Positions 1 through 64,000 of a DNA stretch of 64,000 bases are shown piece by piece (the first letter of the stretch is position 1; the number at the start of each line of letters is the position of its first letter). The stretch is from contig CAKZJV010000007.1 in NCBI GenBank assembly GCA_937120475.1, forward strand, positions 2,124,068 to 2,188,067. Reading direction: 5' to 3'. The DNA is from an uncultured Cryomorphaceae bacterium (GTDB taxonomy: Bacteria > Bacteroidota > Bacteroidia > Flavobacteriales > Schleiferiaceae). Under the pieces are notes generated by a model, which saw only the letters and a list, made by a program, of their open reading frames with translations, was not told the origin of the DNA and made no database searches. A program made the translations under genes and the position numbers.

Positions 1-1578
1 ATAACCGTGGTGGCCCCTGCACCCCGTAATCCACAGGCGGTAGCGCAAAGTTCCTTTATTGATTTAAGTTGGGACCAAAGCATTTGTCAGCAAGCCATTG
101 GTTACCGCCTTTACAGGCGAGAGGACAGTTTTGGATTTGTTCCGGCTGAATGTGAAACCGGTGTTCCTGAATATACGGGCTATAAGCTGATTGCCGATAT
201 CGAAGGACTGGCAAACTCTACTTATCAGGATAGTGAAGACCTGAAACGTGGAGTGCGGTATTGTTATATGGTTATTGCTTATTTTGAGGATGGCTCCGAG
301 AGTTATGCCTCAATAGAGTTTTGTGCCGCACTGCCTCTTTCCTTGCCCTTAATGACCAATGCCGATGTGTTGACCACCGATGCCTCCAATGGTAAAATTG
401 ATGTAAGCTGGACTCCACCACCCGTGATCGATTCAAACAACTTTCCTCCTCCTTACGGCTATGTGCTGTACCGCGCAACCGGCCTGGACGGCACCGACTT
501 TCAGTCCCTTGGAACATTTAATGGCCTGCTGGATACCAATTATACCGACTCCATCCTGAATACCCGTGATACCTCCTATCGCTATACGGTAGATTTTCTT
601 TTCGGCCCCAATCAGGATACAGCCGGACGTGCTGACCCCGGAAGCTCCGTGTACCTGGAGGCTACCGGTTTTGATGAAGGCGTTCTGCTGGACTTTACCC
701 ATAATACCCCCTGGTTAAATTTCCTATATGAGATTTACCGGGAAGACTCGCCCGGAAGTGGGAACTTTATTTTAATCGACTCCTCTAATACGGACAGTTA
801 CAGCGATACCGGACTGGTTAACGGTGACACCTACTGCTACAAGGTTCAGGCATACGGCCGTTACACCGCCAGCAATATGCTACCTATGCCCTTGCTGAAT
901 TTTTCGCAGGAAATATGTGCCATGCCCAGGGACACCAATGCTCCCTGTGCCCCGCAGGTTACAGCTACCTATAATTGTGTGGAAGACTCTTTGTTGCTGG
1001 AATGGCGAAATCCTGCAAACCCGGAATGCAAAAACGACATTGCTCAATACCGGATCTATTATAAACCCAGCCCGGAAGACGATTTTCCCGAAGAGCCTTT
1101 TCTGGTTTTATCGGCTAGCGACACCACTTACCTGATTACACGCTCGAATGACGGGCCGCCTATTACAGGATGTTACGCCATTACGGCCGTGGATGATGCG
1201 GACCAGGATGCGGGGGGTACCGCCAATGAAAGTTTGTTCAGTGAAGTTACGTGTGCAGAGTCCTGCCCATTGATCGAGTTTCCCAATGTATTTACACCCA
1301 ACGGGGATGGCTCCAACGATGTTTTTACCGCTATTTCCTCCAAAGATATCCGGGAGTTGCGCATCTCCATCTATAACCGCTGGGGTACGCGTGTTTATCA
1401 AACCAATAATGCCCAGGAGTTTCTGAACAATGGTTGGGATGGTTCCGATGCCAGCACGGGCGGCCAATGTGCGGATGGGGTTTATTACTACATCTGTAAA
1501 TACACTCCTTTCAGTATAGGCGAGGTTCGCGAGCAACAAGCTACCGGCTTTGTACATTTGTTCCGTAACAGTAATTAA
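1..1578 (+). CDS. T9SS-secreted FN3-repeat protein with type B (gliding-associated) sorting domain, 5' truncated
   Basis: The frame is open to the left edge, so the N-terminus and signal peptide lie outside the window and a start at the internal GTG (7) is not meaningful. The visible ~525 residues hold about four fibronectin-III-like sandwiches, recognisable by recurring strand motifs such as YCYMV, YRYTVDF and YCYKVQAYG. The last ~104 residues form a CHU_C / gliding-motility-associated C-terminal domain: FPNVFTPNGDGSNDVF, then ISIYNRWG and a GWDG turn. In this family the domain directs export through the type IX secretion system and attachment at the cell surface. The ribE ATG follows the stop after only 5 bases. 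The domain call is firm; the ligand or role is unknown. Confidence 0.9.
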   Translation: MTVVAPAPRNPQAVAQSSFIDLSWDQSICQQAIGYRLYRREDSFGFVPAECETGVPEYTGYKLIADIEGLANSTYQDSEDLKRGVRYCYMVIAYFEDGSESYASIEFCAALPLSLPLMTNADVLTTDASNGKIDVSWTPPPVIDSNNFPPPYGYVLYRATGLDGTDFQSLGTFNGLLDTNYTDSILNTRDTSYRYTVDFLFGPNQDTAGRADPGSSVYLEATGFDEGVLLDFTHNTPWLNFLYEIYREDSPGSGNFILIDSSNTDSYSDTGLVNGDTYCYKVQAYGRYTASNMLPMPLLNFSQEICAMPRDTNAPCAPQVTATYNCVEDSLLLEWRNPANPECKNDIAQYRIYYKPSPEDDFPEEPFLVLSASDTTYLITRSNDGPPITGCYAITAVDDADQDAGGTANESLFSEVTCAESCPLIEFPNVFTPNGDGSNDVFTAISSKDIRELRISIYNRWGTRVYQTNNAQEFLNNGWDGSDASTGGQCADGVYYYICKYTPFSIGEVREQQATGFVHLFRNSN

Positions 1579-1583
1579 GCGCA

Positions 1584-2183
1584 ATGTTTACCGGTATTAT
1601 TGAAACGATGGGCGAGGTGCGTCACATTGAAAAAGAAGGTGGCAACGTTCACTTTACCCTTTCATCCTCCATCAGTCACGAATTAAAAATCGATCAGAGC
1701 GTTGCTCATAACGGGGCTTGTCTTACGGTGGTGAGTATGGCCGGAGATACCTATACGGTGACGGCCATAGATGAAACCCTATCCAAAACCAACCTCAGCG
1801 ATCTGGAAGTAGGCCATTTTGTAAACCTGGAGCGATGTACTCAAATCGGTAGCCGGCTGGACGGCCACATTGTGCAGGGACACGTTGATCAAACCGGGCT
1901 TTGCACCCGCGTTGAAAAACTGGACGGTAGTTGGAAATATCACTTTAAATACCAGCCCGACCCGCAGCACGTAACGGTTGAGAAGGGATCGGTTTGCATT
2001 AACGGTGTAAGTTTAACGGTAGTGGATAGCTCTCAAAACACTTTCTCAGTGGCAATCATTCCCTACACTCATGAGCATACTACTTTTCGACATCTCAAAG
2101 AAGGCCATCGGGTAAACCTGGAATTTGATATTATTGGAAAGTATGTGGCCCGATTGTTAGGTGACAGGGTTGCTAAGTCCTGA
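1584..2183 (+). CDS. ribE: Riboflavin synthase alpha subunit
   Basis: Riboflavin synthase dismutates two 6,7-dimethyl-8-ribityllumazine molecules into riboflavin and a pyrimidine, the last step of vitamin B2 synthesis in the cytosol. The 199-residue product has the normal length and the two tandem lumazine-binding barrels. It begins with the diagnostic MFTGIIETMG, and the second barrel begins near residue 95 with HIVQGHVDQTG. Motifs NGACLTV (first half) and NGVSLTVV (second half) repeat, as expected from internal duplication. It has no riboflavin operon partners here and no visible FMN riboswitch. Its last 11 bases overlap the 3' end of the convergent dxs gene. Confidence 0.96.
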   Translation: MFTGIIETMGEVRHIEKEGGNVHFTLSSSISHELKIDQSVAHNGACLTVVSMAGDTYTVTAIDETLSKTNLSDLEVGHFVNLERCTQIGSRLDGHIVQGHVDQTGLCTRVEKLDGSWKYHFKYQPDPQHVTVEKGSVCINGVSLTVVDSSQNTFSVAIIPYTHEHTTFRHLKEGHRVNLEFDIIGKYVARLLGDRVAKS

Positions 2184-3825
2184 AAAATTCCTGGAGGGAA
2201 ACACTATCCAAGCCTGTTTTACGCAGCAACTGCGCCCTGCTGCCGTGCTCAATAAATTCATCCGGTAAGCTGCGGCATTTAAGTTTTACGGCTGAGCCTG
2301 CTCTATTTTTCAAGCTAATCAGGCTTTCTCCGGCACCTCCGGCCGGACTGTTTTCTTCCACCACCAGAACGTCTTTATACACCTTGAAAATTTCCAGTAA
2401 TGCCTTTTCGTCCAAGGGTTTTAAAAACACCAGGTCGTAGTGCGAGTAGGGTAAGCCAGTAAGTGCCTGCTCCACTTCCTGCCCTATTGCGCCATAGGAG
2501 ATTACCGCCTTTTCTTCACCTTTTTTAAGGAGTCTGAGTTTGCCCGTGGGAAGGTCCGGCTCTGGCTGACCGGGGTCAAAGTTTCCTCCTTTAGGATAGC
2601 GAATCACGAAAGGTTTTTCATGTTTTAAAGCCGTACGCATCAATGCGCTGAGTGAAGCCCCATCGATGGGCGCACTTAAAACCAAGCCGGGTATAGTATT
2701 TAAAAACCCGGTGTCAAAAGCCCCGTGATGAGTTGGTCCATCCTCACCCACCAAACCCGCACGATCCAGGCAAAAAACAACCGGCAGGTTTTGAAGTACT
2801 ACATCGTGAATAATTTGATCGTAAGCACGTTGGGCAAAAGTGGAGTACAGGTGGCAAAAGGGCCTCATACCAGAGGCTGCCATAGCGGCAGAAAACGTAA
2901 CTGCGTGTTGCTCAGCAATGCCCACATCGAATAAGCGGTTAGGAAAGTGCTGTTTGAAATCCTGAAGACCACCCCCGGAAATCATGGCAGGGGTAACGGC
3001 TACCACCTTACTATTATCCTTTGCAATCTCGATTAAAGTGCGGGAGAATACATCCTGAAAAGATTGGGCCCCACTTTGTGCCTTATTTTCGCTTAGTGCC
3101 TTCCACCCTTTCCCCTTTTGGGTACATACCCGTATCAATTTGGGACGGTTAGTTTCCCTTGATGCTTTAAAGGTATTGACGAGATTTTCCACATTATGTC
3201 CATCCTTCACACAGTAATACTCCAGGTGAAGAGCTTCGCACAATTTTTCATAACCGCCATAACGCGCCAATGCCCCTACATTTTCATCAATAGATGATTC
3301 ATTGTCATTTAACACCACGGTTACATTGAGTTGCCTCTCGCCCAAATAGTTAAGTGCTTCAAAACTTTCCCCACCCGTTAAGGCCCCATCGCCAATAACC
3401 GCTATGTATTCACGGCTTTTGCCCATTAAGCGATCGGCCTCCGCAAAGCCGGTAACTGCCGATACGGAAGTTGAAGAGTGCCCGGCTCCAAAGGGATCAT
3501 AGGGACTCTCTGCCCGTTTGGTAAAGCCTGAAAGCCCACCCATTAAACGGTTACCGGCAAACTTGCTCTTCCTTCCCGTAAGTATTTTATGGATGTAGGC
3601 CTGGTGGCCAACATCCCATATCAGTATATCCTCCGGGGTATTAAAAACATAGTGCAGGGCAATGGTCAATTCAACAACCCCGAGGCTGGACTTAATGTGC
3701 CCCGCCTTGGTTTTAGTGCTTTGAAGGGTGAAATCACGGAGCTCCCCGGCCAGGGCCGGTAACTGAGAAGCCTCCAGTTTCCTAAGATCTTCGGGCAGGT
3801 TAATATTATTCAGCAATGGAAACAT
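2173..3825 (-). CDS. dxs: 1-deoxy-D-xylulose-5-phosphate synthase (short form)
   Basis: DXS condenses pyruvate and glyceraldehyde 3-phosphate with thiamine diphosphate, the first step of the MEP isoprenoid pathway. Landmarks are GHIKSSLGVVELT near the N-terminus, the ThDP motif GDGALTGGESFEALN...LNDNE, DRAGLVGEDGPTHHG, and DVGIAEQHAVTF carrying the catalytic Glu. I start at the ATG at 3825 (MFPLLNNINLPEDL) because family similarity begins there; a longer frame to 3912 adds 29 unlike residues. At 550 residues it is clearly shorter than the ~620-residue enterobacterial enzyme. The missing part lies after NVGALARYGGYEKL, where the linker preceding VKDGHNVE is reduced. A TACCTTTG element ends only 4 bases upstream of the ATG. 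Confidence 0.95.
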   Translation of the reverse strand: MFPLLNNINLPEDLRKLEASQLPALAGELRDFTLQSTKTKAGHIKSSLGVVELTIALHYVFNTPEDILIWDVGHQAYIHKILTGRKSKFAGNRLMGGLSGFTKRAESPYDPFGAGHSSTSVSAVTGFAEADRLMGKSREYIAVIGDGALTGGESFEALNYLGERQLNVTVVLNDNESSIDENVGALARYGGYEKLCEALHLEYYCVKDGHNVENLVNTFKASRETNRPKLIRVCTQKGKGWKALSENKAQSGAQSFQDVFSRTLIEIAKDNSKVVAVTPAMISGGGLQDFKQHFPNRLFDVGIAEQHAVTFSAAMAASGMRPFCHLYSTFAQRAYDQIIHDVVLQNLPVVFCLDRAGLVGEDGPTHHGAFDTGFLNTIPGLVLSAPIDGASLSALMRTALKHEKPFVIRYPKGGNFDPGQPEPDLPTGKLRLLKKGEEKAVISYGAIGQEVEQALTGLPYSHYDLVFLKPLDEKALLEIFKVYKDVLVVEENSPAGGAGESLISLKNRAGSAVKLKCRSLPDEFIEHGSRAQLLRKTGLDSVSLQEFFRT

Positions 3826-3829
3826 AGCG

Positions 3830-3837
3830 CAAAGGTA
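3830..3837 (-). promoter_or_regulatory. -7 promoter element of dxs (TACCTTTG)
   Basis: Read on the minus strand this is TACCTTTG, a perfect match to the Bacteroidota -7 consensus TAnnTTTG. It sits 4 bases before the chosen dxs ATG, so transcription would begin at or very near the start codon, giving a leaderless or near-leaderless message. I see no convincing -33 TTTG at the right distance. The same TACCTTTG occurs upstream of lysS and mutS2. Confidence 0.5.
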
Positions 3838-3874
3838 TCGCATGCCTGCATTTCTGCAACCTCTATAAAAGGCG

Positions 3875-3900
3875 AGGCCCCGAGCATCCGCCCGGGGCCT
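3875..3900 (-). terminator. Hairpin between the RND efflux gene and dxs
   Basis: An 8-bp perfect stem (AGGCCCCG / CGGGGCCT) with a 10-base loop lies 40 bases after the efflux gene stop. On the minus strand it is followed by CGCCTTTTATAG, only a short T tract, so this is a modest intrinsic terminator. It would end the efflux operon just upstream of the dxs promoter. A 20-base motif shared with position 32241 precedes it. Confidence 0.6.
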
Positions 3901-3909
3901 CTGGTCAAC

Positions 3910-3929
3910 CAATTAACCAAACCTTAACC
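3910..3929 (-). repeat. 20-base motif preceding a hairpin, copy 1
   Basis: On the minus strand this reads GGTTAAGGTTTGGTTAATTG. The identical 20 bases occur at 32241-32260 on the plus strand. Both copies lie just upstream of a GC-rich hairpin in the same orientation (9 and 22 bases away). Function unknown; see findings. Confidence 0.7.
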
Positions 3930-3940
3930 TAATTAACCTG

Positions 3941-6900
3941 CTAAAATTTAGAAAAGAGTTTTCTGCTCTTTCTAGTCAATCGTTCGATTATTAGATACAT
4001 AACCGGTACAACGATCAACGTTAAGAAGGTAGCAAACACCAGGCCAAAAATTACCGTCCAGGCCATCGGACTCCAGAAAACGGCATTATCGCCACCAAAA
4101 TAAATGTTGGGGTCATAACTGCTTAACAGTCCGAAAAAGTCGATGTTAAGACCTACTGCCAAAGGAAGCAGGCCAAGAACGGTGGTAATAGCCGTAAGCA
4201 ATACCGGGCGCAAACGTACGCGGCCACCTAGCTCAATAGCGGTACGCAAATCCTTGTCCTCCAGCTCATCGTCTTCCTCTACGTTTTTCTGCTCGCGCAA
4301 ACGGGCACGACTCAGTTCAATAAAGTCGATCAGCACGATACCGTTGTTCACCACAATACCTGCCAAAGAGACAATACCGATACCTGTCATAATTACCACA
4401 AAATCCATCCTGAAAATTCCCAACCCAAGGAATACCCCGATGGTACTGAAAAGCACCGTCATAATAATGATGAATGGCTTGGTTCCGGAGTTAAACTGTG
4501 AAACAAGAATGATGGTAATCAGAGCCACCGCAATAAGCAGGGCCGTACTTAAGAAGGCAAAGGATTCGGCCTGTTCTTCCTGTTCACCGGTAAAGCTCAG
4601 GCTGTAACCCTTAGGTAATTCGTAGCCCTTGAGCTCTTCCTTAATCTTATTATTGATTTCGTTGGGGTTAAACCCTTCAATAACGTTGGAAGACACAGTG
4701 ATCAAACGTTCCGAATCCAGGCGTTTGATCGAGTTAAAGGAGTTGTCAAACTCATAATCAGCCACGGCCGAAATGGGTACCTGAACAATTTTACCGGTAG
4801 CTTGTGAGCGGAAGGTAACCAATTGGTTCATGAGGCTGGCCACGTTATAACGATACTCTTCCTTCAAGCGGATCTCAATGGGATATTCATCTTCACCCTC
4901 TTTATACTTGCTGGCCTCACGGCCGTAAAGTGCCGTACGCAATACCAGGGCTACCTGCTGGGTAGAAACGCCCAGTCTGCGGGCACGCTCACGATCAATC
5001 GAAATAAGCATTTCCGGCTTATTGGTTTCGAGGTCAATTTTTAAACCTTCGATACCCTTTATCCGTGCCTGGTCAATCTGGCCTTTAACATCATTTGCAA
5101 TGGTAATCAACTGGTCAAACTCATCCCCGGTAATCTCAATATTAATGGGTTTACCCACCGGAGGACCATTTTGCTCTTTCTCCACGTTGATAATTACCCC
5201 GGGAATATAGCCCAGCAATTGGTTGGTTACATCTTTTTGTATATCGGAAGTGCTTACACCCTCGCGGTATTGATATTCCACAAACGAAACGGTAATACGT
5301 GCCTTGTTGGGTGTTTTTTGACCTCCACCACCAAACTCATTCTGGCTGGCGGTCTCAGCCCCTACGTTGGTCACAACCGATTCCACCACCTCACCATAGG
5401 GCTCAAGAACCTCATCCAGCTTACCTTCCACTATGCGCGTTACACTGTCGGTAGCAACTACATCAGTACCCAAAGGCACTTCTACAAATACGTTGATGTA
5501 GTTTGGCTCATTTACCGGGAAGGTTACCACCTTGGGGTTGCTTCCGAAATAAAAAGCCATGGAGATAAACATGAGCAGGAAGGTTCCTCCCAGTATAAAT
5601 CCGGGTTTTTTACCGCTCAACGACCATTTCAACGTTCGCGAATAGCGATCTTCCAAACGGGTAAGGTAGCGGGTTTGAAAACCCCGGGAAGCCGGTTCCA
5701 GCACATAGGCAAACAGCAGCACCAGTGCAGCGATAATCAATAGCAGGTTGCCGAAAGCAAAAGCTCCCATCAATATGAACAATATGCCCAAACCACCGAA
5801 AATTGCGGCCGAACGAAATGCTTTTTTATGATTGGTTTGCTTTTGCAAATCCTGCTTTTTCATAAAGGTGGCGGTAATAACCGGGTTGATTACCAAAGCC
5901 ACGAAAAGCGAGGAACCGAGCACTATGATCAGGGTTTTAGGAAGGAAGCTCATAAACTCCCCGATAATGCTATCCCAAAAAAGCAAGGGAAAGAAGGCGG
6001 CCAGTGTGGTAGCCGTACTACTTATAATAGGAACGGCAATTTCGCCCACCCCTTGTTTGGCGGCTTCAAACTTGGTAAGGCCTTCTTCATCGTAAAGGCG
6101 GTAAATGTTCTCAATGGTTACAATAGCATTGTCCACCAACATTCCCAACGCCAAAATGAGTGAAAAGAGCACCATAAAGTTGAGCGTAATGCCCATAGCA
6201 CTCAGAATAAGGAAGCAGATGAACATGGAAAAGGGTATGGAAAGCCCCACAAAAACGGCATTGCGTAAACCCAGGAAGAACAACAGAACCAAAACCACCA
6301 GTATTACCCCGCTCACAATAGAGTTTTCCAGGTTACTGATTTGGTTACGGGTTTGTACCGACTGGTCGTTGGTAAGGGTTACCTTAAGGTTTTCAGGCAG
6401 GTAATCACGCTTGGCCTCTTTTAAAATTTCACGGATCTTATCCGTAGCATTCAGAAGGTTTTTACCGCTCTTCTTAATCACATTCAGCGATACTACCGGC
6501 TCACCCCCTAAGCGGGCCATACTCTCTACCTCCTTGTAGGTAAAAGCTACCTCAGCTACATCCTTCAGGTAAACAATGTTTCCGTTCTCGTGCTTTACAA
6601 TGATGTTTCGGATATCATCAATACTTTCAAACTCCGCATCGGTTCGGATACTCCTGCGGGTTTCACCCAGCAAAATGTCACCCGCCCCAATGTTAATATT
6701 CTCACTGGCAATGGCCATTTCAATATCCTCAAAGCTGATCTGGTTGACTTTTAGCCTGGGGAGGTCCACGTTAATCTGTACCTCCTTTTCCTTATCACCG
6801 GTAATGGTAGCCTCTGAAATTTCGGAAAGCTCCTCGATTTCATCCTGCAGGTCTTCGGCATAATCCACCAATTCATCAATGGAAAAATCACCGGATAGGT

Positions 6901-7351
6901 TGATGTTCAGTATGGGGATACGGGTTAAATCCACATCCAAAACCACCGGGTCCTGGTCAAGGTCGGTGGGCAGCTCACTCATGGCGCGGTCCACCGCATC
7001 CTTAACATCCTGCAGGGCCTTTTCGGTATCTACATCAATGTTGAACTCCACGTTAATAATGGAAACATCCTGAACCGATTCGGAATTCAAAGCCTTGATA
7101 CCATCAACGCTTTTGATCTCCTTTTCCAGCGGACGAGTAATCAGGTTTTCGATATCAGCCGGAGTGTTACCGGCATAAGGAGTTTGAACATAAATTAAAG
7201 GGAATACAATTTCGGGGAAAGACTCCTTAGGCATGGTGCGGTAGGAGTACAGCCCGAATAAAATGAGCAAAGCGGAGAGAATGAATACACTGATCGTATT
7301 GTTCAGTGCCAGGCTGCTCAGCTTAAATTCTCTGTTGGTATTAGTGGCCAT
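3941..7351 (-). CDS. RND-family efflux transporter permease (AcrB/MdtB-like)
   Basis: Inner-membrane proton-driven pump of the resistance-nodulation-division superfamily, last gene of a tetR-tolC-adaptor-pump operon. The N-terminus has TM1 (VFILSALLILFGLYS) followed by the porter-domain start YVQTPYAGNTPADIENLITRP. The proton-relay TM4 region contains ALGMLVDNAIVTIENIYR, and the second half repeats the layout ending in VNNGIVLIDFIELSRAR and RLRPVLLTAITTVLGLLP. At 1136 residues it exceeds the usual ~1030-1050. Part of the excess is a hydrophobic stretch after TM6 (about residues 505-550) that looks like two extra helices. A ~20-residue insert (SSYDPNIYFGGDNAVFWSP) lies before the last helix. 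Substrate cannot be predicted. Confidence 0.93.
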   Translation of the reverse strand: MATNTNREFKLSSLALNNTISVFILSALLILFGLYSYRTMPKESFPEIVFPLIYVQTPYAGNTPADIENLITRPLEKEIKSVDGIKALNSESVQDVSIINVEFNIDVDTEKALQDVKDAVDRAMSELPTDLDQDPVVLDVDLTRIPILNINLSGDFSIDELVDYAEDLQDEIEELSEISEATITGDKEKEVQINVDLPRLKVNQISFEDIEMAIASENINIGAGDILLGETRRSIRTDAEFESIDDIRNIIVKHENGNIVYLKDVAEVAFTYKEVESMARLGGEPVVSLNVIKKSGKNLLNATDKIREILKEAKRDYLPENLKVTLTNDQSVQTRNQISNLENSIVSGVILVVLVLLFFLGLRNAVFVGLSIPFSMFICFLILSAMGITLNFMVLFSLILALGMLVDNAIVTIENIYRLYDEEGLTKFEAAKQGVGEIAVPIISSTATTLAAFFPLLFWDSIIGEFMSFLPKTLIIVLGSSLFVALVINPVITATFMKKQDLQKQTNHKKAFRSAAIFGGLGILFILMGAFAFGNLLLIIAALVLLFAYVLEPASRGFQTRYLTRLEDRYSRTLKWSLSGKKPGFILGGTFLLMFISMAFYFGSNPKVVTFPVNEPNYINVFVEVPLGTDVVATDSVTRIVEGKLDEVLEPYGEVVESVVTNVGAETASQNEFGGGGQKTPNKARITVSFVEYQYREGVSTSDIQKDVTNQLLGYIPGVIINVEKEQNGPPVGKPINIEITGDEFDQLITIANDVKGQIDQARIKGIEGLKIDLETNKPEMLISIDRERARRLGVSTQQVALVLRTALYGREASKYKEGEDEYPIEIRLKEEYRYNVASLMNQLVTFRSQATGKIVQVPISAVADYEFDNSFNSIKRLDSERLITVSSNVIEGFNPNEINNKIKEELKGYELPKGYSLSFTGEQEEQAESFAFLSTALLIAVALITIILVSQFNSGTKPFIIIMTVLFSTIGVFLGLGIFRMDFVVIMTGIGIVSLAGIVVNNGIVLIDFIELSRARLREQKNVEEDDELEDKDLRTAIELGGRVRLRPVLLTAITTVLGLLPLAVGLNIDFFGLLSSYDPNIYFGGDNAVFWSPMAWTVIFGLVFATFLTLIVVPVMYLIIERLTRKSRKLFSKF

Positions 7352-7373
7352 GATTGTTGTGTATCGGTTTCGG

Positions 7374-8507
7374 CTATTGGATAGCTATTTTTTCTCCGGC
7401 AGTAACCTGGTTATACCCTACGGTAATTACGCGGTCTCCCTTTTGAAGACCCTTTTTGATTTCGGTAACATCGCCAAATGATTTTCCGCGCTTTACATAG
7501 CTCTTACTTACAAAGGTTTCACCACCTTCCTGGGTGGTTACCAACACAAAGTCTCCTTTAAGGTCCTTCTTAATGCTGCTCGAGGGCACCACCAGGGCCT
7601 CATCGCTGTGATAATCGCGGATCATCAGGTTTGCCAGTACGTTGGGCTTAATACGGCCATCCTTGTTGGGCAGATTGATCTTAATTTTAAAACTGCGGTT
7701 ATCGGGATTGATGACCTGGCTTACAAAGCTTACCGGGGCCTTGCGGGTAATGCCTAAAGCGGGTATTGCCACTTTAACGCTATCGCCTTTTTTAACGTTA
7801 GGCAGGTACTCTTCCGACAGTTCAGCTTCAATTTCAACACGAGCCAAATCCACCACCCTTATAATGGGAGTCCCCATATTTACAAACTCACCTTCCTTTA
7901 CCGAAATATCGTCAACGGTACCGGTAATCGGGGCACGAATAATAGTGTTGTCAAACTGGTTCTGAAGTTGGGCATAACGGCTTTTGGCCGTTTCAAAGTT
8001 ATTTTTAGCCTGCAGGTACTCTATCTCTGAACCGATGTTCTGATCCCAAAGATTCTTGCGCTTTTGATAGGTAACTTCTGCCAGTTCAAAAGAAGCCTTG
8101 GCCTCCTGCAACTGGTTACTGATCATATCATTATCGATGCGCACCAATACCGTACCCCGGCTAACGTTTTGGCCTTCAATGGCTGGAATGGATTCTACCC
8201 GGCCCGAGGTTTCGGCACTGATCATAATATTCTCTTTGGAAGTTACGGTACCCGTAAGTTTCACAAAGTGATCGAAGGATTGTGGCTCAATAACGGTAAC
8301 CTCCACTTTGGCCAACCGCTCTTCGGTAGTAGTGTCCAGTGCGGCAATTTCGTCCTGTATGGCACTGATCTCTGCCTTCAGTTCATTGAGCTCTGTTTGC
8401 TTTTCCTGTAAGGTTTGTTTTTTAGCCTCCAGGCTGCCCTCTTCAGCTTTAGGCTGGCAAGCGGCCAGCAAAAGAATGGATGCTATGAAAATAATTGGTT
8501 TTTTCAT
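7374..8507 (-). CDS. Efflux RND periplasmic adaptor (membrane fusion lipoprotein)
   Basis: Links the inner-membrane RND pump to the TolC-like channel in the periplasm. The N-terminus is a lipoprotein signal with lipobox LLAAC (Cys 17), so the protein is probably membrane-anchored. Residues ~22-60 are strongly helical and Glu/Lys/Gln rich (coiled coil). Next come a lipoyl/barrel-sandwich half (SGRVESIPAIEGQNVSRG), the hairpin around LQEAKASFELAEVTYQKRK, the second half (IRAPITGTVDDISVKEGEFV), and a C-terminal beta-barrel and membrane-proximal domain. 377 residues, normal. It lies 19 bases after tolC and 22 before the pump gene, consistent with one transcript. Confidence 0.93.
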   Translation of the reverse strand: MKKPIIFIASILLLAACQPKAEEGSLEAKKQTLQEKQTELNELKAEISAIQDEIAALDTTTEERLAKVEVTVIEPQSFDHFVKLTGTVTSKENIMISAETSGRVESIPAIEGQNVSRGTVLVRIDNDMISNQLQEAKASFELAEVTYQKRKNLWDQNIGSEIEYLQAKNNFETAKSRYAQLQNQFDNTIIRAPITGTVDDISVKEGEFVNMGTPIIRVVDLARVEIEAELSEEYLPNVKKGDSVKVAIPALGITRKAPVSFVSQVINPDNRSFKIKINLPNKDGRIKPNVLANLMIRDYHSDEALVVPSSSIKKDLKGDFVLVTTQEGGETFVSKSYVKRGKSFGDVTEIKKGLQKGDRVITVGYNQVTAGEKIAIQ

Positions 8508-8526
8508 GATGCTTGAAATATGAGTG

Positions 8527-9858
8527 TTATTTGCCGATCGCGAAGATCAGTTCTTCTTTAGCGTTTAAAAGGTTTTGTAATGCATTGAGGTAGTTTTGCT
8601 GGGCCTCCAAATATTGATTTTCAGCCTGGGTAAGGTCAAGGCTTGAACTAATCCCTTCGGTATATTTTACGCGGGTTTTATCCCTGATCCTCTTACTTAA
8701 TTCAACATTCCTGATTTGAGTATTGTAATTGTCATACGAATATTCATAATTGGATTTGGCCTGGTCATATTCCAACTGAAGCTGACTTTTGGTAAGCTCT
8801 TTAGCCACTTTAGCTCTGTCAAGGTCAAGACGAGCCTTTTGAACCGTAGCCGGGCGTTTAAAACCTTGAAGAATATTCCACTGCAGGCTCAAGCCAATGG
8901 CGGTGCTGGGTATCCAGTCATCGGAGAAATCCCAAAGCGGGTCAAACTCATTCTGGAAATTTGATCGGCCATGCCGTAAAAAAGCAGATAAAGTAGGCAG
9001 GTATTTCATTTTTTCATTTCGTACCTGCAATTCCGCACCCTGTGCTTGAACATCAACGTATTTAAAGTTAACGTTTTCCTCAGCGGAAAAGGCATCCTGG
9101 AATAAGGCATCTTCTTCCACCAAAACGTCCTCCAGGCTACTGCTTAGCTGAATAGGGGCATTGGTTTCACGGCCCATATTAAAATTCAACATCATTTTAG
9201 CCAGTTCGTATTGCCTTTTAGTTCTATTGAGGTTATTCGAAAGGTTAGAGACCAACAGTTCCAACTGATCTACATCCTGTTCCTCTACAAAACCATTGTT
9301 ATACAAGGCACTGGTTTCCTTTAAATTCTTTTCCAATGTCCCGATATTTTCTTCCAGAACCTCAATGGTTTTTTCAGAAATCAAAACACCGTAGTAGGCC
9401 TGTGACACGTTCTTTTTTATTTCCCATTCTGATATTTCCTTATCCAGGCGCGCGGCATTTTTATATACCCGGGTAGCCTGAAGTGCAACAAAGTAGGAGC
9501 CATCTAACAGAAGCTGATCTACATTCAGGCTGGCGATATTTTGATAATTGGTTCCAAAGGCTACGGTTTGAAATGTACCGCGCTCTCCTCCAAAAAATTC
9601 GGCTGGCACGGGTTGCTGAGCAATTTCAGCATTCCACGTAAAGTCAAAACCAGCGTTAACCTGAGGTAGTCCTATGGCCGCAGTTTCCTTGATGGTTTGT
9701 TTGGCTTTTTCAAACTCATACTGCTTATCCACTACTGCATATCCGTTTTCCAAGGCATATTGCTGTGCCTCCTCCAGTGAAAAGGAGCGTTCCTCTACTT
9801 GAGCATGGCCCAGGAAGCTTATCAGCAAGGCCATAATTAAAAACTTTGGCGGTTTCAT
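8527..9858 (-). CDS. TolC-family outer membrane efflux protein
   Basis: Outer-membrane channel partner of the pump and adaptor encoded downstream. A signal peptide (MKPPKFLIMALLISFLGHAQ) is followed by two internally repeated long-helix OEP halves of ~200 residues. Typical signatures are SFSLEEAQQYALENGY near the N-terminus, VSQAYYGVLISEKTIEVLEENI, and the C-terminal LDLTQAENQYLEAQQNYLNALQNLLNAKEEL. 443 residues, usual for the family. It starts 7 bases after the tetR stop, so the regulator and transport genes are likely co-transcribed. Confidence 0.93.
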   Translation of the reverse strand: MKPPKFLIMALLISFLGHAQVEERSFSLEEAQQYALENGYAVVDKQYEFEKAKQTIKETAAIGLPQVNAGFDFTWNAEIAQQPVPAEFFGGERGTFQTVAFGTNYQNIASLNVDQLLLDGSYFVALQATRVYKNAARLDKEISEWEIKKNVSQAYYGVLISEKTIEVLEENIGTLEKNLKETSALYNNGFVEEQDVDQLELLVSNLSNNLNRTKRQYELAKMMLNFNMGRETNAPIQLSSSLEDVLVEEDALFQDAFSAEENVNFKYVDVQAQGAELQVRNEKMKYLPTLSAFLRHGRSNFQNEFDPLWDFSDDWIPSTAIGLSLQWNILQGFKRPATVQKARLDLDRAKVAKELTKSQLQLEYDQAKSNYEYSYDNYNTQIRNVELSKRIRDKTRVKYTEGISSSLDLTQAENQYLEAQQNYLNALQNLLNAKEELIFAIGK

Positions 9859-9865
9859 TGGCTAT

Positions 9866-10480
9866 TTATTCTTTTTCAGATTTTAATTTCTTCTCCAGGT
9901 AGTCCAGTCCCTTGGGCGATGCTATTCCCCTGATATGATAAAGCAATGCCTGGCGCATGATGGGTTTCATATCATATTTATTGATCAGTTCCTCCTCTTC
10001 ATCGGGCAGGGTATCCACCTTACTGCAATAGAGGTGGGTCACTATGTCCGATTTCAAATCATCACGATACAATCCGTCCCTCATCCCGTTTTCGGTATTC
10101 TCAGCAATCATTTTATGAATGAGCTGCTTACGCCCCTGAAAAACCTCGTTATAAGTGCGGGGGTAATACTTCTTCAGTTGAAAGCGCACCCCGGGGTTAT
10201 GATTTTCCATAATCTCGCGCACCACCCGGTCAATATCAAACAACTCATCAATAGCGTTTTGGGCGCTACGGTGAATCTCTTCCATACGCGTTTTAATGGT
10301 ATCATGCACCAGCGTTACACACTTGTGAACCAAATCCGCCTTGTTTTCAAAAAACCGGTAAATGGTTTTTTTGGAAATCCCCATTTCACGCGCCACATCA
10401 TCCATTGTAATACTACGGATGCCATACCTCATAAAAAGATCCAGTGTCCGCAATATGATTTCCTGCTCCTGTGTTTCCAT
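9866..10480 (-). CDS. TetR/AcrR-family transcriptional repressor of the efflux operon
   Basis: The N-terminal ~50 residues are a classic TetR helix-turn-helix: IILRTLDLFMRYGIRSITMDDVAREMGISKKTIYRFFENKADLV has the usual spacing and conserved residues. The remaining ~150 residues form the helical ligand-binding domain, which is not conserved enough to name an inducer. I use the ATG at 10480; the frame extends 4 codons to a TTG, which is less likely. First gene of the operon. A long palindrome immediately upstream (10515-10542) is its probable operator, implying autorepression together with the pump. 204 residues, normal. Confidence 0.92.
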   Translation of the reverse strand: METQEQEIILRTLDLFMRYGIRSITMDDVAREMGISKKTIYRFFENKADLVHKCVTLVHDTIKTRMEEIHRSAQNAIDELFDIDRVVREIMENHNPGVRFQLKKYYPRTYNEVFQGRKQLIHKMIAENTENGMRDGLYRDDLKSDIVTHLYCSKVDTLPDEEEELINKYDMKPIMRQALLYHIRGIASPKGLDYLEKKLKSEKE

Positions 10481-10489
10481 AATCCGCGG

Positions 10490-10497
10490 CAAATGTA
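10490..10497 (-). promoter_or_regulatory. -7 promoter element of the tetR-efflux operon (TACATTTG)
   Basis: On the minus strand TACATTTG matches TAnnTTTG and lies 9 bases before the tetR ATG. The operator palindrome covers the region 18-45 bases upstream of it, where the -33 element would be. Confidence 0.55.
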
Positions 10498-10514
10498 GAA
10501 ACTAAATTGAAACA

Positions 10515-10542
10515 GGAAACTTTTCATGTGTAAAAAGTTTCC
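10515..10542. promoter_or_regulatory. Probable TetR operator palindrome
   Basis: Two perfect 10-base inverted arms, GGAAACTTTT and AAAAGTTTCC, are separated by 8 bases in the intergenic region between divergent tetR and asnS. Length, symmetry and position over the tetR promoter fit an operator for the adjacent TetR-family protein. There is no T tract, so a terminator is unlikely. Confidence 0.65.
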
Positions 10543-10623
10543 AAAGTTTTTGCGGATTCCTACCATGCCTATTCGCACTTGCTGATTTTTTAACAACCTT
10601 TGCAGCCTTAATGACGATAACAC

Positions 10624-12057
10624 ATGATGGATCACCAGACTATATCTGACGTTTTAGCAACACAGACCATAGGTTCAACCGTTATTTTGAAGGGTTGGGT
10701 ACGTACCTTCCGGAGTAACCGTTTCATTGCCCTTAACGATGGAAGCACCCTTAAAACCATACAGGTGGTGGTTGATTTTGAGAGTACCGAAAAGGAAGTT
10801 TTGGAAAAAATTACCACCGGTGCCTGTATTGCCGTAAAAGGTGACCTGGTAAAATCATTGGGTAAGGGGCAGGATGTTGAAGTTCATGCTTCTGAATTAA
10901 GGATTTTGGGGGCTTGTGATCCCAATGATTATCCCCTTCAGCCTAAAAAACACTCCATGGAGTTTCTCCGGGAGATTGCCCACCTACGCCCCCGTACCAA
11001 TACCTTCGGAGCCATACTGAGAGTCCGCCATGCACTGGCCTATGCCATTCATCAGTACTTCCATGAACGTGGTTTTTTCTGGATGCACACGCCCATCATA
11101 ACCGGAAGCGATGCCGAGGGAGCTGGAGAAATGTTCAACGTATCGGTTCTGGATAAAAAGAATATCCCCCTTACCGAGGAGGGCGAAGTGGACTTTAAGA
11201 AGGATTTTTTTGGAAAGGAGGCCAACCTCACGGTTTCCGGCCAGTTGGAAGCAGAATTAGGTGCCACCGCACTTGGTAAGGTATATACTTTCGGGCCTAC
11301 CTTCAGGGCCGAGAACAGTAATACCACCCGCCACCTGGCCGAATTCTGGATGATTGAGCCGGAGGTAGCCTTTGCTGACCTGGACGATAATATGGACCTG
11401 GCGGAGGACTTCCTGAAAAAGGTCATTCAATATACCCTCCAAAAGTGTGGTGACGACCTGGAGTTTTTAGCCGAGCGCATGGCCCAGGAAGACAAAGGCA
11501 AGCCCGAAAAAGAACGCAGTGAAATGGGCCTTATTGAAAAGCTCAATTTTGTGGTCGATAATAACTTCCGCAGGGTAAGCTATACTGAGGCCATTGACAT
11601 TTTACGCAACTCCAAGCCCAACAAAAAGAAAAAGTTCCAATACCTCATTGATGAGTGGGGGGCCGACCTTCAGTCGGAACACGAAAAATTCCTGGTAAAG
11701 CACTTCGGTGCCCCGGTTATACTGTTTGATTACCCGGCCACGATCAAGGCTTTCTATATGCGCCTGAACGAAGATGAAAAAACGGTTCGCGCAATGGATA
11801 TTCTCTTCCCCGGTATTGGTGAAATTGTAGGCGGCTCCCAAAGGGAAGAGCGCTACGATGTTCTCAAAAACAAGATTAAGGAATTCGGTATTGAAGAGGA
11901 AAATCTTTGGTGGTACCTGGAAACCCGCAAGTTCGGAACCTGTGTACATAGCGGTTTTGGTTTGGGCTTTGAACGCCTGGTGCTTTTCGTTACCGGAATG
12001 AGTAATATCCGCGATGTAATTCCTTTTCCACGTACTCCGGGAAGCGCAGAATTCTAG
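10624..12057 (+). CDS. asnS: Asparaginyl-tRNA synthetase
   Basis: Class IIb synthetase that charges tRNA-Asn in the cytosol. An N-terminal OB-fold anticodon domain ([22 protein letters not shown]) is followed by the catalytic core with motif 2 around [24 protein letters not shown] and motif 3 [40 protein letters not shown] and the TRHLAEFWM pattern separate AsnRS from AspRS. 477 residues, typical of the bacterial enzyme with its internal insertion. Two consecutive ATGs (10624 and 10627) are possible starts. An AACCTTTG, one base off the -7 consensus, lies at 10595-10602. Confidence 0.97.
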
Positions 12058-12191
12058 GCGGAGCTGAACATTTTAGCACCTTGCTTTGTCCTCTTCTTTA
12101 TAAGTTCGGCAAAATTTTTGATAGGCGAGTGAGAAGTTCTTGCCAATTTTTTCTACTTTCCCTCGCATAATCTAAGCAAGAACGTGCATTT

Positions 12192-13643
12192 ATGCTGAAG
12201 CAGCAGCTCAGTCAAAAACTCTTACAAAAGCTTTCACCGCAGCAAATTCAGTTGATGAAACTGATCCAGTTGCCTACCCAGGCATTGGAACAAAAAATTA
12301 AGGAAGAGCTGGAGGAAAATCCTGCTTTGGAAGAAGGTATAGATGAGGATGAACGTTATGAGGAAGAGAGCGACACTTACGAGGACGATGACAATCAAAG
12401 CATTGAGGCGGAGGACATTAACGTTGACGAATACCTAAGTGATGATGAAGTGCCGGACTATCGCCTTAAAGCCAACAACTATTCTAAGGACGATGAAGAT
12501 GCCCGCGTTCCGATAAGCGGGGGCTCCAGTTTTACCGAGCTGTTGATGGATCAGATCAGCATGCGTAAAATGAGTGAGGAGGATCGCCAGGTTGCTGAAT
12601 ACCTGATCGGGAATATTGACGATGATGGCTACATCCGCAGGGAGTTGAGTGCCATAGTAGATGATTTGGCTTTTACCCAGAATATTTTTGTGGAAGAGCA
12701 AAAACTGGAGGATATCCTGGCCATAATCCAGGAGTTGGACCCTCCGGGAGTAGGAGCCCGCGATTTACAGGAGTGCCTGGTTATTCAGCTCCAACGAAAA
12801 GATAATACTGCAGCCGTTCGGCTGGCCCGTGAAATACTGGAAAACCACTTTGACGAGTTCATCAAAAAGCACTACTCCAAGCTGATGGAAAAGCTGGAGA
12901 TTGATGAAGATTACCTTAAAGATGCCATCAATGTTATCAGTCGGCTTAACCCCAAACCCGGCAACTCTTCCAGTTCCAGTCAACGCTCCGTGCAGGCAGT
13001 TACCCCTGATTTTACCATCAGTATTGAAGACGGTGAGTTGGAGCTGAGCCTGAATTCGCGCAATGCGCCCGAATTAAACGTGAGCCGTGAATACAAGGAT
13101 ATGCTGGAAACTTACAAGAGTTCCCAGGAAAAAAACAAGGCACAAAAAGACGCGGTGATGTTTGTAAAACAAAAGCTGGACAGTGCCAAGTGGTTCATTG
13201 ATGCTATACGGCAAAGGCAACAAACGCTGCTTATCACCATGTCATCCATTATGAACTTTCAAAAGGAGTACTTCCTGAGCGGTGACCAGCGCAAGTTGCG
13301 ACCCATGATCCTGAAGGATATTGCCGAGGAAATAGGTATGGATATTTCCACGGTATCGCGGGTAGCCAGCAACAAGTACGTCCAAACCCCTTACGGTACT
13401 TTTCTTATTAAAGAGTTCTTTTCCGAGTCCATGACCAATGATGCCGGGGAAGAGGTTTCTACCAAGGAGATTAAAAAAATACTGGAGGACTCGGTGGGTG
13501 AAGAAAACAAACGAAAACCGCTTACCGATGAAAAACTGGCCAAGCTCCTCAAAGAGAAAGGGTACCCCATTGCGCGCAGAACGGTGGCCAAATACCGCGA
13601 GCAACTGGGAATACCGGTAGCCCGCCTGCGCAAAGAATTGTAG
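12192..13643 (+). CDS. rpoN: RNA polymerase sigma-54 factor
   Basis: Alternative sigma factor requiring AAA+ enhancer-binding activators; recognises -24/-12 promoters. Region I is the glutamine/leucine-rich N-terminus (QKLLQKLSPQQIQLMKLIQLP). An acidic region II follows at ~residues 50-90, then the core-binding domain with ELDPPGVGARDLQECL, a helix-turn-helix with EEIGMDISTVSRVASNKYVQTPYG, and the C-terminal RpoN box ARRTVAKYREQLGIP. 483 residues, normal. No activator gene is present in the window. The next gene starts 2 bases after the stop. Confidence 0.97.
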   Translation: MLKQQLSQKLLQKLSPQQIQLMKLIQLPTQALEQKIKEELEENPALEEGIDEDERYEEESDTYEDDDNQSIEAEDINVDEYLSDDEVPDYRLKANNYSKDDEDARVPISGGSSFTELLMDQISMRKMSEEDRQVAEYLIGNIDDDGYIRRELSAIVDDLAFTQNIFVEEQKLEDILAIIQELDPPGVGARDLQECLVIQLQRKDNTAAVRLAREILENHFDEFIKKHYSKLMEKLEIDEDYLKDAINVISRLNPKPGNSSSSSQRSVQAVTPDFTISIEDGELELSLNSRNAPELNVSREYKDMLETYKSSQEKNKAQKDAVMFVKQKLDSAKWFIDAIRQRQQTLLITMSSIMNFQKEYFLSGDQRKLRPMILKDIAEEIGMDISTVSRVASNKYVQTPYGTFLIKEFFSESMTNDAGEEVSTKEIKKILEDSVGEENKRKPLTDEKLAKLLKEKGYPIARRTVAKYREQLGIPVARLRKEL

Positions 13644-13645
13644 CC

Positions 13646-14248
13646 ATGGGGCGCAAAGCTGCACAATGGCTCTCTTACCTGCTGCACCCGGTAGTTTACC
13701 CCATACTGGGAGCACTCTTTATTCTTAAATCATTACCCTATTATATTCAGTCGCAGTTACTCATCGTAACCCTCGCGTTGGTGTTTACCGGCACTTATTT
13801 GTTTCCGGTGGCCATCAGTTTCCTTTTTTACCGCATGCAACTGATCTCCAGCCTTGAAATGAAGGAAGCCCGCGATCGAAGGTGGCCCTACCTGGTAGGA
13901 GCAGTAAGCTATTATTTTACTGCCTCGTTTTTAGGTGATATCGGTTTGCCGGAAGAGTTACGGTTGTTTTTACTGGCCAGTGCCTGTGTGATTATGCTTC
14001 ACCTCATCCTCCTGCAATTTCACAAACCCAGTGCCCACCTGGCCGGTATTGGAGGCTTTACCGGTTTATTGCTCAGCACCTCCTTAAAGTACGGCTTGGG
14101 GCTGTTGCCATTATTGGCTTGCTGTTTTGTATTGGCCGGATTTTTAGGGAGTGCGCGTCTAAAGCTCAACGCCCATGACCCTAATGAGTTGGCAGTGGGA
14201 TATTTATCAGGCTTGCTGATTGTATTTGGTGTAATCCTGCTGGGCTAA
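13646..14248 (+). CDS. Conserved multi-pass membrane protein
   Basis: 200 residues with about six hydrophobic segments, including YPILGALFILKSLPYY, LLIVTLALVFTGTYLFPVAISFLFY, LFLLASACVIMLHLILL and YGLGLLPLLACCFVLAGFLG. The layout (HPVVYP near the N-terminus, a central H.AGIGGF and the ending SGLLIVFGVILLG) resembles the PAP2-like membrane proteins found beside rpoN in related genomes. I do not see a complete phosphatase active site, so no enzyme activity is claimed. It begins 2 bases after rpoN and is almost certainly co-transcribed with it. It stops 4 bases from the convergent barrel gene. Confidence 0.75.
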   Translation: MGRKAAQWLSYLLHPVVYPILGALFILKSLPYYIQSQLLIVTLALVFTGTYLFPVAISFLFYRMQLISSLEMKEARDRRWPYLVGAVSYYFTASFLGDIGLPEELRLFLLASACVIMLHLILLQFHKPSAHLAGIGGFTGLLLSTSLKYGLGLLPLLACCFVLAGFLGSARLKLNAHDPNELAVGYLSGLLIVFGVILLG

Positions 14249-14251
14249 GCT

Positions 14252-14947
14252 TTAAAGTGACAGGGAAATACCCACGCTCAGGGGCCGTATGGCATCTACT
14301 GCACCCGAAAGCTGATTATAGGAAACTCCGTTGTTGGTATAAGCCTCCTCAAACAGGTTGGAGAGGCCATAGTAAGCATACAAGCTTACGTAGCTATAGC
14401 CAACACGGGTATATACGCCATAGAAAAAGCGGTTTAACGCCCCCAGGTTATTGTACTGCAGGTCAATTTGATCAGTTTTTAGCTTAGAGTAACTGTTGAC
14501 CCTTACTCCTACTTTTCCACCTACGTAAAAACGGAAGAAGTTGCCCTTTTCACTGGGTGATGACCGAAAGCGCAACTCGATGGGTACATGGATATACTGC
14601 ACAGTAAGTTTATTGCTGTTTATTGAGTCGGTACTGAGGGGTAAAAAATATTCCTCCCCGGTATTGGCATCCGTTTGCAGTGAAACGTTGTTGTAAAAGT
14701 TATTGCTGGTAAAGCCCAGGCCATAAGCAAAACTGAAGTGGCTACCTTCACCAAAAAGCACCTCATCGGTAAACGAAAAGCTGTGACCGTTGGAACGCCA
14801 GCTTTGCTCTACCCCGTCCGGTGCATCCAACCAATAATCATAGGTAAGATCGTAGGCAAACCAGTCCTCCTGCTTAGGCTTTATCTGGGCAAAAGCGGAA
14901 AAGCCCAAAAGCAATAAGGCGACCAAAAGGGGGGAAGAAGTTTTCAT
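14252..14947 (-). CDS. Outer-membrane beta-barrel protein (PorT-like)
   Basis: A signal peptide (MKTSSPLLVALLLLGFSAFAQ) precedes ~210 residues of alternating beta strands with aromatic ends (FSFAYGLGFTSNNFY, VQYIHVPIELRFRS, FYVGGKVGVRV, YGVYTRVGYSYVSLYAYYGLSNL), ending in hydrophobic GISLSL, typical of an eight-stranded barrel. PorT, a T9SS-related barrel, often neighbours this gene set in Bacteroidota and is a possible identity, but no PorT-specific residue was identified. Faces lysS divergently and converges with the upstream membrane-protein gene. Confidence 0.75.
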   Translation of the reverse strand: MKTSSPLLVALLLLGFSAFAQIKPKQEDWFAYDLTYDYWLDAPDGVEQSWRSNGHSFSFTDEVLFGEGSHFSFAYGLGFTSNNFYNNVSLQTDANTGEEYFLPLSTDSINSNKLTVQYIHVPIELRFRSSPSEKGNFFRFYVGGKVGVRVNSYSKLKTDQIDLQYNNLGALNRFFYGVYTRVGYSYVSLYAYYGLSNLFEEAYTNNGVSYNQLSGAVDAIRPLSVGISLSL

Positions 14948-15051
14948 GGGAATAATTTAAGCAATTCAAACCTTGATAAGCGACAAAGGTTTCATTCTTT
15001 TTCAGTATTTCCTACTCCCTTTGCTAAAGCTCAGGGCTTACTTCAAGTTAT

Positions 15052-15059
15052 TACCTTTG
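15052..15059 (+). promoter_or_regulatory. -7 promoter element of lysS (TACCTTTG)
   Basis: Perfect TAnnTTTG match 21 bases before the lysS ATG in the divergent gap between the barrel gene and lysS. No clear -33 element. Confidence 0.5.
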
Positions 15060-15080
15060 CCGGAAATTTTTTGAAAAGCC

Positions 15081-16790
15081 ATGAGCGCACGTTTATCAGA
15101 GCAGGAAATTCAACGTAGAGAAGCCCTTCAAAAGCTTCGGGAAGCCGGTATTGACCCTTACCCGGCCGCTTTGTACCCGATAGAGAATTACTCCACCGAC
15201 CTTAAAACCAATTTTGAGGAAGGCAAGAAAGTGGTATTGGCCGGCCGCCTGATGCGGAAAAAGGTACAGGGTAAAGCCTCCTTCGGTATGTTGCAGGACA
15301 GCAAGGGTAAAATACAGCTTTACTTTAACCGCGATGAAGTTTGCCCCGGTGAGGATAAATCCCTGTATAACGATGTGTTCAAAAAGCTGCTGGACCTTGG
15401 CGATTTTATAGGCGTAAAAGGCGAGTTGTTTAAAACCCAGGTTGGTGAAATTACCGTGAAGGTTACTGAATTTACCGTACTCAGCAAATCACTAAAGCCC
15501 CTGCCGGTGGTAAAAACCGATGAGCAGGGTAAGGTACACGATGCCTTTACCGATCCGGAGCAACGTTACCGCATGCGCTATGTGGACCTGGTGGTCAACG
15601 ATAAGGTGCGCGAAACTTTTCGCAAACGCACCCGCCTGATGAACGCCATGCGCGAATTCTTCAATCAAAAAGATTACCTGGAGGTGGAAACCCCCATATT
15701 ACAACCCATACCCGGTGGTGCGGCTGCCAGGCCGTTTATCACTCACCACAATGCTTTGGACATTCCGCTTTACCTGCGTATTGCCAATGAGCTATACCTC
15801 AAACGCTTGATTGTAGGGGGTTATGAAGGAGTGTATGAGTTTGCCAAAGACTTCCGTAATGAGGGTATGGACCGTACCCACAACCCGGAGTTTACGGTAA
15901 TGGAAATTTACGTGGCTTACAAGGATTACTTCTGGATGATGGACTTTACCGAACAGATGCTGGAGCACGTGGTAAAGGCTGTAAACAACGGATCAACTAC
16001 CGTGCAATTGGGTGACCGGGAAATTGATTTTAAAGCTCCTTTTAAGCGGGTGACCATGATTGATGCCATTAAGGAGCACACCGGCCACGACATTAGCGGC
16101 ATTGATGAAAAGCAATTGCGCGAGGTGTGTAAAGAGCTGGGCATTGCCGTTGATGATACTATGGGTAAAGGCAAACTGATCGATGAAATATTCGGTGAAA
16201 AGTGTGAACCACATTACGTGCAGCCCACCTTTATAATGGATTACCCTAAAGAGATGTCGCCCCTCTGCAAGAAGCACCGCGACAACCCCGACCTTACCGA
16301 ACGCTTTGAACTCATGGTAAACGGTAAGGAAATTGCCAACGCTTATTCGGAATTGAACGACCCCATCGATCAACGGGAACGTTTTGAAGAACAACTCAAA
16401 CTTTCCGAAAAAGGGGATGACGAAGCTATGTTCATCGACCAGGATTTTCTTCGTGCCCTGGAATACGGTATGCCGCCCACTTCAGGAATGGGTATCGGCA
16501 TCGACCGTTTAACCATGTTACTGACCAACCAAAGTAGCATACAGGAAGTGTTGTTTTTCCCGCAAATGCGACCCGAAAAAAAAGTGGCCGCTCCCAATAA
16601 ATCCGATTTTGAGAAAATGGGTGTTCCAGCGGAATGGAGCGAACACGTAATGGCCGTATATGGAAGTGTGGAAGAATTCCGGAAGGCCAAGCCTACCCAG
16701 GTACACCAGCAAATGAATGGGTACCGCAAAAAGAATAAACTGGATATTACCGCCTTACAACTTCCCGAAGTGGAAGCCTGGTTCAACTAA
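15081..16790 (+). CDS. lysS: Lysyl-tRNA synthetase, class II
   Basis: Charges tRNA-Lys. An N-terminal OB-fold (VVLAGRLMRKKVQGKASFGMLQDSKG) precedes the class II core with motif 1 around YLEVETPILQPIPGGAAARPF, motif 2 FRNEGMDRTHNPEFTVMEIYVAYKDY, and motif 3 GMPPTSGMGIGIDRLTMLLT. 569 residues; the ~70 residues after LFFPQMRPEK form a C-terminal extension beyond the ~500-residue E. coli enzyme (PAEWSEHVMAVYGSVEEF and beyond), a known feature of Bacteroidota LysRS. Monocistronic, with a strong terminator just downstream. Confidence 0.97.
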   Translation: MSARLSEQEIQRREALQKLREAGIDPYPAALYPIENYSTDLKTNFEEGKKVVLAGRLMRKKVQGKASFGMLQDSKGKIQLYFNRDEVCPGEDKSLYNDVFKKLLDLGDFIGVKGELFKTQVGEITVKVTEFTVLSKSLKPLPVVKTDEQGKVHDAFTDPEQRYRMRYVDLVVNDKVRETFRKRTRLMNAMREFFNQKDYLEVETPILQPIPGGAAARPFITHHNALDIPLYLRIANELYLKRLIVGGYEGVYEFAKDFRNEGMDRTHNPEFTVMEIYVAYKDYFWMMDFTEQMLEHVVKAVNNGSTTVQLGDREIDFKAPFKRVTMIDAIKEHTGHDISGIDEKQLREVCKELGIAVDDTMGKGKLIDEIFGEKCEPHYVQPTFIMDYPKEMSPLCKKHRDNPDLTERFELMVNGKEIANAYSELNDPIDQRERFEEQLKLSEKGDDEAMFIDQDFLRALEYGMPPTSGMGIGIDRLTMLLTNQSSIQEVLFFPQMRPEKKVAAPNKSDFEKMGVPAEWSEHVMAVYGSVEEFRKAKPTQVHQQMNGYRKKNKLDITALQLPEVEAWFN

Positions 16791-16796
16791 AAGAAA

Positions 16797-16822
16797 AACC
16801 CCGGTGATCACCGGGGTTTTTT
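16797..16822. terminator. Bidirectional intrinsic terminator after lysS
   Basis: A perfect 22-base palindrome (AACCCCGGTGA and its complement) is followed by seven T on the plus strand; an A-rich run (AAAAGAAA) on the other side supplies a T tract for the minus strand. It lies between the convergent lysS and LruC-protein genes and can serve both. Confidence 0.85.
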
Positions 16823-16844
16823 TAGCTTTTCTGCAAACTATAAC

Positions 16845-18254
16845 TTATTCAAAGAGGTTGTTCGGGGCTCTGTAATCCGCCTTATCCTCATACCAATCTG
16901 TAAAAGTACCACCACTACTTTGGGCCCAGGCGGCAAACTTCAAATAGGTTTGTACCAGGTCTCTTTTTTCATCGGGATAATCAAAACGCTGTGGCAGCTC
17001 CAGTGCCCAGGGAAGGTTGTTGGGGCTCTTGTAATAACGGCCGGAACCGGGCTGTGTATCGTCATCCACCGTACCGAATAAACTCTGATCCGCAAGATCG
17101 GTCGGTTCATGGTCTGGCAGGTGAATTTCCTGTCCTCTTCCTGCTTTTTTGAACATAAACACACTAAAATCCGATGCTTGAGCAATGGCAACAGGATTGG
17201 TGAAAGTTACCACTACATTAATGCTATCTGACTGCCCTACCGGCTCGCCTTTAATACTGTTGTAGAAGGTACCACCTACGCGGTTAATCACCTGCTCAAC
17301 GTCATCATTAATGATAACCACTGCATTAGACTGACCCTGTTCGGTACCATTACTTCCATTGATAACATTGCCAAAAAGTTGTTGTCCGCTCACACTACTC
17401 ACTGCAGAGGCTGCAATACCCGGAAAGTGTATCCCCACGCCACGCGCCAGGGTTCCACCAACCGCGCGGATGTAGTAATCACCATCTATGTCAACTACTT
17501 CATTATTGGCGTTTAGCACATAGTTTAAGTGGTAATCCACTACCAGGTCATTAAAATCATAATCACCAAGGGCGGGCCACAAATCTTCAAAAGCGATAGT
17601 TGCAAAAACACCGTTGGCCGGGTATTCACTTATGTAAGCACGGCTGGCATCATTGGGAAAAGCGTCATCACCATCGGCTACGCCATCACCATCGGCATCC
17701 GGATTGGAAACCAAAGGCTGACAGTTATTGGAAGGGTCAGAAGCATAAGTGGCATTAGTAATTGAAAAATCATCAATATGCCCGCGGCTGTTACCCCCTG
17801 AACCATAATGGCGCATGGCTACCCGGTAAATGCCGCTTTGGCCTACGGTAATATTCGCATTTTGAACGCTTCCGTTGGTGTAGGTAAACTGATTGAGGAG
17901 TATAAAGGCATCGTTGCCATTGGCATCCACCAAAACCACATCCAGGTAACGAGGGTTACCACTGAGGTTACCGGGGTTCTCAATCTTATGCTTAAAAGTG
18001 ATTACGGAACCGGCCGCAATGTCAAGGTAAGGGCTAATCACCTCTTTTTTACTGGTAAGGCTGGAAGCCTGCCCTGAGCGGGTACTGTAAGTTCCACTAA
18101 TAGCATCATTGGAGTTTATACTGGTTCCAAAAAACAGCCAGCAGTTAGCGGCATCAATATTACGGTCGCCCGACTCAAAATTATTGGTAAACTGGGCTTG
18201 GGCTAATAGCGACCACATCATCATGGCCACTATTAAATAGGTACTTTTTTTCAT
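16845..18254 (-). CDS. LruC-domain secreted protein
   Basis: A signal peptide (MKKSTYLIVAMMMWSLLAQAQ) is followed by a jelly-roll-like N-terminal half (residues ~22-165, FKHKIENPG, IYRVAMRHYGS, RGHIDDFSI), a calcium-binding type linker (NPDADGDGVADGDDAFPND), then the LruC/DUF4842 domain marked by LGDYDFNDLVVDYHL and FMFKKAGRGQEIHLPDHEPTD. LruC proteins are surface or secreted proteins of unknown function, first named in Leptospira. No T9SS C-terminal sorting domain is visible. It lies 20 bases after a small lipoprotein gene and probably forms an operon with it. Confidence 0.85.
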   Translation of the reverse strand: MKKSTYLIVAMMMWSLLAQAQFTNNFESGDRNIDAANCWLFFGTSINSNDAISGTYSTRSGQASSLTSKKEVISPYLDIAAGSVITFKHKIENPGNLSGNPRYLDVVLVDANGNDAFILLNQFTYTNGSVQNANITVGQSGIYRVAMRHYGSGGNSRGHIDDFSITNATYASDPSNNCQPLVSNPDADGDGVADGDDAFPNDASRAYISEYPANGVFATIAFEDLWPALGDYDFNDLVVDYHLNYVLNANNEVVDIDGDYYIRAVGGTLARGVGIHFPGIAASAVSSVSGQQLFGNVINGSNGTEQGQSNAVVIINDDVEQVINRVGGTFYNSIKGEPVGQSDSINVVVTFTNPVAIAQASDFSVFMFKKAGRGQEIHLPDHEPTDLADQSLFGTVDDDTQPGSGRYYKSPNNLPWALELPQRFDYPDEKRDLVQTYLKFAAWAQSSGGTFTDWYEDKADYRAPNNLFE

Positions 18255-18274
18255 GATTCGTTTTGTTATTTGGT

Positions 18275-18694
18275 CTAGCGGTCTGCGGGGTCAAGGTCGG
18301 ATAAATCATCCTCGGGCAAGTAATTGAAAGAAGCTGTTCCGGAAGAAACATCCACCTTTTTCTCAATACTGCCGCACTTCACGGTAAGTTCTTTTAAACC
18401 TGCCGCGGCCGTAAATTCTATGGTATTGTCTTCAGTAAGGCGAACGACACGTTGCGCCAGAACCTTTTGCTCGCCATCTAAAACCTGCAGGATGCGTTTC
18501 TGCGTCATATCGGTTGGCACACCCTCTACCTGAATGGTGTATTTGGAGGTGTTTTTCCAATCAAAGGTGGGGCTTACCTCCAATTCCGTGAAGTTGACGG
18601 GGTTATTGTTAACCTGATTGTTTGGGTTTGAGTCGTCTTTACTGCAGGACCATGCCAGCGAAAGAACCAGAGCACCCAAGAGCATTTTTTTCAT
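18275..18694 (-). CDS. Small lipoprotein of unknown function
   Basis: 139 residues with a lipoprotein signal (lipobox LAWSC, Cys 17) followed by SKDDSNPNNQ, a typical Bacteroidota Cys-Ser-Lys-Asp-Asp start. The rest is a predicted beta sandwich (FDWKNTSKYTIQVEGV, KRILQVLDGEQKVLAQRVV, LTVKCGSIEKKVDV) and an acidic tail (EDDLSDLDPADR). Layout and position immediately before the LruC gene recall the lipoproteins commonly paired with LruC-domain proteins. No specific function recognised. Confidence 0.7.
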   Translation of the reverse strand: MKKMLLGALVLSLAWSCSKDDSNPNNQVNNNPVNFTELEVSPTFDWKNTSKYTIQVEGVPTDMTQKRILQVLDGEQKVLAQRVVRLTEDNTIEFTAAAGLKELTVKCGSIEKKVDVSSGTASFNYLPEDDLSDLDPADR

Positions 18695-18814
18695 GATTTT
18701 GAATTTTATATTTCAATAGTAAATATTGTTCCCAAACATTAATCGATTATCCATCAAACAGTTAATATACCCAGGTTGTCCCGTTTTTGGAATTTCTCTA
18801 TATATGAGAGATGT

Positions 18815-19573
18815 TTACAATGTGTGGAAATTGCGAAAAACCTCATCCCGGTAGTTACGGCTTACCGGTATTTCCTGGTTTTCAACGTACAGGCAGTTAC
18901 CCTCGAAGGAGCTAACCTGGTGAATGTTTACTGCATACGAACGATGGGTACGTACCAAGGGCTCGTATTGAAGGCGATCCATAATGGTACCCAGAGTGAC
19001 CGTTAAAAAGTATTTACCCTCGCGGGTTTGAATATGGGTACAATTGCTATCGGCCTGCAACCACTGTATGGCCTGAAAAGGCACCTTTTCAAAGCGGTTG
19101 CGATTACGGATAAAAATGCTGTCGTTCAGTAGGTAGTGCTCCTCGGGATCCTCCTCCCGTTTTTGCACCCTTTCCGTAGGCATACTGGCCGGTTCTTTTT
19201 TTGAATAATTGGAGATAGCCAGTTGAATAGCCAGGTGCAGTTCCCTTTCATTAAAAGGTTTAAGCATATAGGCAGAGGGATTGGCTTTACGGGCACGATC
19301 AGCCGTAGCGGCATCGGAAAGTGAAGTAAGAAATATAACCGGCATATTGTATTTCTGACGGATACGTTCCGCAGTTTCAATACCATCCAACGGACCCAGG
19401 ATGTTGATATCGAGAAGCGCAATATCGGCCACTTCCTTTTCCAAAGCATCCAGTGCATCGCGTCCGGTATCCACACAGTCCACAATGTGGTACCCGGCAT
19501 TTTTCAGCCTGGCCGCAATATCACGCGCCACCAGTGCTTCATCTTCAACTATCAATACCTTTACTAAGGCCAT
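18815..19573 (-). CDS. Response regulator, receiver plus LytTR DNA-binding domain
   Basis: Residues ~4-120 form a CheY-like receiver: VLIVEDEALVARDIAARL gives the acidic pocket, IALLDINI the phospho-acceptor Asp (about residue 55), then VIFLTSLSD and YMLKPFNERELHLAI with the conserved Lys. After a charged linker, residues ~150-252 are a LytTR domain (IQWLQADSNCTHIQTREGKYFLT, LVRTHRSYAVNI, IPVSRNYRDEV). LytTR proteins bind promoter direct repeats. The partner kinase gene lies 13 bases upstream on the same strand, so this is a two-component pair. Confidence 0.93.
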   Translation of the reverse strand: MALVKVLIVEDEALVARDIAARLKNAGYHIVDCVDTGRDALDALEKEVADIALLDINILGPLDGIETAERIRQKYNMPVIFLTSLSDAATADRARKANPSAYMLKPFNERELHLAIQLAISNYSKKEPASMPTERVQKREEDPEEHYLLNDSIFIRNRNRFEKVPFQAIQWLQADSNCTHIQTREGKYFLTVTLGTIMDRLQYEPLVRTHRSYAVNIHQVSSFEGNCLYVENQEIPVSRNYRDEVFRNFHTL

Positions 19574-19586
19574 ACCCTTTCATCAA

Positions 19587-21527
19587 TTATGAAGTGCGGG
19601 TTAAAGGTAGGGTAATTTCAAAATTACTGCCTTTTTCGTAGGAAGTTTTAAGGGTGCCGCGCAGTTGTTTCAACAGGGAGCGAATCATTTCCATACCGAA
19701 GGAGATGCTTTCCTTTCCGGGCGTTTCTTCCGGTAAGCCGGGGCCATTATCCAAAATGTTTAGCTTCAAATGCTCCCCATCCTGCCGCAGGTTTACCCAA
19801 ACACCCGGCTTTTCCACTTCCTTAAAAGCGTGCTTGAAGGCGTTGGTAATCAGCTCGTTGATAATAAGCCCCAAGGGAATGGCAATATCCACTACCAGCG
19901 GTTCCACCTGTACATCCGTCTTCAATTCAGCATCCTTTTCCGTGTAACCGAAGGAATAACTGATGGAGCTCAGCAACTGCTTAATGTAATGCTCCATATC
20001 AATATGCGTTACCTGGTCATCACGGTACAGGCGTTCGTGAATAAGGAACATAGCCTCCACCCGGCTCTGCCCTTCTTTCACGGCCTCCACTGCCTTCTGA
20101 TCTTCCAGTTGAAAGGACTGCAGGCTTAGCATACTGGCTATTACCTGCAGGTTGTTTTTTACCCGGTGATTGAGTTCGCGCAGCAAAAGTTCTTTTTCCT
20201 TTTCGCGCTTCTCCACCAGCTCCTTTTGCTGGTTGAGCAATTGGTTGGCCTTTTGTTTTTGGCGATAGGCAAAAATAAGAGCTGCTCCCAGGCCTATGAA
20301 CAAGAGCAAACCGGCCACCAGGGCTTTCATTTGTGTTTCGCGCCTCTCGGCCTTGGCTTCCTGTAAGGCCTCCTTTTGTTGCAGGCTTTCAATTTGGCGT
20401 TGTTTTTTTTCGGTGTCGTACTGCACCTGCAATTCATTCACCTGGCGGGCACTGGCTTCATTCAAAAGGATGTTTGAGATACTGTCAAAGCTAAAATAGG
20501 CGAGAAATGCTTTTTTGTAATCCCCCAAAGCCTCGTAGGAGTAGGACATGTTTTCCCAAAAGCCCGCCTGCAGGTCTTGCAGGCCCGCCTCTTTGGCGAT
20601 GGCCAAACCCTTTTCAAACTCGCTTAGTGCCTCTGCGTGGCGACCTTCCCAGGCGTAGGAGGTGCCGATGTTGTTGTAGGCGAAAGCCATACCATTGGCA
20701 GAGCCCATCTTTTTATTTTGCTCCAGGCTTTGGAAATACATTTCACGAGAAGCTTCGTATTGCTCTTGTTGCAAATAAATATTTCCCATGCTATTCCAAA
20801 CCAGGGCTAGCCCCTTGGTATAACCTACCTGCTGCATAATCTGTGAGGCACGGTTTTGATAATCCAGGGCCATTTTTAAATTGCCTTGCCGTGCATAAAA
20901 ATTCCCCACGCTTAAATAGGCATTCGCCTCAAACTTAGGGTCATTGGTTTTTTTGCTAAAAGCCAAGCCCTCGTTATAATGCCATTTGGCCTCATCCGGT
21001 TTTCGTTGATACACGTAGGTTTCCGCCACCGCCTGATGAAGCCCGGCCCTGGTTTCAAAAAAATCATGGCTTTCCTTAAACAGTCGCAGGCCCTTGAGAT
21101 AAAAATCCGTGGCCGTTACGTACTCTCCCTGGTGCTTGTAAACATTACCTATGTTTAAGTAGGTGCTGGCAATGCCATTGGTGTCACCCTGTTTCAATCT
21201 AAGGCTAAGGTTTTCATTGTAGCGCTGCAGGGCTTGCTCATAATCCCCTTTTGCAAAGGAGAGCATCCCCAGCCGATTGTAGGCTATAGCCTCTTCCGAA
21301 GTGCTGCCTATACTTTTGGCCAGGTTTAAAGCCTTACTGGCATAAAACAGTGCCTGGGCCGTATCGTGACCAATTAACTCCAAAGCCAGTTGGTTATATG
21401 CTATGACCCGTTCCTGGTTAGCAGGATTGTTTTTAAGTATGGCCTGAAGGCTATCAATAGAGGAGCTTTGCCCTAAAGCAAAGCTCAAGGCAAAGTTCAG
21501 TAGAACTAATGATAGCACTGTTCTCAA
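19587..21527 (-). CDS. TPR sensor histidine kinase (HisKA_2 family)
   Basis: A signal peptide (MRTVLSLVLLNFALSFALGQ), then ~330 periplasmic residues of tetratricopeptide repeats with the A..Y...G pattern (for example AIAYNRLGMLSFAKGDYEQAL), a coiled coil (~345-395), one transmembrane helix (VAGLLLFIGLGAALIFAY, ~396-418), a second coiled coil, then the HisKA_2 dimerisation box LLLRELNHRVKNNLQVIASML with the phospho-acceptor His. The HATPase core has IPLGLIINELITNAFKHAF and LNILDNGPGLP. Architecture known in Bacteroidota; pairs with the LytTR regulator downstream. The signal is unknown, but the periplasmic TPRs suggest a protein partner. Confidence 0.92.
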   Translation of the reverse strand: MRTVLSLVLLNFALSFALGQSSSIDSLQAILKNNPANQERVIAYNQLALELIGHDTAQALFYASKALNLAKSIGSTSEEAIAYNRLGMLSFAKGDYEQALQRYNENLSLRLKQGDTNGIASTYLNIGNVYKHQGEYVTATDFYLKGLRLFKESHDFFETRAGLHQAVAETYVYQRKPDEAKWHYNEGLAFSKKTNDPKFEANAYLSVGNFYARQGNLKMALDYQNRASQIMQQVGYTKGLALVWNSMGNIYLQQEQYEASREMYFQSLEQNKKMGSANGMAFAYNNIGTSYAWEGRHAEALSEFEKGLAIAKEAGLQDLQAGFWENMSYSYEALGDYKKAFLAYFSFDSISNILLNEASARQVNELQVQYDTEKKQRQIESLQQKEALQEAKAERRETQMKALVAGLLLFIGLGAALIFAYRQKQKANQLLNQQKELVEKREKEKELLLRELNHRVKNNLQVIASMLSLQSFQLEDQKAVEAVKEGQSRVEAMFLIHERLYRDDQVTHIDMEHYIKQLLSSISYSFGYTEKDAELKTDVQVEPLVVDIAIPLGLIINELITNAFKHAFKEVEKPGVWVNLRQDGEHLKLNILDNGPGLPEETPGKESISFGMEMIRSLLKQLRGTLKTSYEKGSNFEITLPLTRTS

Positions 21528-21548
21528 TGATCTTGAAAATCGATTCGT

Positions 21549-21911
21549 TTATCCTCCGACTCCTGGGTGATCCGCATCGGCATAACGCATCTTGGCTTTG
21601 CGTGTGGTTCCGCCCTCCTCGGATAGCCTCACTTCTATTGCATCGCAACTGGCTTCTATTTCACTCTTGATATAGGTTTGCATGCTCAACAAGCTGGAGC
21701 TCGCCTCTCCCGACTCGCTCAACTGAACTTCATATACATCACAACCGGATTGTACACTGGGGTTAGAAGGGAGCGTAAAAGTCTGGCCGCTACCCAAGGC
21801 AATGCTCACATATAAACGGTAGCGGTATTCATCATTCACTTCATACCTAACCAGGTAAATGGTAGGCACTTTCAAAAAGGATACGGTAACCTCTGATGAT
21901 TCTGATAACAT
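21549..21911 (-). CDS. Hypothetical protein upstream of the TPR kinase
   Basis: 120 residues, not recognised. Predicted mostly beta (VSFLKVPTIYLVRYEV, YRYRLYVSIALG), with two repeat-like segments C(D)VYEVQLSESGE and C(D)AIEVRLSEEGG and a Gly-rich end GVGG. No signal peptide or membrane segment. It lies 21 bases before the kinase gene in the same direction, suggesting co-transcription with the two-component pair. The two Cys-Asp-x-x-Glu-Val segments suggest an internal duplication. Confidence 0.55.
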   Translation of the reverse strand: MLSESSEVTVSFLKVPTIYLVRYEVNDEYRYRLYVSIALGSGQTFTLPSNPSVQSGCDVYEVQLSESGEASSSLLSMQTYIKSEIEASCDAIEVRLSEEGGTTRKAKMRYADADHPGVGG

Positions 21912-22034
21912 AATTGTTCGATTTTGTTGGTTTAATACGTTGTGTCAAACGCCCGAATGAGCCGGATAAAAGTAGGGAAATTATAGCGAAAGGGGAGGCT
22001 TTAACGGTATCGGCAAACGAGCCTCAAATCCTTT

Positions 22035-22042
22035 TACCTTTG
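22035..22042 (+). promoter_or_regulatory. -7 promoter element of the mutS2-like gene (TACCTTTG)
   Basis: Perfect TAnnTTTG match 15 bases before the ATG, predicting a leader of only about 11 bases. No clear -33 element. Confidence 0.5.
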
Positions 22043-22057
22043 CGCTTTTGACCAAAA

Positions 22058-24238
22058 ATGGAGTTGTACCCGGATACATTAGCCCACAGTCTCGATTTTC
22101 CCGTTATCGCCCGGGAAGTGGCTGCGTTATGTCAAACTCCGGGCGGTAAAGCCCTGGTACAAAGCCTAAAGCCCATTCCCGATGAGCAGGAGCTAAAGCG
22201 GGCCTTGCAGCAAACCAATGAGCTGTTTTCACTTTATCAGTCGGGCGACCCGGTACCTTCCACTTTGTTCGATTCGGTTAAAGGGGCCTTAAGCACCTTA
22301 CAAACGGCCGGTACCGTGCTGGAAGAAAAGCAGTTTAGCCTTATCCGCTCCCTTTGTGCGACCTACGAACTGGCCTACCGTTTTACGGATAAACAAGGGT
22401 TGCGCTTACCCTCGCTGGCAGAATGGGTAAGGGCTACCGAGCCCGAACCCCTCATCAATGAAGCCATTGACCAACGCCTGGATGAACGGGCACAGGTGCG
22501 TTCCAACGCCTCCCGCGAATTGGCCAACATTCGGCAAAAGCTCACCAAAAGCCGCGCTGCCGCCAACCGTATTTTTGAAAGAATACTCAAAAAGTACCGC
22601 GACAAAGGCTACATAGCCGATTTTGATGAAACGGTTTCCGAAAACCGCAGGGTGCTGGCCATACAGGCCAGCTACAAAGGCCAGGTGCAAGGAATTTTTC
22701 ACGGCAGTAGCAGCAAACACTCCATTGTATATATTGAGCCGGGCGAAACGGTGGAAGTGAATAACGAAATTGCCTTTTTGCTGGATGAAGAGCGGCAGGA
22801 AATCCGCAGGATACTGAAGGAATTGAGCAACATCATCCGCCCCTTTACACCCTTGCTGCAATCCATTGAAGATATACTTACTGAGCTGGATTTTATTAAG
22901 GCCAAAGCCCAGTTTGCTCATCGTGAAGAATGCTGCCTGCCGCAGCTTACCGACCGGCCTTACATTCGTTTAAAGGAGGCTTATAACCCGGTGCTTAAAA
23001 TTTTTAACCGGCATAAGCAGAAAACCACCGTTCCCTTAAACCTGGAGCTGGATGCTCAATCTCGCCTGTTGGTGATCAGCGGACCAAATGCCGGGGGGAA
23101 ATCCATCACCCTGAAAACCCTGGGGTTGTTGCAACTGATGCTGCAAAGTGGCCTGTTGCTGCCCGTTCACCCGGACAGTCGCTTTTTCCTGTTCCGGCAA
23201 CTGTTGGGCGACATTGGCGACAACCAGTCCATTGAAAACGAACTGTCCACCTACAGTTCCAAGCTGGAAAAGATGCGGTACTTTTTACAGCATGCCGATG
23301 GTCAAACGCTGCTGCTGATTGATGAGTTCGGTTCCGGTTCCGACCCTGACCTGGGTAGTGCCCTGGCCCAGGTGTTCCTGGAAAAGCTGAACAGCTTTAA
23401 AGTCTTTGGCATCCTCACCACCCACTACAATGCCATTAAGTCTATTGCGGCCGCTACAGAGGGTATCCAGAATGGAGCAATGTTGTTTGACCGTAGCACC
23501 TTTAATCCGGAGTACCGATTGGAAACCGGTAACCCCGGTAGTTCCTACACTTTTGAGGTGGCCGAAAAAAGCGGCATAGCACCCCACATTATTAAAGAAG
23601 CACGTGAACGTACCGGGAAAAGTACCCTGAAAATAGATCAGCTACTGGTGCAAATACAGGATGAAAAATTACAACTGGAAAAGAAGCGGGACCGCTTGAA
23701 TGCAGAACTGCAAAGCGTAAAAAAACTGGAAGCGGAAAAAGCCGCCACCATCGAAAAACTGGAGGATAAGCTCAGCAAACAAACCCAGCTAAACGAAGAA
23801 AACGACCGCCTGCTGTACTGGGGGCAACGCTTCCAAAAGCTGGTGGAAAGCTGGATGGATCAGCAAAGTCAGAAGGATAAAAAAGCGGTGGTAGGCCGTT
23901 TTATCGGCATGCTCAACCAGCGCAGCAGCGAGGTGGAAAAGGAGGAGAAAAAAACCTTCAGCAAGGCGCAATCCAAGCGCGATAAAAAGATCAATGAACT
24001 GAAGGAGGCCGAGGTAAAAGTGGGCGACCGCATCAAGGTGCTCAGCAATAAGCTGCAGGGCACGGTTACCTCCATCAAAAACGGTAAATACACGGTAGCC
24101 ATTGGCAACCTCAGCTCGGTACTGGACCGCGAGCAGTTTATCCCTTTTGCAGGGGATTTACCCGATGAACCGAAACGGAAGAAAAGGAAGAAGAAGTTTA
24201 ATAAATCCAAAGGGGATAGTTCTAAAAAAAGCGATTGA
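22058..24238 (+). CDS. mutS2: MutS2-family ATPase lacking an Smr domain
   Basis: MutS2 proteins act on branched DNA and collided ribosomes rather than classical mismatches. The N-terminal core (TLAHSLDFPVIAREVAALCQTPGG) and clamp regions lead to the ABC-type ATPase with Walker A GPNAGGKSITLKTLGLLQ, the signature/Walker B region LLIDEFGSGSDPDLGSALAQ, and the His switch LTTHYNAIK. A long coiled coil follows (~residues 515-660). The usual C-terminal Smr nuclease domain is not seen: the protein ends after a KOW-like segment (VGDRIKVLSNKLQGTVTSIKNGKYTV) with a lysine-rich tail (KRKKRKKKFNKSKG). 726 residues versus ~780 for the Bacillus protein. Confidence 0.9.
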   Translation: MELYPDTLAHSLDFPVIAREVAALCQTPGGKALVQSLKPIPDEQELKRALQQTNELFSLYQSGDPVPSTLFDSVKGALSTLQTAGTVLEEKQFSLIRSLCATYELAYRFTDKQGLRLPSLAEWVRATEPEPLINEAIDQRLDERAQVRSNASRELANIRQKLTKSRAAANRIFERILKKYRDKGYIADFDETVSENRRVLAIQASYKGQVQGIFHGSSSKHSIVYIEPGETVEVNNEIAFLLDEERQEIRRILKELSNIIRPFTPLLQSIEDILTELDFIKAKAQFAHREECCLPQLTDRPYIRLKEAYNPVLKIFNRHKQKTTVPLNLELDAQSRLLVISGPNAGGKSITLKTLGLLQLMLQSGLLLPVHPDSRFFLFRQLLGDIGDNQSIENELSTYSSKLEKMRYFLQHADGQTLLLIDEFGSGSDPDLGSALAQVFLEKLNSFKVFGILTTHYNAIKSIAAATEGIQNGAMLFDRSTFNPEYRLETGNPGSSYTFEVAEKSGIAPHIIKEARERTGKSTLKIDQLLVQIQDEKLQLEKKRDRLNAELQSVKKLEAEKAATIEKLEDKLSKQTQLNEENDRLLYWGQRFQKLVESWMDQQSQKDKKAVVGRFIGMLNQRSSEVEKEEKKTFSKAQSKRDKKINELKEAEVKVGDRIKVLSNKLQGTVTSIKNGKYTVAIGNLSSVLDREQFIPFAGDLPDEPKRKKRKKKFNKSKGDSSKKSD

Positions 24239-24328
24239 TTTTTATTCCATTTCCCTTTAATGTTTAGTTTTACCCTAAAACTATGTGTTAAAGGAAAATT
24301 TATGCTATAAATGCTCCTCTTCCCAAAA

Positions 24329-24506
24329 CCCATTCTTCCCGATTACTTAGAAAAAAAAGCAGGATGCCGAAGCGGTACGTAAAGCTTGTAAAACCTTTAC
24401 CGCCTATCTTCATAAGACCGGGGTTCAGTTAAACATTGGTAAAAGCAAAGTCTCGGTGATGTACGGCATAACGGAGGAGGAAATTGCGATAATAAACGCA
24501 CGTTAA
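24329..24506 (+). pseudogene. 3' remnant of an unidentified gene
   Basis: In the gap before the AbiC-like gene, an open stretch encodes DAEAVRKACKTF, then TGVQLNIGKSKVS and YGITEEEIAIINAR before a TAA at 24504. An upstream piece in another frame (PILPDYLEKK) would join it if one A were removed from the run of eight A at 24351-24358. No start codon fits. The tail resembles the YGLTEEE end of some restriction-methylase proteins, but that match is weak. Probably debris of a replaced accessory gene. Confidence 0.5.
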
Positions 24507-24508
24507 TT

Positions 24509-25684
24509 ATGATTTACTTACTTCTCATATTGATAATAGCTTTATTTACAGGAATTTACCTAAGGCTTAGCTTAACGCCTCTTTTTAAACAACATAAACA
24601 AGACAGAATCTCTAAATATATTGCCCTCGTCCCAAAAGGCTTTGTTACAGCCCTGATCCTAATATTATTGGTTTCCATATTTATTTTTTGGGCCGATGGT
24701 TTGCTACAGGAGAATGAGCGTTTTCCAACTTCCTTTAGCATTGCGTTCAATGGAATATTAGGCCCATTAGTAGCCTTAGTAGCAGCTGGACTAACATTTG
24801 CAGCTTTCTGGGTTCAATACGAAGCAAACCAACAGCAAATCAAAGCTAATAAGAAGCAACAAGATGATATAAGAGTAGAAAGGTTTGAGTATCAATTTTA
24901 TGAAATGCTTCGCTTTCACCGTGATAATGTGATGGAGATGGACATTGCAGGAATTCAAAGTAGAAAGGCGTTTATGCGAATGTTTTATGAATTTAAATAC
25001 CTCTACTACAGTCTTGAACATAGCTACTACGCATGTAGAGAAAAGCTTTCAGAGAATTACGGTCTTGAGAATTTGACCAAACTAGCTTATAAGAGTTTTT
25101 TTCACGGCATTGGCGGAGCGTCAAACAATTCCATTTTCAGCCTTATGGATACAGACGATCAAAAGATTTTTGCACACCGTAGAAAGATACTTTTTCGGAA
25201 CCAAGACAAGTTTGAAGCAAATGGTAGTGAACTTGAAGTTTTTAAGATAAAACCCTATGGTCAAAACGAGCAACATCTCCTTGAAGTGTTTTATTATCCC
25301 TTTGATGGTCATGAATCGCGTCTAGGTCATTACTACCGGCACCTCTATCAAATGGTTAAATACGTTTTAGGCTTTGATGAAATTGATGAAGATCAGAAGT
25401 ATTCTTACCTAAAAATGATACGGGGACAATTATCCAACTTTGAGCAACTACTTCTGTACTATAACTCCTTTGCTTATGGCAAAGTATGGATTGACGAAAA
25501 TCTGTTTTCACGATGGAAAATGATCAAGAATATTTCGCTTGAGCTAAGTGATTTTGGTGTCAACCCAAAAGAAATGCTATTGTCCGCTAACAGCAATACA
25601 GTATATGACGACAATGGCACATTAAAACTACGTATCGATAATTCTCACGTTTTTGAATGGGAAGAAACTTCCAACAGCCTATGA
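24509..25684 (+). CDS. Putative phage abortive-infection protein (putAbiC-like)
   Basis: 391 residues. Three N-terminal membrane segments (residues ~2-19, 43-62, 83-101) run into FAAFWVQYEANQQQ, a helical stretch, then RVERFEYQFYEMLRFHRDNVMEMDI. This combination is the hallmark of the putative phage abortive-infection family (PF16872-type, named from lactococcal AbiC). The C-terminal cytosolic domain contains GHYYRHLYQMVKYV and LLLYYNSFAYGK, also typical. Base composition is clearly more AT-rich than neighbouring core genes, and a gene remnant lies immediately upstream, suggesting horizontal acquisition. Expected role: membrane-associated phage defence, by family inference only. Confidence 0.8.
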   Translation: MIYLLLILIIALFTGIYLRLSLTPLFKQHKQDRISKYIALVPKGFVTALILILLVSIFIFWADGLLQENERFPTSFSIAFNGILGPLVALVAAGLTFAAFWVQYEANQQQIKANKKQQDDIRVERFEYQFYEMLRFHRDNVMEMDIAGIQSRKAFMRMFYEFKYLYYSLEHSYYACREKLSENYGLENLTKLAYKSFFHGIGGASNNSIFSLMDTDDQKIFAHRRKILFRNQDKFEANGSELEVFKIKPYGQNEQHLLEVFYYPFDGHESRLGHYYRHLYQMVKYVLGFDEIDEDQKYSYLKMIRGQLSNFEQLLLYYNSFAYGKVWIDENLFSRWKMIKNISLELSDFGVNPKEMLLSANSNTVYDDNGTLKLRIDNSHVFEWEETSNSL

Positions 25685-25733
25685 TACAGGACCCGGATCA
25701 AAATCTGTAGAGTCTATGCCATATATTCAATCC

Positions 25734-27092
25734 ATGAAATTTACCTTTTGGGCGTTGCTGGCGCTCGTTAACTTCTCGCTATCCGCACAAAAGCTCCCAA
25801 AGTCCGGTTTATTGGAAGATCTGACCTTTTTGAATAAGGCCATTCAAGAGGGCCACCCGGTAAATTATACTCAAGATAAGCCGGTGCACATCCACCCATT
25901 GATAGATAGCATCACTGGCCTTAACACCGATAGTATTTCCGCTAACCATTACCGCCTCATTATCGGTAAAGCCCTGCAATACACCGAGTGTATCCACACC
26001 AACGTTAGTGAAAACCCTTTACTGTCACAAATGGGTAAGGCTTCCTACTTTCCGTTGCGGACGGTTGTGCTGAACCAACGCCTTTTTATTTGCAGTAACG
26101 ACACCCTGGAAGATTTGCAGGGCCGGGAGGTTACGGCCATCAATAATGTTTCAGTGAGAGAAGTACTGATACCCGAACTATTGAATTATACTGTAAGCGA
26201 TGGGGGTACGGAGGCTTGGAGTTTGGCCCTGCTCAACCTCTACAGCTCCTACCTGATTAGTTTTTACCTGGATTATCCCGACACCTTTCACGTTGATTTA
26301 GGCGATGAAAGTCTAAGCTTACCGGCTGCCTCCAATCCGCTCCTCAATTGCCAAAAGCGCTTTCAAAGTGACCAACTTATCACTAGGCGGGATAGCTCCA
26401 AAACCGTTGTGATTACCCTCCAAAGTTTTGATACTTCCGACAAAACGGAACTACGCAGCTTTTTCAAAAGCCGTTCTTCATCAACCGAAAATCTCATCCT
26501 CGACCTGCGGGGCAATACCGGGGGTAACCGTAAAATGGCCGTTTGGCTCACCCAACAACTGGTAGATACGTCTTTTGAATACTCCATTGTACAGCCCAAA
26601 GAATTGAACACCCCGAAATACCTGGATGGCACCGGGAAATTCCAATTTTTCCTCTCCAGGCTCAAGTACAACCTGGGCGATTTTCTAAAAGGCCGAAAAA
26701 CGGAAGGTGGGCGCACTTTCACCTATTCTTACCGGCCCTCCTCCCAAACCTTTAAAGGACAGGTTTACGTGTTGACGGATGGCTTTACCTGCTCTTCGGC
26801 TACCATGGTTTGCAGTTGGCTCAAGCAACATTCCCAGGCTGTTTTTATAGGCAGCCAGACGGGAGGCGGGTACAACGGTAACAATGGTGGTTCCTTTCCC
26901 TCACTCACCTTACCCTATTCTCAAATGAAAATACGCTTTGCGGTTTACCGGTTGGTATTGGATGGTGATTCGCCTCAAAACGAGGGACTTTTACCGGATT
27001 ACCCTATCAACTACACTATTGAAGATGTACTGCTGCAAAGAGACCTGGCGATGGAAAAAGCTCTTTCCTTATTAGCCACGCCTAGACCCTGA
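25734..27092 (+). CDS. Secreted S41-family peptidase
   Basis: I start at the ATG at 25734 because it begins a signal peptide (MKFTFWALLALVNFSLSAQ); the frame extends upstream to 25653 and would overlap the AbiC-like gene. The C-terminal half shows the tail-specific/S41 fold: LILDLRGNTGGNRKMAVWLTQQL, then VYVLTDGFTCSSATMVCSWLKQ with the catalytic Ser in the S-S-A segment, and IGSQTGGGYNGNNGG. No PDZ domain is obvious. ~452 residues, probably periplasmic or outer-membrane associated. Its stop TGA lies inside the first REP palindrome. Confidence 0.85.
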   Translation: MKFTFWALLALVNFSLSAQKLPKSGLLEDLTFLNKAIQEGHPVNYTQDKPVHIHPLIDSITGLNTDSISANHYRLIIGKALQYTECIHTNVSENPLLSQMGKASYFPLRTVVLNQRLFICSNDTLEDLQGREVTAINNVSVREVLIPELLNYTVSDGGTEAWSLALLNLYSSYLISFYLDYPDTFHVDLGDESLSLPAASNPLLNCQKRFQSDQLITRRDSSKTVVITLQSFDTSDKTELRSFFKSRSSSTENLILDLRGNTGGNRKMAVWLTQQLVDTSFEYSIVQPKELNTPKYLDGTGKFQFFLSRLKYNLGDFLKGRKTEGGRTFTYSYRPSSQTFKGQVYVLTDGFTCSSATMVCSWLKQHSQAVFIGSQTGGGYNGNNGGSFPSLTLPYSQMKIRFAVYRLVLDGDSPQNEGLLPDYPINYTIEDVLLQRDLAMEKALSLLATPRP

Positions 27093-27114
27093 CAGGTTTT
27101 CAAAACCTGTCAGG
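27088..27114. repeat. REP palindrome 1
   Basis: Perfect 13-base inverted arms (CCTGACAGGTTTT / AAAACCTGTCAGG) around a single C. It contains the stop codon of the S41 peptidase and lies ~100 bases before the RAYT gene. Most regular member of a five-copy family spanning 27.1-28.9 kb. Confidence 0.85.
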
Positions 27115-27165
27115 TCTGTCACCTAAATACTTTATCTTTAAAAACCATCATCCCTCAATTTTCTA

Positions 27166-27196
27166 TCTGTCAGGTTTTCGAAACCGTCCTATAGGT
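27166..27196. repeat. REP palindrome 2 (degenerate)
   Basis: CTGTCAGGTTTTCGAAACC followed by GTCCTATAGGTTT: the left arm matches REP 1 and the right arm is diverged. It ends about 17 bases before the RAYT start codon. Confidence 0.55.
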
Positions 27197-27213
27197 TTAG
27201 TCAAACTTCAAAT

Positions 27214-27810
27214 ATGCCCTCCGAAACCACCATTCCATTGTCCCCTTCTAAAACCTATCATATCTACGGGCGGGCTACTGGTAATGAAGTGCTTTTCCGC
27301 TCGGATGAAAATTATGATTTCTTCCTCAAGCTTTATAAAAAATACATTGTTCCACTGGCGCATACCTATTGCTACTGCCTCATGTCCAACCATTATCATT
27401 TCTTAGTTCGTTTAAAGGATGAGAAAGAGTTGCGGGAAAATTTCCCCAAGAAAAAAGAGACGATTGTCGTCTCTCAGGATAAGCTTAAAGTAGAAAAGCA
27501 TATCTCTCAGCAGTTCAGCAATTTTTTGAATAGCTATGCCAAGGCTTACAATAAACACTACAAACGTATGGGCGGTCTCTTTATCCGGCCTTTTAAGCGA
27601 AGGTTGGTAGAAGACGAAAAGTACTGGATCAAGCTCGTTCATTATATTCATAGCAATCCTATTTCCGCCAAGCTCGTCACTAACTTGAAGAACTATCGCT
27701 TTTCTTCCTACCCATACATTCTTCAGGAAGATAATACCTGGCTCAAAACCCGTGAGGTTTTAGAGTGGTTTGGAGGCATTGAAAGTTTTACCGCTTATCA
27801 TGAGACCTGA
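27214..27810 (+). CDS. REP-associated tyrosine transposase (RAYT, Y1/HUH)
   Basis: A single-domain IS200/IS605-like Y1 nuclease. Residues ~14-35 have YHIYGRATGNEVLF; the HUH metal motif is H60-Y61-H62 in YCLMSNHYHFLV; the expected catalytic Tyr is Y108 in FLNSYAKAYNKHY; and FIRPFKRRLVEDEKYWIKLVHYIHSNP is the family-specific continuation. 198 residues, normal for RAYTs. It is flanked by REP palindromes on both sides, and its last codons and stop lie within REP 3. RAYTs are domesticated transposases that recognise REP sequences. It looks intact. Confidence 0.92.
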   Translation: MPSETTIPLSPSKTYHIYGRATGNEVLFRSDENYDFFLKLYKKYIVPLAHTYCYCLMSNHYHFLVRLKDEKELRENFPKKKETIVVSQDKLKVEKHISQQFSNFLNSYAKAYNKHYKRMGGLFIRPFKRRLVEDEKYWIKLVHYIHSNPISAKLVTNLKNYRFSSYPYILQEDNTWLKTREVLEWFGGIESFTAYHET

Positions 27811-27864
27811 CAGGTTTTCAAAACCCGTCAGGGTCTGAATGAAAATCCTATTTTAGCCGAAACC
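27794..27864 (+). repeat. 71-base direct repeat, copy A
   Basis: Matches 28842-28912 at 66 of 71 positions. It includes the last five codons of the RAYT gene, REP 3, and a leader ending TCCTATTTTAGCCGAAACC upstream of the small membrane-protein gene. The TATTTTAG at 27849-27856 could act as a -7 promoter element. Confidence 0.85.
27806..27832. repeat. REP palindrome 3
   Basis: CCTGACAGGTTTT, C, AAAACCCGTCAGG: 13-base arms with one mismatch. The RAYT stop codon TGA (27808-27810) lies inside the left arm. Confidence 0.8.
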
Positions 27865-27870
27865 CATATT

Positions 27871-28122
27871 ATGAAACGAGGTTTCGGTTATCTCCTTGTC
27901 GCCATAGCCATATTCCTAACGTTGGGTTTTGTAATTGCTGTACTACCCGTTTCAATTGAGCTAATCAAAATGAGGGGGCATGTCCAGGTCAGTTCAGGAT
28001 ATGATATAGGTTATATAACTGGTGTGATCCTGTCTGGTCTGGCTTATGCAGGCATTACCGTATTTATTGGATGGCTCGGTAAAAAGTGGATCAAAGCACC
28101 TAAGAAGAAAGTAAACGTCTAG
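27871..28122 (+). CDS. Small two-helix membrane protein
   Basis: 83 residues with two transmembrane segments (GYLLVAIAIFLTLGFVIAVLPVSIELI and YITGVILSGLAYAGITVFIGWL) and a basic C-terminus (KKWIKAPKKKVNV) that would face the cytosol. Not recognised. The ATG follows the 71-base repeat copy A, which supplies its presumed promoter. It lies between RAYT and the frameshifted gene, within the segment bounded by direct repeats. Confidence 0.5.
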   Translation: MKRGFGYLLVAIAIFLTLGFVIAVLPVSIELIKMRGHVQVSSGYDIGYITGVILSGLAYAGITVFIGWLGKKWIKAPKKKVNV

Positions 28123-28130
28123 ACTTCGAT

Positions 28131-28145
28131 AGGTTTTGAAAACCT
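28131..28145. repeat. REP palindrome 4 (short)
   Basis: AGGTTTT, G, AAAACCT: the inner core of the REP family without the outer CCTGAC arms. It lies between the small membrane-protein gene and the frameshifted gene. Confidence 0.55.
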
Positions 28146-28171
28146 ACTGTGCCTAGAGAAAGGCTTCGTAA

Positions 28172-28830
28172 ATGGTTCAAAAGTTTCTGACTTTCGCTAT
28201 TCTCATCCTCATTACCATGAAACCGCTAGGTGCACAGCCTTACGTTCGATCGGGTGACCATCATCTCATAGATTCCACCATGGGCGATCTGGATGGAGAC
28301 AGTGTGGCAGAGAAAGTTTTGGTTTACAATACCGTTGACCACTCGGAATATGGAGTTATCCGTGAGCTTCACATTCTAAAAAGGAAAGCAGGAAAATGGG
28401 TTCTTTGGCAAAGCTCCCGCTCTGCCGTTCGACCCAGCGAAGATGGAGGAATGATGCGTGATCCCTATGGTGGAATATATATATACAGAAAGGTATTTTA
28501 CTGATCCGGCATTTTGGAGGTAGCTCCTGGAAGTGGGCATACACTGATAAATATGGCTTTCAAAATGACCGGTTTAAGCTGATTGGGCATACGGGAAACT
28601 ACGGGCGACCGTGTGAGTATTGGATCAGGTTAGACTTTAACTTTTCTACTGGAAAAGTCATCTGGAAAAAGGAAACGGAAGAATGTGATGAAGAGGGAGT
28701 GATTATAGCCACTCAAGAGCAAATACAAACTTTTTATAAAAAAGGACTGCATTTATACCTAACTAATCGCCATGTGCAGGATATTGCCATTCCAATTCCT
28801 GGAACCAATGAATTTTACCATCTGAACTAG
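28172..28830 (+). pseudogene. Exported protein gene broken by a frameshift at a TA repeat
   Basis: The first frame gives a signal peptide (MVQKFLTFAILILITMKPLGAQ) and runs through GDLDGDSVAEKVLVYN, LKRKAGKWVLWQSS and EDGGMMRDPYGGIYI to a stop at 28502. The protein then continues without interruption in another frame: QKGILLIRHFGGSSWKWAY, DKYGFQNDRFKLIGHTGNYG, EYWIRLDFNFSTGKVIWKK, to a TAG at 28828. The shift sits in the alternating AT tract at ~28474-28485; removing one TA unit gives a continuous ~218-residue reading. It belongs to a Bacteroidota exported family of unknown function with an FG-GAP-like DLDGD start. It could be a pseudogene, a phase-variable gene or a sequencing error. Confidence 0.75.
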
Positions 28831-28841
28831 CCAGATCGCGA

Positions 28842-28912
28842 CTTATCATGAGACCTGACCGATTTTGAAAACCTGTCAGGGTCTGAATGAAAATCCTATT
28901 TTAGCCAAAACC
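28842..28912 (+). repeat. 71-base direct repeat, copy B
   Basis: 66/71 identical to 27794-27864. It carries an extra copy of the RAYT 3' codons (TTATCATGAGACCTGA) although no transposase gene precedes it, then REP 5 and the leader of the DUF819 gene, with TATTTTAG at 28897-28904 as a possible -7 element. Confidence 0.85.
28854..28880. repeat. REP palindrome 5
   Basis: CCTGACCGATTTT, G, AAAACCTGTCAGG: 13-base arms with two mismatches, centred 42 bases upstream of the DUF819 transporter ATG region. Confidence 0.75.
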
Positions 28913-28921
28913 GCAAACTGA

Positions 28922-30184
28922 ATGGAAGAAGAAGTATTGCAGGAAGCGCCCCTGCTCACCAATGATGCCGTAGTACTGGGTCTGTTGGCCATTATTTTAG
29001 GATTCGTATTCTTTACCTCCCACAGTGAAAAACCCGGCTGGCAAAAATTCTACACCTACGTTCCGGCACTTTTACTCTGCTATTTTATCCCTTCCATATT
29101 CAACTCATTAGGTGTAATTGACGGGGAGCAAAGCCAACTGTACTTTGTGGCCTCAAGATACCTTTTACCTACTTCTTTAGTTCTGCTTACCCTTAGCATC
29201 GACCTCAAAGAGATTTGGAAACTGCGCCACAAGGCCGGTTTGATGTTCCTCACCGGAACCGTGGGTATTGTAATCGGTGGGCCAATCGCCATACTTATTG
29301 TAAGCACCTTTGCACCCGATGTAGTGGGCGGACAAGGCCCGGAAGCCGTTTGGCGCGGCCTGGCCACTATTGCCGGTAGCTGGATTGGCGGAGGGGCTAA
29401 CCAGGCGGCCATGTTCGAGGTGTTTAAACCTTCCGGGGAACTGTTTTCTGCCACCATTGCGGTGGATGTGATTGTAGCCAATATCTGGATGGCCTTTTTA
29501 CTGTACGGTGCAGGCGTTTCTTCCCGGGTAGATAAATTCTTTAAAGCCGATGCTTCGGCCGTACACCGCCTCAAGGAAAAGATCGAGAACTACCAGTTGA
29601 GTATCTCTAAGATTCCTACCCTTACCGACATTATGATCATCCTGGCCTTTGGCTTTGGAGCTACCGCCATCGGGCATTTCGGGGCCGATCTGATCAGCCC
29701 TTTTATCGCTGAAAATGCACCACAATTGGCCAAATTCAGTTTAACCAGCGGCTTTTTCTGGCTAATTGTTATTGCTACCACTTTGGGCATTATTTTATCC
29801 TTCACCAAAGCACGCAAGCTGGAAGGTGCCGGAGCCTCCAAACTGGGCAGTGCCATGCTCTATATACTGGTGGCCACCATCGGTATGAAAATGAACGTAC
29901 TCGCCATTTTCGATAACCCCGGTTTGTTTATGGTAGGCCTCATTTGGATGGTGGTACACGTAACCCTGCTTTTAGTAGTGGGCCGCTTGATCAAAGCCCC
30001 TTTCTTTTTTGTAGCGGTGGGCAGCCAGGCCAACGTGGGTGGTGCTGCTTCCGCCCCTGTGGTAGCTAGTGCCTTTCATCCCTCACTGGCACCGGTAGGT
30101 GTACTGCTGGCCGTTTTAGGCTATGCGTTGGGAACCTACGGTGCCTACATTTGCGGATTGCTGATGCAGGCGACTGCGCAATAA
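28922..30184 (+). CDS. DUF819-family membrane protein (putative permease)
   Basis: 420 residues with about ten transmembrane helices in two related halves. Characteristic family segments are YFIPSIFNSLGVID, LLPTSLVLLTLSIDLKEIWKL, TIAGSWIGGGANQAAMFEVF, and in the second half ATIGMKMNVLAIFDNP and GSQANVGGAASAPVVASAFHPSLAPVG. The duplicated Gly-rich reentrant-like loops (GGGANQAA and NVGGAASAPV) resemble those of secondary anion/organic-acid carriers; the substrate is unknown. The M28 peptidase starts 7 bases later, so both may be co-transcribed; peptide or amino-acid uptake would fit but is speculative. Confidence 0.9.
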   Translation: MEEEVLQEAPLLTNDAVVLGLLAIILGFVFFTSHSEKPGWQKFYTYVPALLLCYFIPSIFNSLGVIDGEQSQLYFVASRYLLPTSLVLLTLSIDLKEIWKLRHKAGLMFLTGTVGIVIGGPIAILIVSTFAPDVVGGQGPEAVWRGLATIAGSWIGGGANQAAMFEVFKPSGELFSATIAVDVIVANIWMAFLLYGAGVSSRVDKFFKADASAVHRLKEKIENYQLSISKIPTLTDIMIILAFGFGATAIGHFGADLISPFIAENAPQLAKFSLTSGFFWLIVIATTLGIILSFTKARKLEGAGASKLGSAMLYILVATIGMKMNVLAIFDNPGLFMVGLIWMVVHVTLLLVVGRLIKAPFFFVAVGSQANVGGAASAPVVASAFHPSLAPVGVLLAVLGYALGTYGAYICGLLMQATAQ

Positions 30185-30191
30185 TACGCTC

Positions 30192-31556
30192 ATGAAAAAA
30201 GTACTAGCCCTATTACTTTCGGCCGTCCTCGTGCCCCTTTGCGCACAAAAAGACGAAACCGAAACCATAAAATCCATTTACACCCATGCCCTCACCCAGC
30301 AGCAAGGTTATGCGTGGCTCAAAAAACTAACCGACATCGGGGGCCGGCTGGCCGGTTCGGCAGAGGCCAACCAGGCCGTTCAGGAATTTCAAAAGGTGTG
30401 TGATTCGCTCGGCTTTACCACTTTCCTGCAGGAGGTAACCGTTCCTCATTGGGTGCGCGGCCCAAAGGAAACGGCCTACTATACCTTGAACGGAAAGCGC
30501 TACGAAGTGGCCATTTGCGCCCTGGGAGGCTCTGTGGCCACCCCTGAAAAGGGTTTACAGGCCGAAGTGGTAGAGATCACCTCCTTTGAGCAGTTGGAGG
30601 CTATGACCGATGAGTTGGAGGGTAAAATAGCCTTCTACAATATCCCTATGAATCCGGCTTTCATCAACACCTTTTATGCCTATGGAAGTGCCGTAAAGCA
30701 ACGTTACGTAGGCGCGCTGGAGGCCTCTAAAAAAGGGGCCATCGGTGTAGTAGCGCGTTCCCTAAGTTCCAGCATCAACCCTTACCCGCACACCGGTAGC
30801 ATGACCTATGCCGATGCGGAAAGGCAGATTCCCGCCTGTGCCATCAGCACCCGGCATGCGGAGCAGTTGAGCAAAGAGCTGGAAAAAAACCCCACTTTGT
30901 CGTTTCATTTTAAGATGGCCCCGGAATACCGGGATAGTGTTACCTCTTACAACCTGGTAGCCGAATGGAAAGGTTCCGAAAAACCGGATGAAGTAATCGT
31001 AATCGGGGGACACGTGGACTCCTGGGACCTGGGCACCGGTGCGCATGATGATGGTGCCGGTTGCATACATAGCCTGGAAGCGGTTTGGCTGCTACAGCAA
31101 CTGAACTTAATGCCCAAAAGAACGGTAAGGGTGGTATTTTTTATGAATGAAGAGTTCGGTTTGAACGGTGCCAAGGAATACGCACGGCTCTCCAAAAAGG
31201 ATAAGGTAAATCATGTAATTGCCATCGAGTCCGATGCCGGGGGTTTTTCACCTCGCGGCATTAGTATGGTGGCCCCGGAAGACCTCAAAGAGCGCATTCG
31301 TGGGTTGCGACATTACCTGGAGCCCTACGGCTTGCACGAATTCAGTGAAAATGGTTCTGGGGCAGACATCAGCCAGTTGAAAACCGATAAGCTGGTCATG
31401 ATCGGCCTGCGGCCCGATAGTCATCGCTATTTTGAAGTACATCACTCTAGTCAGGATGTGTTGGCCCGGGTGAATGCCCGCGAACTGGAAATGGGCTCCG
31501 CTACCTTAGCGGCACTTATTTACCTGCTGGATAAAAATGACATTGTAGCTCCTTAA
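30192..31556 (+). CDS. Secreted M28-family metallopeptidase (carboxypeptidase Q-like)
   Basis: A signal peptide (MKKVLALLLSAVLVPLCAQ) and a propeptide-like start (TDIGGRLAGSAEANQAV) precede a PA-type insert and the di-zinc aminopeptidase core. Ligands are visible in order: GGHVDSWDLGTGAHDDGAG (His and bridging Asp), FFMNEEFGLNGA (catalytic Glu and ligand Glu), ESDAGGF (Asp), and FEVHHSSQDV (His). 454 residues, normal for the carboxypeptidase Q group. Exported, probably periplasmic. Its TTAA end is shared with the convergent gene: the two stops overlap by 4 bases. Confidence 0.93.
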   Translation: MKKVLALLLSAVLVPLCAQKDETETIKSIYTHALTQQQGYAWLKKLTDIGGRLAGSAEANQAVQEFQKVCDSLGFTTFLQEVTVPHWVRGPKETAYYTLNGKRYEVAICALGGSVATPEKGLQAEVVEITSFEQLEAMTDELEGKIAFYNIPMNPAFINTFYAYGSAVKQRYVGALEASKKGAIGVVARSLSSSINPYPHTGSMTYADAERQIPACAISTRHAEQLSKELEKNPTLSFHFKMAPEYRDSVTSYNLVAEWKGSEKPDEVIVIGGHVDSWDLGTGAHDDGAGCIHSLEAVWLLQQLNLMPKRTVRVVFFMNEEFGLNGAKEYARLSKKDKVNHVIAIESDAGGFSPRGISMVAPEDLKERIRGLRHYLEPYGLHEFSENGSGADISQLKTDKLVMIGLRPDSHRYFEVHHSSQDVLARVNARELEMGSATLAALIYLLDKNDIVAP

Positions 31557-32200
31557 AGCCGGGCACTGATTACGGTATTGGTACCGAATAACTCCAGGCG
31601 ATCCACCAGCTCAAAATGTTGCTGGTAAAGATTTATTACGGCCTGGCCACTTTCCGGTTTATCGAACATAAGATTGTGAATTACCCGGCCTGCCGGGTTC
31701 AGGTGCTTTTTCAGTTCTTTAATAAAGTAAGGGTGGGTAAAAGCCTCCGGCACCCGTTGGTCGATAAATAAGTCCACCACAATAAGGTCGTAACGCATGG
31801 GCGTAGATTCTAAAAACTCCCGCGCTCCCCTCACGTGTAATTCGGTTTTTTGAAGCTCTTCGGGAAAATGGCGTTCGGCCAACTCCCGTATTACCGGGTC
31901 AATATCCACAGCTGTTATTTTTCCGTTAAATTGGGGTTGCCGCATTAGTAGGTTAACCACACTCCCGCCCCCGTATCCTAAAATCAAAATTTGTTTTACC
32001 TCTTTCCAGTCCGGTTTAAAATAGCCAAAGGTTCGCTTAAAAACCCGGTGTAAGCTGCCAAAAGAATAGTTGGCGTGAGGTGCATTTAAAACTTTTTTAC
32101 CGTTTTCATAAAAAATTTCTAACCTCCCATTCGCCTCGCTTTCAAGCACTTGAACCCTTATTGGGTAGAGGTAACTCAAAAATTTTAAAATTTTTTTCAA
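31553..32200 (-). CDS. Spermidine-synthase-like methyltransferase-fold protein
   Basis: 215 residues with the Rossmann core of the spermidine synthase superfamily: ILILGYGGGSVVNLLMRQP (nucleotide-binding loop), ITAVDIDPVIRELAERHFP (acidic strand 2), and YDLIVVDLFIDQRVPEAFTHPYFIKELKKHL. The N-terminal tetramerisation part is short, and the polyamine-pocket residues of true SpeE cannot all be found, so aminopropyl transfer is not claimed. No in-frame ATG near the start; it appears to use the TTG at 32200, after AAGGCAA. Confidence 0.82.
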   Translation of the reverse strand: MKKILKFLSYLYPIRVQVLESEANGRLEIFYENGKKVLNAPHANYSFGSLHRVFKRTFGYFKPDWKEVKQILILGYGGGSVVNLLMRQPQFNGKITAVDIDPVIRELAERHFPEELQKTELHVRGAREFLESTPMRYDLIVVDLFIDQRVPEAFTHPYFIKELKKHLNPAGRVIHNLMFDKPESGQAVINLYQQHFELVDRLELFGTNTVISARL

Positions 32201-32240
32201 TTGCCTTAAACCTTTCCTGTTTTTCCTAGTTCTTTATGTT

Positions 32241-32260
32241 GGTTAAGGTTTGGTTAATTG
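32241..32260 (+). repeat. 20-base motif preceding a hairpin, copy 2
   Basis: Identical to the minus-strand sequence at 3910-3929. Here it lies in the divergent gap between the spermidine-synthase-like and YkuK-like genes, 22 bases before a strong hairpin. Confidence 0.7.
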
Positions 32261-32282
32261 TTTTGATTTAGTTTGAAACAAG

Positions 32283-32310
32283 GGGAGGCGCTCGCCTCCC
32301 TTTCTTTTTT
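32283..32310 (+). terminator. Orphan intrinsic terminator in a divergent intergenic region
   Basis: Stem GGGAGGC / GCCTCCC with loop GCTC (the flanking G-C can extend it), followed by TTTCTTTTTT. This is a textbook plus-strand terminator, but no plus-strand gene ends here: the nearest one (the M28 gene) stops 700 bases upstream and a minus-strand gene intervenes. It implies either a short RNA starting near 32230 or an attenuator for the YkuK-like gene at 32380. Confidence 0.75.
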
Positions 32311-32379
32311 CCCCTAATGCCATCTTCCCCTGTCTTTTTTTGATTCGTTATCTTAACCAGCCAAAAGCATAGGCATACG

Positions 32380-32841
32380 ATGAAATTGACCCTTAATCCT
32401 GTATTTCGTGACCACCTCCACAAAGAGATTGCCGACATTAAAAACTACGTAGAAAATTGGTTGAGGTACCACCCCAGGGGTGAAATATACGTAGGATGCG
32501 ATTCAAAGGTACGGGGATCACGGGTGAAATACTCCACCGTAGTATGTCTCTGGGACGTGGGCCACGGTGTTTCCGAGATTTATAAAAATGAAGTCATACC
32601 GGCTCCGCCAGATTCTTATACGCGACTTTGGAACGAGGTAACCCGGGCGGTTGACACGGCTGAGTATCTGAAAGAACTCGGAAAAATTACGGTGCATGTA
32701 GATATTAACTCCAACCCCAAGTTCCGCAGCCATCAGCTCTATGATGCTAGCATTGGGCTCATTACATCGCTTGGTTTTGAAGGGGCCGGTAAGCCCTTTT
32801 CATGGGCCGCCAGTTGCGGAGCGCATCGCCACTGTCAGTAA
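32380..32841 (+). CDS. YkuK/DUF458-family RNase H-like protein
   Basis: 153 residues. The DUF458 family is predicted to adopt an RNase H-like fold. Conserved segments: EIYVGCDSKVRGSRVKYSTVV (first strands with the Asp), YTRLWNEVTRAVDTAEYL (helix), ITVHVDINSNPKFRSHQLYDASIGLITSLGF (second acidic strand), and the C-terminal signature WAASCGAHRHCQ. Length is normal. Monocistronic, behind an orphan terminator; the biochemical role of the family is not established. Confidence 0.88.
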   Translation: MKLTLNPVFRDHLHKEIADIKNYVENWLRYHPRGEIYVGCDSKVRGSRVKYSTVVCLWDVGHGVSEIYKNEVIPAPPDSYTRLWNEVTRAVDTAEYLKELGKITVHVDINSNPKFRSHQLYDASIGLITSLGFEGAGKPFSWAASCGAHRHCQ

Positions 32842-33001
32842 TGGATTATATCACCATTCGGGTTATCAACAACTTCCGATTTTGGGAAAAGAATTTATGA
32901 CAATTAATATCTTGATTTTTAGCCTTTTAATTTTTTTTTATTAACATAGTTTTTTTACATTCGGAAACTCAGAGCAGAACCTAACACATCAATCATTACG
33001 C

Positions 33002-33166
33002 ATGCATCTGATTATTCATTTATTGGAGCAATTGCACACCGATCATCTCTTTGGAGGAGGAGGAAAAAGGCTGGATTTGATTAACAACCCTGATAAAGTG
33101 GACCTGGATATTACCCCCAACCGGGCTAAGGTATTCAAGCGCTACAACTATGTTTTCAAAGCTTAA
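33002..33166 (+). CDS. Small protein of 54 residues, unknown function
   Basis: ATG at 33002, TAA at 33164-33166. The product begins MHLIIHLLEQLHTDHLFGGG, continues GKRLDLINNPDKVDLD and ends FKRYNYVFKA. Supporting a real gene: a T-rich stretch then TACATTCG (two bases from TAnnTTTG) about 40 bases upstream, no other explanation for the segment, and a stop that abuts the end of the convergent E1 gene exactly. Not recognised. The GGGGKRLDL segment is basic and glycine rich. Confidence 0.5.
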   Translation: MHLIIHLLEQLHTDHLFGGGGKRLDLINNPDKVDLDITPNRAKVFKRYNYVFKA

Positions 33167-35248
33167 TCAATAGCTCAGCAACTCGTTGATCTTGTGGCTC
33201 ACTTTTTCGGCATTGGGTATCATGGTGGCTTCCAGCACACTATTTAAAGGTATGGCGGGCATATTCTCGGAGCCTATTACCATTACCGGTGCATCCAGAC
33301 TTTCAAAACAGTTTTGCTGAATAACCGAGGCCAAGGCTCCCGCAAAAGAGTTCCGGTCGGGTTCCTCCGTTACCACCAGGCAGCGCCCGTGTTTCTGCAC
33401 CCTTTCAAAAACCAGTTCCTCATCCAGCGGGTATAAAGTCCGCAAATCGATAACTTCTACCTGGCCGGGATGATCTTTACTGGCCTCTTTAGCCCAATAT
33501 ACCCCCATACCGTAAGTAACCACACATACGCTCTCACCGTTATCTATTTTAGAAGTTTCCGCTTGGTAGGCAATTCTACCCTTACCAAAAGGTATAATGT
33601 AATCCCGCGAAGGTTCCACAGTTTTGGCATCTTCCGTTCCCTTGATTTTACTCCAGTACAAACCTTTATGCTCCAGCATAACCACCGGGTTGGGGTCGTA
33701 AAAGGCAGCTTTCATCAAGCCTTTAAGGTCGGCACCCGTACTGGGGTAGGCAATCTTAATTCCACGAATATTGGTCAATACACTCTCTACACTGGAAGAA
33801 TGATAAGGCCCTCCACTGCCATAGGCTCCAATCGGTACCCGGATAACCGCATTTACGGGCCATTTACCGTTGGAGAGGTAACAACTGCGGCTCACCTCGG
33901 TAAATAGTTGATTGAGGCCCGGCCAAATGTAATCGGCAAACTGCACCTCCACGAACGGGCGGCAGCCGGCTGCACTCATGCCCACCGTAGAACCGATAAT
34001 AAAAGCCTCCTGTATAGGGGTGTTGAAAACACGCTCATCACCAAAGGTTTGGGCGAGGGTAGCTGCTTCGCGAAAAACCCCGCCCAGGCGGCCGCCCACA
34101 TCCTGGCCATACAACAAGGCTTCAGGGTGGTCTTCCATAATCTCCTTAATGGCAAAAAGGGCGGCATCCACCATTACGGTAGGGTCTTTACCTTCCGGAG
34201 CCCTTTCGCCTTTTTCTTCGTTTACAGGAGTTGGTGCAAAATCATGGGTAAACAAGTCTTCGGGGCGTGGGTCTTCCGCCTGAGTGGCCCGGTCATAATC
34301 GGAACGTACGAGCTCCTCACTTTCCTTTTCAATGGCGCGGAGTTCTTCCTGGGTAAAGCCGTTTTGTAATAAGTGCGTCCAGAACTTAGGCAGCGGATCA
34401 CGTAGCGCATGCTCTTCCAGATCGTCCCGGTAAAACTCCATTCTTACCCCGGAAGTATGATGACCCAACAGTGGAACTTTAGCATGTACCAGGAAAGGTC
34501 TGCGCTCCTCTCGAACGGTCTGTATCACCTCCATCATGGTGTGATAGCTTTCGTCAAACACACTACCGTCAATGGTGCGTACTTCAATACCTTTAAAGCC
34601 TTGTGCGTACTCAGAAGCATCCTGTGCCCGGGTTTCTTTGGCGTTGGCTGAAATATCCCACTCGTTGTCCTGAACCAGGTAAATAATGGGTAGCTGCTTA
34701 AGGGCTGCCATCTGAAAAGCCTCGGCCGCCTCCCCTTCGGTGATGGCTGCATCACCCACCGAGCAAACTACTACCGGTTTTTCATCGTAATTCTCTCCTA
34801 AGTTGTGGAGTTCGTTATAGCGAATCCCCAGGGCTACGCCCGTAGTGGGAATCAGTTGCATACCCGTAGCCGATGATTGGTGCGGGATTTTGGGTTTGTC
34901 CTCATCCTTCAGGCTCGGGTGGGAATAATAGGTTCTCCCGCCACTAAAAGGGTCATCCCGCTTGGCCATCAGTTGCAGCATACAATCGTAAGGGCTCATA
35001 CCAATACCCAGCAATATAGAATCATCGCGGTAATAGGGGGCCACAAAATCCTGGGGTTTTAATTGTAAGGCACAGGCCAACTGAATAGCTTCATGCCCCC
35101 GGGAAGTGGCGTGTACATACTTGGAAGTGACCTTGCGATTGGCTTCGTAAAGATCGGCCATAGCTTTGGCGGTGGTCATTAGCCGATAGGCCTTTTCCAG
35201 GGTTTCTCTTGCAATTTCAGCTTTTTTCTTTTGCTCTTCTGCCTGCAT
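33167..35248 (-). CDS. 2-oxoacid dehydrogenase E1, fused alpha-beta subunit
   Basis: ThDP-dependent decarboxylase component of a branched-chain-type 2-oxoacid dehydrogenase complex, with alpha and beta chains in one 693-residue polypeptide as in many Bacteroidota. The alpha half (~1-345) has SRGHEAIQLACAL, YYRDDSILLGIGM, GVALGIRYNEL, and the ThDP motif GDAAITEGEAAEAFQMAAL...QDNEWDIS. The beta half (~365-693) has YGQDVGGRLGGVFREAATL, FNTPIQEAFIIGSTVGMSA, RVPIGAYGSGGPYHSSSVES and VIDLRTLYPLD. The usual Gly of the GDG motif is followed by Asp-Ala-Ala. No E2 or E3 gene lies nearby. Confidence 0.92.
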   Translation of the reverse strand: MQAEEQKKKAEIARETLEKAYRLMTTAKAMADLYEANRKVTSKYVHATSRGHEAIQLACALQLKPQDFVAPYYRDDSILLGIGMSPYDCMLQLMAKRDDPFSGGRTYYSHPSLKDEDKPKIPHQSSATGMQLIPTTGVALGIRYNELHNLGENYDEKPVVVCSVGDAAITEGEAAEAFQMAALKQLPIIYLVQDNEWDISANAKETRAQDASEYAQGFKGIEVRTIDGSVFDESYHTMMEVIQTVREERRPFLVHAKVPLLGHHTSGVRMEFYRDDLEEHALRDPLPKFWTHLLQNGFTQEELRAIEKESEELVRSDYDRATQAEDPRPEDLFTHDFAPTPVNEEKGERAPEGKDPTVMVDAALFAIKEIMEDHPEALLYGQDVGGRLGGVFREAATLAQTFGDERVFNTPIQEAFIIGSTVGMSAAGCRPFVEVQFADYIWPGLNQLFTEVSRSCYLSNGKWPVNAVIRVPIGAYGSGGPYHSSSVESVLTNIRGIKIAYPSTGADLKGLMKAAFYDPNPVVMLEHKGLYWSKIKGTEDAKTVEPSRDYIIPFGKGRIAYQAETSKIDNGESVCVVTYGMGVYWAKEASKDHPGQVEVIDLRTLYPLDEELVFERVQKHGRCLVVTEEPDRNSFAGALASVIQQNCFESLDAPVMVIGSENMPAIPLNSVLEATMIPNAEKVSHKINELLSY

Positions 35249-35350
35249 GTATTGCTGTGTTTTCGATGAAGAGCTGCAAATATCGTAAACTATAAACCAA
35301 TGCCGTGGCCGTGTGTTTTTTACTTACTTTCACTCATAAAATACGATTAC

Positions 35351-36016
35351 ATGCAATACTTTACCGAAGACTTCCTGGAATTTTTTAAGGAGTTGGCCGC
35401 CAACAATCATAAAGATTGGTTTGACGAAAACCGTAAACGCTACAAAAACTCAGTTAAAGATCCCTTCGACAAATACGTTGGCGACCTTATTCTGAACATT
35501 CGAAAACTGGATGCCCGGGTGCTTATCGAGGCGAAGGATGCCGTGTTTCGTATTAACCGTGATATTCGTTTTTCCCCTAATAAAGACCCTTATAAACTGG
35601 ACCGGTCGGCCGTTATTTCACCGGTTGGCCGAAAAGATCATTCGGTGCCCGGCTTTTACCTGAGCTTCGGTCCTGAAAAAACCATGTTCGGTGGCGGTGC
35701 CTACTTTATGCCTCCTGAAAAGCTCGCCCAGGCGCGGTCTTATATTGCCGCTAACCCTAAAGCGTTCCAAAAAGTAAAAGACCATTCTGAATTCAAAAAG
35801 TACTTTGGTGAAATAAAGGGAGAGGAGAATAAGCGATTACCAAAGGAACTACAGGATGCTGCCGAAAAGGAGCCGCTGCTCTATAAAAAGCAGTTGTATT
35901 ACATGGCCGAAAAGGAACCGGAACTGATATTACAGGATAACCTGATGGACATCAGCATGGATTATTACCGGGCCGCCCGGCAATTCCAGGATTTCCTTAC
36001 CGAGAGTATGGCTTAA
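35351..36016 (+). CDS. DUF2461-family protein
   Basis: 221 residues from the ATG at 35351 (MQYFTEDFLEFFKELAANN); an upstream start at 35300 adds residues unlike the family. Diagnostic segments are LAANNHKDWFDENRKRYKNSVKDPF, VFRINRDIRFSPNKDPYKLDRSAVIS, GFYLSFGPEKTMFGGGAYFMPPEKLAQAR and the C-terminal LLYKKQLYYMAEKEPELIL. The TIGR02453/DUF2461 family has no established function. The stop overlaps the convergent DUF3078 gene by 4 bases. Confidence 0.9.
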   Translation: MQYFTEDFLEFFKELAANNHKDWFDENRKRYKNSVKDPFDKYVGDLILNIRKLDARVLIEAKDAVFRINRDIRFSPNKDPYKLDRSAVISPVGRKDHSVPGFYLSFGPEKTMFGGGAYFMPPEKLAQARSYIAANPKAFQKVKDHSEFKKYFGEIKGEENKRLPKELQDAAEKEPLLYKKQLYYMAEKEPELILQDNLMDISMDYYRAARQFQDFLTESMA

Positions 36017-36930
36017 CGCTTATTACGCTCATCCCCGAAGCTGTAGGCAAAACCCACTCCCAAAACTTCGCGGAACTGCGTACGGGGTCCCTCCGGACTA
36101 CCATCGCCATCACTGTCTATTAAAATATCGTGATCGTAAATAAGGTTTAACGCCAGGTTGGCCGTTATATAATCATTCACCTTCATAAATATGATTACCT
36201 CGCTGTTAACGTCTATAAACTTGTAATTACCATCCAGGTAATTGGAGTACAGATCGAGTTTAGCTTGTAGCTTAATGTTTTCAGCCAGTGGGGTTTTATA
36301 ACCAATGTTTACATAACCCCCTATTTCAAAGCGATTAATGCTACCGGTATCCACGCCAAAAGCCCCCATATTGGAAAGGCGCTCATCATTAACGGTGGTC
36401 ACCTTCATGGTAAGGGGAGAGATGAAGGCACTGAACTTTTTGTTGGGCTTATAGGTAGCTCCCAAACCCAGTAAGGTATAAGCGGGGGCCAGAAAACCGG
36501 ATATTTTGGTGGTATCTTCCCTTACTCCGGCCGTTTCGTAACCGTTGGTGAACTGGGTGCGGAAATTGAGCAGCGTACTCAAATTCCAGTTCTTACTGAT
36601 CTTTCGGTCTAAGCGCGATTCAAACTCGAAACGGTCATCCGTTTTACTGAAAATAGTATCCTGAAAGTTAAGACCATAAGCCATAGTCACCGTATTGTAC
36701 CAAGCCCATTTTCCACCGTTGTCATAATCCATAAAAGCATTGAAAAGAATGTTCCCAGCAATGGAGTTAACCCCACCGGCCTGCCAGTTGTTATAGGCGG
36801 CCTGGCTGAACTGCAGGCTGAAATCAGCCCCACTTTTCCAGGCTGTATCCGCTGGAGTAGCAGGTGTTTGAGCCCTGATAAGGCTTGAGGAAAATAGTAG
36901 AATTATACCAGGTAGTAACTTTTTCATCAT
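36013..36930 (-). CDS. DUF3078-family exported protein
   Basis: A signal peptide (MMKKLLPGIILLFSSSLIRAQ) followed by ~280 residues. The DUF3078 signature near the mature N-terminus is WKSGADFSLQFSQAAYNNWQAGGVNSIAGN. Alternating strands with aromatic residues (WAWYNTVTMAYGLNFQ, KNWNLSTLLNFRTQF, NRFEIGGYVNIGYKTPL, REVLGVGFAYSFG) suggest an outer-membrane beta-barrel. Function unknown. 276 bases upstream are free of genes and hold only its presumed promoter region, where I can identify no strong element. Confidence 0.88.
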   Translation of the reverse strand: MMKKLLPGIILLFSSSLIRAQTPATPADTAWKSGADFSLQFSQAAYNNWQAGGVNSIAGNILFNAFMDYDNGGKWAWYNTVTMAYGLNFQDTIFSKTDDRFEFESRLDRKISKNWNLSTLLNFRTQFTNGYETAGVREDTTKISGFLAPAYTLLGLGATYKPNKKFSAFISPLTMKVTTVNDERLSNMGAFGVDTGSINRFEIGGYVNIGYKTPLAENIKLQAKLDLYSNYLDGNYKFIDVNSEVIIFMKVNDYITANLALNLIYDHDILIDSDGDGSPEGPRTQFREVLGVGFAYSFGDERNKR

Positions 36931-37206
36931 GCTTATTTTGATTGGAATATGCGGCTAAATTAGTTCCCTTAACGGAATATTACCCATGCTGTTTACAGGA
37001 ATTACAAAGACTTAAACCCGGATAATCGTCACCTTTCGGTTTTAAAAATCAAATTTGCGAAGACCCAGCTCCGTTGTTGGTGTTGGTTTTTAGCGGCAGT
37101 TTTTACCATGGCTATTCATGGTGAACCCGGTTCAAGTCGGTTTTTCGGCCCTCTCCGGTGTACAGCACGGCACACGGCCTTCCTTTACAATAACGAGGGT
37201 TGCCTT

Positions 37207-37977
37207 TTATTTTTTCTTAAACTTTCCGATGGCCTGCTTGGAGAAGTCGGAGAGTACCAGCTTTCCGCTTAAGGCTGCTCTTTCCGCCAGTAGCTCATCC
37301 CAGTTTTCGGTGCCTTTCCAGAATACTTCTTTCAACAGCTTCATAGCCTCGGGGTTGGAAGCCACCAACTGCTGAATCAATGCATCGATGGCCTGGTCCA
37401 TTTCTTCGGCCGTTTCAAAAATGTCGTTATAAAGGCCTCTTTCCTGAGCCCAGGATGCGCTGCGCCATTGGGTAGCGTTAATAGCCAGGTCGCTCATACC
37501 ACTAAGGCCCAGCTTGCGCTCTACGGCCGGGCCTACTACAAAGGGCCCTATGCCCACGGCCAGTTCAGAAAGCTTTACATCGGCAAACCTGGTGGCAAAA
37601 CAATAATCTACGGACGAGGCCAGGCCTACACCTCCCCCCACTGCTTTTCCCTGTACGCGACCAATAATCAGTTTGGGACATTTGCGCATGGCATTAATCA
37701 CATTGGCGAAGCCGCTGAAAAACTTTTTACCGGTTGCCAGGTCGTTAATGGAGATAAGCTCATCAAAGGAAGCTCCGGCACAAAATGCCCGCTCCCCGGC
37801 CGAGCGGAGTACAATCACTTTCACCTCATCGTTTTCCCCACATTCGGTAATGGTATTCGCCAGTTTGGCGAGCACCCGGCCGGGCAGGGAATTGCTCAAA
37901 GGGTGAAAAAATTCAACGTGCGCTACGCTGTCTTTAATTTCCAGGCTTACATCGCCTTGTTGTACGGCATCGGTCAT
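37207..37977 (-). CDS. Enoyl-CoA hydratase/isomerase family protein
   Basis: 256-residue crotonase-fold enzyme acting on acyl-CoA thioesters. Oxyanion-hole loops are CAGASFDELI (residues ~66-75) and VQGKAVGGGVGLASSVDYCFAT (~105-125); LSELAVGIGPFVVGPAVERKLG follows. In classical hydratases one catalytic Glu sits in the second loop where this protein has GVGLASS, and the other in the LSELAVGI segment; the exact reaction (hydratase, isomerase or other) is therefore uncertain. A TACTTTTG promoter element lies just upstream. It is two genes from paaZ on the same strand, suggesting a role in phenylacetate or related CoA-dependent degradation. Confidence 0.88.
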   Translation of the reverse strand: MTDAVQQGDVSLEIKDSVAHVEFFHPLSNSLPGRVLAKLANTITECGENDEVKVIVLRSAGERAFCAGASFDELISINDLATGKKFFSGFANVINAMRKCPKLIIGRVQGKAVGGGVGLASSVDYCFATRFADVKLSELAVGIGPFVVGPAVERKLGLSGMSDLAINATQWRSASWAQERGLYNDIFETAEEMDQAIDALIQQLVASNPEAMKLLKEVFWKGTENWDELLAERAALSGKLVLSDFSKQAIGKFKKK

Positions 37978-37999
37978 AAAAAAAGAAATTTTGAGGGTT

Positions 38000-38007
38000 C
38001 AAAAGTA
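38000..38007 (-). promoter_or_regulatory. -7 promoter element of the enoyl-CoA hydratase gene (TACTTTTG)
   Basis: Minus-strand TACTTTTG is a perfect TAnnTTTG match 23 bases before the ATG, in the 41-base gap after the CNNM/CBS gene. Confidence 0.5.
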
Positions 38008-38018
38008 CATTTTACACT

Positions 38019-39086
38019 TCAGGATGACGAACGCCCCCCGTTGGTATTGCCAAAAAGGCCCAGGCGCCTGGCCTTTTCGCGCCAGCTTTTCCGGGCGTGT
38101 TCCTGAAGGTCAGAAGTCTTATCAAATTCGTCAATGATCTCAAAACCCAAAAGGGTTTCCAGCACGTCCTCCATGGTTACCAAACCGGCCGTACCGCCAA
38201 ACTCACCTTTAACCAGGGCAATGTGGTGGCGGTGCTTGATGAGGAAATTATAGAGATCGTAAATGCTCTTATCTTCATTTACCACCGGCAAATCACGTTT
38301 GATATCGCACAGCAGCATACCCTTCTCCTTTTTGGAGAGGTGAAGCATAACATCGTTTTTATGGATGAAGCCATCTACATCATCTTTAGACTCGGTATAA
38401 AGTGGAACCCGTGATATTTGATCAAAAGTATCGTCATTGAAAAAATCGACAATGGGCATCTTTTCATGGGCCACTACCATCATGGTACGCGGGGTCATAA
38501 TATCCCGAACCCTGGTATTGCGCAAGTTGATCAGGTTTTTGAGAATGGCGGCTTCTTCAACGGTAAAAACCCCTTCTTTACGGCCTATTTCTGCCAGGGC
38601 CGCAATTTCACTTCGCTCCACCGAAGGTTCGCCCTCCTTTTTGAAAAGGGCCGTGATCCACTGCGACAACCAAACCAGCGGGTATAGCAAAAGAGTAAGC
38701 AGTTTAAGGCTTCGGGTGGTGAAGTAGGCCAGGTTACGCCAATAAATAGCTCCCAGTGTTTTGGGAATAATTTCTGAAAAAATAAGGATCAACATAGTGA
38801 GAATCCCTGAAATTAACCCTAATGAAACGCTTTGAAAAACCAGGCCGGCCTGCGCACCCACTCCGGCTGCCCCTACCGTATGAGAAATAGTGTTGAGCGA
38901 AAGAATAGCCGAAAGAGGCTTATCGATATTGGATTTAAACTGAAAGAGTTCACGCGCCCATTTTTTGTTTTTCTGCATTTGGGTTTCAATGTAACTGGGC
39001 GTAATGCTCAGCAGTACTGCCTCCAGTATGGAGCAGTAAAAGGAGATGACCAGGGCCAGCAGTAAGTAGAAAATAAGTAATACCAT
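38019..39086 (-). CDS. CNNM/CBS-domain membrane protein (CorC/HlyC family)
   Basis: 355 residues. An N-terminal DUF21/CNNM domain has four hydrophobic segments, including VLLIFYLLLALVISFYCSILEAVLLSITPS with the SxxE motif, AILSLNTISHTVGAAGVGAQA, and LILIFSEIIPKTLGAIYW. A tandem CBS pair follows: VRDIMTPRTMMVVAHEKMPIVDFFN and VDGFIHKNDVMLHL...SIYDLYNFLIKHRHHIALVKGEFGGTAGLVTMEDVLETLLG. The C-terminal CorC_HlyC transporter-associated domain is absent: after EIIDEFDK there is only a short basic tail. Likely role: magnesium/divalent-cation homeostasis; the old hemolysin name should not be taken literally. Confidence 0.92.
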   Translation of the reverse strand: MVLLIFYLLLALVISFYCSILEAVLLSITPSYIETQMQKNKKWARELFQFKSNIDKPLSAILSLNTISHTVGAAGVGAQAGLVFQSVSLGLISGILTMLILIFSEIIPKTLGAIYWRNLAYFTTRSLKLLTLLLYPLVWLSQWITALFKKEGEPSVERSEIAALAEIGRKEGVFTVEEAAILKNLINLRNTRVRDIMTPRTMMVVAHEKMPIVDFFNDDTFDQISRVPLYTESKDDVDGFIHKNDVMLHLSKKEKGMLLCDIKRDLPVVNEDKSIYDLYNFLIKHRHHIALVKGEFGGTAGLVTMEDVLETLLGFEIIDEFDKTSDLQEHARKSWREKARRLGLFGNTNGGRSSS

Positions 39087-39133
39087 GAAATGCGATATGC
39101 TTTATTAGCACCTGAAGCCTGAGATTGTTCTGC

Positions 39134-39484
39134 CTAAAGCTGCGAAGCCACATTTTTCTCAAAAAGCCGGGAACTCTCCACCCGGCAAACCATACTATGG
39201 TAGTATTGGTACCAGCTCCTGGCTTTACCTTTAGCATAAAGGTGAAGGCTGTGTTGCTTCCAGCTTTCAATGGCCGTTTCATCTTTCCAATAGCTGATAA
39301 ATACCCCACCCCCGGCAGAAGAAATAGACGTGTACCCTAAAAAGCCTGCCTGCAGTTGTACATCCTGCATTAATTGGTCATCAGTACTATGATACTCATC
39401 GGGAACTTCGCCCTTTCGGCTGATGAATATCACGGCATAATAAGGTGCCTCTGGTACCTGATCATTTTTCCAAAAGGTTTTCAT
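39134..39484 (-). CDS. Antibiotic biosynthesis monooxygenase (ABM)-like protein
   Basis: 116 residues forming one dimeric alpha/beta barrel of the ABM type: YYAVIFISRKGEVPDEYHSTDDQLM, GFLGYTSISSAGGGVFISYWKDETAIESWKQHSLHLYAKGKARSWYQYYHSMVCRVE. The pattern ISYWKDxxAIxxWKxHxxHxxA is characteristic. Members include heme-degrading and quinol-type monooxygenases, but many are of unknown activity. It starts 5 bases after the paaZ stop, so it is probably co-transcribed with paaZ. Confidence 0.85.
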   Translation of the reverse strand: MKTFWKNDQVPEAPYYAVIFISRKGEVPDEYHSTDDQLMQDVQLQAGFLGYTSISSAGGGVFISYWKDETAIESWKQHSLHLYAKGKARSWYQYYHSMVCRVESSRLFEKNVASQL

Positions 39485-39489
39485 CAGGG

Positions 39490-41538
39490 CTAACTTTGAT
39501 CTAATTTTCTGACCATGGTCAAAATGGTAGCCAGGGCCACGGTTTCCCCTTCCTCATCGTACACATCCACGTTGAACTTAACGATGCCCTTGGCAATATC
39601 CTCTTCACTTTTCTTCTCCTGGTCAATTTTTTCCTTTACAGTGAATTTTACGCCAATGGTCATTCCCGGGTAAACGGGCTTGGTAAAGCGGCATTCATCA
39701 ATACCGTAATTCAGCAGTACCGGCCCTTTACGGGGATCCACAAACATTCCCGCTGCTTTGGAAAGCACGTAGTAACCGTGTGCTACTTTACCCTCAAAGA
39801 TGGTTCCGTCCAGGGAGGTAGCATCCACGTGGGCATAAAAATTATCGCCACTTACCTGGGCAAAGCTCGCAATATCGGCATCGGTAACGGTGTGTTTATG
39901 GGTGTACACCGTATCACCAACCTTAAGCTCTTCAAAATGCTGGCGGAAAACGTGCTTTTCCACCTCGGGACGGGAAGCCCCCGGTTGATAGATCTGCGTA
40001 ATTTCGGTAATACTGTCCGGGTGGCCCTGGATGGCGGTGCGTTGCAGGTAGTGTAAAATTCCGCGTTTACCGCCCATTTCTTCACCGCCACCGGCCCGTC
40101 CGGGACCTCCGTGGGTCAGCAGAGGCATGGGTGAACCGTGACCGGTACTTTCCTTAGCGGATTTGGCATTCAACACCTGTATGCGGCCGTGCATGTGAGC
40201 CGCCTCTACCACAAACTCACGCCCGATCTTATCATCAGCCGTAACGATGGTGGAAACCAGGGAGCCTTTCCCCATATTGGCTATTTCAACGGCTTCTTCC
40301 AGGTCTTTGTAAGGCAACAAACTGGACACGGGTCCAAAACACTCTACCTCGTGTACATCGGTATGCTTAAACGGGTCGGAATTACGAAAAAGCAGAGGAG
40401 CTACAAAGGCTCCTTTTTCGCGGTCGGCACCTACCACGTCAAAATCGCGGAGGTCACCGTACACTACTTCCTGTTGTTTTTTAAGGCGCTCTACGTTTTC
40501 CTGCAAACGCTCTATCTGCACCTTATTGGCCAGCGCACCCATGCGCACTTCTTTATTGCGGGGATTGCCGATCACCGTTTTTTTGAGGCGTTCAGTCAAG
40601 GCTTCCTGCACCGCATCCATTTTATTTTCAGGAACCACTATTCTGCGCACAGCCGTACACTTTTGACCGGCTTTGGTAGTGATTTCGCGCTGCACTTCTT
40701 TCACAAAAATGTCGAACTCCGGCATACCGGGTTCCACATCCGGGCCCAACACGGCAGCGTTCAGGGAGTCGGCTTCCAGGTTAAAGGTTACCGAACGGTC
40801 AATAATGTGTGGTAAAGCCTGCAACTTTTTACCGGTGGCTGCTGAGCCGGTGAAGGTCACCGTATCCCCGGTTTGTACATGATCCAGAATACCGCGCCCT
40901 AAACCGGAAACCAGTTGCAAAGAACCTTCCGGCAATATTTTAGAGTCGATAATGGCTTTTACCATGTGCTCGGTTAAAAAGGAAGTGTACTCCGATGGTT
41001 TTACCACGGCCGGTACACCGGCCATCAGGTTTACGGCTATCTTTTCGAGCATACCCCAAACCGGGAAGTTAAAGGCGTTAATGTGCACCGCCACTCCGCG
41101 TTTTGGTACCATAATATGGTGCCCGATAAAGGTACCTCCTTTAGAAAGGGCGGCCGGTTGGCCATCTACGTAATAAGGAAGGTCGGGAAACTGCCTGCGC
41201 AGGGAAGCATTGGCAAAAAGGTTACCGATACCACCTTCAATATCTACCCAACTGTCTATTTTGGTGGCTCCCGTGCGGAAGCTGGTTTCGTAAAACTGGT
41301 CTTTCACCTCAAACAGGTGTAGCGCCAATGCTTTCAGCATACGCCCCCTTTCCTGGAAGGTCATTTTACGGAGGGCTTTACCGCCTTTCTCACGGCCGTA
41401 TTGCAGAATGGCCTCGTAATCCAAGCCTTCGCTGGATACTATACCGATATTTTCACCGGTAATGGCATCCGTAGCCATAAGCTCCTCGCCCTTTCCGCTT
41501 TCCCATTTTCCTAAAACGTAGTTCTGTATGTGTTGCAT
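39490..41538 (-). CDS. paaZ: Phenylacetate degradation bifunctional protein PaaZ
   Basis: Fusion of an aldehyde dehydrogenase (residues ~1-520) and a MaoC-type enoyl-CoA hydratase (~535-682). In phenylacetate catabolism it opens the oxepin-CoA ring and oxidises the semialdehyde. Seen: VAVHINAFNFPVWGMLEKIAVNLMAG, FTGSAATGKKLQ, FNLEADSLNA (Glu base), TKAGQKCTAVRRIVVP (catalytic Cys), then the hydratase FAQVSGDNFYAHVDA and VAHGYYVLSKAAGMFVD. Start chosen at the ATG 41538, after AAAGGAC; the frame reaches a TTG at 41565. 682 residues, normal. The ring-epoxidase genes paaABCDE are not in this window. Confidence 0.93.
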   Translation of the reverse strand: MQHIQNYVLGKWESGKGEELMATDAITGENIGIVSSEGLDYEAILQYGREKGGKALRKMTFQERGRMLKALALHLFEVKDQFYETSFRTGATKIDSWVDIEGGIGNLFANASLRRQFPDLPYYVDGQPAALSKGGTFIGHHIMVPKRGVAVHINAFNFPVWGMLEKIAVNLMAGVPAVVKPSEYTSFLTEHMVKAIIDSKILPEGSLQLVSGLGRGILDHVQTGDTVTFTGSAATGKKLQALPHIIDRSVTFNLEADSLNAAVLGPDVEPGMPEFDIFVKEVQREITTKAGQKCTAVRRIVVPENKMDAVQEALTERLKKTVIGNPRNKEVRMGALANKVQIERLQENVERLKKQQEVVYGDLRDFDVVGADREKGAFVAPLLFRNSDPFKHTDVHEVECFGPVSSLLPYKDLEEAVEIANMGKGSLVSTIVTADDKIGREFVVEAAHMHGRIQVLNAKSAKESTGHGSPMPLLTHGGPGRAGGGEEMGGKRGILHYLQRTAIQGHPDSITEITQIYQPGASRPEVEKHVFRQHFEELKVGDTVYTHKHTVTDADIASFAQVSGDNFYAHVDATSLDGTIFEGKVAHGYYVLSKAAGMFVDPRKGPVLLNYGIDECRFTKPVYPGMTIGVKFTVKEKIDQEKKSEEDIAKGIVKFNVDVYDEEGETVALATILTMVRKLDQS

Positions 41539-41729
41539 GTCCTTTGTAAAGTTTTGGAGGGCCAAAGATAACCCTCTGGTTGAGTCCTGTCATCATGTGA
41601 GTAATTAGATTAATACAGTTGTCAAAAAGTCACTTCTAAAAGCTTTATGAACAAGCAAGTATTAGTTTCTTAGCAAAAGATCATTTTGTTTTTTTGCATT
41701 AAACACTATTTTTAGGTCAAAATTTTTTT

Positions 41730-43019
41730 ATGACTGCGGTAGTAGGTATTCTTAATCAACAAGCCGTTGCCGTTGCGGCCGATAGTGCTGTTACTGTACG
41801 CGGAGCAAACGGTATTAAGATTTTCAATCAGGCAAATAAAATTTTTACTCTTTCAAAAAGGCATCCAATAGGAGTTATGATTTATAATTCTGCCACATTA
41901 ATGGGTGTCCCTTGGGAAACCATAATTAAGTCATATCGCCATCAGCTGGGTGGAAAGGAACTAACCTCAGTAGAGGAATACCAAAGTGATTTTATCAACT
42001 ATCTTCATAAGAATGACTTTTTTATGTCTGAAAGTGATCAGTTGAGTTATTATGAGGACTTCTTTTATTCATCACTTATTAGTATCAAAAATGATGTGTC
42101 AAAGGAGAATCCAGAAATATTAGGCCTTGGAGGTTTAGAACAGGATAAAGCGTTTTCTAAACTCCTTTTAGGTTTTCTAAAGAAATTTACTCAGCTGATT
42201 GAATCCCAATCCGAAAAATGTGAAGAGTTCAAGAACGTGTCTAATGAAACTATTCTAGACTTCATAGAAGATCCGCTGAAAAAATCAGTCGTGCTTTTCT
42301 TTAGCAAGGACTATAAGCCTTCTAAAGCTTTATTTACGGCCCTAAAGAAATTTTTCTCTACTATAATCAAGCATAAAGGCACTTTAGATAACTTTACTGG
42401 TTTAGTCTTTACGGGCTTTGGTTCAGAAGATATTTATCCAAAGTTAATTCCCATTAATATCTCCTTAGTAGTAAAGGACAGACTAAAGTATTTTGTTGAT
42501 AGGCGCAATTCTGCAACTATTAGCTACGACATGAATAGTGCTATTCGTCCTTTCGCACAGACGGATGTTATTGATACAATTCTGTCTGGAGTGGCCCCAG
42601 AATTAGAATCTACTTTTATGGAAAATTTTGAACTTTTCTTCTCAAAATATAATGAATTGCTGATAAAGGAAGTTGACAACCCAGATGTCGAGACTCTTAT
42701 CAGACGAATCAATGTTCCAGAGTTGATAAGTAATTATGCCGATCAAATTGCTCAAGTGAAAACAACCTACCATATTAAGCCTCTCATGAATGCTGTAAGT
42801 TTTCTCTCGAAAGAGGATTTGGCTGAAATGGCCGAGAGTTTGATTTATCTCACTTATTTGAAAAGGCGAATTACATTTGCCGAGGAAAGTGTTGGCGGTC
42901 CTGTTGATGTCGCGGTGATTTCAAAAGGGGACGGTTTTATTTGGTTGAAGAGAAAACACTATTTTAAACCGGAGCTAAACGGACACTTTTTCGAAAATTA
43001 TTTTAATTTTGAAGGATAA
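41730..43019 (+). CDS. Putative proteasome/HslV-like Ntn-hydrolase protein
   Basis: 429 residues, no signal peptide or membrane segment. The N-terminus MTAVVGILNQQAVAVAADSAVTV follows the HslV/proteasome-beta pattern: Thr2 would become the N-terminal nucleophile after Met removal, Asp18 matches catalytic Asp17, and Lys37 in ANKIFTL matches Lys33. Later strands also fit: IGVMIYNSATLMG, TGLVFTGFGSEDIYP (~223-237) and VGGPVDVAVISKGDGF (~388-403). About 145 mostly helical residues (75-220) and another helical block (~270-385) enlarge it beyond the ~180-residue HslV. More AT-rich than its neighbours. Its TAA overlaps the ATG of a 59-codon gene. Function unknown; the fold assignment is my inference. 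Confidence 0.7.
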   Translation: MTAVVGILNQQAVAVAADSAVTVRGANGIKIFNQANKIFTLSKRHPIGVMIYNSATLMGVPWETIIKSYRHQLGGKELTSVEEYQSDFINYLHKNDFFMSESDQLSYYEDFFYSSLISIKNDVSKENPEILGLGGLEQDKAFSKLLLGFLKKFTQLIESQSEKCEEFKNVSNETILDFIEDPLKKSVVLFFSKDYKPSKALFTALKKFFSTIIKHKGTLDNFTGLVFTGFGSEDIYPKLIPINISLVVKDRLKYFVDRRNSATISYDMNSAIRPFAQTDVIDTILSGVAPELESTFMENFELFFSKYNELLIKEVDNPDVETLIRRINVPELISNYADQIAQVKTTYHIKPLMNAVSFLSKEDLAEMAESLIYLTYLKRRITFAEESVGGPVDVAVISKGDGFIWLKRKHYFKPELNGHFFENYFNFEG

Positions 43020-43198
43020 TGGATTTTTTAAGCTTTATTGATTCTCGCAGAAACTCCGAATTGGATACTACTCCTAGAAATGTCGGATCAACCGATAATT
43101 CTTCTTGCTTCAAGCCCTCTATGAGTCCTTCTGAGGTTGCAGATACGATTTCTGAACAACTTGTTGAGTCTATAAAAAACCAAGTACAAGCTTTATAG
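43019..43198 (+). CDS. 59-residue protein translationally coupled to the Ntn-hydrolase-like gene
   Basis: The ATG at 43019 shares its A with the TAA of the preceding gene (TAATG), the classic arrangement for coupled translation. The product begins MDFLSFIDSRRNSELDTTPR, has a Ser/Asn-rich middle, and ends with a predicted amphipathic helix SPSEVADTISEQLVESIKNQVQAL. Same AT-rich composition as its partner. Not recognised. It could be a substrate, adaptor or inhibitor of the Ntn-like protein; no evidence decides between these. Confidence 0.65.
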   Translation: MDFLSFIDSRRNSELDTTPRNVGSTDNSSCFKPSMSPSEVADTISEQLVESIKNQVQAL

Positions 43199-43357
43199 CA
43201 ATTAACCACGACAGGGTTCTTTTTCCCAAAAAATGCCAAGTTCCCCTAACCCTTCCTGCCAGCTTTGCACCAAAATCCGCAAAACTGACAGGGTAAGATT
43301 ATCCGTCTTTTTTAGCTTTTTTAAACAACTCATTGTTTTTCAGTGTTTTATGTTTTC

Positions 43358-43389
43358 GGAGGTAAATTAACACCTCCAAAAAAGGTGTT
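43358..43389 (+). promoter_or_regulatory. Overlapping alternative hairpins in the proC leader
   Basis: GGAGGT (43358-43363) can pair with ACCTCC (43372-43377), while AACACCT (43369-43375) can pair with AGGTGTT (43383-43389). The two stems share bases and exclude each other, as in attenuators. There is no T tract directly after the second stem. It lies 55 bases before the proC ATG, and the 245-base gap from the preceding gene contains no other feature I can name. Confidence 0.4.
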
Positions 43390-43443
43390 CCGTACGGTGC
43401 TTGCACTCTATAGGGCTATTATTAACCAATTGAAAAGAATACC

Positions 43444-44259
43444 ATGAAAGTATTGGTCATAGGGGCCGGAAATATGGGCTTGACGTATGCGCAGGCCATT
43501 TCCAAATCCGATTTTTTGAAACCCAAGGATCTGATGATTCTGGATAGTGCCCCGGACAAGACTTCACAACTCAAAAAAATCAGCGACTTTGATGTTTATG
43601 AAAGCCTGGAAAAATGCGTGCCCAGGGCAGACATCATTTTTGTAGCGGTTAAGCCCTACCATGCTGAAAATCTCTTTAAGGAGATGCGCACCATGATGAA
43701 TGATGAGCAGATTATTATTTCCATTATGGCGGGGGTAAGCATTGCCTTTATTAAGGAAAGTTTGGGGGTTACCCGCGTGGTTCGCGCCATGCCTAATTTA
43801 CCGGCACAGGTAGGCAAGGGTATGACTTCCTATACCGCATCCGATGAAGTTTCTCGCCTTGAATTACTAACCATTGAGAACCTGCTGGACACCACCGGGC
43901 GTTCCGTAAGGCTGGATACTGAGAATGATGTGGACGCCTCGACCGGAATTTCCGGTAGTGGCCCGGCCTATATTTTTTACTTCATGCAATCCATGATCGA
44001 AGCGGCCCAAAAAATGGGTTTTTCCGATCACGATGCCCGGGTTTTGGTAGGTCAAACCTTTGAAGGAGCGGTGGAGCTCTTCAATAAAAACGACCTGGAC
44101 CCCAACACCTGGATGGACCGCGTAGCCTCTAAAGGCGGTACCACCCGTGCAGCACTGGACTCTATGGACGACAGCAATGTGAATGAATTGATCAAGGACG
44201 CGGCTTATGCGGCTTTTAAACGCGCGGTAGAGCTGGGTAAAGAATACCAAAACAAGTAG
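43444..44259 (+). CDS. proC: Pyrroline-5-carboxylate reductase
   Basis: Last step of proline synthesis: NAD(P)H-dependent reduction of pyrroline-5-carboxylate. The N-terminal Rossmann motif is VLVIGAGNMGLTYAQAI, followed by ADIIFVAVKPYHAENLFKEM, IISIMAGVSIAFIKESLG, and VVRAMPNLPAQVGKGMTSY. The C-terminal dimerisation domain carries the signature GISGSGPAYIFYFMQSMIEAAQKMG and SKGGTTRAALDSMDD. 271 residues, normal. First gene of proC-proB-proA; its TAG overlaps a possible GTG start of proB. Confidence 0.96.
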   Translation: MKVLVIGAGNMGLTYAQAISKSDFLKPKDLMILDSAPDKTSQLKKISDFDVYESLEKCVPRADIIFVAVKPYHAENLFKEMRTMMNDEQIIISIMAGVSIAFIKESLGVTRVVRAMPNLPAQVGKGMTSYTASDEVSRLELLTIENLLDTTGRSVRLDTENDVDASTGISGSGPAYIFYFMQSMIEAAQKMGFSDHDARVLVGQTFEGAVELFNKNDLDPNTWMDRVASKGGTTRAALDSMDDSNVNELIKDAAYAAFKRAVELGKEYQNK

Positions 44260-44261
44260 TG

Positions 44262-45050
44262 ATGGAAATTCGTGAAGAGGTACGTAAAAAAAGGGTGGTT
44301 ATTAAGGTGGGCACCAATGTGATGACCAATAAGGACAATCGCATTGTGGGACCTATTCTTAAGGAGCTGGTTCGCCAGATCGCAGCCCTTTATGAAGAAA
44401 ATATATTAACCGTTTTGGTTTCCTCAGGATCGGCCATTGCCGGTAAAGAGATTTTGGGGGACTGTATTCCCAAAGATCCTTCTACCCGCAGGCAAATTTT
44501 TTCAGCCGTAGGACAACCGCGGATGATGCGCCACTACTACAGTATTTTTCATGATTATGGAATGCGTTGTGCACAGGTGCTGGCTACCAAAAGGGATTTT
44601 AGCCCCGGTAAACACCGTGAAAACATGATCAATTGTTACGAAGGTTTGCTGGCCGAAGGCATTATTCCCATTGCCAATGAAGACGATGCGGTTTCACTCA
44701 GTATGTCCATGTTTACCGATAACGATGAGCTGGCCAGCCTGGTAGCTGAACTCATTGATGCAGATATGATGATACTGCTTACCGATATTGATGGCCTGTA
44801 CACCGGGCATCCTGACGATCAGGATACGGAACTGATACCCCACGTAAAGGTGAATCAGCAGGTGGAAAAATACGTTCAGGAAAGCGATAAAGGGGAGGGT
44901 GAAGGCCGTGGAGGTATGCACTCCAAGTTGGAAGTAGCCAAAAGCACCGCTTCCAAAGGCATCCCCACTTTTATTACCAACGGTAAGCAGCCCAATGTGA
45001 TCCTCGATATTGTGGCCGGTAAGGAAATCGGGACCATGGTTACGAATTAG
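44262..45050 (+). CDS. proB: Glutamate 5-kinase, short form without PUA domain
   Basis: Phosphorylates glutamate to gamma-glutamyl phosphate, the committed step of proline synthesis. Amino-acid-kinase fold: RVVIKVGTNVMTNKDNRIV, LVSSGSAIAGKEIL, IANEDDAVS (the usual NEND-type glutamate site reads NEDD), FTDNDELASLVAELIDADMMILLTDIDGLYTGHP, and GRGGMHSKLEVAKSTASKGIPTFITNGK. 262 residues, so the ~100-residue C-terminal PUA domain of the E. coli enzyme (367 residues) is absent, as in some other bacteria. ATG chosen 2 bases after the proC stop; an in-frame GTG overlaps that stop. Confidence 0.94.
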   Translation: MEIREEVRKKRVVIKVGTNVMTNKDNRIVGPILKELVRQIAALYEENILTVLVSSGSAIAGKEILGDCIPKDPSTRRQIFSAVGQPRMMRHYYSIFHDYGMRCAQVLATKRDFSPGKHRENMINCYEGLLAEGIIPIANEDDAVSLSMSMFTDNDELASLVAELIDADMMILLTDIDGLYTGHPDDQDTELIPHVKVNQQVEKYVQESDKGEGEGRGGMHSKLEVAKSTASKGIPTFITNGKQPNVILDIVAGKEIGTMVTN

Positions 45051-45065
45051 ATGAGAATGGCCGGA

Positions 45066-45135
45066 GTGTTCTGAGCATGCCGAAGGACACCTGCGCAAAA
45101 GTATTATAAGTGCCCTTCGGCAGGCTCAAGGGCAC
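45066..45135. repeat. Inverted pair of palindromic elements between proB and proA
   Basis: Two related elements face each other: GTGTTCTGAGC...GCCGAAGGACAC (45066-45090) and GTGCCCTTCGG...CTCAAGGGCAC (45110-45135). Each is itself palindromic (8-base arms in the second), and one resembles the inverse complement of the other. This is the form of the dispersed CTGAGC..GCCGAAGG repeats common in Bacteroidota. It occupies most of the 113-base proB-proA gap and would form a strong intercistronic hairpin. Confidence 0.7.
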
Positions 45136-45163
45136 CAAACACGAACTATAAAGCACAATAACA

Positions 45164-46363
45164 ATGAAACTGATAAAAACCGATATAAAAAACAAAGTGC
45201 TCCAATCCATGATGAATATCCTGGACCGGGAGCGGAAAAATATAATTGCCGCCAATCAGAAGGACCTGGATGCTTTTGATAAATCGGACCGCGCCATGTA
45301 CGACCGCCTGGTGGTAAACGAGGCTAAAGTGGATGGTATGATACAGGCCGTACGTGAAGTAATGGAGCAGGATGACCCGGTAGGCCAGGAAATTTCTCAG
45401 CGCAAGCTGGAAAATGGTCTGCACATTATCAACAAAACAGCTCCTTTCGGTACCATTATGATTATTTATGAATCCCGCCCCGATGTAACCATTGAAGCGG
45501 CTGTACTGGCTTTTAAAGCCAATAATAAAATTTTGCTGAAAGGTGGTAAAGAGGCGGTACACAGTAATGAGATACTGGTGCAGTGCTGGCACGAAGCTTT
45601 AAAAGAAAATGGACTGGGTGAGGAATGGATACAGTTTATGAAGATGAACCGCACCGAAACACAGGAATTTTTGCGGAACCCTACTCAAAAGCTCGATTTA
45701 ATTGTGCCACGTGGAGGTGAGCGGCTGATTGCTTTTGTGAAAGAGCACGCCCGTTGTGCCGTGCTGGTAAGCGGACGGGGCAATAACTTTCTCTACGTAA
45801 GTACTCAAGCCGATTGGGAAAAGGCCAAGGAAGTAATCCTCAACGCCAAAACGGATAAGATTTCCGGTTGCAATGCGCTGGATAAAGTGTTGATGGACGT
45901 TAATCAGCCGGATTACGAGCAACACCTCAAAGACCTCAACCAAATGTTGAAGGAACACGAAGTAGAGGTGTTGGTGGATGATACGGTGAAGAAAACCCTG
46001 TCAGATGAAAAGTCTATACCCGATGAAGATACCTGGTACGAAGAGTTTTTGGCCATGAAAATTTGCATCGGTGCAGCCGATGGCTTGAACGATGCGATTG
46101 ACAAGATCAACCAGTATTCCGGTGGCCACTCCACTACCATTATGACTACGGATGATAATGAAGCCGCTGAATTTATGGAGCAAATCGACAGTGCTGCGGT
46201 ATATCGCAATGCCTCTACCCGCTTTACCGATGGCGGACAGATGGGTGTGGGTGCCGAGTTGGCTATTAGTACCGATAAGTTACACCACCGCGGGCCTTTA
46301 GGTCTTAAGCAGTTGGTGACCAATAAATACTATGTATATGGTGACGGCCAGATTCGGAAATAA
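45164..46363 (+). CDS. proA: Glutamate-5-semialdehyde dehydrogenase (gamma-glutamyl phosphate reductase)
   Basis: NADPH-dependent reduction of gamma-glutamyl phosphate to the semialdehyde. Aldehyde-dehydrogenase fold with FGTIMIIYESRPDVTIEAAVLAFKANNKILLKGGKEA, DLIVPRGGERLIAFV, AKTDKISGCNALDKVLMD (catalytic Cys region, in place of the usual SPxxCNA), YSGGHSTTIMT, and DSAAVYRNASTRFTDGGQMGVGAELAIST. 399 residues, normal. Third gene of the proline operon, separated from proB by a repeat pair, and followed by a strong terminator. Confidence 0.95.
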   Translation: MKLIKTDIKNKVLQSMMNILDRERKNIIAANQKDLDAFDKSDRAMYDRLVVNEAKVDGMIQAVREVMEQDDPVGQEISQRKLENGLHIINKTAPFGTIMIIYESRPDVTIEAAVLAFKANNKILLKGGKEAVHSNEILVQCWHEALKENGLGEEWIQFMKMNRTETQEFLRNPTQKLDLIVPRGGERLIAFVKEHARCAVLVSGRGNNFLYVSTQADWEKAKEVILNAKTDKISGCNALDKVLMDVNQPDYEQHLKDLNQMLKEHEVEVLVDDTVKKTLSDEKSIPDEDTWYEEFLAMKICIGAADGLNDAIDKINQYSGGHSTTIMTTDDNEAAEFMEQIDSAAVYRNASTRFTDGGQMGVGAELAISTDKLHHRGPLGLKQLVTNKYYVYGDGQIRK

Positions 46364-46388
46364 TGAATGCCGATAGATGATTTGATTG

Positions 46389-46424
46389 CCCCCGCCCCGG
46401 TTGCCCGGGGCGGGGGTTTTGTTT
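46389..46424 (+). terminator. Intrinsic terminator after proA
   Basis: A 10-bp GC-only stem (CCCCCGCCCC / GGGGCGGGGG) with an 8-base loop is followed by TTTTGTTT. It lies 25 bases after the proA stop and touches the end of the convergent DUF4062-TPR gene. Confidence 0.85.
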
Positions 46425-48279
46425 ATTCAGCAAGCCTTTCTTCTTTAATTTTTTCCAGATTCCTCGCCACAATCTCCTCAATTTCTTTGAAACCGCACTG
46501 TGTAGCAATTTCCAGCGCCTTTTCACACATTGCTTCGGCCTCATCCAGATCCTCGCGAGCCCAAAGAACATTAGCTAGGTTTCCGTAATCGCTAGCCATA
46601 CCTTCCTGGCGACCTAATTTTTCTTCTATGGCTAAAGACTTTTTATACATCTCCTCGGCTCTGTCCAGATCCCCACGGATTCGAAAAACAATTCCCAGGT
46701 TTCCGTATTGATTCGCCATACCTTCCTGGTGACCTAGCTTTTCATTAATCTCCAAGGCCTTTCTGCACATCTCCTCGGCTCCCTCCAAATCCCCACGGGT
46801 TTTCAAAACAATTCCCAGGTTTCCGTATTGATTCGCCATACCTTCCTGGTGACCTAGCTTTTCATTGATCTCCAAGGCCTTTCTGTACATCTCCTCGGCT
46901 CCCTCCAAATCCCCACGGATTTGAAAAACAGTCCCCAGGTTTCCGTAATCGCTAGCCATACCTTCCGGGCGACCTAGCTTTTCATTGATCTCCAAGGCCT
47001 TTCTGCACATCTCCTCGGCTCCCTCCAAATCCCCACGGATTCGAAAAACAATTCCCAGGTTTCCGTATTGATTCGCCATACCTTCCTGGTGACCTAGCTT
47101 TCCATTGATCTCCAAGGCCTTTCTGTACATCTCCTCGGCTCCCTCCAAATCCCCACGGGTTTTCAAAACAATTCCCAGGTTTCCGTAATCGCTAGCCATA
47201 CCTTCCTGGCGACCTAATTTTTCCTCTATTGCTAAAGACTTTCTATACATCTCCTCGGCTCCCTCCAAATCCCCACGGATTTGAAAAACAATTCCCAGGT
47301 TTCCGTATTGATTCGCCATACCTTCCGGGCGACCTAGCTTTTCATTGATCTCCAAGGCCTTTCTGCACATCTCCTCGGCTCCCTCCAAATCCCCACGGAT
47401 TCGAAAAACAATTCCCACAGCATTGAAAGTATTGGCCCGCATAATTTCATCCGCTTCAGACTCCGATAGTTTTAGAGCTTGCTCCAACATCACCATGGTT
47501 TTATCCAATTGACCCGTTAAGGTTAAGAATTGGGCGTAGCTCAATAAGTTCTTTGCAGATGGGTCGTTGACAATGGCCTTTGAAAAAGCTATTTCAGCAT
47601 CCACCAACTTTCCCTGTCTAGCCAACTCATGGGCTTTGGAAATAATTTCCGAAGTAGCTAACTCTTGCCTGGTTTCTAATTCCGGCTGAAAAGGAGTTTC
47701 CGGAGGGGTTTGTGGGTATTGATAGCCTCCATCCAAACTATTACCATCTTCCCGTAACCACCTTCCCAGGTTTTTACGTATCAATTTCTTAAAATCATCC
47801 AGGCTGGTGAAATCGGAATATAAAAGTGTTTTTTCCTTTTCCAGTTTACGCTTAAAATTGATTACTTTTTTTAACTCCGGTCCAGCATCGGCCATTTGGG
47901 GAAGAGGAACCGATTTAAAAAGGCAAACCAACTGTTTCATCGGAGCCTTTGACCTTTTAAAGCACTCTAGGGCTATTTTGTACTCTTCCTCGGTGCCGGA
48001 AGTCGCATTACTGGGGTTATCTCCGGGGTCAGAGCCCCACCGGTCGTGTAAAATCAATACAAAAAAATCACACTTTTTTAGCTCTTCATTGATCTGGCTT
48101 TGAGGTCTGCCCATACCGGGTAAAGTGTCTTCCCATCCTACAGCCTGGAAAATTACATCGCGGTGTAAGGCCTCGTCATTATTATATTCTCCGATTTCAT
48201 TTTTGAAGGCTTTTCGCTCCTCATCCAAGCCTTTGGGGGAGGCTATAAATATGCGATAAGATGTTAATTGACCCGGCAT
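46423..48279 (-). CDS. DUF4062-like N-terminal domain with TPR array
   Basis: 618 residues. Residues ~7-110 match the DUF4062 type of cytosolic domain: YRIFIASPKGLDEERKAFKNEI, VIFQAVGWEDTLPG, INEELKKCDFFVLILHDRWGSDPG, GTEEEYKIALE. This domain is regarded as related to the TIR / nucleoside-deoxyribosyltransferase-like folds and heads many NLR-like proteins; here no NTPase follows. From ~285 to 600 come eight 40-residue TPRs (GDLEGAEEMCRKALEINEKLG), seven nearly identical, preceded by more diverged TPRs. No signal peptide. The architecture suggests a sensor-effector, possibly in defence, but that is inference. Confidence 0.75.
   Translation of the reverse strand: MPGQLTSYRIFIASPKGLDEERKAFKNEIGEYNNDEALHRDVIFQAVGWEDTLPGMGRPQSQINEELKKCDFFVLILHDRWGSDPGDNPSNATSGTEEEYKIALECFKRSKAPMKQLVCLFKSVPLPQMADAGPELKKVINFKRKLEKEKTLLYSDFTSLDDFKKLIRKNLGRWLREDGNSLDGGYQYPQTPPETPFQPELETRQELATSEIISKAHELARQGKLVDAEIAFSKAIVNDPSAKNLLSYAQFLTLTGQLDKTMVMLEQALKLSESEADEIMRANTFNAVGIVFRIRGDLEGAEEMCRKALEINEKLGRPEGMANQYGNLGIVFQIRGDLEGAEEMYRKSLAIEEKLGRQEGMASDYGNLGIVLKTRGDLEGAEEMYRKALEINGKLGHQEGMANQYGNLGIVFRIRGDLEGAEEMCRKALEINEKLGRPEGMASDYGNLGTVFQIRGDLEGAEEMYRKALEINEKLGHQEGMANQYGNLGIVLKTRGDLEGAEEMCRKALEINEKLGHQEGMANQYGNLGIVFRIRGDLDRAEEMYKKSLAIEEKLGRQEGMASDYGNLANVLWAREDLDEAEAMCEKALEIATQCGFKEIEEIVARNLEKIKEERLAE
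46621..47460 (-). repeat. Tandem 120-base repeats encoding TPR units
   Basis: Seven strong copies with an exact 120-base period; the marker CTCCTCGGCT recurs at 46651, 46771, 46891, 47011, 47131, 47251 and 47371. Neighbouring units are roughly 90% identical and differ by swapping a few short alternative blocks, so the array looks shaped by recombination or gene conversion. An eighth diverged unit lies at the 3' end of the gene. Confidence 0.9.
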
Positions 48280-48344
48280 CTAAAAAAGGGTTTGGTTTGA
48301 TTACGGAAATATATCTAAAATCAAACAAATAAACCTTCTAAAAT

Positions 48345-48370
48345 GTCACTCTGAGCGCAGTCGAAAAGTG
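48345..48370 (+). repeat. GTCACTCTGAGCG palindromic element, copy 1
   Basis: GTCACTCTGAGCGCAGTCGA then AAAGTG. Inverse complement of 48464-48489 at 23 of 26 positions. The pair brackets ~93 bases downstream of the GIY-YIG gene and could form a long stem-loop. Confidence 0.8.
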
Positions 48371-48463
48371 ATGGTTTTAAATGAACATTGTATTCATAGG
48401 CCGAGAGACCTGGTTTGATTCCAGTTTGTAGATCTGATAGGTTAAAACCTATTTATAGCTTGT

Positions 48464-48489
48464 CGCTCTTCGACTCCGCTCAGAGTGAC
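48464..48489 (-). repeat. GTCACTCTGAGCG palindromic element, copy 2
   Basis: Minus-strand GTCACTCTGAGCGGAGTCGA then AGAGCG. It overlaps the 3' end of the GIY-YIG gene: the final Thr-Gln-Ser-Leu codons and the stop TGA are read from CAGTCACTCTGA. Confidence 0.8.
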
Positions 48490-48803
48490 TGCGTGTTTTG
48501 GTTTTTTGAATGAGAATTGTTCCGGCAAATGGACAAAGCTCGCAGCTTGTCCCAATCTTTCTCGATTAATGCCTTTTTCTTGACTCGGCTCCAACCTTTG
48601 ATTTTCTTTTCCCAGGCAATGGCTTTATCCGGGTTTTGAAAGGGTTCAGCCCAAACCAGTTCTAAAGGTCTGCGGGAGTAAGTATATGATTTAGGATCAA
48701 TGCCCTTTTGGTGCTGTTCAAGTCGTAATTCTAAATTATTGGTGATGCCCGTATAATATGATTTATCCGAACAGAGTAGTATGTAAACCCAATAGGTTTT
48801 CAT
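48480..48803 (-). CDS. Small GIY-YIG nuclease-family protein embedded in palindromic repeats
   Basis: 107 residues from the ATG at 48803 (a TTG start three codons upstream is also open). Single GIY-YIG domain of the UPF0213/YhbQ-like group: YWVYILLCSDKSYYTGITNNLELRLEQHQKG supplies the two Tyr motifs and the catalytic Arg; IAWEKKIKGWSRVKKKALIEKDW supplies the conserved Glu and basic helix. Everything after ~residue 90 (CRNNSHSKNQNTQSL) is a low-complexity tail whose last codons belong to the downstream repeat. Repeats of the same type lie on the promoter side (48827-48921). Probably a structure-specific nuclease; linkage to repeats suggests a repeat-mobilising role. Confidence 0.85.
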   Translation of the reverse strand: MKTYWVYILLCSDKSYYTGITNNLELRLEQHQKGIDPKSYTYSRRPLELVWAEPFQNPDKAIAWEKKIKGWSRVKKKALIEKDWDKLRALSICRNNSHSKNQNTQSL

Positions 48804-48826
48804 CCGTTTCAAATGATCTTAAATTG

Positions 48827-48921
48827 GTCATCCCGAGCGCCTGCCAAATAAACCAGTTTTTTCTTACCGGTCCCTAGAACCCCTGTCCGCACTGAAGGGG
48901 AAGGTAGGCGCTTAGAGTGAC
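48827..48921. repeat. Inverted pair of related palindromic elements upstream of the GIY-YIG gene
   Basis: GTCATCCCGAGCGCCTGCC (48827-48845) and its imperfect inverse GGTAGGCGCTTAGAGTGAC (48903-48921; reverse complement GTCACTCTAAGCGCCTACC) enclose 57 bases containing a second small GC-rich palindrome. They are the same general family as the elements at 48345 and 48464. Confidence 0.7.
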
Positions 48922-48940
48922 AATATTAAGTAGCTAGAAA

Positions 48941-48952
48941 GCTCAGTGTGAC
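48941..48952 (-). repeat. Short GTCACACTGAGC element at a gene 3' end
   Basis: Minus-strand GTCACACTGAGC, a half-element of the same family. The stop codon of the 83-residue membrane-protein gene (TGA at 48943-48945) lies inside it. Confidence 0.55.
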
Positions 48953-49194
48953 TTAATTTTTTTCCTAACAGGCAAGACTTTCCCAATCAACCCAAGGATT
49001 AACAAAAGCCAGGGTGTACCGTGCAAAAACAGGTCAAACCAATCCATCAGTTGCATACCGTTTGCGCCACCGGCTACCCATTTGATTTTTCCCCACAGGT
49101 GTGGTTCGGGCACAAAAGGGGCCAGGCCCAAGGTAAGGCTGAGTAGTACCCACCATTTGAGATTTTGTGCGCAGAAGGTGAATACCCTTTTCAT
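48943..49194 (-). CDS. Small conserved membrane protein
   Basis: 83 residues: a basic start (MKRVFTFCAQNLKWW), one hydrophobic helix (VLLSLTLGLAPFVPEPH), a loop WGKIKWVAGGANGMQLMDWFDLFLHGTPW, and a second helix (LLLILGLIGKVLPV) with a basic tail. I recognise the LGLAPFxPEPHxWGKIxWVxGGAxGMQxMDWFDLxLHG pattern as a small widespread family that databases sometimes label RND transporter, which its size does not support. It overlaps the upstream gene by 4 bases, so translation is probably coupled. Confidence 0.75.
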   Translation of the reverse strand: MKRVFTFCAQNLKWWVLLSLTLGLAPFVPEPHLWGKIKWVAGGANGMQLMDWFDLFLHGTPWLLLILGLIGKVLPVRKKIKSH

Positions 49195-49619
49195 TTAAGC
49201 GAACTTCCCTTGGCCGCCCACCACGGGTGCACCTCCACACTTAAACGACCGGCTTTAACGGCCGGGTCCATTTCCGCCAGTTCCAGAGCCCTTTCGGTGG
49301 TGGGAACACGCATAATCAAAATACCCCGGATATCCCCATCATCTCCAAAAGGACCGGCCATATCGATATAACCTTCATCGGCCATCCACTGGATATGCGC
49401 TTGGTGCTGCCGTTGTATTTCTGCCATGTCTCCGCTTTCCTGGCTGCGGTTTTCACCTTTTTTCAGGAACACTATGTGGTATTTTTTCATGATATAGGTG
49501 GTATCGCCCTCCGTCATGGAAAAGGTTTCAAAACCGAGGGAATCAACCTCCACACTTTGAGCCAACACCCCGGCACTGCCCAGTAGCATTAAAAGAAGAA
49601 AGGGTAAAGTAGTTCTCAT
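49191..49619 (-). CDS. Exported YCII-domain protein
   Basis: 142 residues. A signal peptide (MRTTLPFLLLMLLGSAGVLAQ) precedes a YCII-related alpha/beta barrel (residues ~40-135): KKYHIVFLKKGENR, HQAHIQWMADEGYIDMAGPFGDDGDIRGILIMRV, ALELAEMDPAVKAGRLSVEVHPWWA. The HxxHxxxMxxxGxxxxAGPF and DP motifs are typical; the His-Asp pair is the proposed active site of the family. Most YCII proteins are cytosolic, so the signal peptide is notable. Operon with the small membrane protein downstream. Confidence 0.85.
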   Translation of the reverse strand: MRTTLPFLLLMLLGSAGVLAQSVEVDSLGFETFSMTEGDTTYIMKKYHIVFLKKGENRSQESGDMAEIQRQHQAHIQWMADEGYIDMAGPFGDDGDIRGILIMRVPTTERALELAEMDPAVKAGRLSVEVHPWWAAKGSSLK

Positions 49620-49721
49620 AAAGGAATTTTAAGAGTCTTAAATTTAATCCAAATAGCAATTGGGTTTGTCCTGAACTTATGGCGCGCATAAGCTGTATCT
49701 TTCGCAACAAGAATCAATATT

Positions 49722-50270
49722 ATGAAACAAAACTTAATAACTCCCCAGCGCTCTTTGAATAAGGAGATGGAAAAGTGGCTGAATGAGCAAATTGTAATGG
49801 AAGGAAAGTCTTCTGCCTATTACTTAAGCATGGCTTCCTGGTGCGAAACCAAGGGGTATAATAATTCAGCTGAGTTTTTATATAAGCACTCGGATGAGGA
49901 GCGCGGGCACATGCTCAAGCTTTTTAAATACGTAAACCAGGCCGGTGGCCACGCCTTACAACCGGAAATAGTGGATATCAAGCACACTTTTAAATCCTTG
50001 CGGGAGGTTTTTGAAGATGTTTTGAAGCATGAAATCCAGGTAACGAAAAGTATTCATGAAATTGTAGATCGCTGCCTAACGTCTAAAGACTTTACCACTT
50101 TTAATTTTTTGCAGTGGTTTGTGGTAGAGCAAAGGGAAGAGGAAACCATTGCCCGTAGGGCCCTCGAATTATTTGATATAATCGGTGAGGATGGCGTTGG
50201 ACTGTGGACCATTGACATGGAAATCGGAAAACTCCACGGCCTGGATGACGTTGCTCCCGCCCATCGTTAG
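49722..50270 (+). CDS. ftnA: Ferritin
   Basis: Iron-storage protein forming a 24-subunit shell and oxidising Fe(II). 182-residue four-helix bundle with ferroxidase ligands in the expected places: LNEQIVMEGKSSAYYLSMASWCE (helix A Glu, Tyr), FLYKHSDEERGHMLKLFKYV (Glu-x-x-His), EIQVTKSIHEIVDRC, and FLQWFVVEQREEETIARRALEL (C-terminal Glu/Gln). No heme-binding Met as in bacterioferritin is evident. A TATCTTTC element at 49696-49703 is a near match to the -7 consensus. The stop overlaps the convergent acyl-CoA dehydrogenase gene by 4 bases. Confidence 0.94.
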   Translation: MKQNLITPQRSLNKEMEKWLNEQIVMEGKSSAYYLSMASWCETKGYNNSAEFLYKHSDEERGHMLKLFKYVNQAGGHALQPEIVDIKHTFKSLREVFEDVLKHEIQVTKSIHEIVDRCLTSKDFTTFNFLQWFVVEQREEETIARRALELFDIIGEDGVGLWTIDMEIGKLHGLDDVAPAHR

Positions 50271-51586
50271 ATAAAAGCGCTGATACCGGTAATATCCCGC
50301 CCCACGATAAGGGAGTTCACTTCTTTGGTACCCTCATAGGTATATATGGCTTCGGCATCGGCCACAAAACGGGCAATGCTGTGTTCCAGTAGAATGCCAT
50401 TTCCGCCAAAAATTTCGCGCGCTTTGCCCACAATTTCGCGGGTATTACGGCTACACGCCACTTTGGCGAGTGAAGCTTGCTGATCGGTCATCAGGCCATC
50501 ATCCTGTAGTTTGGATAGTTGAAAGGCCATGGTTTCAATAGCCGTAAGGTCAGTAAGCATTTCCACCAAAAGGTCTTGCACCAATTGAAAGGAGCCAATC
50601 GGTTTGCCGAACTGCTTGCGGTTATGTGAGTACTCCAGGGCCAACTCATAGGCCCCCCGGGCACAGCCAACGGCCTGCCAGGCTACCCCTGCCCGGGTGG
50701 CTTTCAACACCTTTGCGGTATCTTTAAAGCTGTCACATTTTTGGAGACGATTTTCTTCGGAAACTTCACAATTGTCGAGGCTTATCAAGGCGTTTTGCAC
50801 TATGCGTAACGCCATTTTATTGCGCTGTTTTTCGGCTTTAAAGCCCGGGGTGTCCGTTTCTACAATAAAGCCTTTCACCTGGTGGTCTTCTACATCCTGA
50901 GCCCAAATAATCACCAGGTCGGCAAAGGTGGCGTTACCGATCCATTTCTTCTGTCCGTTCAATATCCATTTATCTCCTTCCCTGCGGCAGGTAGTTTCCA
51001 GACCACCGGCCACGGCTGAACCTACATTGGGTTCCGTTAAGCCAAAAGCCCCGATCTTTTCCATCTTCTGCATGGGTGGCAACCATTTCCGTTTTTGCTC
51101 CTCGCTCCCACAGAAATAAATGCTTCCCATAGCCAGACCACTTTGCACCCCGAAAAAGGTAGAGATGGAGGTATCTACCCGGGCCATTTCCATGGTAATA
51201 AAACCCTCCAGTAAATAACTGCCCATAGGGCTATCATAACCCTCATAGGTAAGACCCACAATATTCAGCTCGGCCATTTTGGGGATTAACTGCATGGGAA
51301 ACTCCGCCTTATTCCAATATTCGTTGGCAATGGGCTTTACCTCACGGTTCATGAATTCGCGCACCTTCAATTGTACCTCACGCTCTTCTGGAGTAAGGAA
51401 GCGCGCCAGGCGATAGTAATCACTTTCTATTTTCGGTGGCTCATACGTTTCGCTTTTAGATTTGATGATCTTCATGATCTGGTACAGTTCGGTGCGATCG
51501 AGCTTACCCAAAGCTTCCAGGGTTTCTGAAACATCAATATTGGAAATGATCTTACCGAATTTGCGAATGCTGGAGAATAATGACAT
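50267..51586 (-). CDS. Acyl-CoA dehydrogenase (glutaryl-CoA dehydrogenase-like subgroup)
   Basis: FAD-dependent alpha,beta-dehydrogenation of an acyl-CoA. 439 residues: an N-terminal extension of ~60, then LTPEEREVQLKVREFMNREVKPIANEYW, a central beta domain with GAFGLTEPNVGSAVAGGLETTCRREGDKWILNGQKKWIGNA, and the C-terminal helical domain with QFGKPIGSFQLVQDLL, AREIFGGNGILLEHSIARF and the catalytic-base region EAIYTYEGTKEVNSLIVGRDITG. The TYEGT Glu fits glutaryl- and short-chain-type enzymes. The exact substrate is uncertain. No partner electron-transfer genes nearby. Confidence 0.9.
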   Translation of the reverse strand: MSLFSSIRKFGKIISNIDVSETLEALGKLDRTELYQIMKIIKSKSETYEPPKIESDYYRLARFLTPEEREVQLKVREFMNREVKPIANEYWNKAEFPMQLIPKMAELNIVGLTYEGYDSPMGSYLLEGFITMEMARVDTSISTFFGVQSGLAMGSIYFCGSEEQKRKWLPPMQKMEKIGAFGLTEPNVGSAVAGGLETTCRREGDKWILNGQKKWIGNATFADLVIIWAQDVEDHQVKGFIVETDTPGFKAEKQRNKMALRIVQNALISLDNCEVSEENRLQKCDSFKDTAKVLKATRAGVAWQAVGCARGAYELALEYSHNRKQFGKPIGSFQLVQDLLVEMLTDLTAIETMAFQLSKLQDDGLMTDQQASLAKVACSRNTREIVGKAREIFGGNGILLEHSIARFVADAEAIYTYEGTKEVNSLIVGRDITGISAFI

Positions 51587-51758
51587 GAGCCATGAATTTT
51601 TATATGTACTTACAACCGGCCATGCACGTATTAAGTTTGGAGGGATTGGTTTTAAAAGGGACGGGCCTGGAAAATGTTATTTTTAACGTAACCATCATGA
51701 ACATTTAACACTCTGTTTAACTTTTAAAGTATTAATGTTAAACAAAACTGTTTTTATC

Positions 51759-52745
51759 ATGAGAAAGTTTCTTTTAAAATGGCCCTTGATCCTCACTATG
51801 GCCGGACTGATTGCAGTAGGTTGTTCTGATGATGATTCGGACGACAACAACGGGAATAACAATCCTCAAACCGTGGCCGCAACGGTAGAGTCTGACGCGC
51901 GTTTTTCAATTTTAGCCGATGCCCTGAATCGCACCAACCTGGTTAGTGTACTTTCGGATGCCAATGCTAAATTCACGGTGTTTGCACCCAATGATCAGGC
52001 TTTTCAGGTGCTACTGAGCCAGGGCAATTATGCCAACCTGGATGCTGTTATCGCTGACATCGGTAACGATGGTTTACGCAATCTCTTACTATATCATGTA
52101 TTGCAAGCTGAAGTGCGTTCGAACCAGGTAACATCAGATTATGCCACTACGGCCGCAACCAACGCGGATGGCGACAGGCTCAGTTTATTTACGCAAGCCT
52201 CCGGTGGCGTTACCATTAACGATGTAGCAACGGTTCAGGATGCGGACATTGAAGCCTCCAATGGGGTTATCCATGAGATTGACTTTGTGTTATCACCCTT
52301 AAACGTAGCCGAGTTGATCTCGGTAAACTCTGAAACTTACAGCTCGCTGTTAGCTGCTTTAAGCGTTGCTGATGGTGACCTTACCGCTTTACTATCCAGC
52401 GAAAGCAATACTTACACGGTTTTTGCCCCCGATAATGAGGCCTTCGATGCATTGCTTCAAGCTACCGGCAGTGCGGACCTCAACGCCTTGGTAACGACTT
52501 TGGGTGGTACCAATGTATTGGCCAGTGTACTGCTTTACCATGTGGTGAAAGGCAACGTTAGAGCGGAAGACCTGCAAGATAACATGATGGTAGAAACCTC
52601 TTTCCCCAACAATTCCTTTACAGTGAATCTCGGCAGTGAAGTAACGATTACCGATGGCCAGGGAGGCACAAGTACCGTTACCCAAACTAATATTCAGGGT
52701 ACCAACGGTGTAGTACACCGCATCAGTGCTGTATTACAACCCTAA
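51759..52745 (+). CDS. Fasciclin-domain lipoprotein
   Basis: Start chosen at 51759 (MRKFLLKWPLILTMAGLIAVGCS) to give a normal lipoprotein signal with lipobox AVGC; the frame opens 8 codons earlier. The mature start CSDDDSDDNNGNNNP is an acidic linker. Two fasciclin (FAS1) domains follow: residues ~45-180 (FSILADALNRTNLVSVL, FTVFAPNDQAF, LLLYHVL, NGVIHEIDFVL) and ~185-328 (YSSLLAALSV, YTVFAPDNEAF, VLLYHVVKGNV, NGVVHRISAVL). FAS1 pairs mediate cell-cell or matrix adhesion; here a surface lipoprotein. Confidence 0.92.
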   Translation: MRKFLLKWPLILTMAGLIAVGCSDDDSDDNNGNNNPQTVAATVESDARFSILADALNRTNLVSVLSDANAKFTVFAPNDQAFQVLLSQGNYANLDAVIADIGNDGLRNLLLYHVLQAEVRSNQVTSDYATTAATNADGDRLSLFTQASGGVTINDVATVQDADIEASNGVIHEIDFVLSPLNVAELISVNSETYSSLLAALSVADGDLTALLSSESNTYTVFAPDNEAFDALLQATGSADLNALVTTLGGTNVLASVLLYHVVKGNVRAEDLQDNMMVETSFPNNSFTVNLGSEVTITDGQGGTSTVTQTNIQGTNGVVHRISAVLQP

Positions 52746-52770
52746 TACCTTTTTGGAAATACTAACAGAA

Positions 52771-52803
52771 AAAGCCCTCCGGTTTTCGGAGGGCTTTATT
52801 TTT
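52771..52803. terminator. Bidirectional terminator between fasciclin and prolyl oligopeptidase genes
   Basis: Perfect 11-bp stem AAAGCCCTCCG / CGGAGGGCTTT with loop GTTTT, followed on the plus strand by ATTTTTTT. The A-rich left flank gives a T tract for the minus strand, although the convergent peptidase gene ends just inside it. Confidence 0.85.
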
Positions 52804-54969
52804 TTACATTCCTGCTTGCTTGGCAGGAGCATTTTCAGGGAGTTTTTCATACCCCATGTTCCAGAACATAAAAGCCCATTGATCAGCCTCTTCCTGGATA
52901 ATCTTATCAGTGGGCTTACCGGCTCCGTGGCCAGCGTTAGTTTCAATGCGGATCAGTACCGGATCACTACCCTCATGGCACTCCTGCAGGCGCGCAGCAA
53001 ATTTAAATGAGTGTGCCGGTACCACACGGTCATCATGGTCACCGGTGGTTACCATTGTAGCGGGGTAATCCGTTCCTTCTTTCAGGTTATGGTAAGGAGA
53101 GTAGCCGTACAGGTACTCGAACATTTCAAGGCTATCTTCGGAAGTACCGTAATCATAGGCCCAACCGGCTCCGGAGGTAAATTTGTGGTAGCGCAACATA
53201 TCCAATACTCCTACGGCCGGAAAGGCTACTTTCATAAGGTTGGGACGCTGGGTCATGGTGGCTCCTACCAGCAGACCGCCATTGGAGCCACCGGCAATAG
53301 CCAGCTTATCCGAGCTGGTGTATTTGTTTTCAATCAGGTATTCCGCTGCGGCAATAAAGTCATCAAACACGTTTTGCTTGTTCATACGGGTTCCGGCCGA
53401 ATGCCATTTTTCACCGTACTCACCCCCTCCACGCAGGTTGGCCACGGCATATATACCTCCGTTCTCCAGCAGTATGATATTGGAAGTGCTGAAACCGGGC
53501 GTAAGGCTTATGTTAAAACCACCGTAGCCGTATAACATAGTAGGATTGTTGCCATCCAGTTTCAATCCTTTTTTGTGTGTAATAATCATAGGCACCTTGG
53601 TACCGTCCTTTGAGGTATAAAAAACCTGACTGGACTCGTAGTTTTCAGGATTGAACTTTACGCCTGACTTTTTATAGACTTCGGAGGTTCCGGCATTAAT
53701 GTCGTATTTGAAGGTAGTAGAAGGATACACATAGTTGGTAAAACTGTAGTACAACGTAGTGTCTTCCCAACGTCCACCAAAACCACTGGCTGAACCTACT
53801 CCCGGCAGCTCAATTTCGCGCTCCATTTTCCCTTCCATATCGTATTGATACACCTTGGCCGTGGCATCCACTAAGTAGTTGGCAAAAAACTTGCCTCCGG
53901 CTGTTCCTATACGCAGTACATTTTCGGTTTCGGGAATAAAATCCGTCCAATTGTTGGGGGCCGCTTCCGGGAAGGTGGTTACTACCACTTTTCCATTGGG
54001 TGCATCTTTATTGGTTTTAATGTAAAGGCGGTCGCCCTCAGTGTGGATGATTTCGTGATCATTTTCAAAATTATCTACCAAAGCCAGGATAAAGGCTCCT
54101 TCGGAGCGCAAATCCTTAATGTACAATTCATTACCGGTAGTAGAAGTAGCGGCAGAAATCACCAGGAAGTTTCCATCCTCGGTAACGCCTCCCTGTACAT
54201 ATCTACGTGGTGTTTGCTGGCCTCCAAAAACCAGTTTATCCTCGCCCTGCGGGGTTCCCAGCTTGTGGTAATACAGTTTATGGAATTGGGTTAACCCGGA
54301 CAGCTGGCTACCATCCTTAGGCTTGTCGTAACTGCTGTAATAAAAACCATCGTTTCCTTTCCAGGAGGTCCCTGAAAATTTTACGTCCACCAAGGTATCT
54401 TCAATAATTTCCTTCGTTTCAGCATTCATCACAATCACCTTCCTCCAATCGGAACCTCCTTCGGATATCTGGTAAGCCAGCATACTACCATCCTTGGTAA
54501 AGCTCAGGCCTCCCAATGAGGTAGTGCCATCTTCTGAAAAAGTGTTGGGATCAAGAAACAGTTCGGCTTCGCTATTTGCATCCTTTTGACGATACATTAC
54601 CGCCTGGTTTTGCAAGCCATCATTCTTAAAAAAGTAAGTATAGTTACCCCTCACAAAAGGGGCTGAAAAACGCTCGTAGTTCCATAACTCGGTAAGGCGG
54701 TCGTTAATGGTGTTTCGATACGGTATTTCCTCCAGGTAACCGAAGGTCAGTTGGTTCTGTGCCTTAACCCATTCTTCGGTTTCAGCCGAGGTATCGTTTT
54801 CAAGCCAGCGGTAGGGGTCGGGAACATCTTCTCCAAAATAGGTGTCCACTACCGTAGTGTCCTTACGGGTTTCAGGGTATTCTAAGGCACTTTCTTCCTT
54901 TTCCATATTTTGTTTACAGGAAAACAAGACAGCCGCAGCCGCCAGGGTTAATAAACTTCTTTTTTTCAT
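52804..54969 (-). CDS. Prolyl oligopeptidase-family lipoprotein (S9A)
   Basis: Serine peptidase cleaving after proline in short peptides. The lipobox LFSC (Cys 18) predicts membrane anchoring. The N-terminal PEP_S9 part begins DTYFGEDVPDPYRWLEND, leads into the seven-bladed propeller (~residues 80-430) and returns to the alpha/beta hydrolase. Catalytic triad: Ser in IAGGSNGGLLVGA, Asp in TGDHDDRVVPAHS, His in ETNAGHGAGKPT; also YGYGGFNISLTPGFS for the oxyanion hole and ANLRGGGEYGEKWH. 721 residues, normal for periplasmic forms. Monocistronic between two terminators. Confidence 0.94.
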   Translation of the reverse strand: MKKRSLLTLAAAAVLFSCKQNMEKEESALEYPETRKDTTVVDTYFGEDVPDPYRWLENDTSAETEEWVKAQNQLTFGYLEEIPYRNTINDRLTELWNYERFSAPFVRGNYTYFFKNDGLQNQAVMYRQKDANSEAELFLDPNTFSEDGTTSLGGLSFTKDGSMLAYQISEGGSDWRKVIVMNAETKEIIEDTLVDVKFSGTSWKGNDGFYYSSYDKPKDGSQLSGLTQFHKLYYHKLGTPQGEDKLVFGGQQTPRRYVQGGVTEDGNFLVISAATSTTGNELYIKDLRSEGAFILALVDNFENDHEIIHTEGDRLYIKTNKDAPNGKVVVTTFPEAAPNNWTDFIPETENVLRIGTAGGKFFANYLVDATAKVYQYDMEGKMEREIELPGVGSASGFGGRWEDTTLYYSFTNYVYPSTTFKYDINAGTSEVYKKSGVKFNPENYESSQVFYTSKDGTKVPMIITHKKGLKLDGNNPTMLYGYGGFNISLTPGFSTSNIILLENGGIYAVANLRGGGEYGEKWHSAGTRMNKQNVFDDFIAAAEYLIENKYTSSDKLAIAGGSNGGLLVGATMTQRPNLMKVAFPAVGVLDMLRYHKFTSGAGWAYDYGTSEDSLEMFEYLYGYSPYHNLKEGTDYPATMVTTGDHDDRVVPAHSFKFAARLQECHEGSDPVLIRIETNAGHGAGKPTDKIIQEEADQWAFMFWNMGYEKLPENAPAKQAGM

Positions 54970-55052
54970 TGCTTTAAGAGATTGAGGTTCAGATAGCAGC
55001 CTGGAAAATCAGCCCGACAAATATAACATTTTGGCTAAGGGGTAAAAGAAAA

Positions 55053-55075
55053 AGCCCCCCGAGTTTCGGGGGGCT
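55053..55075 (-). terminator. Terminator of the giant T9SS protein gene
   Basis: 10-bp stem AGCCCCCCGA / TCGGGGGGCT with a 3-base loop. On the minus strand it is followed by TTTTTCTTTT, so it ends transcription of the 8.8-kb gene upstream; the plus-strand side also carries CTTTT. Confidence 0.85.
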
Positions 55076-55096
55076 CTTTTCATTATTTATATATGG

Positions 55097-58000
55097 CTAC
55101 TGTTTCGAGATCATTCGAATGACCACTCCGGCATCCGTAGTCACCTTCAGGTTATACATTCCCTTGGCAAAGCGGCTGAGGTCAATTACCGCACGATCAT
55201 TGCCATCACGAACCTCGCTGGTCAGCAGTTGTCCGTTCAATGCATAAACTTCAATCGTCATCGTTTGTGTACCGATTCCTAAATCTTCCACGTACACTAC
55301 GCTGGAAGTAGGGTTAGGATAGATCGCCAGGTTGGCAGCCAGGAACTCATCGATACCGATAGAACAAGTGTCCACCGTTATACTAATAGTAGCGGAGTCC
55401 GTAGGGCAACCGGTAGCCGTAACGGTATAGTAGAAGGTGTATGTAACCGGACCGGTTTGTCCTCCTACCACACTCGGATCAAATATGCTTCCGGTAAGCG
55501 CACCGGTAGCCGATGCATCCACCCAGGTTCCACCTGCATTGGCGGTAGCGTCCAGGTAAGTTGATAAATCAACGGCCGTAAGCGTATCACAAACTATTCC
55601 CGAGTTATCGGCACCTGCAGATGGGCATGGTACAGACTGCGTGTTGAAGTTTGTGCATCCAGCCACACTAGTATCACCGGTTGAGCATATATCGTACACA
55701 CAAGCGGTGTAGCATGTATTTGCCATTAAGCCTGAAAGGTTTGCAGGAGAGGAAATGGAACTTACAATTGTTCCGGTTCCCGGAGTAAATCCGCAAGGTC
55801 CGTATTCAATGTATGAAGTGGTTGTTGTGCTTCCACTCGTCCAGCTTACCGAAGCGGAGTTGGTGGTAATGCTACTCACACTAACCGCAGTGGGGGCAGG
55901 ACAGCTCCCACAACTGATCGCTATCGCAGTACTCAGGGTGTCACCGTTCACCAAACCAGTTGTAGCCGTGTGAGACGCAATAACATTGCTGTCCGGGTCA
56001 AATAGCTGGTACTCTATTTCGTTCGAGAAGGTTCCAGTGGCGGTTAACACAATATCCAGAGGAACACCGTCACAAAGCTGAACACTGATTGGTCCCAGGG
56101 TATCGCCATTGGTAAAGGCAGAGCCAAAACTACCGGCTGAAGATCCAGCCTGGAACAGCGTTATTACGGCCCCATTCCATCCGTCACCAAAGGTGTCATA
56201 TAACATCAGTTCATGCGTACAGGCCGAACCTGGTAAACAGGCTGGTGTGGCAAAGGTGATCGGTCCGATCCACTTACTGGTATCGTTGGAACAGCTATCC
56301 TGGATATACACATCATACTGAGTGGTTAATGCAAGACCTGTTATGGTAACCGTATCATTGGTAGTTACCACGTTGGTACCTGTTCCGGGAGTAAAGCCAA
56401 CCGGCCCAAACTGTACGGTGGTGCTGGTAGTTTGACTACCACTGGTCCAGTAAATATCGGCTGAGCTACCGGTAATGTTGAACACTCCCAGTCCGGTAGG
56501 ATCAGGACAAGCCGGTGACTCATCAAAGTTTACATCGTCAATAGCCACATCACCCTGGCAACAGCCCAAGCTGATCACGCGGAAGCGTACCTGAACCGTA
56601 TCATTAAAGTTGGTCAGATCCACTGCTGCACGAAGGTATGGGTCAGAAGAAGCATTTTGTGTAACTCCCGCAATGGTGGTCACATTCCTGTGCCATGTTC
56701 CATCCCACACATCCACGTTCAGGTCAGGCATATTCACACCAAACTTATGATACCAGAAACTCAATTCCGGAACGGTAAGGGATGAAATATCAACCAGTGG
56801 AGAAACCAGCATTACAGAGTCGTTGCCGGAAGAAGAACCGGAAACGTCAGCTGTTATAAATACCCCACCCGTTGCCGGAGCCAGGGTATGATCACGGTCA
56901 GGGCCGGTACCGGTTGAAGTGGTTTGCGGTGTATTACGAACCTCCCAGGAATAGTTACCACTTGGCGTAGTACCGGGGTTATTCGCTTCAAAACTCCAGC
57001 AGTCCTCTGTTCCATCAAAATGACCTATGGTGAAGAGTTCAAAATCCTCAAAGTAAGGAGCCGTAGTGGGCACACAGGCGGTAGTGAAGCAAACTGGTCC
57101 ACTCCAGAAACTGGAATCACCCGGGGCACATACTTCACGCACATAAGCACAATAAGTGGTATTGGGCATCAGTGCCGTTAACTGGAAGTTGGTACCACCC
57201 GTAACCGCTGCAGTAATACCGGCTGTCGGGCTACTGATTCCTGCTCCGTAACTCACCACAAAGTCGGTTCCTGGTGCGGTTGGATCTGGAGTCCAGCTAA
57301 ACAATGCATCACTGGATGTGACACCGGTAACCGACAGGTTATTTGGCGAGTTACAACTCAATGGATCGCTGATACGGATATCATCAATCGCTACATCACC
57401 CGAACAACATCCGTTGGAGGTAACCCTAAAACGTACCTGGATGGTATCGATATTATAGGTGCTCAAATCCAGAATGGTATCGTTGTATGGATCGGACTGA
57501 CTGATATTCTGGGTTCCGGTAATCAGGTGCTGATCCAGCAACCATTGGGTTCCGTCCCAAATATCCACGTGCAGGTCAGCCATGTTGGTTCCGTGCATAT
57601 GGTAGTAGTATTCCAACTCGGGAGCTGTTAAAGCTGTGATATCCACCAGTGGCGTTAGCAGGCGTGTTTCCTGGCCAATGGATGATCCGGATACATCAGC
57701 GGTCACAAACTTACCTCCGATGGCCGGAGCCAGGGTGTTATCACGATCGGGTCCCGTACCGGTACCGGAAGTGGTTTGAGCGGTATTGCGCACTTCCCAG
57801 GAGTAACCTCCACTAGGGGTGGTTCCGGGATTATCGGACTCAATGGTCACACAATTCTCAATACCATTAAAGAAACCTATAGTGAAGCTTGAGAAATCTT
57901 CATAGTAAGGCGCTACCAATGGCGCGCACAGAGTGGTAAAGGTGAACGGTCCGATCCATGAGGAGGTACCGTTACCGTTTCCTGAACAGTCGGTCTGGAT

Positions 58001-61000
58001 GTACAGGTCGTACGTGGTATTAGGCATTAAGCCCCCTACTGTACCTGGATTGCCACCGCTGCTTACCGTGCCGGTTCCCTGGGTAAACCCAACCGGACCT
58101 ACTTCAAAATTGAAGCTGGTATTGGACGAGTTAAAGCCAAAGAATACCGCACTGGAAGTTACACCCGTAATGCTCACCAAACTCGGTTCAGGACAAAGTG
58201 GTGCATTGTCAAAGCTTATATCATCAATAGCCATATCACCATTGAAGAAGGTAGACTTCACTGAACGGAAACGCGCCTGAACGGTGTCTCCATAAGGAGA
58301 AAGGTCAACCGTGGCCTTTTCGTAAGCATCCGTTTGGGCCGTTTGCAATTGACCGATAGCCACTACTTTGTTATTCCAAACACCGGCACTATCCTGAATA
58401 TCCACAAAAATGCTGTCTCCGGGATTCACGTTAGTATGGAAGAAAAAAGCCAGTTCAGGACGAACCAGTGCACTTACATCTACTAAAGGAGTGTACAATT
58501 CGGCAACGTTACCACTTGAACCGTTACTACCTTCAATCATAACATATTTTCCCGTTCCGTTTCGGTCACCGGCAGGACCAGTAGTAAAGCTTACCGTTCC
58601 GGGGCCGCGTACGGTCCAACTGTAAAGGTTGGGGTCGTTGTTACGGTCCCAACAGTTATCAATAGTATCGCCAACACCGTTAAAGCTCGTGGAAGATACC
58701 CAGGTATTACCGTCAAAGTTTTCGGTATAGGGAGCCACAAAGGGAGTACAGGCCGTAGTAAAGGTAAACGGGCCTACCCAAGCTGATACAGGCCCTCCAC
58801 AATTAGCCCTAACGTAAAAATCGTAGGTAGTGTTTGGCATTAAGCCACTTATGTTTACACTAGTAGTTGTAGCGGTTGTTATAGTTCCGGTACCTTGGGT
58901 AAATCCGACCGGACCGTATTCCACCGTCCAATCTGTACCGGTTCCAAAATCGTTCCAGGAAAGATTGGCGGTAGTAGATGTAACGCTATTAACCGCCAGA
59001 TTAGTAGGGTCCGCACAAGCAGGAGGAGTACAGCTTACAAAGAAACTCGCCAAAGTATCTCCCAAATCAAATTGTGAGCCACTGGGGAAGCTGGCTGCAG
59101 CTACTCCGAAAGGATCGGTAACATCAAAGAAGCACTCTCCGTTGAAAGCTCCATCCACGGTTACCACCACGTAAGCCATTATGCTATCGCATAGTGCCAC
59201 ACTTAACGGCCCAAACGTGCTTCCTGTGGTAAAGCCATTACCAAGGCTGGTAGCCACCATTACCCCGTTTTGCATCACCCCGATCTCGTTACCATTCCAT
59301 CCATCACCGAAGGTATCCCCCAGGTCAAAAACATAACTACACTGGTCATTAACGGAACATGGTTGAGTGGTCCAGGTAAATGGCCCTACCCAGGCAGAGT
59401 ATAAACCTCCACCGCAGTCAGAGCGTACGTAGAAATCATAAGTTGTTGACGCGGTAAGTGCACTGGCCGTTGCCGTATCGTTGGTGGCGTTTAATAATGT
59501 ACCCGTACCTTGTGTAAAGCCGGTGGGGCCGTATTCCACTTCCCAGGCACTAACGGAGCCTACAGGGTCTGTCCAGTAAAGGTCTGTAGATACGTCACCA
59601 TTGTTGGTTATACCCAGGCTCAACGGATCAGGGCAAGCCGGTGGTGTACAAACCACAAAGAAGCTGGCAAGGGTATCTCCCAAATCAAATTGTGAGCCAC
59701 TGGCGTAACTGGCAGCGTTAACACCAAAGGGGTCGCTTACATCAAGGAAACATTCTGCATTGAAGGCTCCATCATTGGTAACCACCACGTAAGCCATCAC
59801 GCTGTCACACAGGGCAACGGTTTCCTGGAAGGTGCTTCCCGTGGTAAATCCGGCACCCAGGCCGGTAGCCACCATAACACCATTTTGCATTACCCCGATC
59901 TCGTTGCCATTCCATCCGTCACCGAAGGTATCCCCCAGGTCAAAAACATAATTACACTGGTCATTAACGGAACATGGTTGAGTGGTCCAGGTAAATGGCC
60001 CTATCCAGGCAGAGTATAAACCTCCACCGCAGTCAGAGCGTACGTAGAAATCATAAGTTGTTGACGCGGTAAGTGCACTGGCCGTTGCCGTATCGTTGGT
60101 GGCGTTTAATAATGTACCCGTACCTTGTGTAAAGCCGGTGGGGCCGTATTCCACTTCCCAGGCACTAACGGAGCCTACAGGGTCTGTCCAGTAAAGGTCT
60201 GTAGATACGTCACCATTGTTGGTTATACCCAGGCTCAACGGATCAGGGCAAGCCGGTGGTGTACAAACCACAAAGAAGCTGGCAAGGGTATCTCCCAAAT
60301 CAAATTGTGAGCCACTGGCGTAACTGGCAGCGTTAACACCAAAGGGGTCGCTTACATCAAGGAAACATTCTGCATTGAAGGCTCCATCATTGGTAACCAC
60401 CACGTAAGCCATCACGCTGTCACACAGGGCAACGGTTTCCTGGAAGGTGCTTCCCGTGGTAAATCCGGCACCCAGGCCGGTGGCCACCATAACACCATTT
60501 TGCATTACCCCGATCTCGTTACCATTCCATCCGTCACCGAAGGTATCCCCCAAGTCGAAGGTGTAGGTACACTGATCCGCAGGCGGACATAGTGCTGTGT
60601 TGAAAGAGAAAGGTCCGACCCATGCACTCACATCGCCAACGCCACAGCTATCCCTTACATAAAAATCGTAAGTGGTACCGGCCATCAAACCGCTGATGTT
60701 TGTCGTATCGTTGGTGGCATTCACGGCAGTTCCGGCCCCGAGGCTAAAGCCCGTAGGTCCATATTCGATATTCCAGTTAGCGGCACCACCTCCGGTCCAG
60801 TAAAGATCGGCCGATACATCGGTGATATTGGTAGCACCTAATGCAGTGGGAGCAGCACAACTGGGCGTTTCTTCAACTATCACATCATCAATGGAAATAT
60901 CACTATTGAAATCTGTGGTCTCAACTCCTCTGAAGCGAATACGGCTGTTAGCCGACTTGTAGGCAGTGAGATCTAAAGTGTAGGGCAACCAGGCCGCTTG

Positions 61001-63937
61001 CGTAAAATTGATGGTGGCCACACCCATATTCCAGGTGGTACCATCATAAACATCTATAACCAGCTTGGAGGTAAGGATATTGTCATTTCCTATGAAGTAA
61101 TGGAAATTCAAGCGTGGAGCTACTAGAGAGGTCAGGTCAAAAGAAGGGGTCAACAGGTTATTAACCGTATCATTCGCACTTGATTGAGAATCGTCAACTC
61201 CGGCATAATACCCAGCGGCAGTTCCGGTGGTGTTATCGGTAGTAGCACCGTGACCAATGCTTCCGCTTCTGAAGATCCAGTCTTCATCATCGTTGGTTTC
61301 ATTTTCCCAACACGCGGGAATGGAATTTTGAGAGGTCTCAAAATCCTCAGTCCAAGGGAAGCTGGTAAGCGGGGCACAAAGGGTGGTAAAGCTAACCGGG
61401 CCTGACCAGGGAGAAGTTCCCCCGGCACCACAATCGTCCTGTATGTAGAAATCATAGGTAGTTTGTGGGTTAAGACCCGATAGGGTGTAAGGGTTGGCTA
61501 CACCATTAACCACGGTTCCGTTACCTGAACCAAAGCCGCTTGGCCCGTATTCAAGGTTAAAGGAAGTACCTCCTCCTGCAGTCCAGCTCAAATCTACACT
61601 GGTTGAAGTGATATTAGAGGCCGTGAGGGCGGTTGAAGGTGAGCAGCTGGGAGCAGAATATTCATCGGCTCCAATGTCCGGTGTTGTTCCGGAGCGCACA
61701 TCACCATCTATGTCGGCAGTAACGCTGGCCAAAGGAACTCCGGCATTATCGGCAATTGTTCCCACCAGGTGAAGGTCAGTTGGACCTACAAAAACCGGAT
61801 CTCCCTCCAGGGAGTTAACGTTATAGGATGCTTCCGCAGTTTGCCAGTCTGAAAGTGTGTTGTAGTCATTTGGCCCAATATCAAAACCTACCGTAGCACC
61901 CGTGTTGTAAACGTTGTAATCTACCACATCGTTAGCCGTAAGCGGGTCAAGAGAATAGAAGGCGTGATCGTTGGTGGAAACAAATACATTATTCCGGATA
62001 TCTACATTATCCTGATCGTTAATAGCAAATGCCGGCTCCCCAAAGGTGCTGTTATGGAATACATCTACTTGCTCAACATCATTCAGGTATATCGGGTAAT
62101 CTGTATTTGAAATGATCATGTTATTGGCAACCAGTGAGCGGGTGGTTGTTCCGGTACCATCATTTCCATCGATAACATACAATCCCCAGTCCGGAGAAAT
62201 AACCGTGTTGGCGGTCACCGTAAAATCATCTACATCTTCCAGGTAAATGGCATCGGCAAAAGAACTAACCAGGTTGTCAATATCATTACCGCTAACCGTA
62301 AGGTTCACCTGTCCGTCCACCTCGATGGCATGGTCATCCTGCTGACGGAAGACGTTGTTCATGATTTTGTTGCCGGTATTTGCCGTTGCGCTGGAGGAAC
62401 CTCCGGTGAGGTGAATCCCTGTTTCACCACCATTAAACGTACATCCAGAAACCGTGAGGAAATTGGTATTATCACCCGTAGATGTTTCGAAGCTATTGTC
62501 GTTTGAAGCTACAATACCAATTATATCGGTGGTAGAAGTAACCGGCATATCAATCACACAATTGGTGATGTTGATGTTGTTACTGGAATTTTGAAGCATT
62601 ACGCCCCAGCCGTCAGAAGTGCTGGTATTGGCGATGGTCATATTGGTAAAAGTCACATAACCGGTACCGCTCAGGTAAACAGTGGCCGTGTCGTTTGAGG
62701 ACGAATAGGTAATCGTCACGTTGGCAGCGCTCCCCCCGTCAAACGTAACGGTGTTTGAACTGCTTGAGCCAGTAATGTTTCCTAAATATATATTCTCGGT
62801 GTAAGTGCCTGCGGAAATACTAAAAGTAACCGCTCCGGAAACACCACAACCATTTAGTTCAAGCAGGGCATCTGCGAAACTGGCAAAGTTAGTACCCCCG
62901 GTAGGCAGTGCTGAGTTAATAGTGTAGCTTCCGCTGAGCTGAGAGGTACACAAGGTGGTAAAGCTAACCGGACCGGCCCATGCGCTTACATCTCCAACTC
63001 CACAACTGTCGCGAACGTAAACATCGTAATTAGTATTGGCGGAAAGCCCGGTAATGGTGTAGGGGTTTGAAGAAGTACCTGCGAAGGTACCGCTGCCCGG
63101 AGTAAATCCGGCAGGACCATATTGTACCTGCCAGTTGGCAGCACCACCGGTGGTCCAGCTTACGTCTGCTGAGTTACTGGTAATATTGGCTGTTGCTAAA
63201 TTAGTAGGTGGCAAACAGGCTCCTGCGGCAAAGAAGGTGTATTCATAATAATCTTCATCACCGGTTGCAAATCCATTTCCAGCCAGCGAAATGGTGTTAC
63301 CCTCGGTAAAGGCTGTACCATTATCCACCTGAATACCTACGGTAGTAGTTCCTCCCACTAAACTAGAGGAGTTATATACATCCACGATGTATATCTTATT
63401 GCTGGTTTCTTCAAGCACCACCGATACGTAGTTAAAATCGCCCGTAGGGCCCCACTCATACGAAAACCACCGAATCCATAACTGGCGGTTCGGTGCCGTA
63501 CCAAACTCCTTGGTATATACACGGTCGTTACTTCCCGTGGGGGGTGAACCGGTAAATTCGTCCCAAAAACAGGCTATCGTTTTGTCGGGTACTCCCGGAT
63601 CGGGCAGTGCCACGTTAGCATTGGGAGGGGTGTTTCCGATTACCGTAGTATCGAAAGTTACCAACCCGTTCCCGCTAGCAATAAAGTGGGTGACTGGTGA
63701 TCCGTAAAAATCAAATGGAAATGGAATTGCCTCCGCTGATGACCATTGATTGGCCCCCAGACTTGCAGCAAGAATTTCATTCCATCCCGTAGTTGTTGTG
63801 TTACCTTCGGTGTTCAAAGTACCTGGATAACCTGCGTCAGTATTATAGGTAGCCACATAGCTCTGACCTATTGTACTGAAGGTTAAAAAGGACAAAAGAA
63901 CACTTCCCATCAAACTTAGAAGTAGCTTTTTCTTCAT
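55097..63937 (-). CDS. Giant T9SS-secreted multidomain surface protein
   Basis: 2946 residues. A signal peptide (MKKKLLLSLMGSVLLSFLTFSTIGQ) leads to a ~210-residue beta-sandwich, an FN3 domain, and a right-handed beta-helix (~330-750) with INITNCVIDMP- and LTVSGNDI-like coils. There follow at least nine FN3 modules (marker WTxGxAxxWxVEYGPxGFTxGTGT, then YDFYVRDxC), five MAM/jelly-roll modules (EDFE start; RFRSVK..FNGDMAIDDISF), and four DTFGDGWNG domains, two of them identical tandem copies. The C-terminus LAIYPNPTSSVVYV...GMYNLKVTTDAGVVIRMISKQ is a type A T9SS sorting domain. Likely adhesin or surface-layer protein. One uninterrupted gene. Confidence 0.93.
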   Translation of the reverse strand: MKKKLLLSLMGSVLLSFLTFSTIGQSYVATYNTDAGYPGTLNTEGNTTTTGWNEILAASLGANQWSSAEAIPFPFDFYGSPVTHFIASGNGLVTFDTTVIGNTPPNANVALPDPGVPDKTIACFWDEFTGSPPTGSNDRVYTKEFGTAPNRQLWIRWFSYEWGPTGDFNYVSVVLEETSNKIYIVDVYNSSSLVGGTTTVGIQVDNGTAFTEGNTISLAGNGFATGDEDYYEYTFFAAGACLPPTNLATANITSNSADVSWTTGGAANWQVQYGPAGFTPGSGTFAGTSSNPYTITGLSANTNYDVYVRDSCGVGDVSAWAGPVSFTTLCTSQLSGSYTINSALPTGGTNFASFADALLELNGCGVSGAVTFSISAGTYTENIYLGNITGSSSSNTVTFDGGSAANVTITYSSSNDTATVYLSGTGYVTFTNMTIANTSTSDGWGVMLQNSSNNINITNCVIDMPVTSTTDIIGIVASNDNSFETSTGDNTNFLTVSGCTFNGGETGIHLTGGSSSATANTGNKIMNNVFRQQDDHAIEVDGQVNLTVSGNDIDNLVSSFADAIYLEDVDDFTVTANTVISPDWGLYVIDGNDGTGTTTRSLVANNMIISNTDYPIYLNDVEQVDVFHNSTFGEPAFAINDQDNVDIRNNVFVSTNDHAFYSLDPLTANDVVDYNVYNTGATVGFDIGPNDYNTLSDWQTAEASYNVNSLEGDPVFVGPTDLHLVGTIADNAGVPLASVTADIDGDVRSGTTPDIGADEYSAPSCSPSTALTASNITSTSVDLSWTAGGGTSFNLEYGPSGFGSGNGTVVNGVANPYTLSGLNPQTTYDFYIQDDCGAGGTSPWSGPVSFTTLCAPLTSFPWTEDFETSQNSIPACWENETNDDEDWIFRSGSIGHGATTDNTTGTAAGYYAGVDDSQSSANDTVNNLLTPSFDLTSLVAPRLNFHYFIGNDNILTSKLVIDVYDGTTWNMGVATINFTQAAWLPYTLDLTAYKSANSRIRFRGVETTDFNSDISIDDVIVEETPSCAAPTALGATNITDVSADLYWTGGGAANWNIEYGPTGFSLGAGTAVNATNDTTNISGLMAGTTYDFYVRDSCGVGDVSAWVGPFSFNTALCPPADQCTYTFDLGDTFGDGWNGNEIGVMQNGVMVATGLGAGFTTGSTFQETVALCDSVMAYVVVTNDGAFNAECFLDVSDPFGVNAASYASGSQFDLGDTLASFFVVCTPPACPDPLSLGITNNGDVSTDLYWTDPVGSVSAWEVEYGPTGFTQGTGTLLNATNDTATASALTASTTYDFYVRSDCGGGLYSAWIGPFTWTTQPCSVNDQCNYVFDLGDTFGDGWNGNEIGVMQNGVMVATGLGAGFTTGSTFQETVALCDSVMAYVVVTNDGAFNAECFLDVSDPFGVNAASYASGSQFDLGDTLASFFVVCTPPACPDPLSLGITNNGDVSTDLYWTDPVGSVSAWEVEYGPTGFTQGTGTLLNATNDTATASALTASTTYDFYVRSDCGGGLYSAWVGPFTWTTQPCSVNDQCSYVFDLGDTFGDGWNGNEIGVMQNGVMVATSLGNGFTTGSTFGPLSVALCDSIMAYVVVTVDGAFNGECFFDVTDPFGVAAASFPSGSQFDLGDTLASFFVSCTPPACADPTNLAVNSVTSTTANLSWNDFGTGTDWTVEYGPVGFTQGTGTITTATTTSVNISGLMPNTTYDFYVRANCGGPVSAWVGPFTFTTACTPFVAPYTENFDGNTWVSSTSFNGVGDTIDNCWDRNNDPNLYSWTVRGPGTVSFTTGPAGDRNGTGKYVMIEGSNGSSGNVAELYTPLVDVSALVRPELAFFFHTNVNPGDSIFVDIQDSAGVWNNKVVAIGQLQTAQTDAYEKATVDLSPYGDTVQARFRSVKSTFFNGDMAIDDISFDNAPLCPEPSLVSITGVTSSAVFFGFNSSNTSFNFEVGPVGFTQGTGTVSSGGNPGTVGGLMPNTTYDLYIQTDCSGNGNGTSSWIGPFTFTTLCAPLVAPYYEDFSSFTIGFFNGIENCVTIESDNPGTTPSGGYSWEVRNTAQTTSGTGTGPDRDNTLAPAIGGKFVTADVSGSSIGQETRLLTPLVDITALTAPELEYYYHMHGTNMADLHVDIWDGTQWLLDQHLITGTQNISQSDPYNDTILDLSTYNIDTIQVRFRVTSNGCCSGDVAIDDIRISDPLSCNSPNNLSVTGVTSSDALFSWTPDPTAPGTDFVVSYGAGISSPTAGITAAVTGGTNFQLTALMPNTTYCAYVREVCAPGDSSFWSGPVCFTTACVPTTAPYFEDFELFTIGHFDGTEDCWSFEANNPGTTPSGNYSWEVRNTPQTTSTGTGPDRDHTLAPATGGVFITADVSGSSSGNDSVMLVSPLVDISSLTVPELSFWYHKFGVNMPDLNVDVWDGTWHRNVTTIAGVTQNASSDPYLRAAVDLTNFNDTVQVRFRVISLGCCQGDVAIDDVNFDESPACPDPTGLGVFNITGSSADIYWTSGSQTTSTTVQFGPVGFTPGTGTNVVTTNDTVTITGLALTTQYDVYIQDSCSNDTSKWIGPITFATPACLPGSACTHELMLYDTFGDGWNGAVITLFQAGSSAGSFGSAFTNGDTLGPISVQLCDGVPLDIVLTATGTFSNEIEYQLFDPDSNVIASHTATTGLVNGDTLSTAIAISCGSCPAPTAVSVSSITTNSASVSWTSGSTTTTSYIEYGPCGFTPGTGTIVSSISSPANLSGLMANTCYTACVYDICSTGDTSVAGCTNFNTQSVPCPSAGADNSGIVCDTLTAVDLSTYLDATANAGGTWVDASATGALTGSIFDPSVVGGQTGPVTYTFYYTVTATGCPTDSATISITVDTCSIGIDEFLAANLAIYPNPTSSVVYVEDLGIGTQTMTIEVYALNGQLLTSEVRDGNDRAVIDLSRFAKGMYNLKVTTDAGVVIRMISKQ
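59317..60546 (-). repeat. Near-identical 615-base tandem duplication inside the giant gene
   Basis: Two consecutive 615-base units (205 codons each) are almost identical at the DNA level; long stretches, such as 59510-59695 and 60125-60310, match exactly. Each unit encodes one DTFGDGWNG domain plus one FN3 domain. A third, more diverged relative lies immediately to the left (59040-59316). Boundaries are approximate. Confidence 0.88.
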
Positions 63938-64000
63938 AGCCTTATTTCATTTTTAAATTACTGGTTCTAAAAAAGGAGTCTCAATTTATAGGAATTATTA

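What the first reader, a model, noticed from the sequence alone, without database searches (positions are those of the whole stretch)
41730..43198. Two-gene cassette: stand-alone proteasome/HslV-like Ntn hydrolase coupled to a 59-residue protein
The 429-residue protein starts M-T-A-V-V-G-I and places Thr2, Asp18 and Lys37 where proteasome beta subunits and HslV have Thr1, Asp17 and Lys33; later strands (TGFGSEDIYP, VGGPVDVAVISKGDGF) also fit the fold. It is more than twice HslV size because of two large helical insertions, and no HslU, Clp or other ATPase gene lies nearby. A 59-codon gene follows with a TAATG overlap. The pair is AT-rich and sits alone between paaZ and proC. A proteolytic or amidohydrolytic enzyme with a dedicated small partner would be a new kind of system.
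Basis: partly seen in the sequence, partly recalled or inferred. Interest (0 to 1): 0.75.

Follow-up and report, generated by a model that had tools for sequence, protein, structure and literature searches.

The report
Stand-alone proteasome relative with small partner
A mobile two-gene unit encodes an unusually large, self-standing relative of the proteasome's cutting subunit together with a tiny partner protein, and the same pair recurs in bacteria, archaea and viruses of bacteria, probably as cargo that lets mobile DNA or its host compete with other phages.

Summary
Window 41730-43019 encodes a 429-aa protein, followed with a TAATG overlap by a 59-aa gene. AlphaFold2 gives a confident model (pLDDT 93.3, pTM 0.90). 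Its core is the proteasome beta fold (Z 19.4 to yeast beta5, Thr2 on Thr1). Across 154 homologues position 2 is Thr or Ser (152 of 152 filled), Asp18 is 154/154 and Lys37 154/154. A small ORF directly follows the enzyme in 97 of 107 non-redundant loci, against 7% of other long ORFs nearby, and it is under purifying selection.

The enzyme family itself is not new. By its two insertions and host range it fits 'PMI-4' of Fuchs, Alva and Lupas (2021), and it is PHROG 5990 (unknown function). That paper reported no informative gene context, so the coupled small gene appears unreported. I could not compare directly with their reference sequence.

The pair is patchy (7 of 395 Bacteroidota genomes) and rides on satellites, prophages and plasmids. 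In E. coli prophages it sits in slots that hold other cargo in other strains. Best reading: a threonine-nucleophile hydrolase with a dedicated regulatory partner, most likely used against competing phages. Catalysis and partner are well supported; the anti-phage role is inference.

The parts
41566..43443 (.). AT-rich islet that holds the gene pair, between the paaZ-like gene and proC
   Evidence: GC 0.33-0.38 inside against 0.44-0.54 in most flanking sequence. In the same-genus genome G002 the space between paaZ and proC (10.35 kb) holds other genes.
41730..43019 (+). 429-aa stand-alone proteasome-like N-terminal-threonine hydrolase (probable PMI-4; PHROG 5990)
   Evidence: ORF; AlphaFold2 pLDDT 93.3, pTM 0.90; Z 19.4 to the 20S proteasome beta5 subunit; phrog_5990 E 2.5e-104
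41733..41735 (+). Thr2 codon, the predicted nucleophile once Met1 is removed
   Evidence: T 150, S 2, gap 2 of 154 homologues; aligns with residue 1 of 20S beta subunits; no alternative upstream start in 88 of 109 non-redundant loci
41781..41783 (+). Asp18 codon (equivalent of proteasome Asp17)
   Evidence: 154 of 154 homologues
41838..41840 (+). Lys37 codon (equivalent of proteasome Lys33)
   Evidence: 154 of 154 homologues
42012..42392 (+). First helical insertion, about residues 95-221, after helices H1/H2 and before strand S6
   Evidence: Helices 101-126, 128-132, 135-160, 172-190, 199-214 in the model; poorly conserved in sequence
42591..42806 (+). Second helical insertion, about residues 288-359, between core helices H3 and H4
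   Evidence: Helices 290-314, 318-325, 329-356 in the model
42885..42980 (+). Most conserved C-terminal signature, E386-x-V-G-G-P-x-D-V...DGF-x-W...RKHYF...N417 (strands S10/S11)
   Evidence: E386, V388, G390, P391, D393, D401, G402, W405, R408, K409, Y411, F412, N417 at 97-100% in 154 homologues
43019..43198 (+). 59-aa dedicated small partner gene, start codon overlapping the stop of the enzyme gene
   Evidence: A similar small ORF follows in 97 of 107 non-redundant homologous loci against 84 of 1177 control ORFs; dN/dS 0.06-0.32 in homologous pairs with finite dS
43124..43189 (+). C-terminal helix segment of the small protein (SPSEVADTISEQLVESIKNQVQ), its most conserved part in the Bacteroidota clade
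   Evidence: Alignment of small proteins; the matching segment of L097 is predicted as one long helix, residues 472-505 of the read-through model

Best explanation
The pair encodes a stand-alone proteasome-like threonine hydrolase and its dedicated small regulatory partner, carried as accessory cargo by mobile DNA and most likely used against competing phages. Mechanism step by step. (1) There is no propeptide; host methionine aminopeptidase removes Met1 and exposes Thr2 as the nucleophile (start site shown, processing inferred). (2) Asp18 and Lys37 activate the Thr as Asp17/Lys33 do in the proteasome (conservation shown, chemistry inferred). (3) Two helical insertions occupy the sides that make ring and double-ring contacts in HslV and the 20S proteasome, so the enzyme acts as a monomer or small oligomer without an unfoldase and on a restricted set of substrates (architecture shown, assembly inferred). 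(4) The small protein is made in fixed ratio from the overlapping gene and docks on the enzyme through a short hydrophobic N-terminal motif and a C-terminal helix, as an inhibitor or substrate adaptor (co-occurrence and selection shown; docking suggested by local model confidence only). (5) When a rival phage infects, the enzyme is released or directed and cleaves a phage or host protein (inference).
For: Fold and catalytic residues. N-terminus fixed at Met-Thr. Small gene near-universal and under purifying selection; related small proteins from archaea to phages. In a read-through model of enzyme plus partner (L097) the conserved motif VLSAF (residues 452-456) has block pLDDT 75 between stretches at 31-35 and 44. 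Accessory, mobile distribution: streptococcal satellites and prophage, other phages, plasmids, 168 viral contigs, 22 of 5426 E. coli genomes, with the two distinct contexts inspected both prophage accessory positions, 7 of 395 Bacteroidota genomes, 2 of 10 in one genus, absent from 59 relatives of the window genome. The same E. coli prophage slots hold unrelated genes in other strains. Some homologues sit beside conflict genes: HigB-like toxin/HTH pair, SIR2/ThsA-like, type I restriction, ubiquitin-like conjugation operon on rhizobial plasmids.
Against: No functional test exists. The enzyme and small protein match no PADLOC defence model. Many chromosomal copies have ordinary neighbours (hemB, IF-2, PolA, CODH), and defence neighbours are a minority with no formal enrichment test. 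Alternative cargo in the E. coli slots matched no PADLOC model except one marginal LmuB hit. The canonical secondary residues Ser129/Asp166/Ser169 appear replaced by Ala276/Glu386/Gly389 (inferred), so activity may not be ordinary proteolysis.
Confidence: 0.5

Rival explanations
1. Toxin-antidote addiction pair: the hydrolase damages the host unless the short-lived small protein inhibits it, so the element is retained.
For: Fixed two-gene order with stop/start overlap or very short spacing; mobile elements; the small gene evolves faster than the enzyme; HigB-like toxin and HTH genes directly upstream in satellites.
Against: A few loci lack a recognisable partner or carry a very short one: L025 has none and L022 only 26 aa, and Mesorhizobium L009 has no comparable small ORF. 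The enzyme gene comes first, whereas many toxin-antitoxin operons place the antitoxin first (general knowledge). Toxicity is untested.
Confidence: 0.2
2. Connectase-like processing or ligation enzyme: the small protein is the specific substrate, which the enzyme cleaves or joins to a target as a peptide tag.
For: Connectase, a member of the same superfamily, is a specific ligase without proteolytic role (PMC8665760); the small proteins keep a short conserved motif flanked by variable sequence; the secondary residues Ser129/Ser169 are not kept (inferred).
Against: No single cleavage-site motif is shared by all small-protein clades; connectase's hallmarks (no H1/H2, insertion between S3 and S4) are absent in the model.
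Confidence: 0.15
3. Chromosomal stress or clean-up protease that works without ATP, as proposed for BPH and uncapped 20S proteasome.
For: Many copies sit among ordinary chromosomal genes, including a hemB neighbour shared by several Flavobacteriaceae; archaeal and deep bacterial copies.
Against: Very patchy distribution, even within genera; frequent on phages and satellites; AT-rich islet at a variable site in the window.
Confidence: 0.08
4. Phage morphogenesis protease acting on head or tail proteins.
For: In Porphyromonas phage BK068103 the gene lies among head-tail genes.
Against: In E. coli prophages, the Stenotrophomonas phage and satellites it lies outside the structural cluster, often on the opposite strand or beside the repressor; plain chromosomes and plasmids also carry it.
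Confidence: 0.05
5. The small ORF is a chance reading frame.
For: Its sequence is not alignable across all clades.
Against: 91% against 7% frequency, dN/dS well below 1, and clade models that recover held-out members with E to 1e-23.
Confidence: 0.02

Closest known systems
PMI-4, 'Proteasome homolog with Multiple Insertions' (Fuchs, Alva, Lupas 2021, PMC8665760)
   Same: Proteasome-like core with Thr/Asp/Lys, no propeptide, insertions both after H1/H2 and between H3/H4, broad range over bacterial phyla, Euryarchaeota and phages
   Different: Only the family is described there; no function, no gene context and no small partner were reported.
PHROG 5990 (unknown function)
   Same: Full-length match of the window protein, E 2.5e-104
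   Different: No function or partner annotated
HslV (ClpQ)
   Same: Proteasome beta-type core, N-terminal Thr, bacterial
   Different: Half the size, no helical insertions, needs HslU; the window genome has neither HslV nor hslU above cut-off
20S proteasome beta subunit
   Same: Best structural match, Z 19.4 over 185 residues at 3.3 A
   Different: Only about 15% identity; two insertions of roughly 127 and 72 residues; no propeptide; no alpha subunit or ATPase
Connectase
   Same: Stand-alone member of the superfamily with extra helices and narrow specificity
   Different: Lacks H1/H2 and carries its insertion between S3 and S4, unlike this protein
Anbu
   Same: Proteasome-like bacterial homologue without HslU; Z 18.7
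   Different: Has a long C-terminal coiled-coil helix and no large insertions

Membership tests
PMI-4 (Fuchs et al. 2021) | Proteasome-like alpha-beta-beta-alpha core | tested here: met
   AlphaFold2 pTM 0.90; Z 19.4 to 20S beta5
PMI-4 (Fuchs et al. 2021) | Catalytic Thr1 (or Ser1), Asp17, Lys33 | tested here: met
   T/S2 152 of 152 filled, D18 154/154, K37 154/154; Thr2 aligned with residue 1
PMI-4 (Fuchs et al. 2021) | No propeptide | tested here: met
   88 of 109 non-redundant loci have no alternative in-frame start upstream of Met-Thr
PMI-4 (Fuchs et al. 2021) | Long insertion after H1/H2 (only PHI, PMI-3, PMI-4) | tested here: met
   Five helices between residues 95 and 221 in the model
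PMI-4 (Fuchs et al. 2021) | Insertion between H3 and H4 (PMI-2 to PMI-6) | tested here: met
   Three helices between residues 288 and 359 in the model
PMI-4 (Fuchs et al. 2021) | Host range including Proteobacteria, Firmicutes, Bacteroidetes, Cyanobacteria, PVC, Euryarchaeota and phages (PMI-3 lacks most of these) | tested here: met
   Homologues in all of these; Actinobacteria, also listed for PMI-4, were not seen among the loci kept
PMI-4 (Fuchs et al. 2021) | Sequence similarity to the reference HDY66466.1 or cluster members | not testable with these tools
   The accession and the Mendeley alignments cannot be fetched here
HslV | Compact ~175-aa subunit matched by Pfam Proteasome (PF00227) | tested here: not met
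   429 aa; no Pfam match; no PF00227 match anywhere in the genome
HslV | Works with HslU | tested here: not met
   No ATPase gene adjacent; no hslU above cut-off in the genome
Connectase | No H1/H2; two-helix insertion between S3 and S4 | tested here: not met
   H62-73 and H81-94 present; strands 21-25 and 28-32 joined by a short turn
Anbu | Long C-terminal H5 coiled-coil extension | tested here: not met
   Only a short terminal helix, residues 418-425
Known anti-phage defence systems (PADLOC 2023) | Match to a PADLOC model | tested here: not met
   No match for either protein up to E 10
Anti-phage defence (as a function) | Protects a host against phage infection | not testable with these tools
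   Needs an infection assay
Anti-phage defence (as a function) | Patchy distribution on mobile elements, in exchangeable cargo slots | tested here: met
Anti-phage defence (as a function) | Clustering with known defence genes | tested here: inconclusive
   A few clear cases among 37 chromosomal loci (L164, L130, L137) and rhizobial plasmids; most neighbours are ordinary and no enrichment test was possible

The most novel reading that the evidence does not exclude
A previously unrecognised class of prokaryotic immune system: a stand-alone, ATPase-independent proteasome homologue paired with a dedicated small sensor/inhibitor, shared by archaea, bacteria, prophages and satellites, and in rhizobia placed beside a bacterial ubiquitin-like conjugation operon.
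Probability: 0.35. Interest if true: 0.85.

Novelty: new variant of a known kind. Interest (0 to 1): 0.62.

Why it matters
The 2021 survey of proteasome homologues found 22 families and reported no gene contexts that hint at function. Here one of the largest appears as a coupled two-gene unit in nearly every genome examined, with a mobile-element lifestyle. That turns 'what do the stand-alone proteasome relatives do?' into a direct experiment: clone the pair with and without the small gene, mutate Thr2, and challenge with phages. It also bears on how a proteasome-type active site can work without a ring or an ATPase.

Tried and rejected
Single-sequence scan of genome contigs found no relatives; an alignment of 11 homologues then found 471. 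Pfam, NCBIfam, PADLOC and a PDB sequence search gave nothing significant for the enzyme; the NCBIfam KamB match (E 0.18) and ClpS matches (E about 1) were judged chance. One common alignment of all small proteins failed; clade-wise models link the archaeal-type and Firmicute-phage clades (hhalign E 6e-5, but probability only 65), while links to the Bacteroidota clade (E 0.007, probability 5) and the gammaproteobacterial clade are not established. A defence-island enrichment statistic was not made, because the family tallies cannot be counted per protein. Alternative cargo genes in the E. coli slots gave no PADLOC or Pfam identity beyond two marginal hits. Promoter and terminator scans of the window found no more than shuffled sequence, and Rfam had no match. 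The read-through model gives pLDDT but no coordinates here, so docking could not be inspected. Literature searches found only the 2021 paper on the family; subscription papers and preprints are not covered, so absence of a report is not proof.

Full report
What is there. The window has a 429-codon ORF at 41730-43019 and a 59-codon ORF at 43019-43198 on the + strand, overlapping by one base in TAATG. The pair lies alone in an AT-rich islet (GC 0.33-0.38 against 0.44-0.54 in most flanking sequence) between a paaZ-like gene and the proCBA genes. No ATPase gene is adjacent. The window genome has no Pfam proteasome-family gene at all, and its only hslU-model matches are below cut-off, so the enzyme has no HslV or HslU to work with.

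Is it an Ntn hydrolase? Sequence libraries gave nothing: Pfam, NCBIfam, PADLOC and a PDB sequence search found no significant match. With 108 homologous sequences AlphaFold2 produced a confident model (mean pLDDT 93.3, pTM 0.90). Foldseek's best matches are 20S proteasome subunits and Anbu. VIA-align gives Z 19.4, 185 residues at 3.3 A, to the yeast beta5 subunit; model residue 2 aligns with chain residue 1, that is Thr2 on the catalytic Thr1. In 154 homologues position 2 is Thr 150 times and Ser twice (two gaps), Asp18 is 154/154 and Lys37 is 154/154. In 88 of 109 non-redundant loci there is no alternative in-frame start upstream, so Met-Thr is the true N-terminus and no propeptide exists. 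Removal of Met1 by methionine aminopeptidase is an inference from general knowledge.

What is unusual in the enzyme. The model carries five extra helices at about residues 95-221, after H1/H2, and three at about 288-359, between H3 and H4. These are the places where HslV and the proteasome make pore-side and ring-to-ring contacts (PMC8665760), so a canonical double ring is unlikely; that is inference. By motif comparison from general knowledge of the beta5 sequence, the secondary residues Ser129, Asp166 and Ser169 appear as Ala276, Glu386 and Gly389 (columns 98%, 99% and 95%). The chemistry may therefore differ from ordinary proteolysis.

The small partner. An ATG-started ORF of 44-76 codons within -30 to +25 bases of the stop follows the enzyme in 97 of 107 non-redundant loci, against 84 of 1177 (7.1%) other long ORFs in the same loci. 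In homologous pairs with finite dS its dN/dS is 0.06-0.32, so it is a real, constrained protein that mostly evolves faster than the enzyme. In the clade that spans archaea, Nitrospirota, Planctomycetota and Bacillota the consensus is a [FY]FPK-type motif followed by a 'DP..LG..LA.ESL.KI' helix; the Bacteroidota clade, which includes the window, keeps a '..M...EISE.VSEKL...VK.QF' helix. Sequence homology between these clades is not proven, but position, size and layout are the same. Reading through the stop in L097, where the small gene is in frame, gave a read-through model in which the conserved VLSAF motif has local pLDDT 75 between stretches of 31-35 and 44, and the C-terminal segment forms one long helix. 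That is compatible with docking but does not show contacts.

Where the family lives. Homologues of about 30% identity and nearly full length occur in streptococcal satellites and prophage, Porphyromonas, Stenotrophomonas and Providencia phages and in rhizobial, Pantoea, Ruegeria and Enterococcus plasmids. Two-motif scans found 168 viral contigs and 471 genome contigs, including methanogenic and ANME archaea. On a 122-row tree the phyla and the viral and cellular copies interleave. The pair is rare and patchy: 7 of 395 Bacteroidota genomes, 2 of 10 in one genus, none of 59 relatives of the window genome. In the same-genus genome G002 the paaZ-proC interval instead holds 10.35 kb of other genes.

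Context clues to function. In E. coli 22 of 5426 genomes carry it. The two distinct contexts inspected are both prophage accessory positions: antisense beside the Q antiterminator and tRNA genes, or next to the repressor. Other strains carry unrelated genes in the same slots, as expected of exchangeable cargo, but those alternatives are not recognised defence genes. In streptococcal satellites the pair ends the element and directly follows a Gp49/HigB-like toxin and HTH gene. On Rhizobium plasmids it lies beside an operon of multiubiquitin-E2 fusion, ThiF-JAB, DUF6527 and ClpP, and on a Mesorhizobium plasmid beside ThiF and multiubiquitin genes in a different arrangement. Among 37 chromosomal loci a few lie next to SIR2/ThsA-like, type I restriction or N6-methylase genes, but most neighbours are ordinary. 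I therefore rate the anti-phage role as the best single guess, not as shown.

Comparison with what is known. Fuchs, Alva and Lupas (2021, PMC8665760) described 22 proteasome-like families. Only PMI-3 and PMI-4 have insertions both after H1/H2 and between H3/H4, and only PMI-4 has the host range seen here, phages included. The window protein meets every PMI-4 feature I could test; direct comparison with the reference HDY66466.1 was impossible. It is also PHROG 5990, of unknown function. The paper states that no genomic context suggestive of function was found, and the word operon does not occur in it. The conserved small partner and the satellite and prophage cargo context therefore appear new, within the limits of an open-access library.

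Verdict. The enzyme is a new member of a described but uncharacterised family; the two-gene organisation makes it a new variant. Enzyme plus dedicated partner is well supported. Regulation by the partner and an anti-phage function are testable inferences.

Noticed in passing
46423-48279 (-): 618-aa DUF4062-TPR protein whose TPR array is encoded by seven near-identical 120-bp repeats (86% match; 360-bp superunit 90%), right beside proA; a DUF4062 protein also precedes the homologue in L165.
   Followed up: partly
L010 7937-11423; L197 9699-13210; L198 9687-13203; L009 2733-4799: Bacterial ubiquitin-like genes (multiubiquitin, in L010 fused to an E2 domain; ThiF, in L010 with JAB) beside the proteasome-like gene on four rhizobial plasmids; DUF6527 and ClpP genes follow in three of them.
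   Followed up: partly
L206 4711-6172; L207 2226-3953; L204 3487-4614: Unidentified gene groups that occupy the same E. coli prophage slots as the pair in other strains; no Pfam or PADLOC match for any of these proteins.
   Followed up: partly
L195 (G002) 2288-12385: In the same-genus genome the paaZ-proC interval holds by eye a Kup-type transporter, sugar transporter, sulfatase, GH97-type enzyme, sigma factor and ClpP-like gene: a variable chromosomal site.
   Followed up: partly
L114, L115, L116, L119 around 8990-13000: In four Flavobacteriaceae the pair directly follows hemB (18-21 bp gap), with a longer gene downstream on the same strand: a stable chromosomal setting that argues against purely mobile behaviour in that clade.
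   Followed up: partly
L174 12787-14190: RefSeq start of the E. coli homologue lies 32 codons upstream of the conserved Met-Thr and is probably misannotated, hiding the catalytic N-terminus.
   Followed up: yes
27214-27810 (+): 198-aa protein that by eye resembles a REP-associated (HUH) transposase; no Pfam match at E 1e-5.
   Followed up: no
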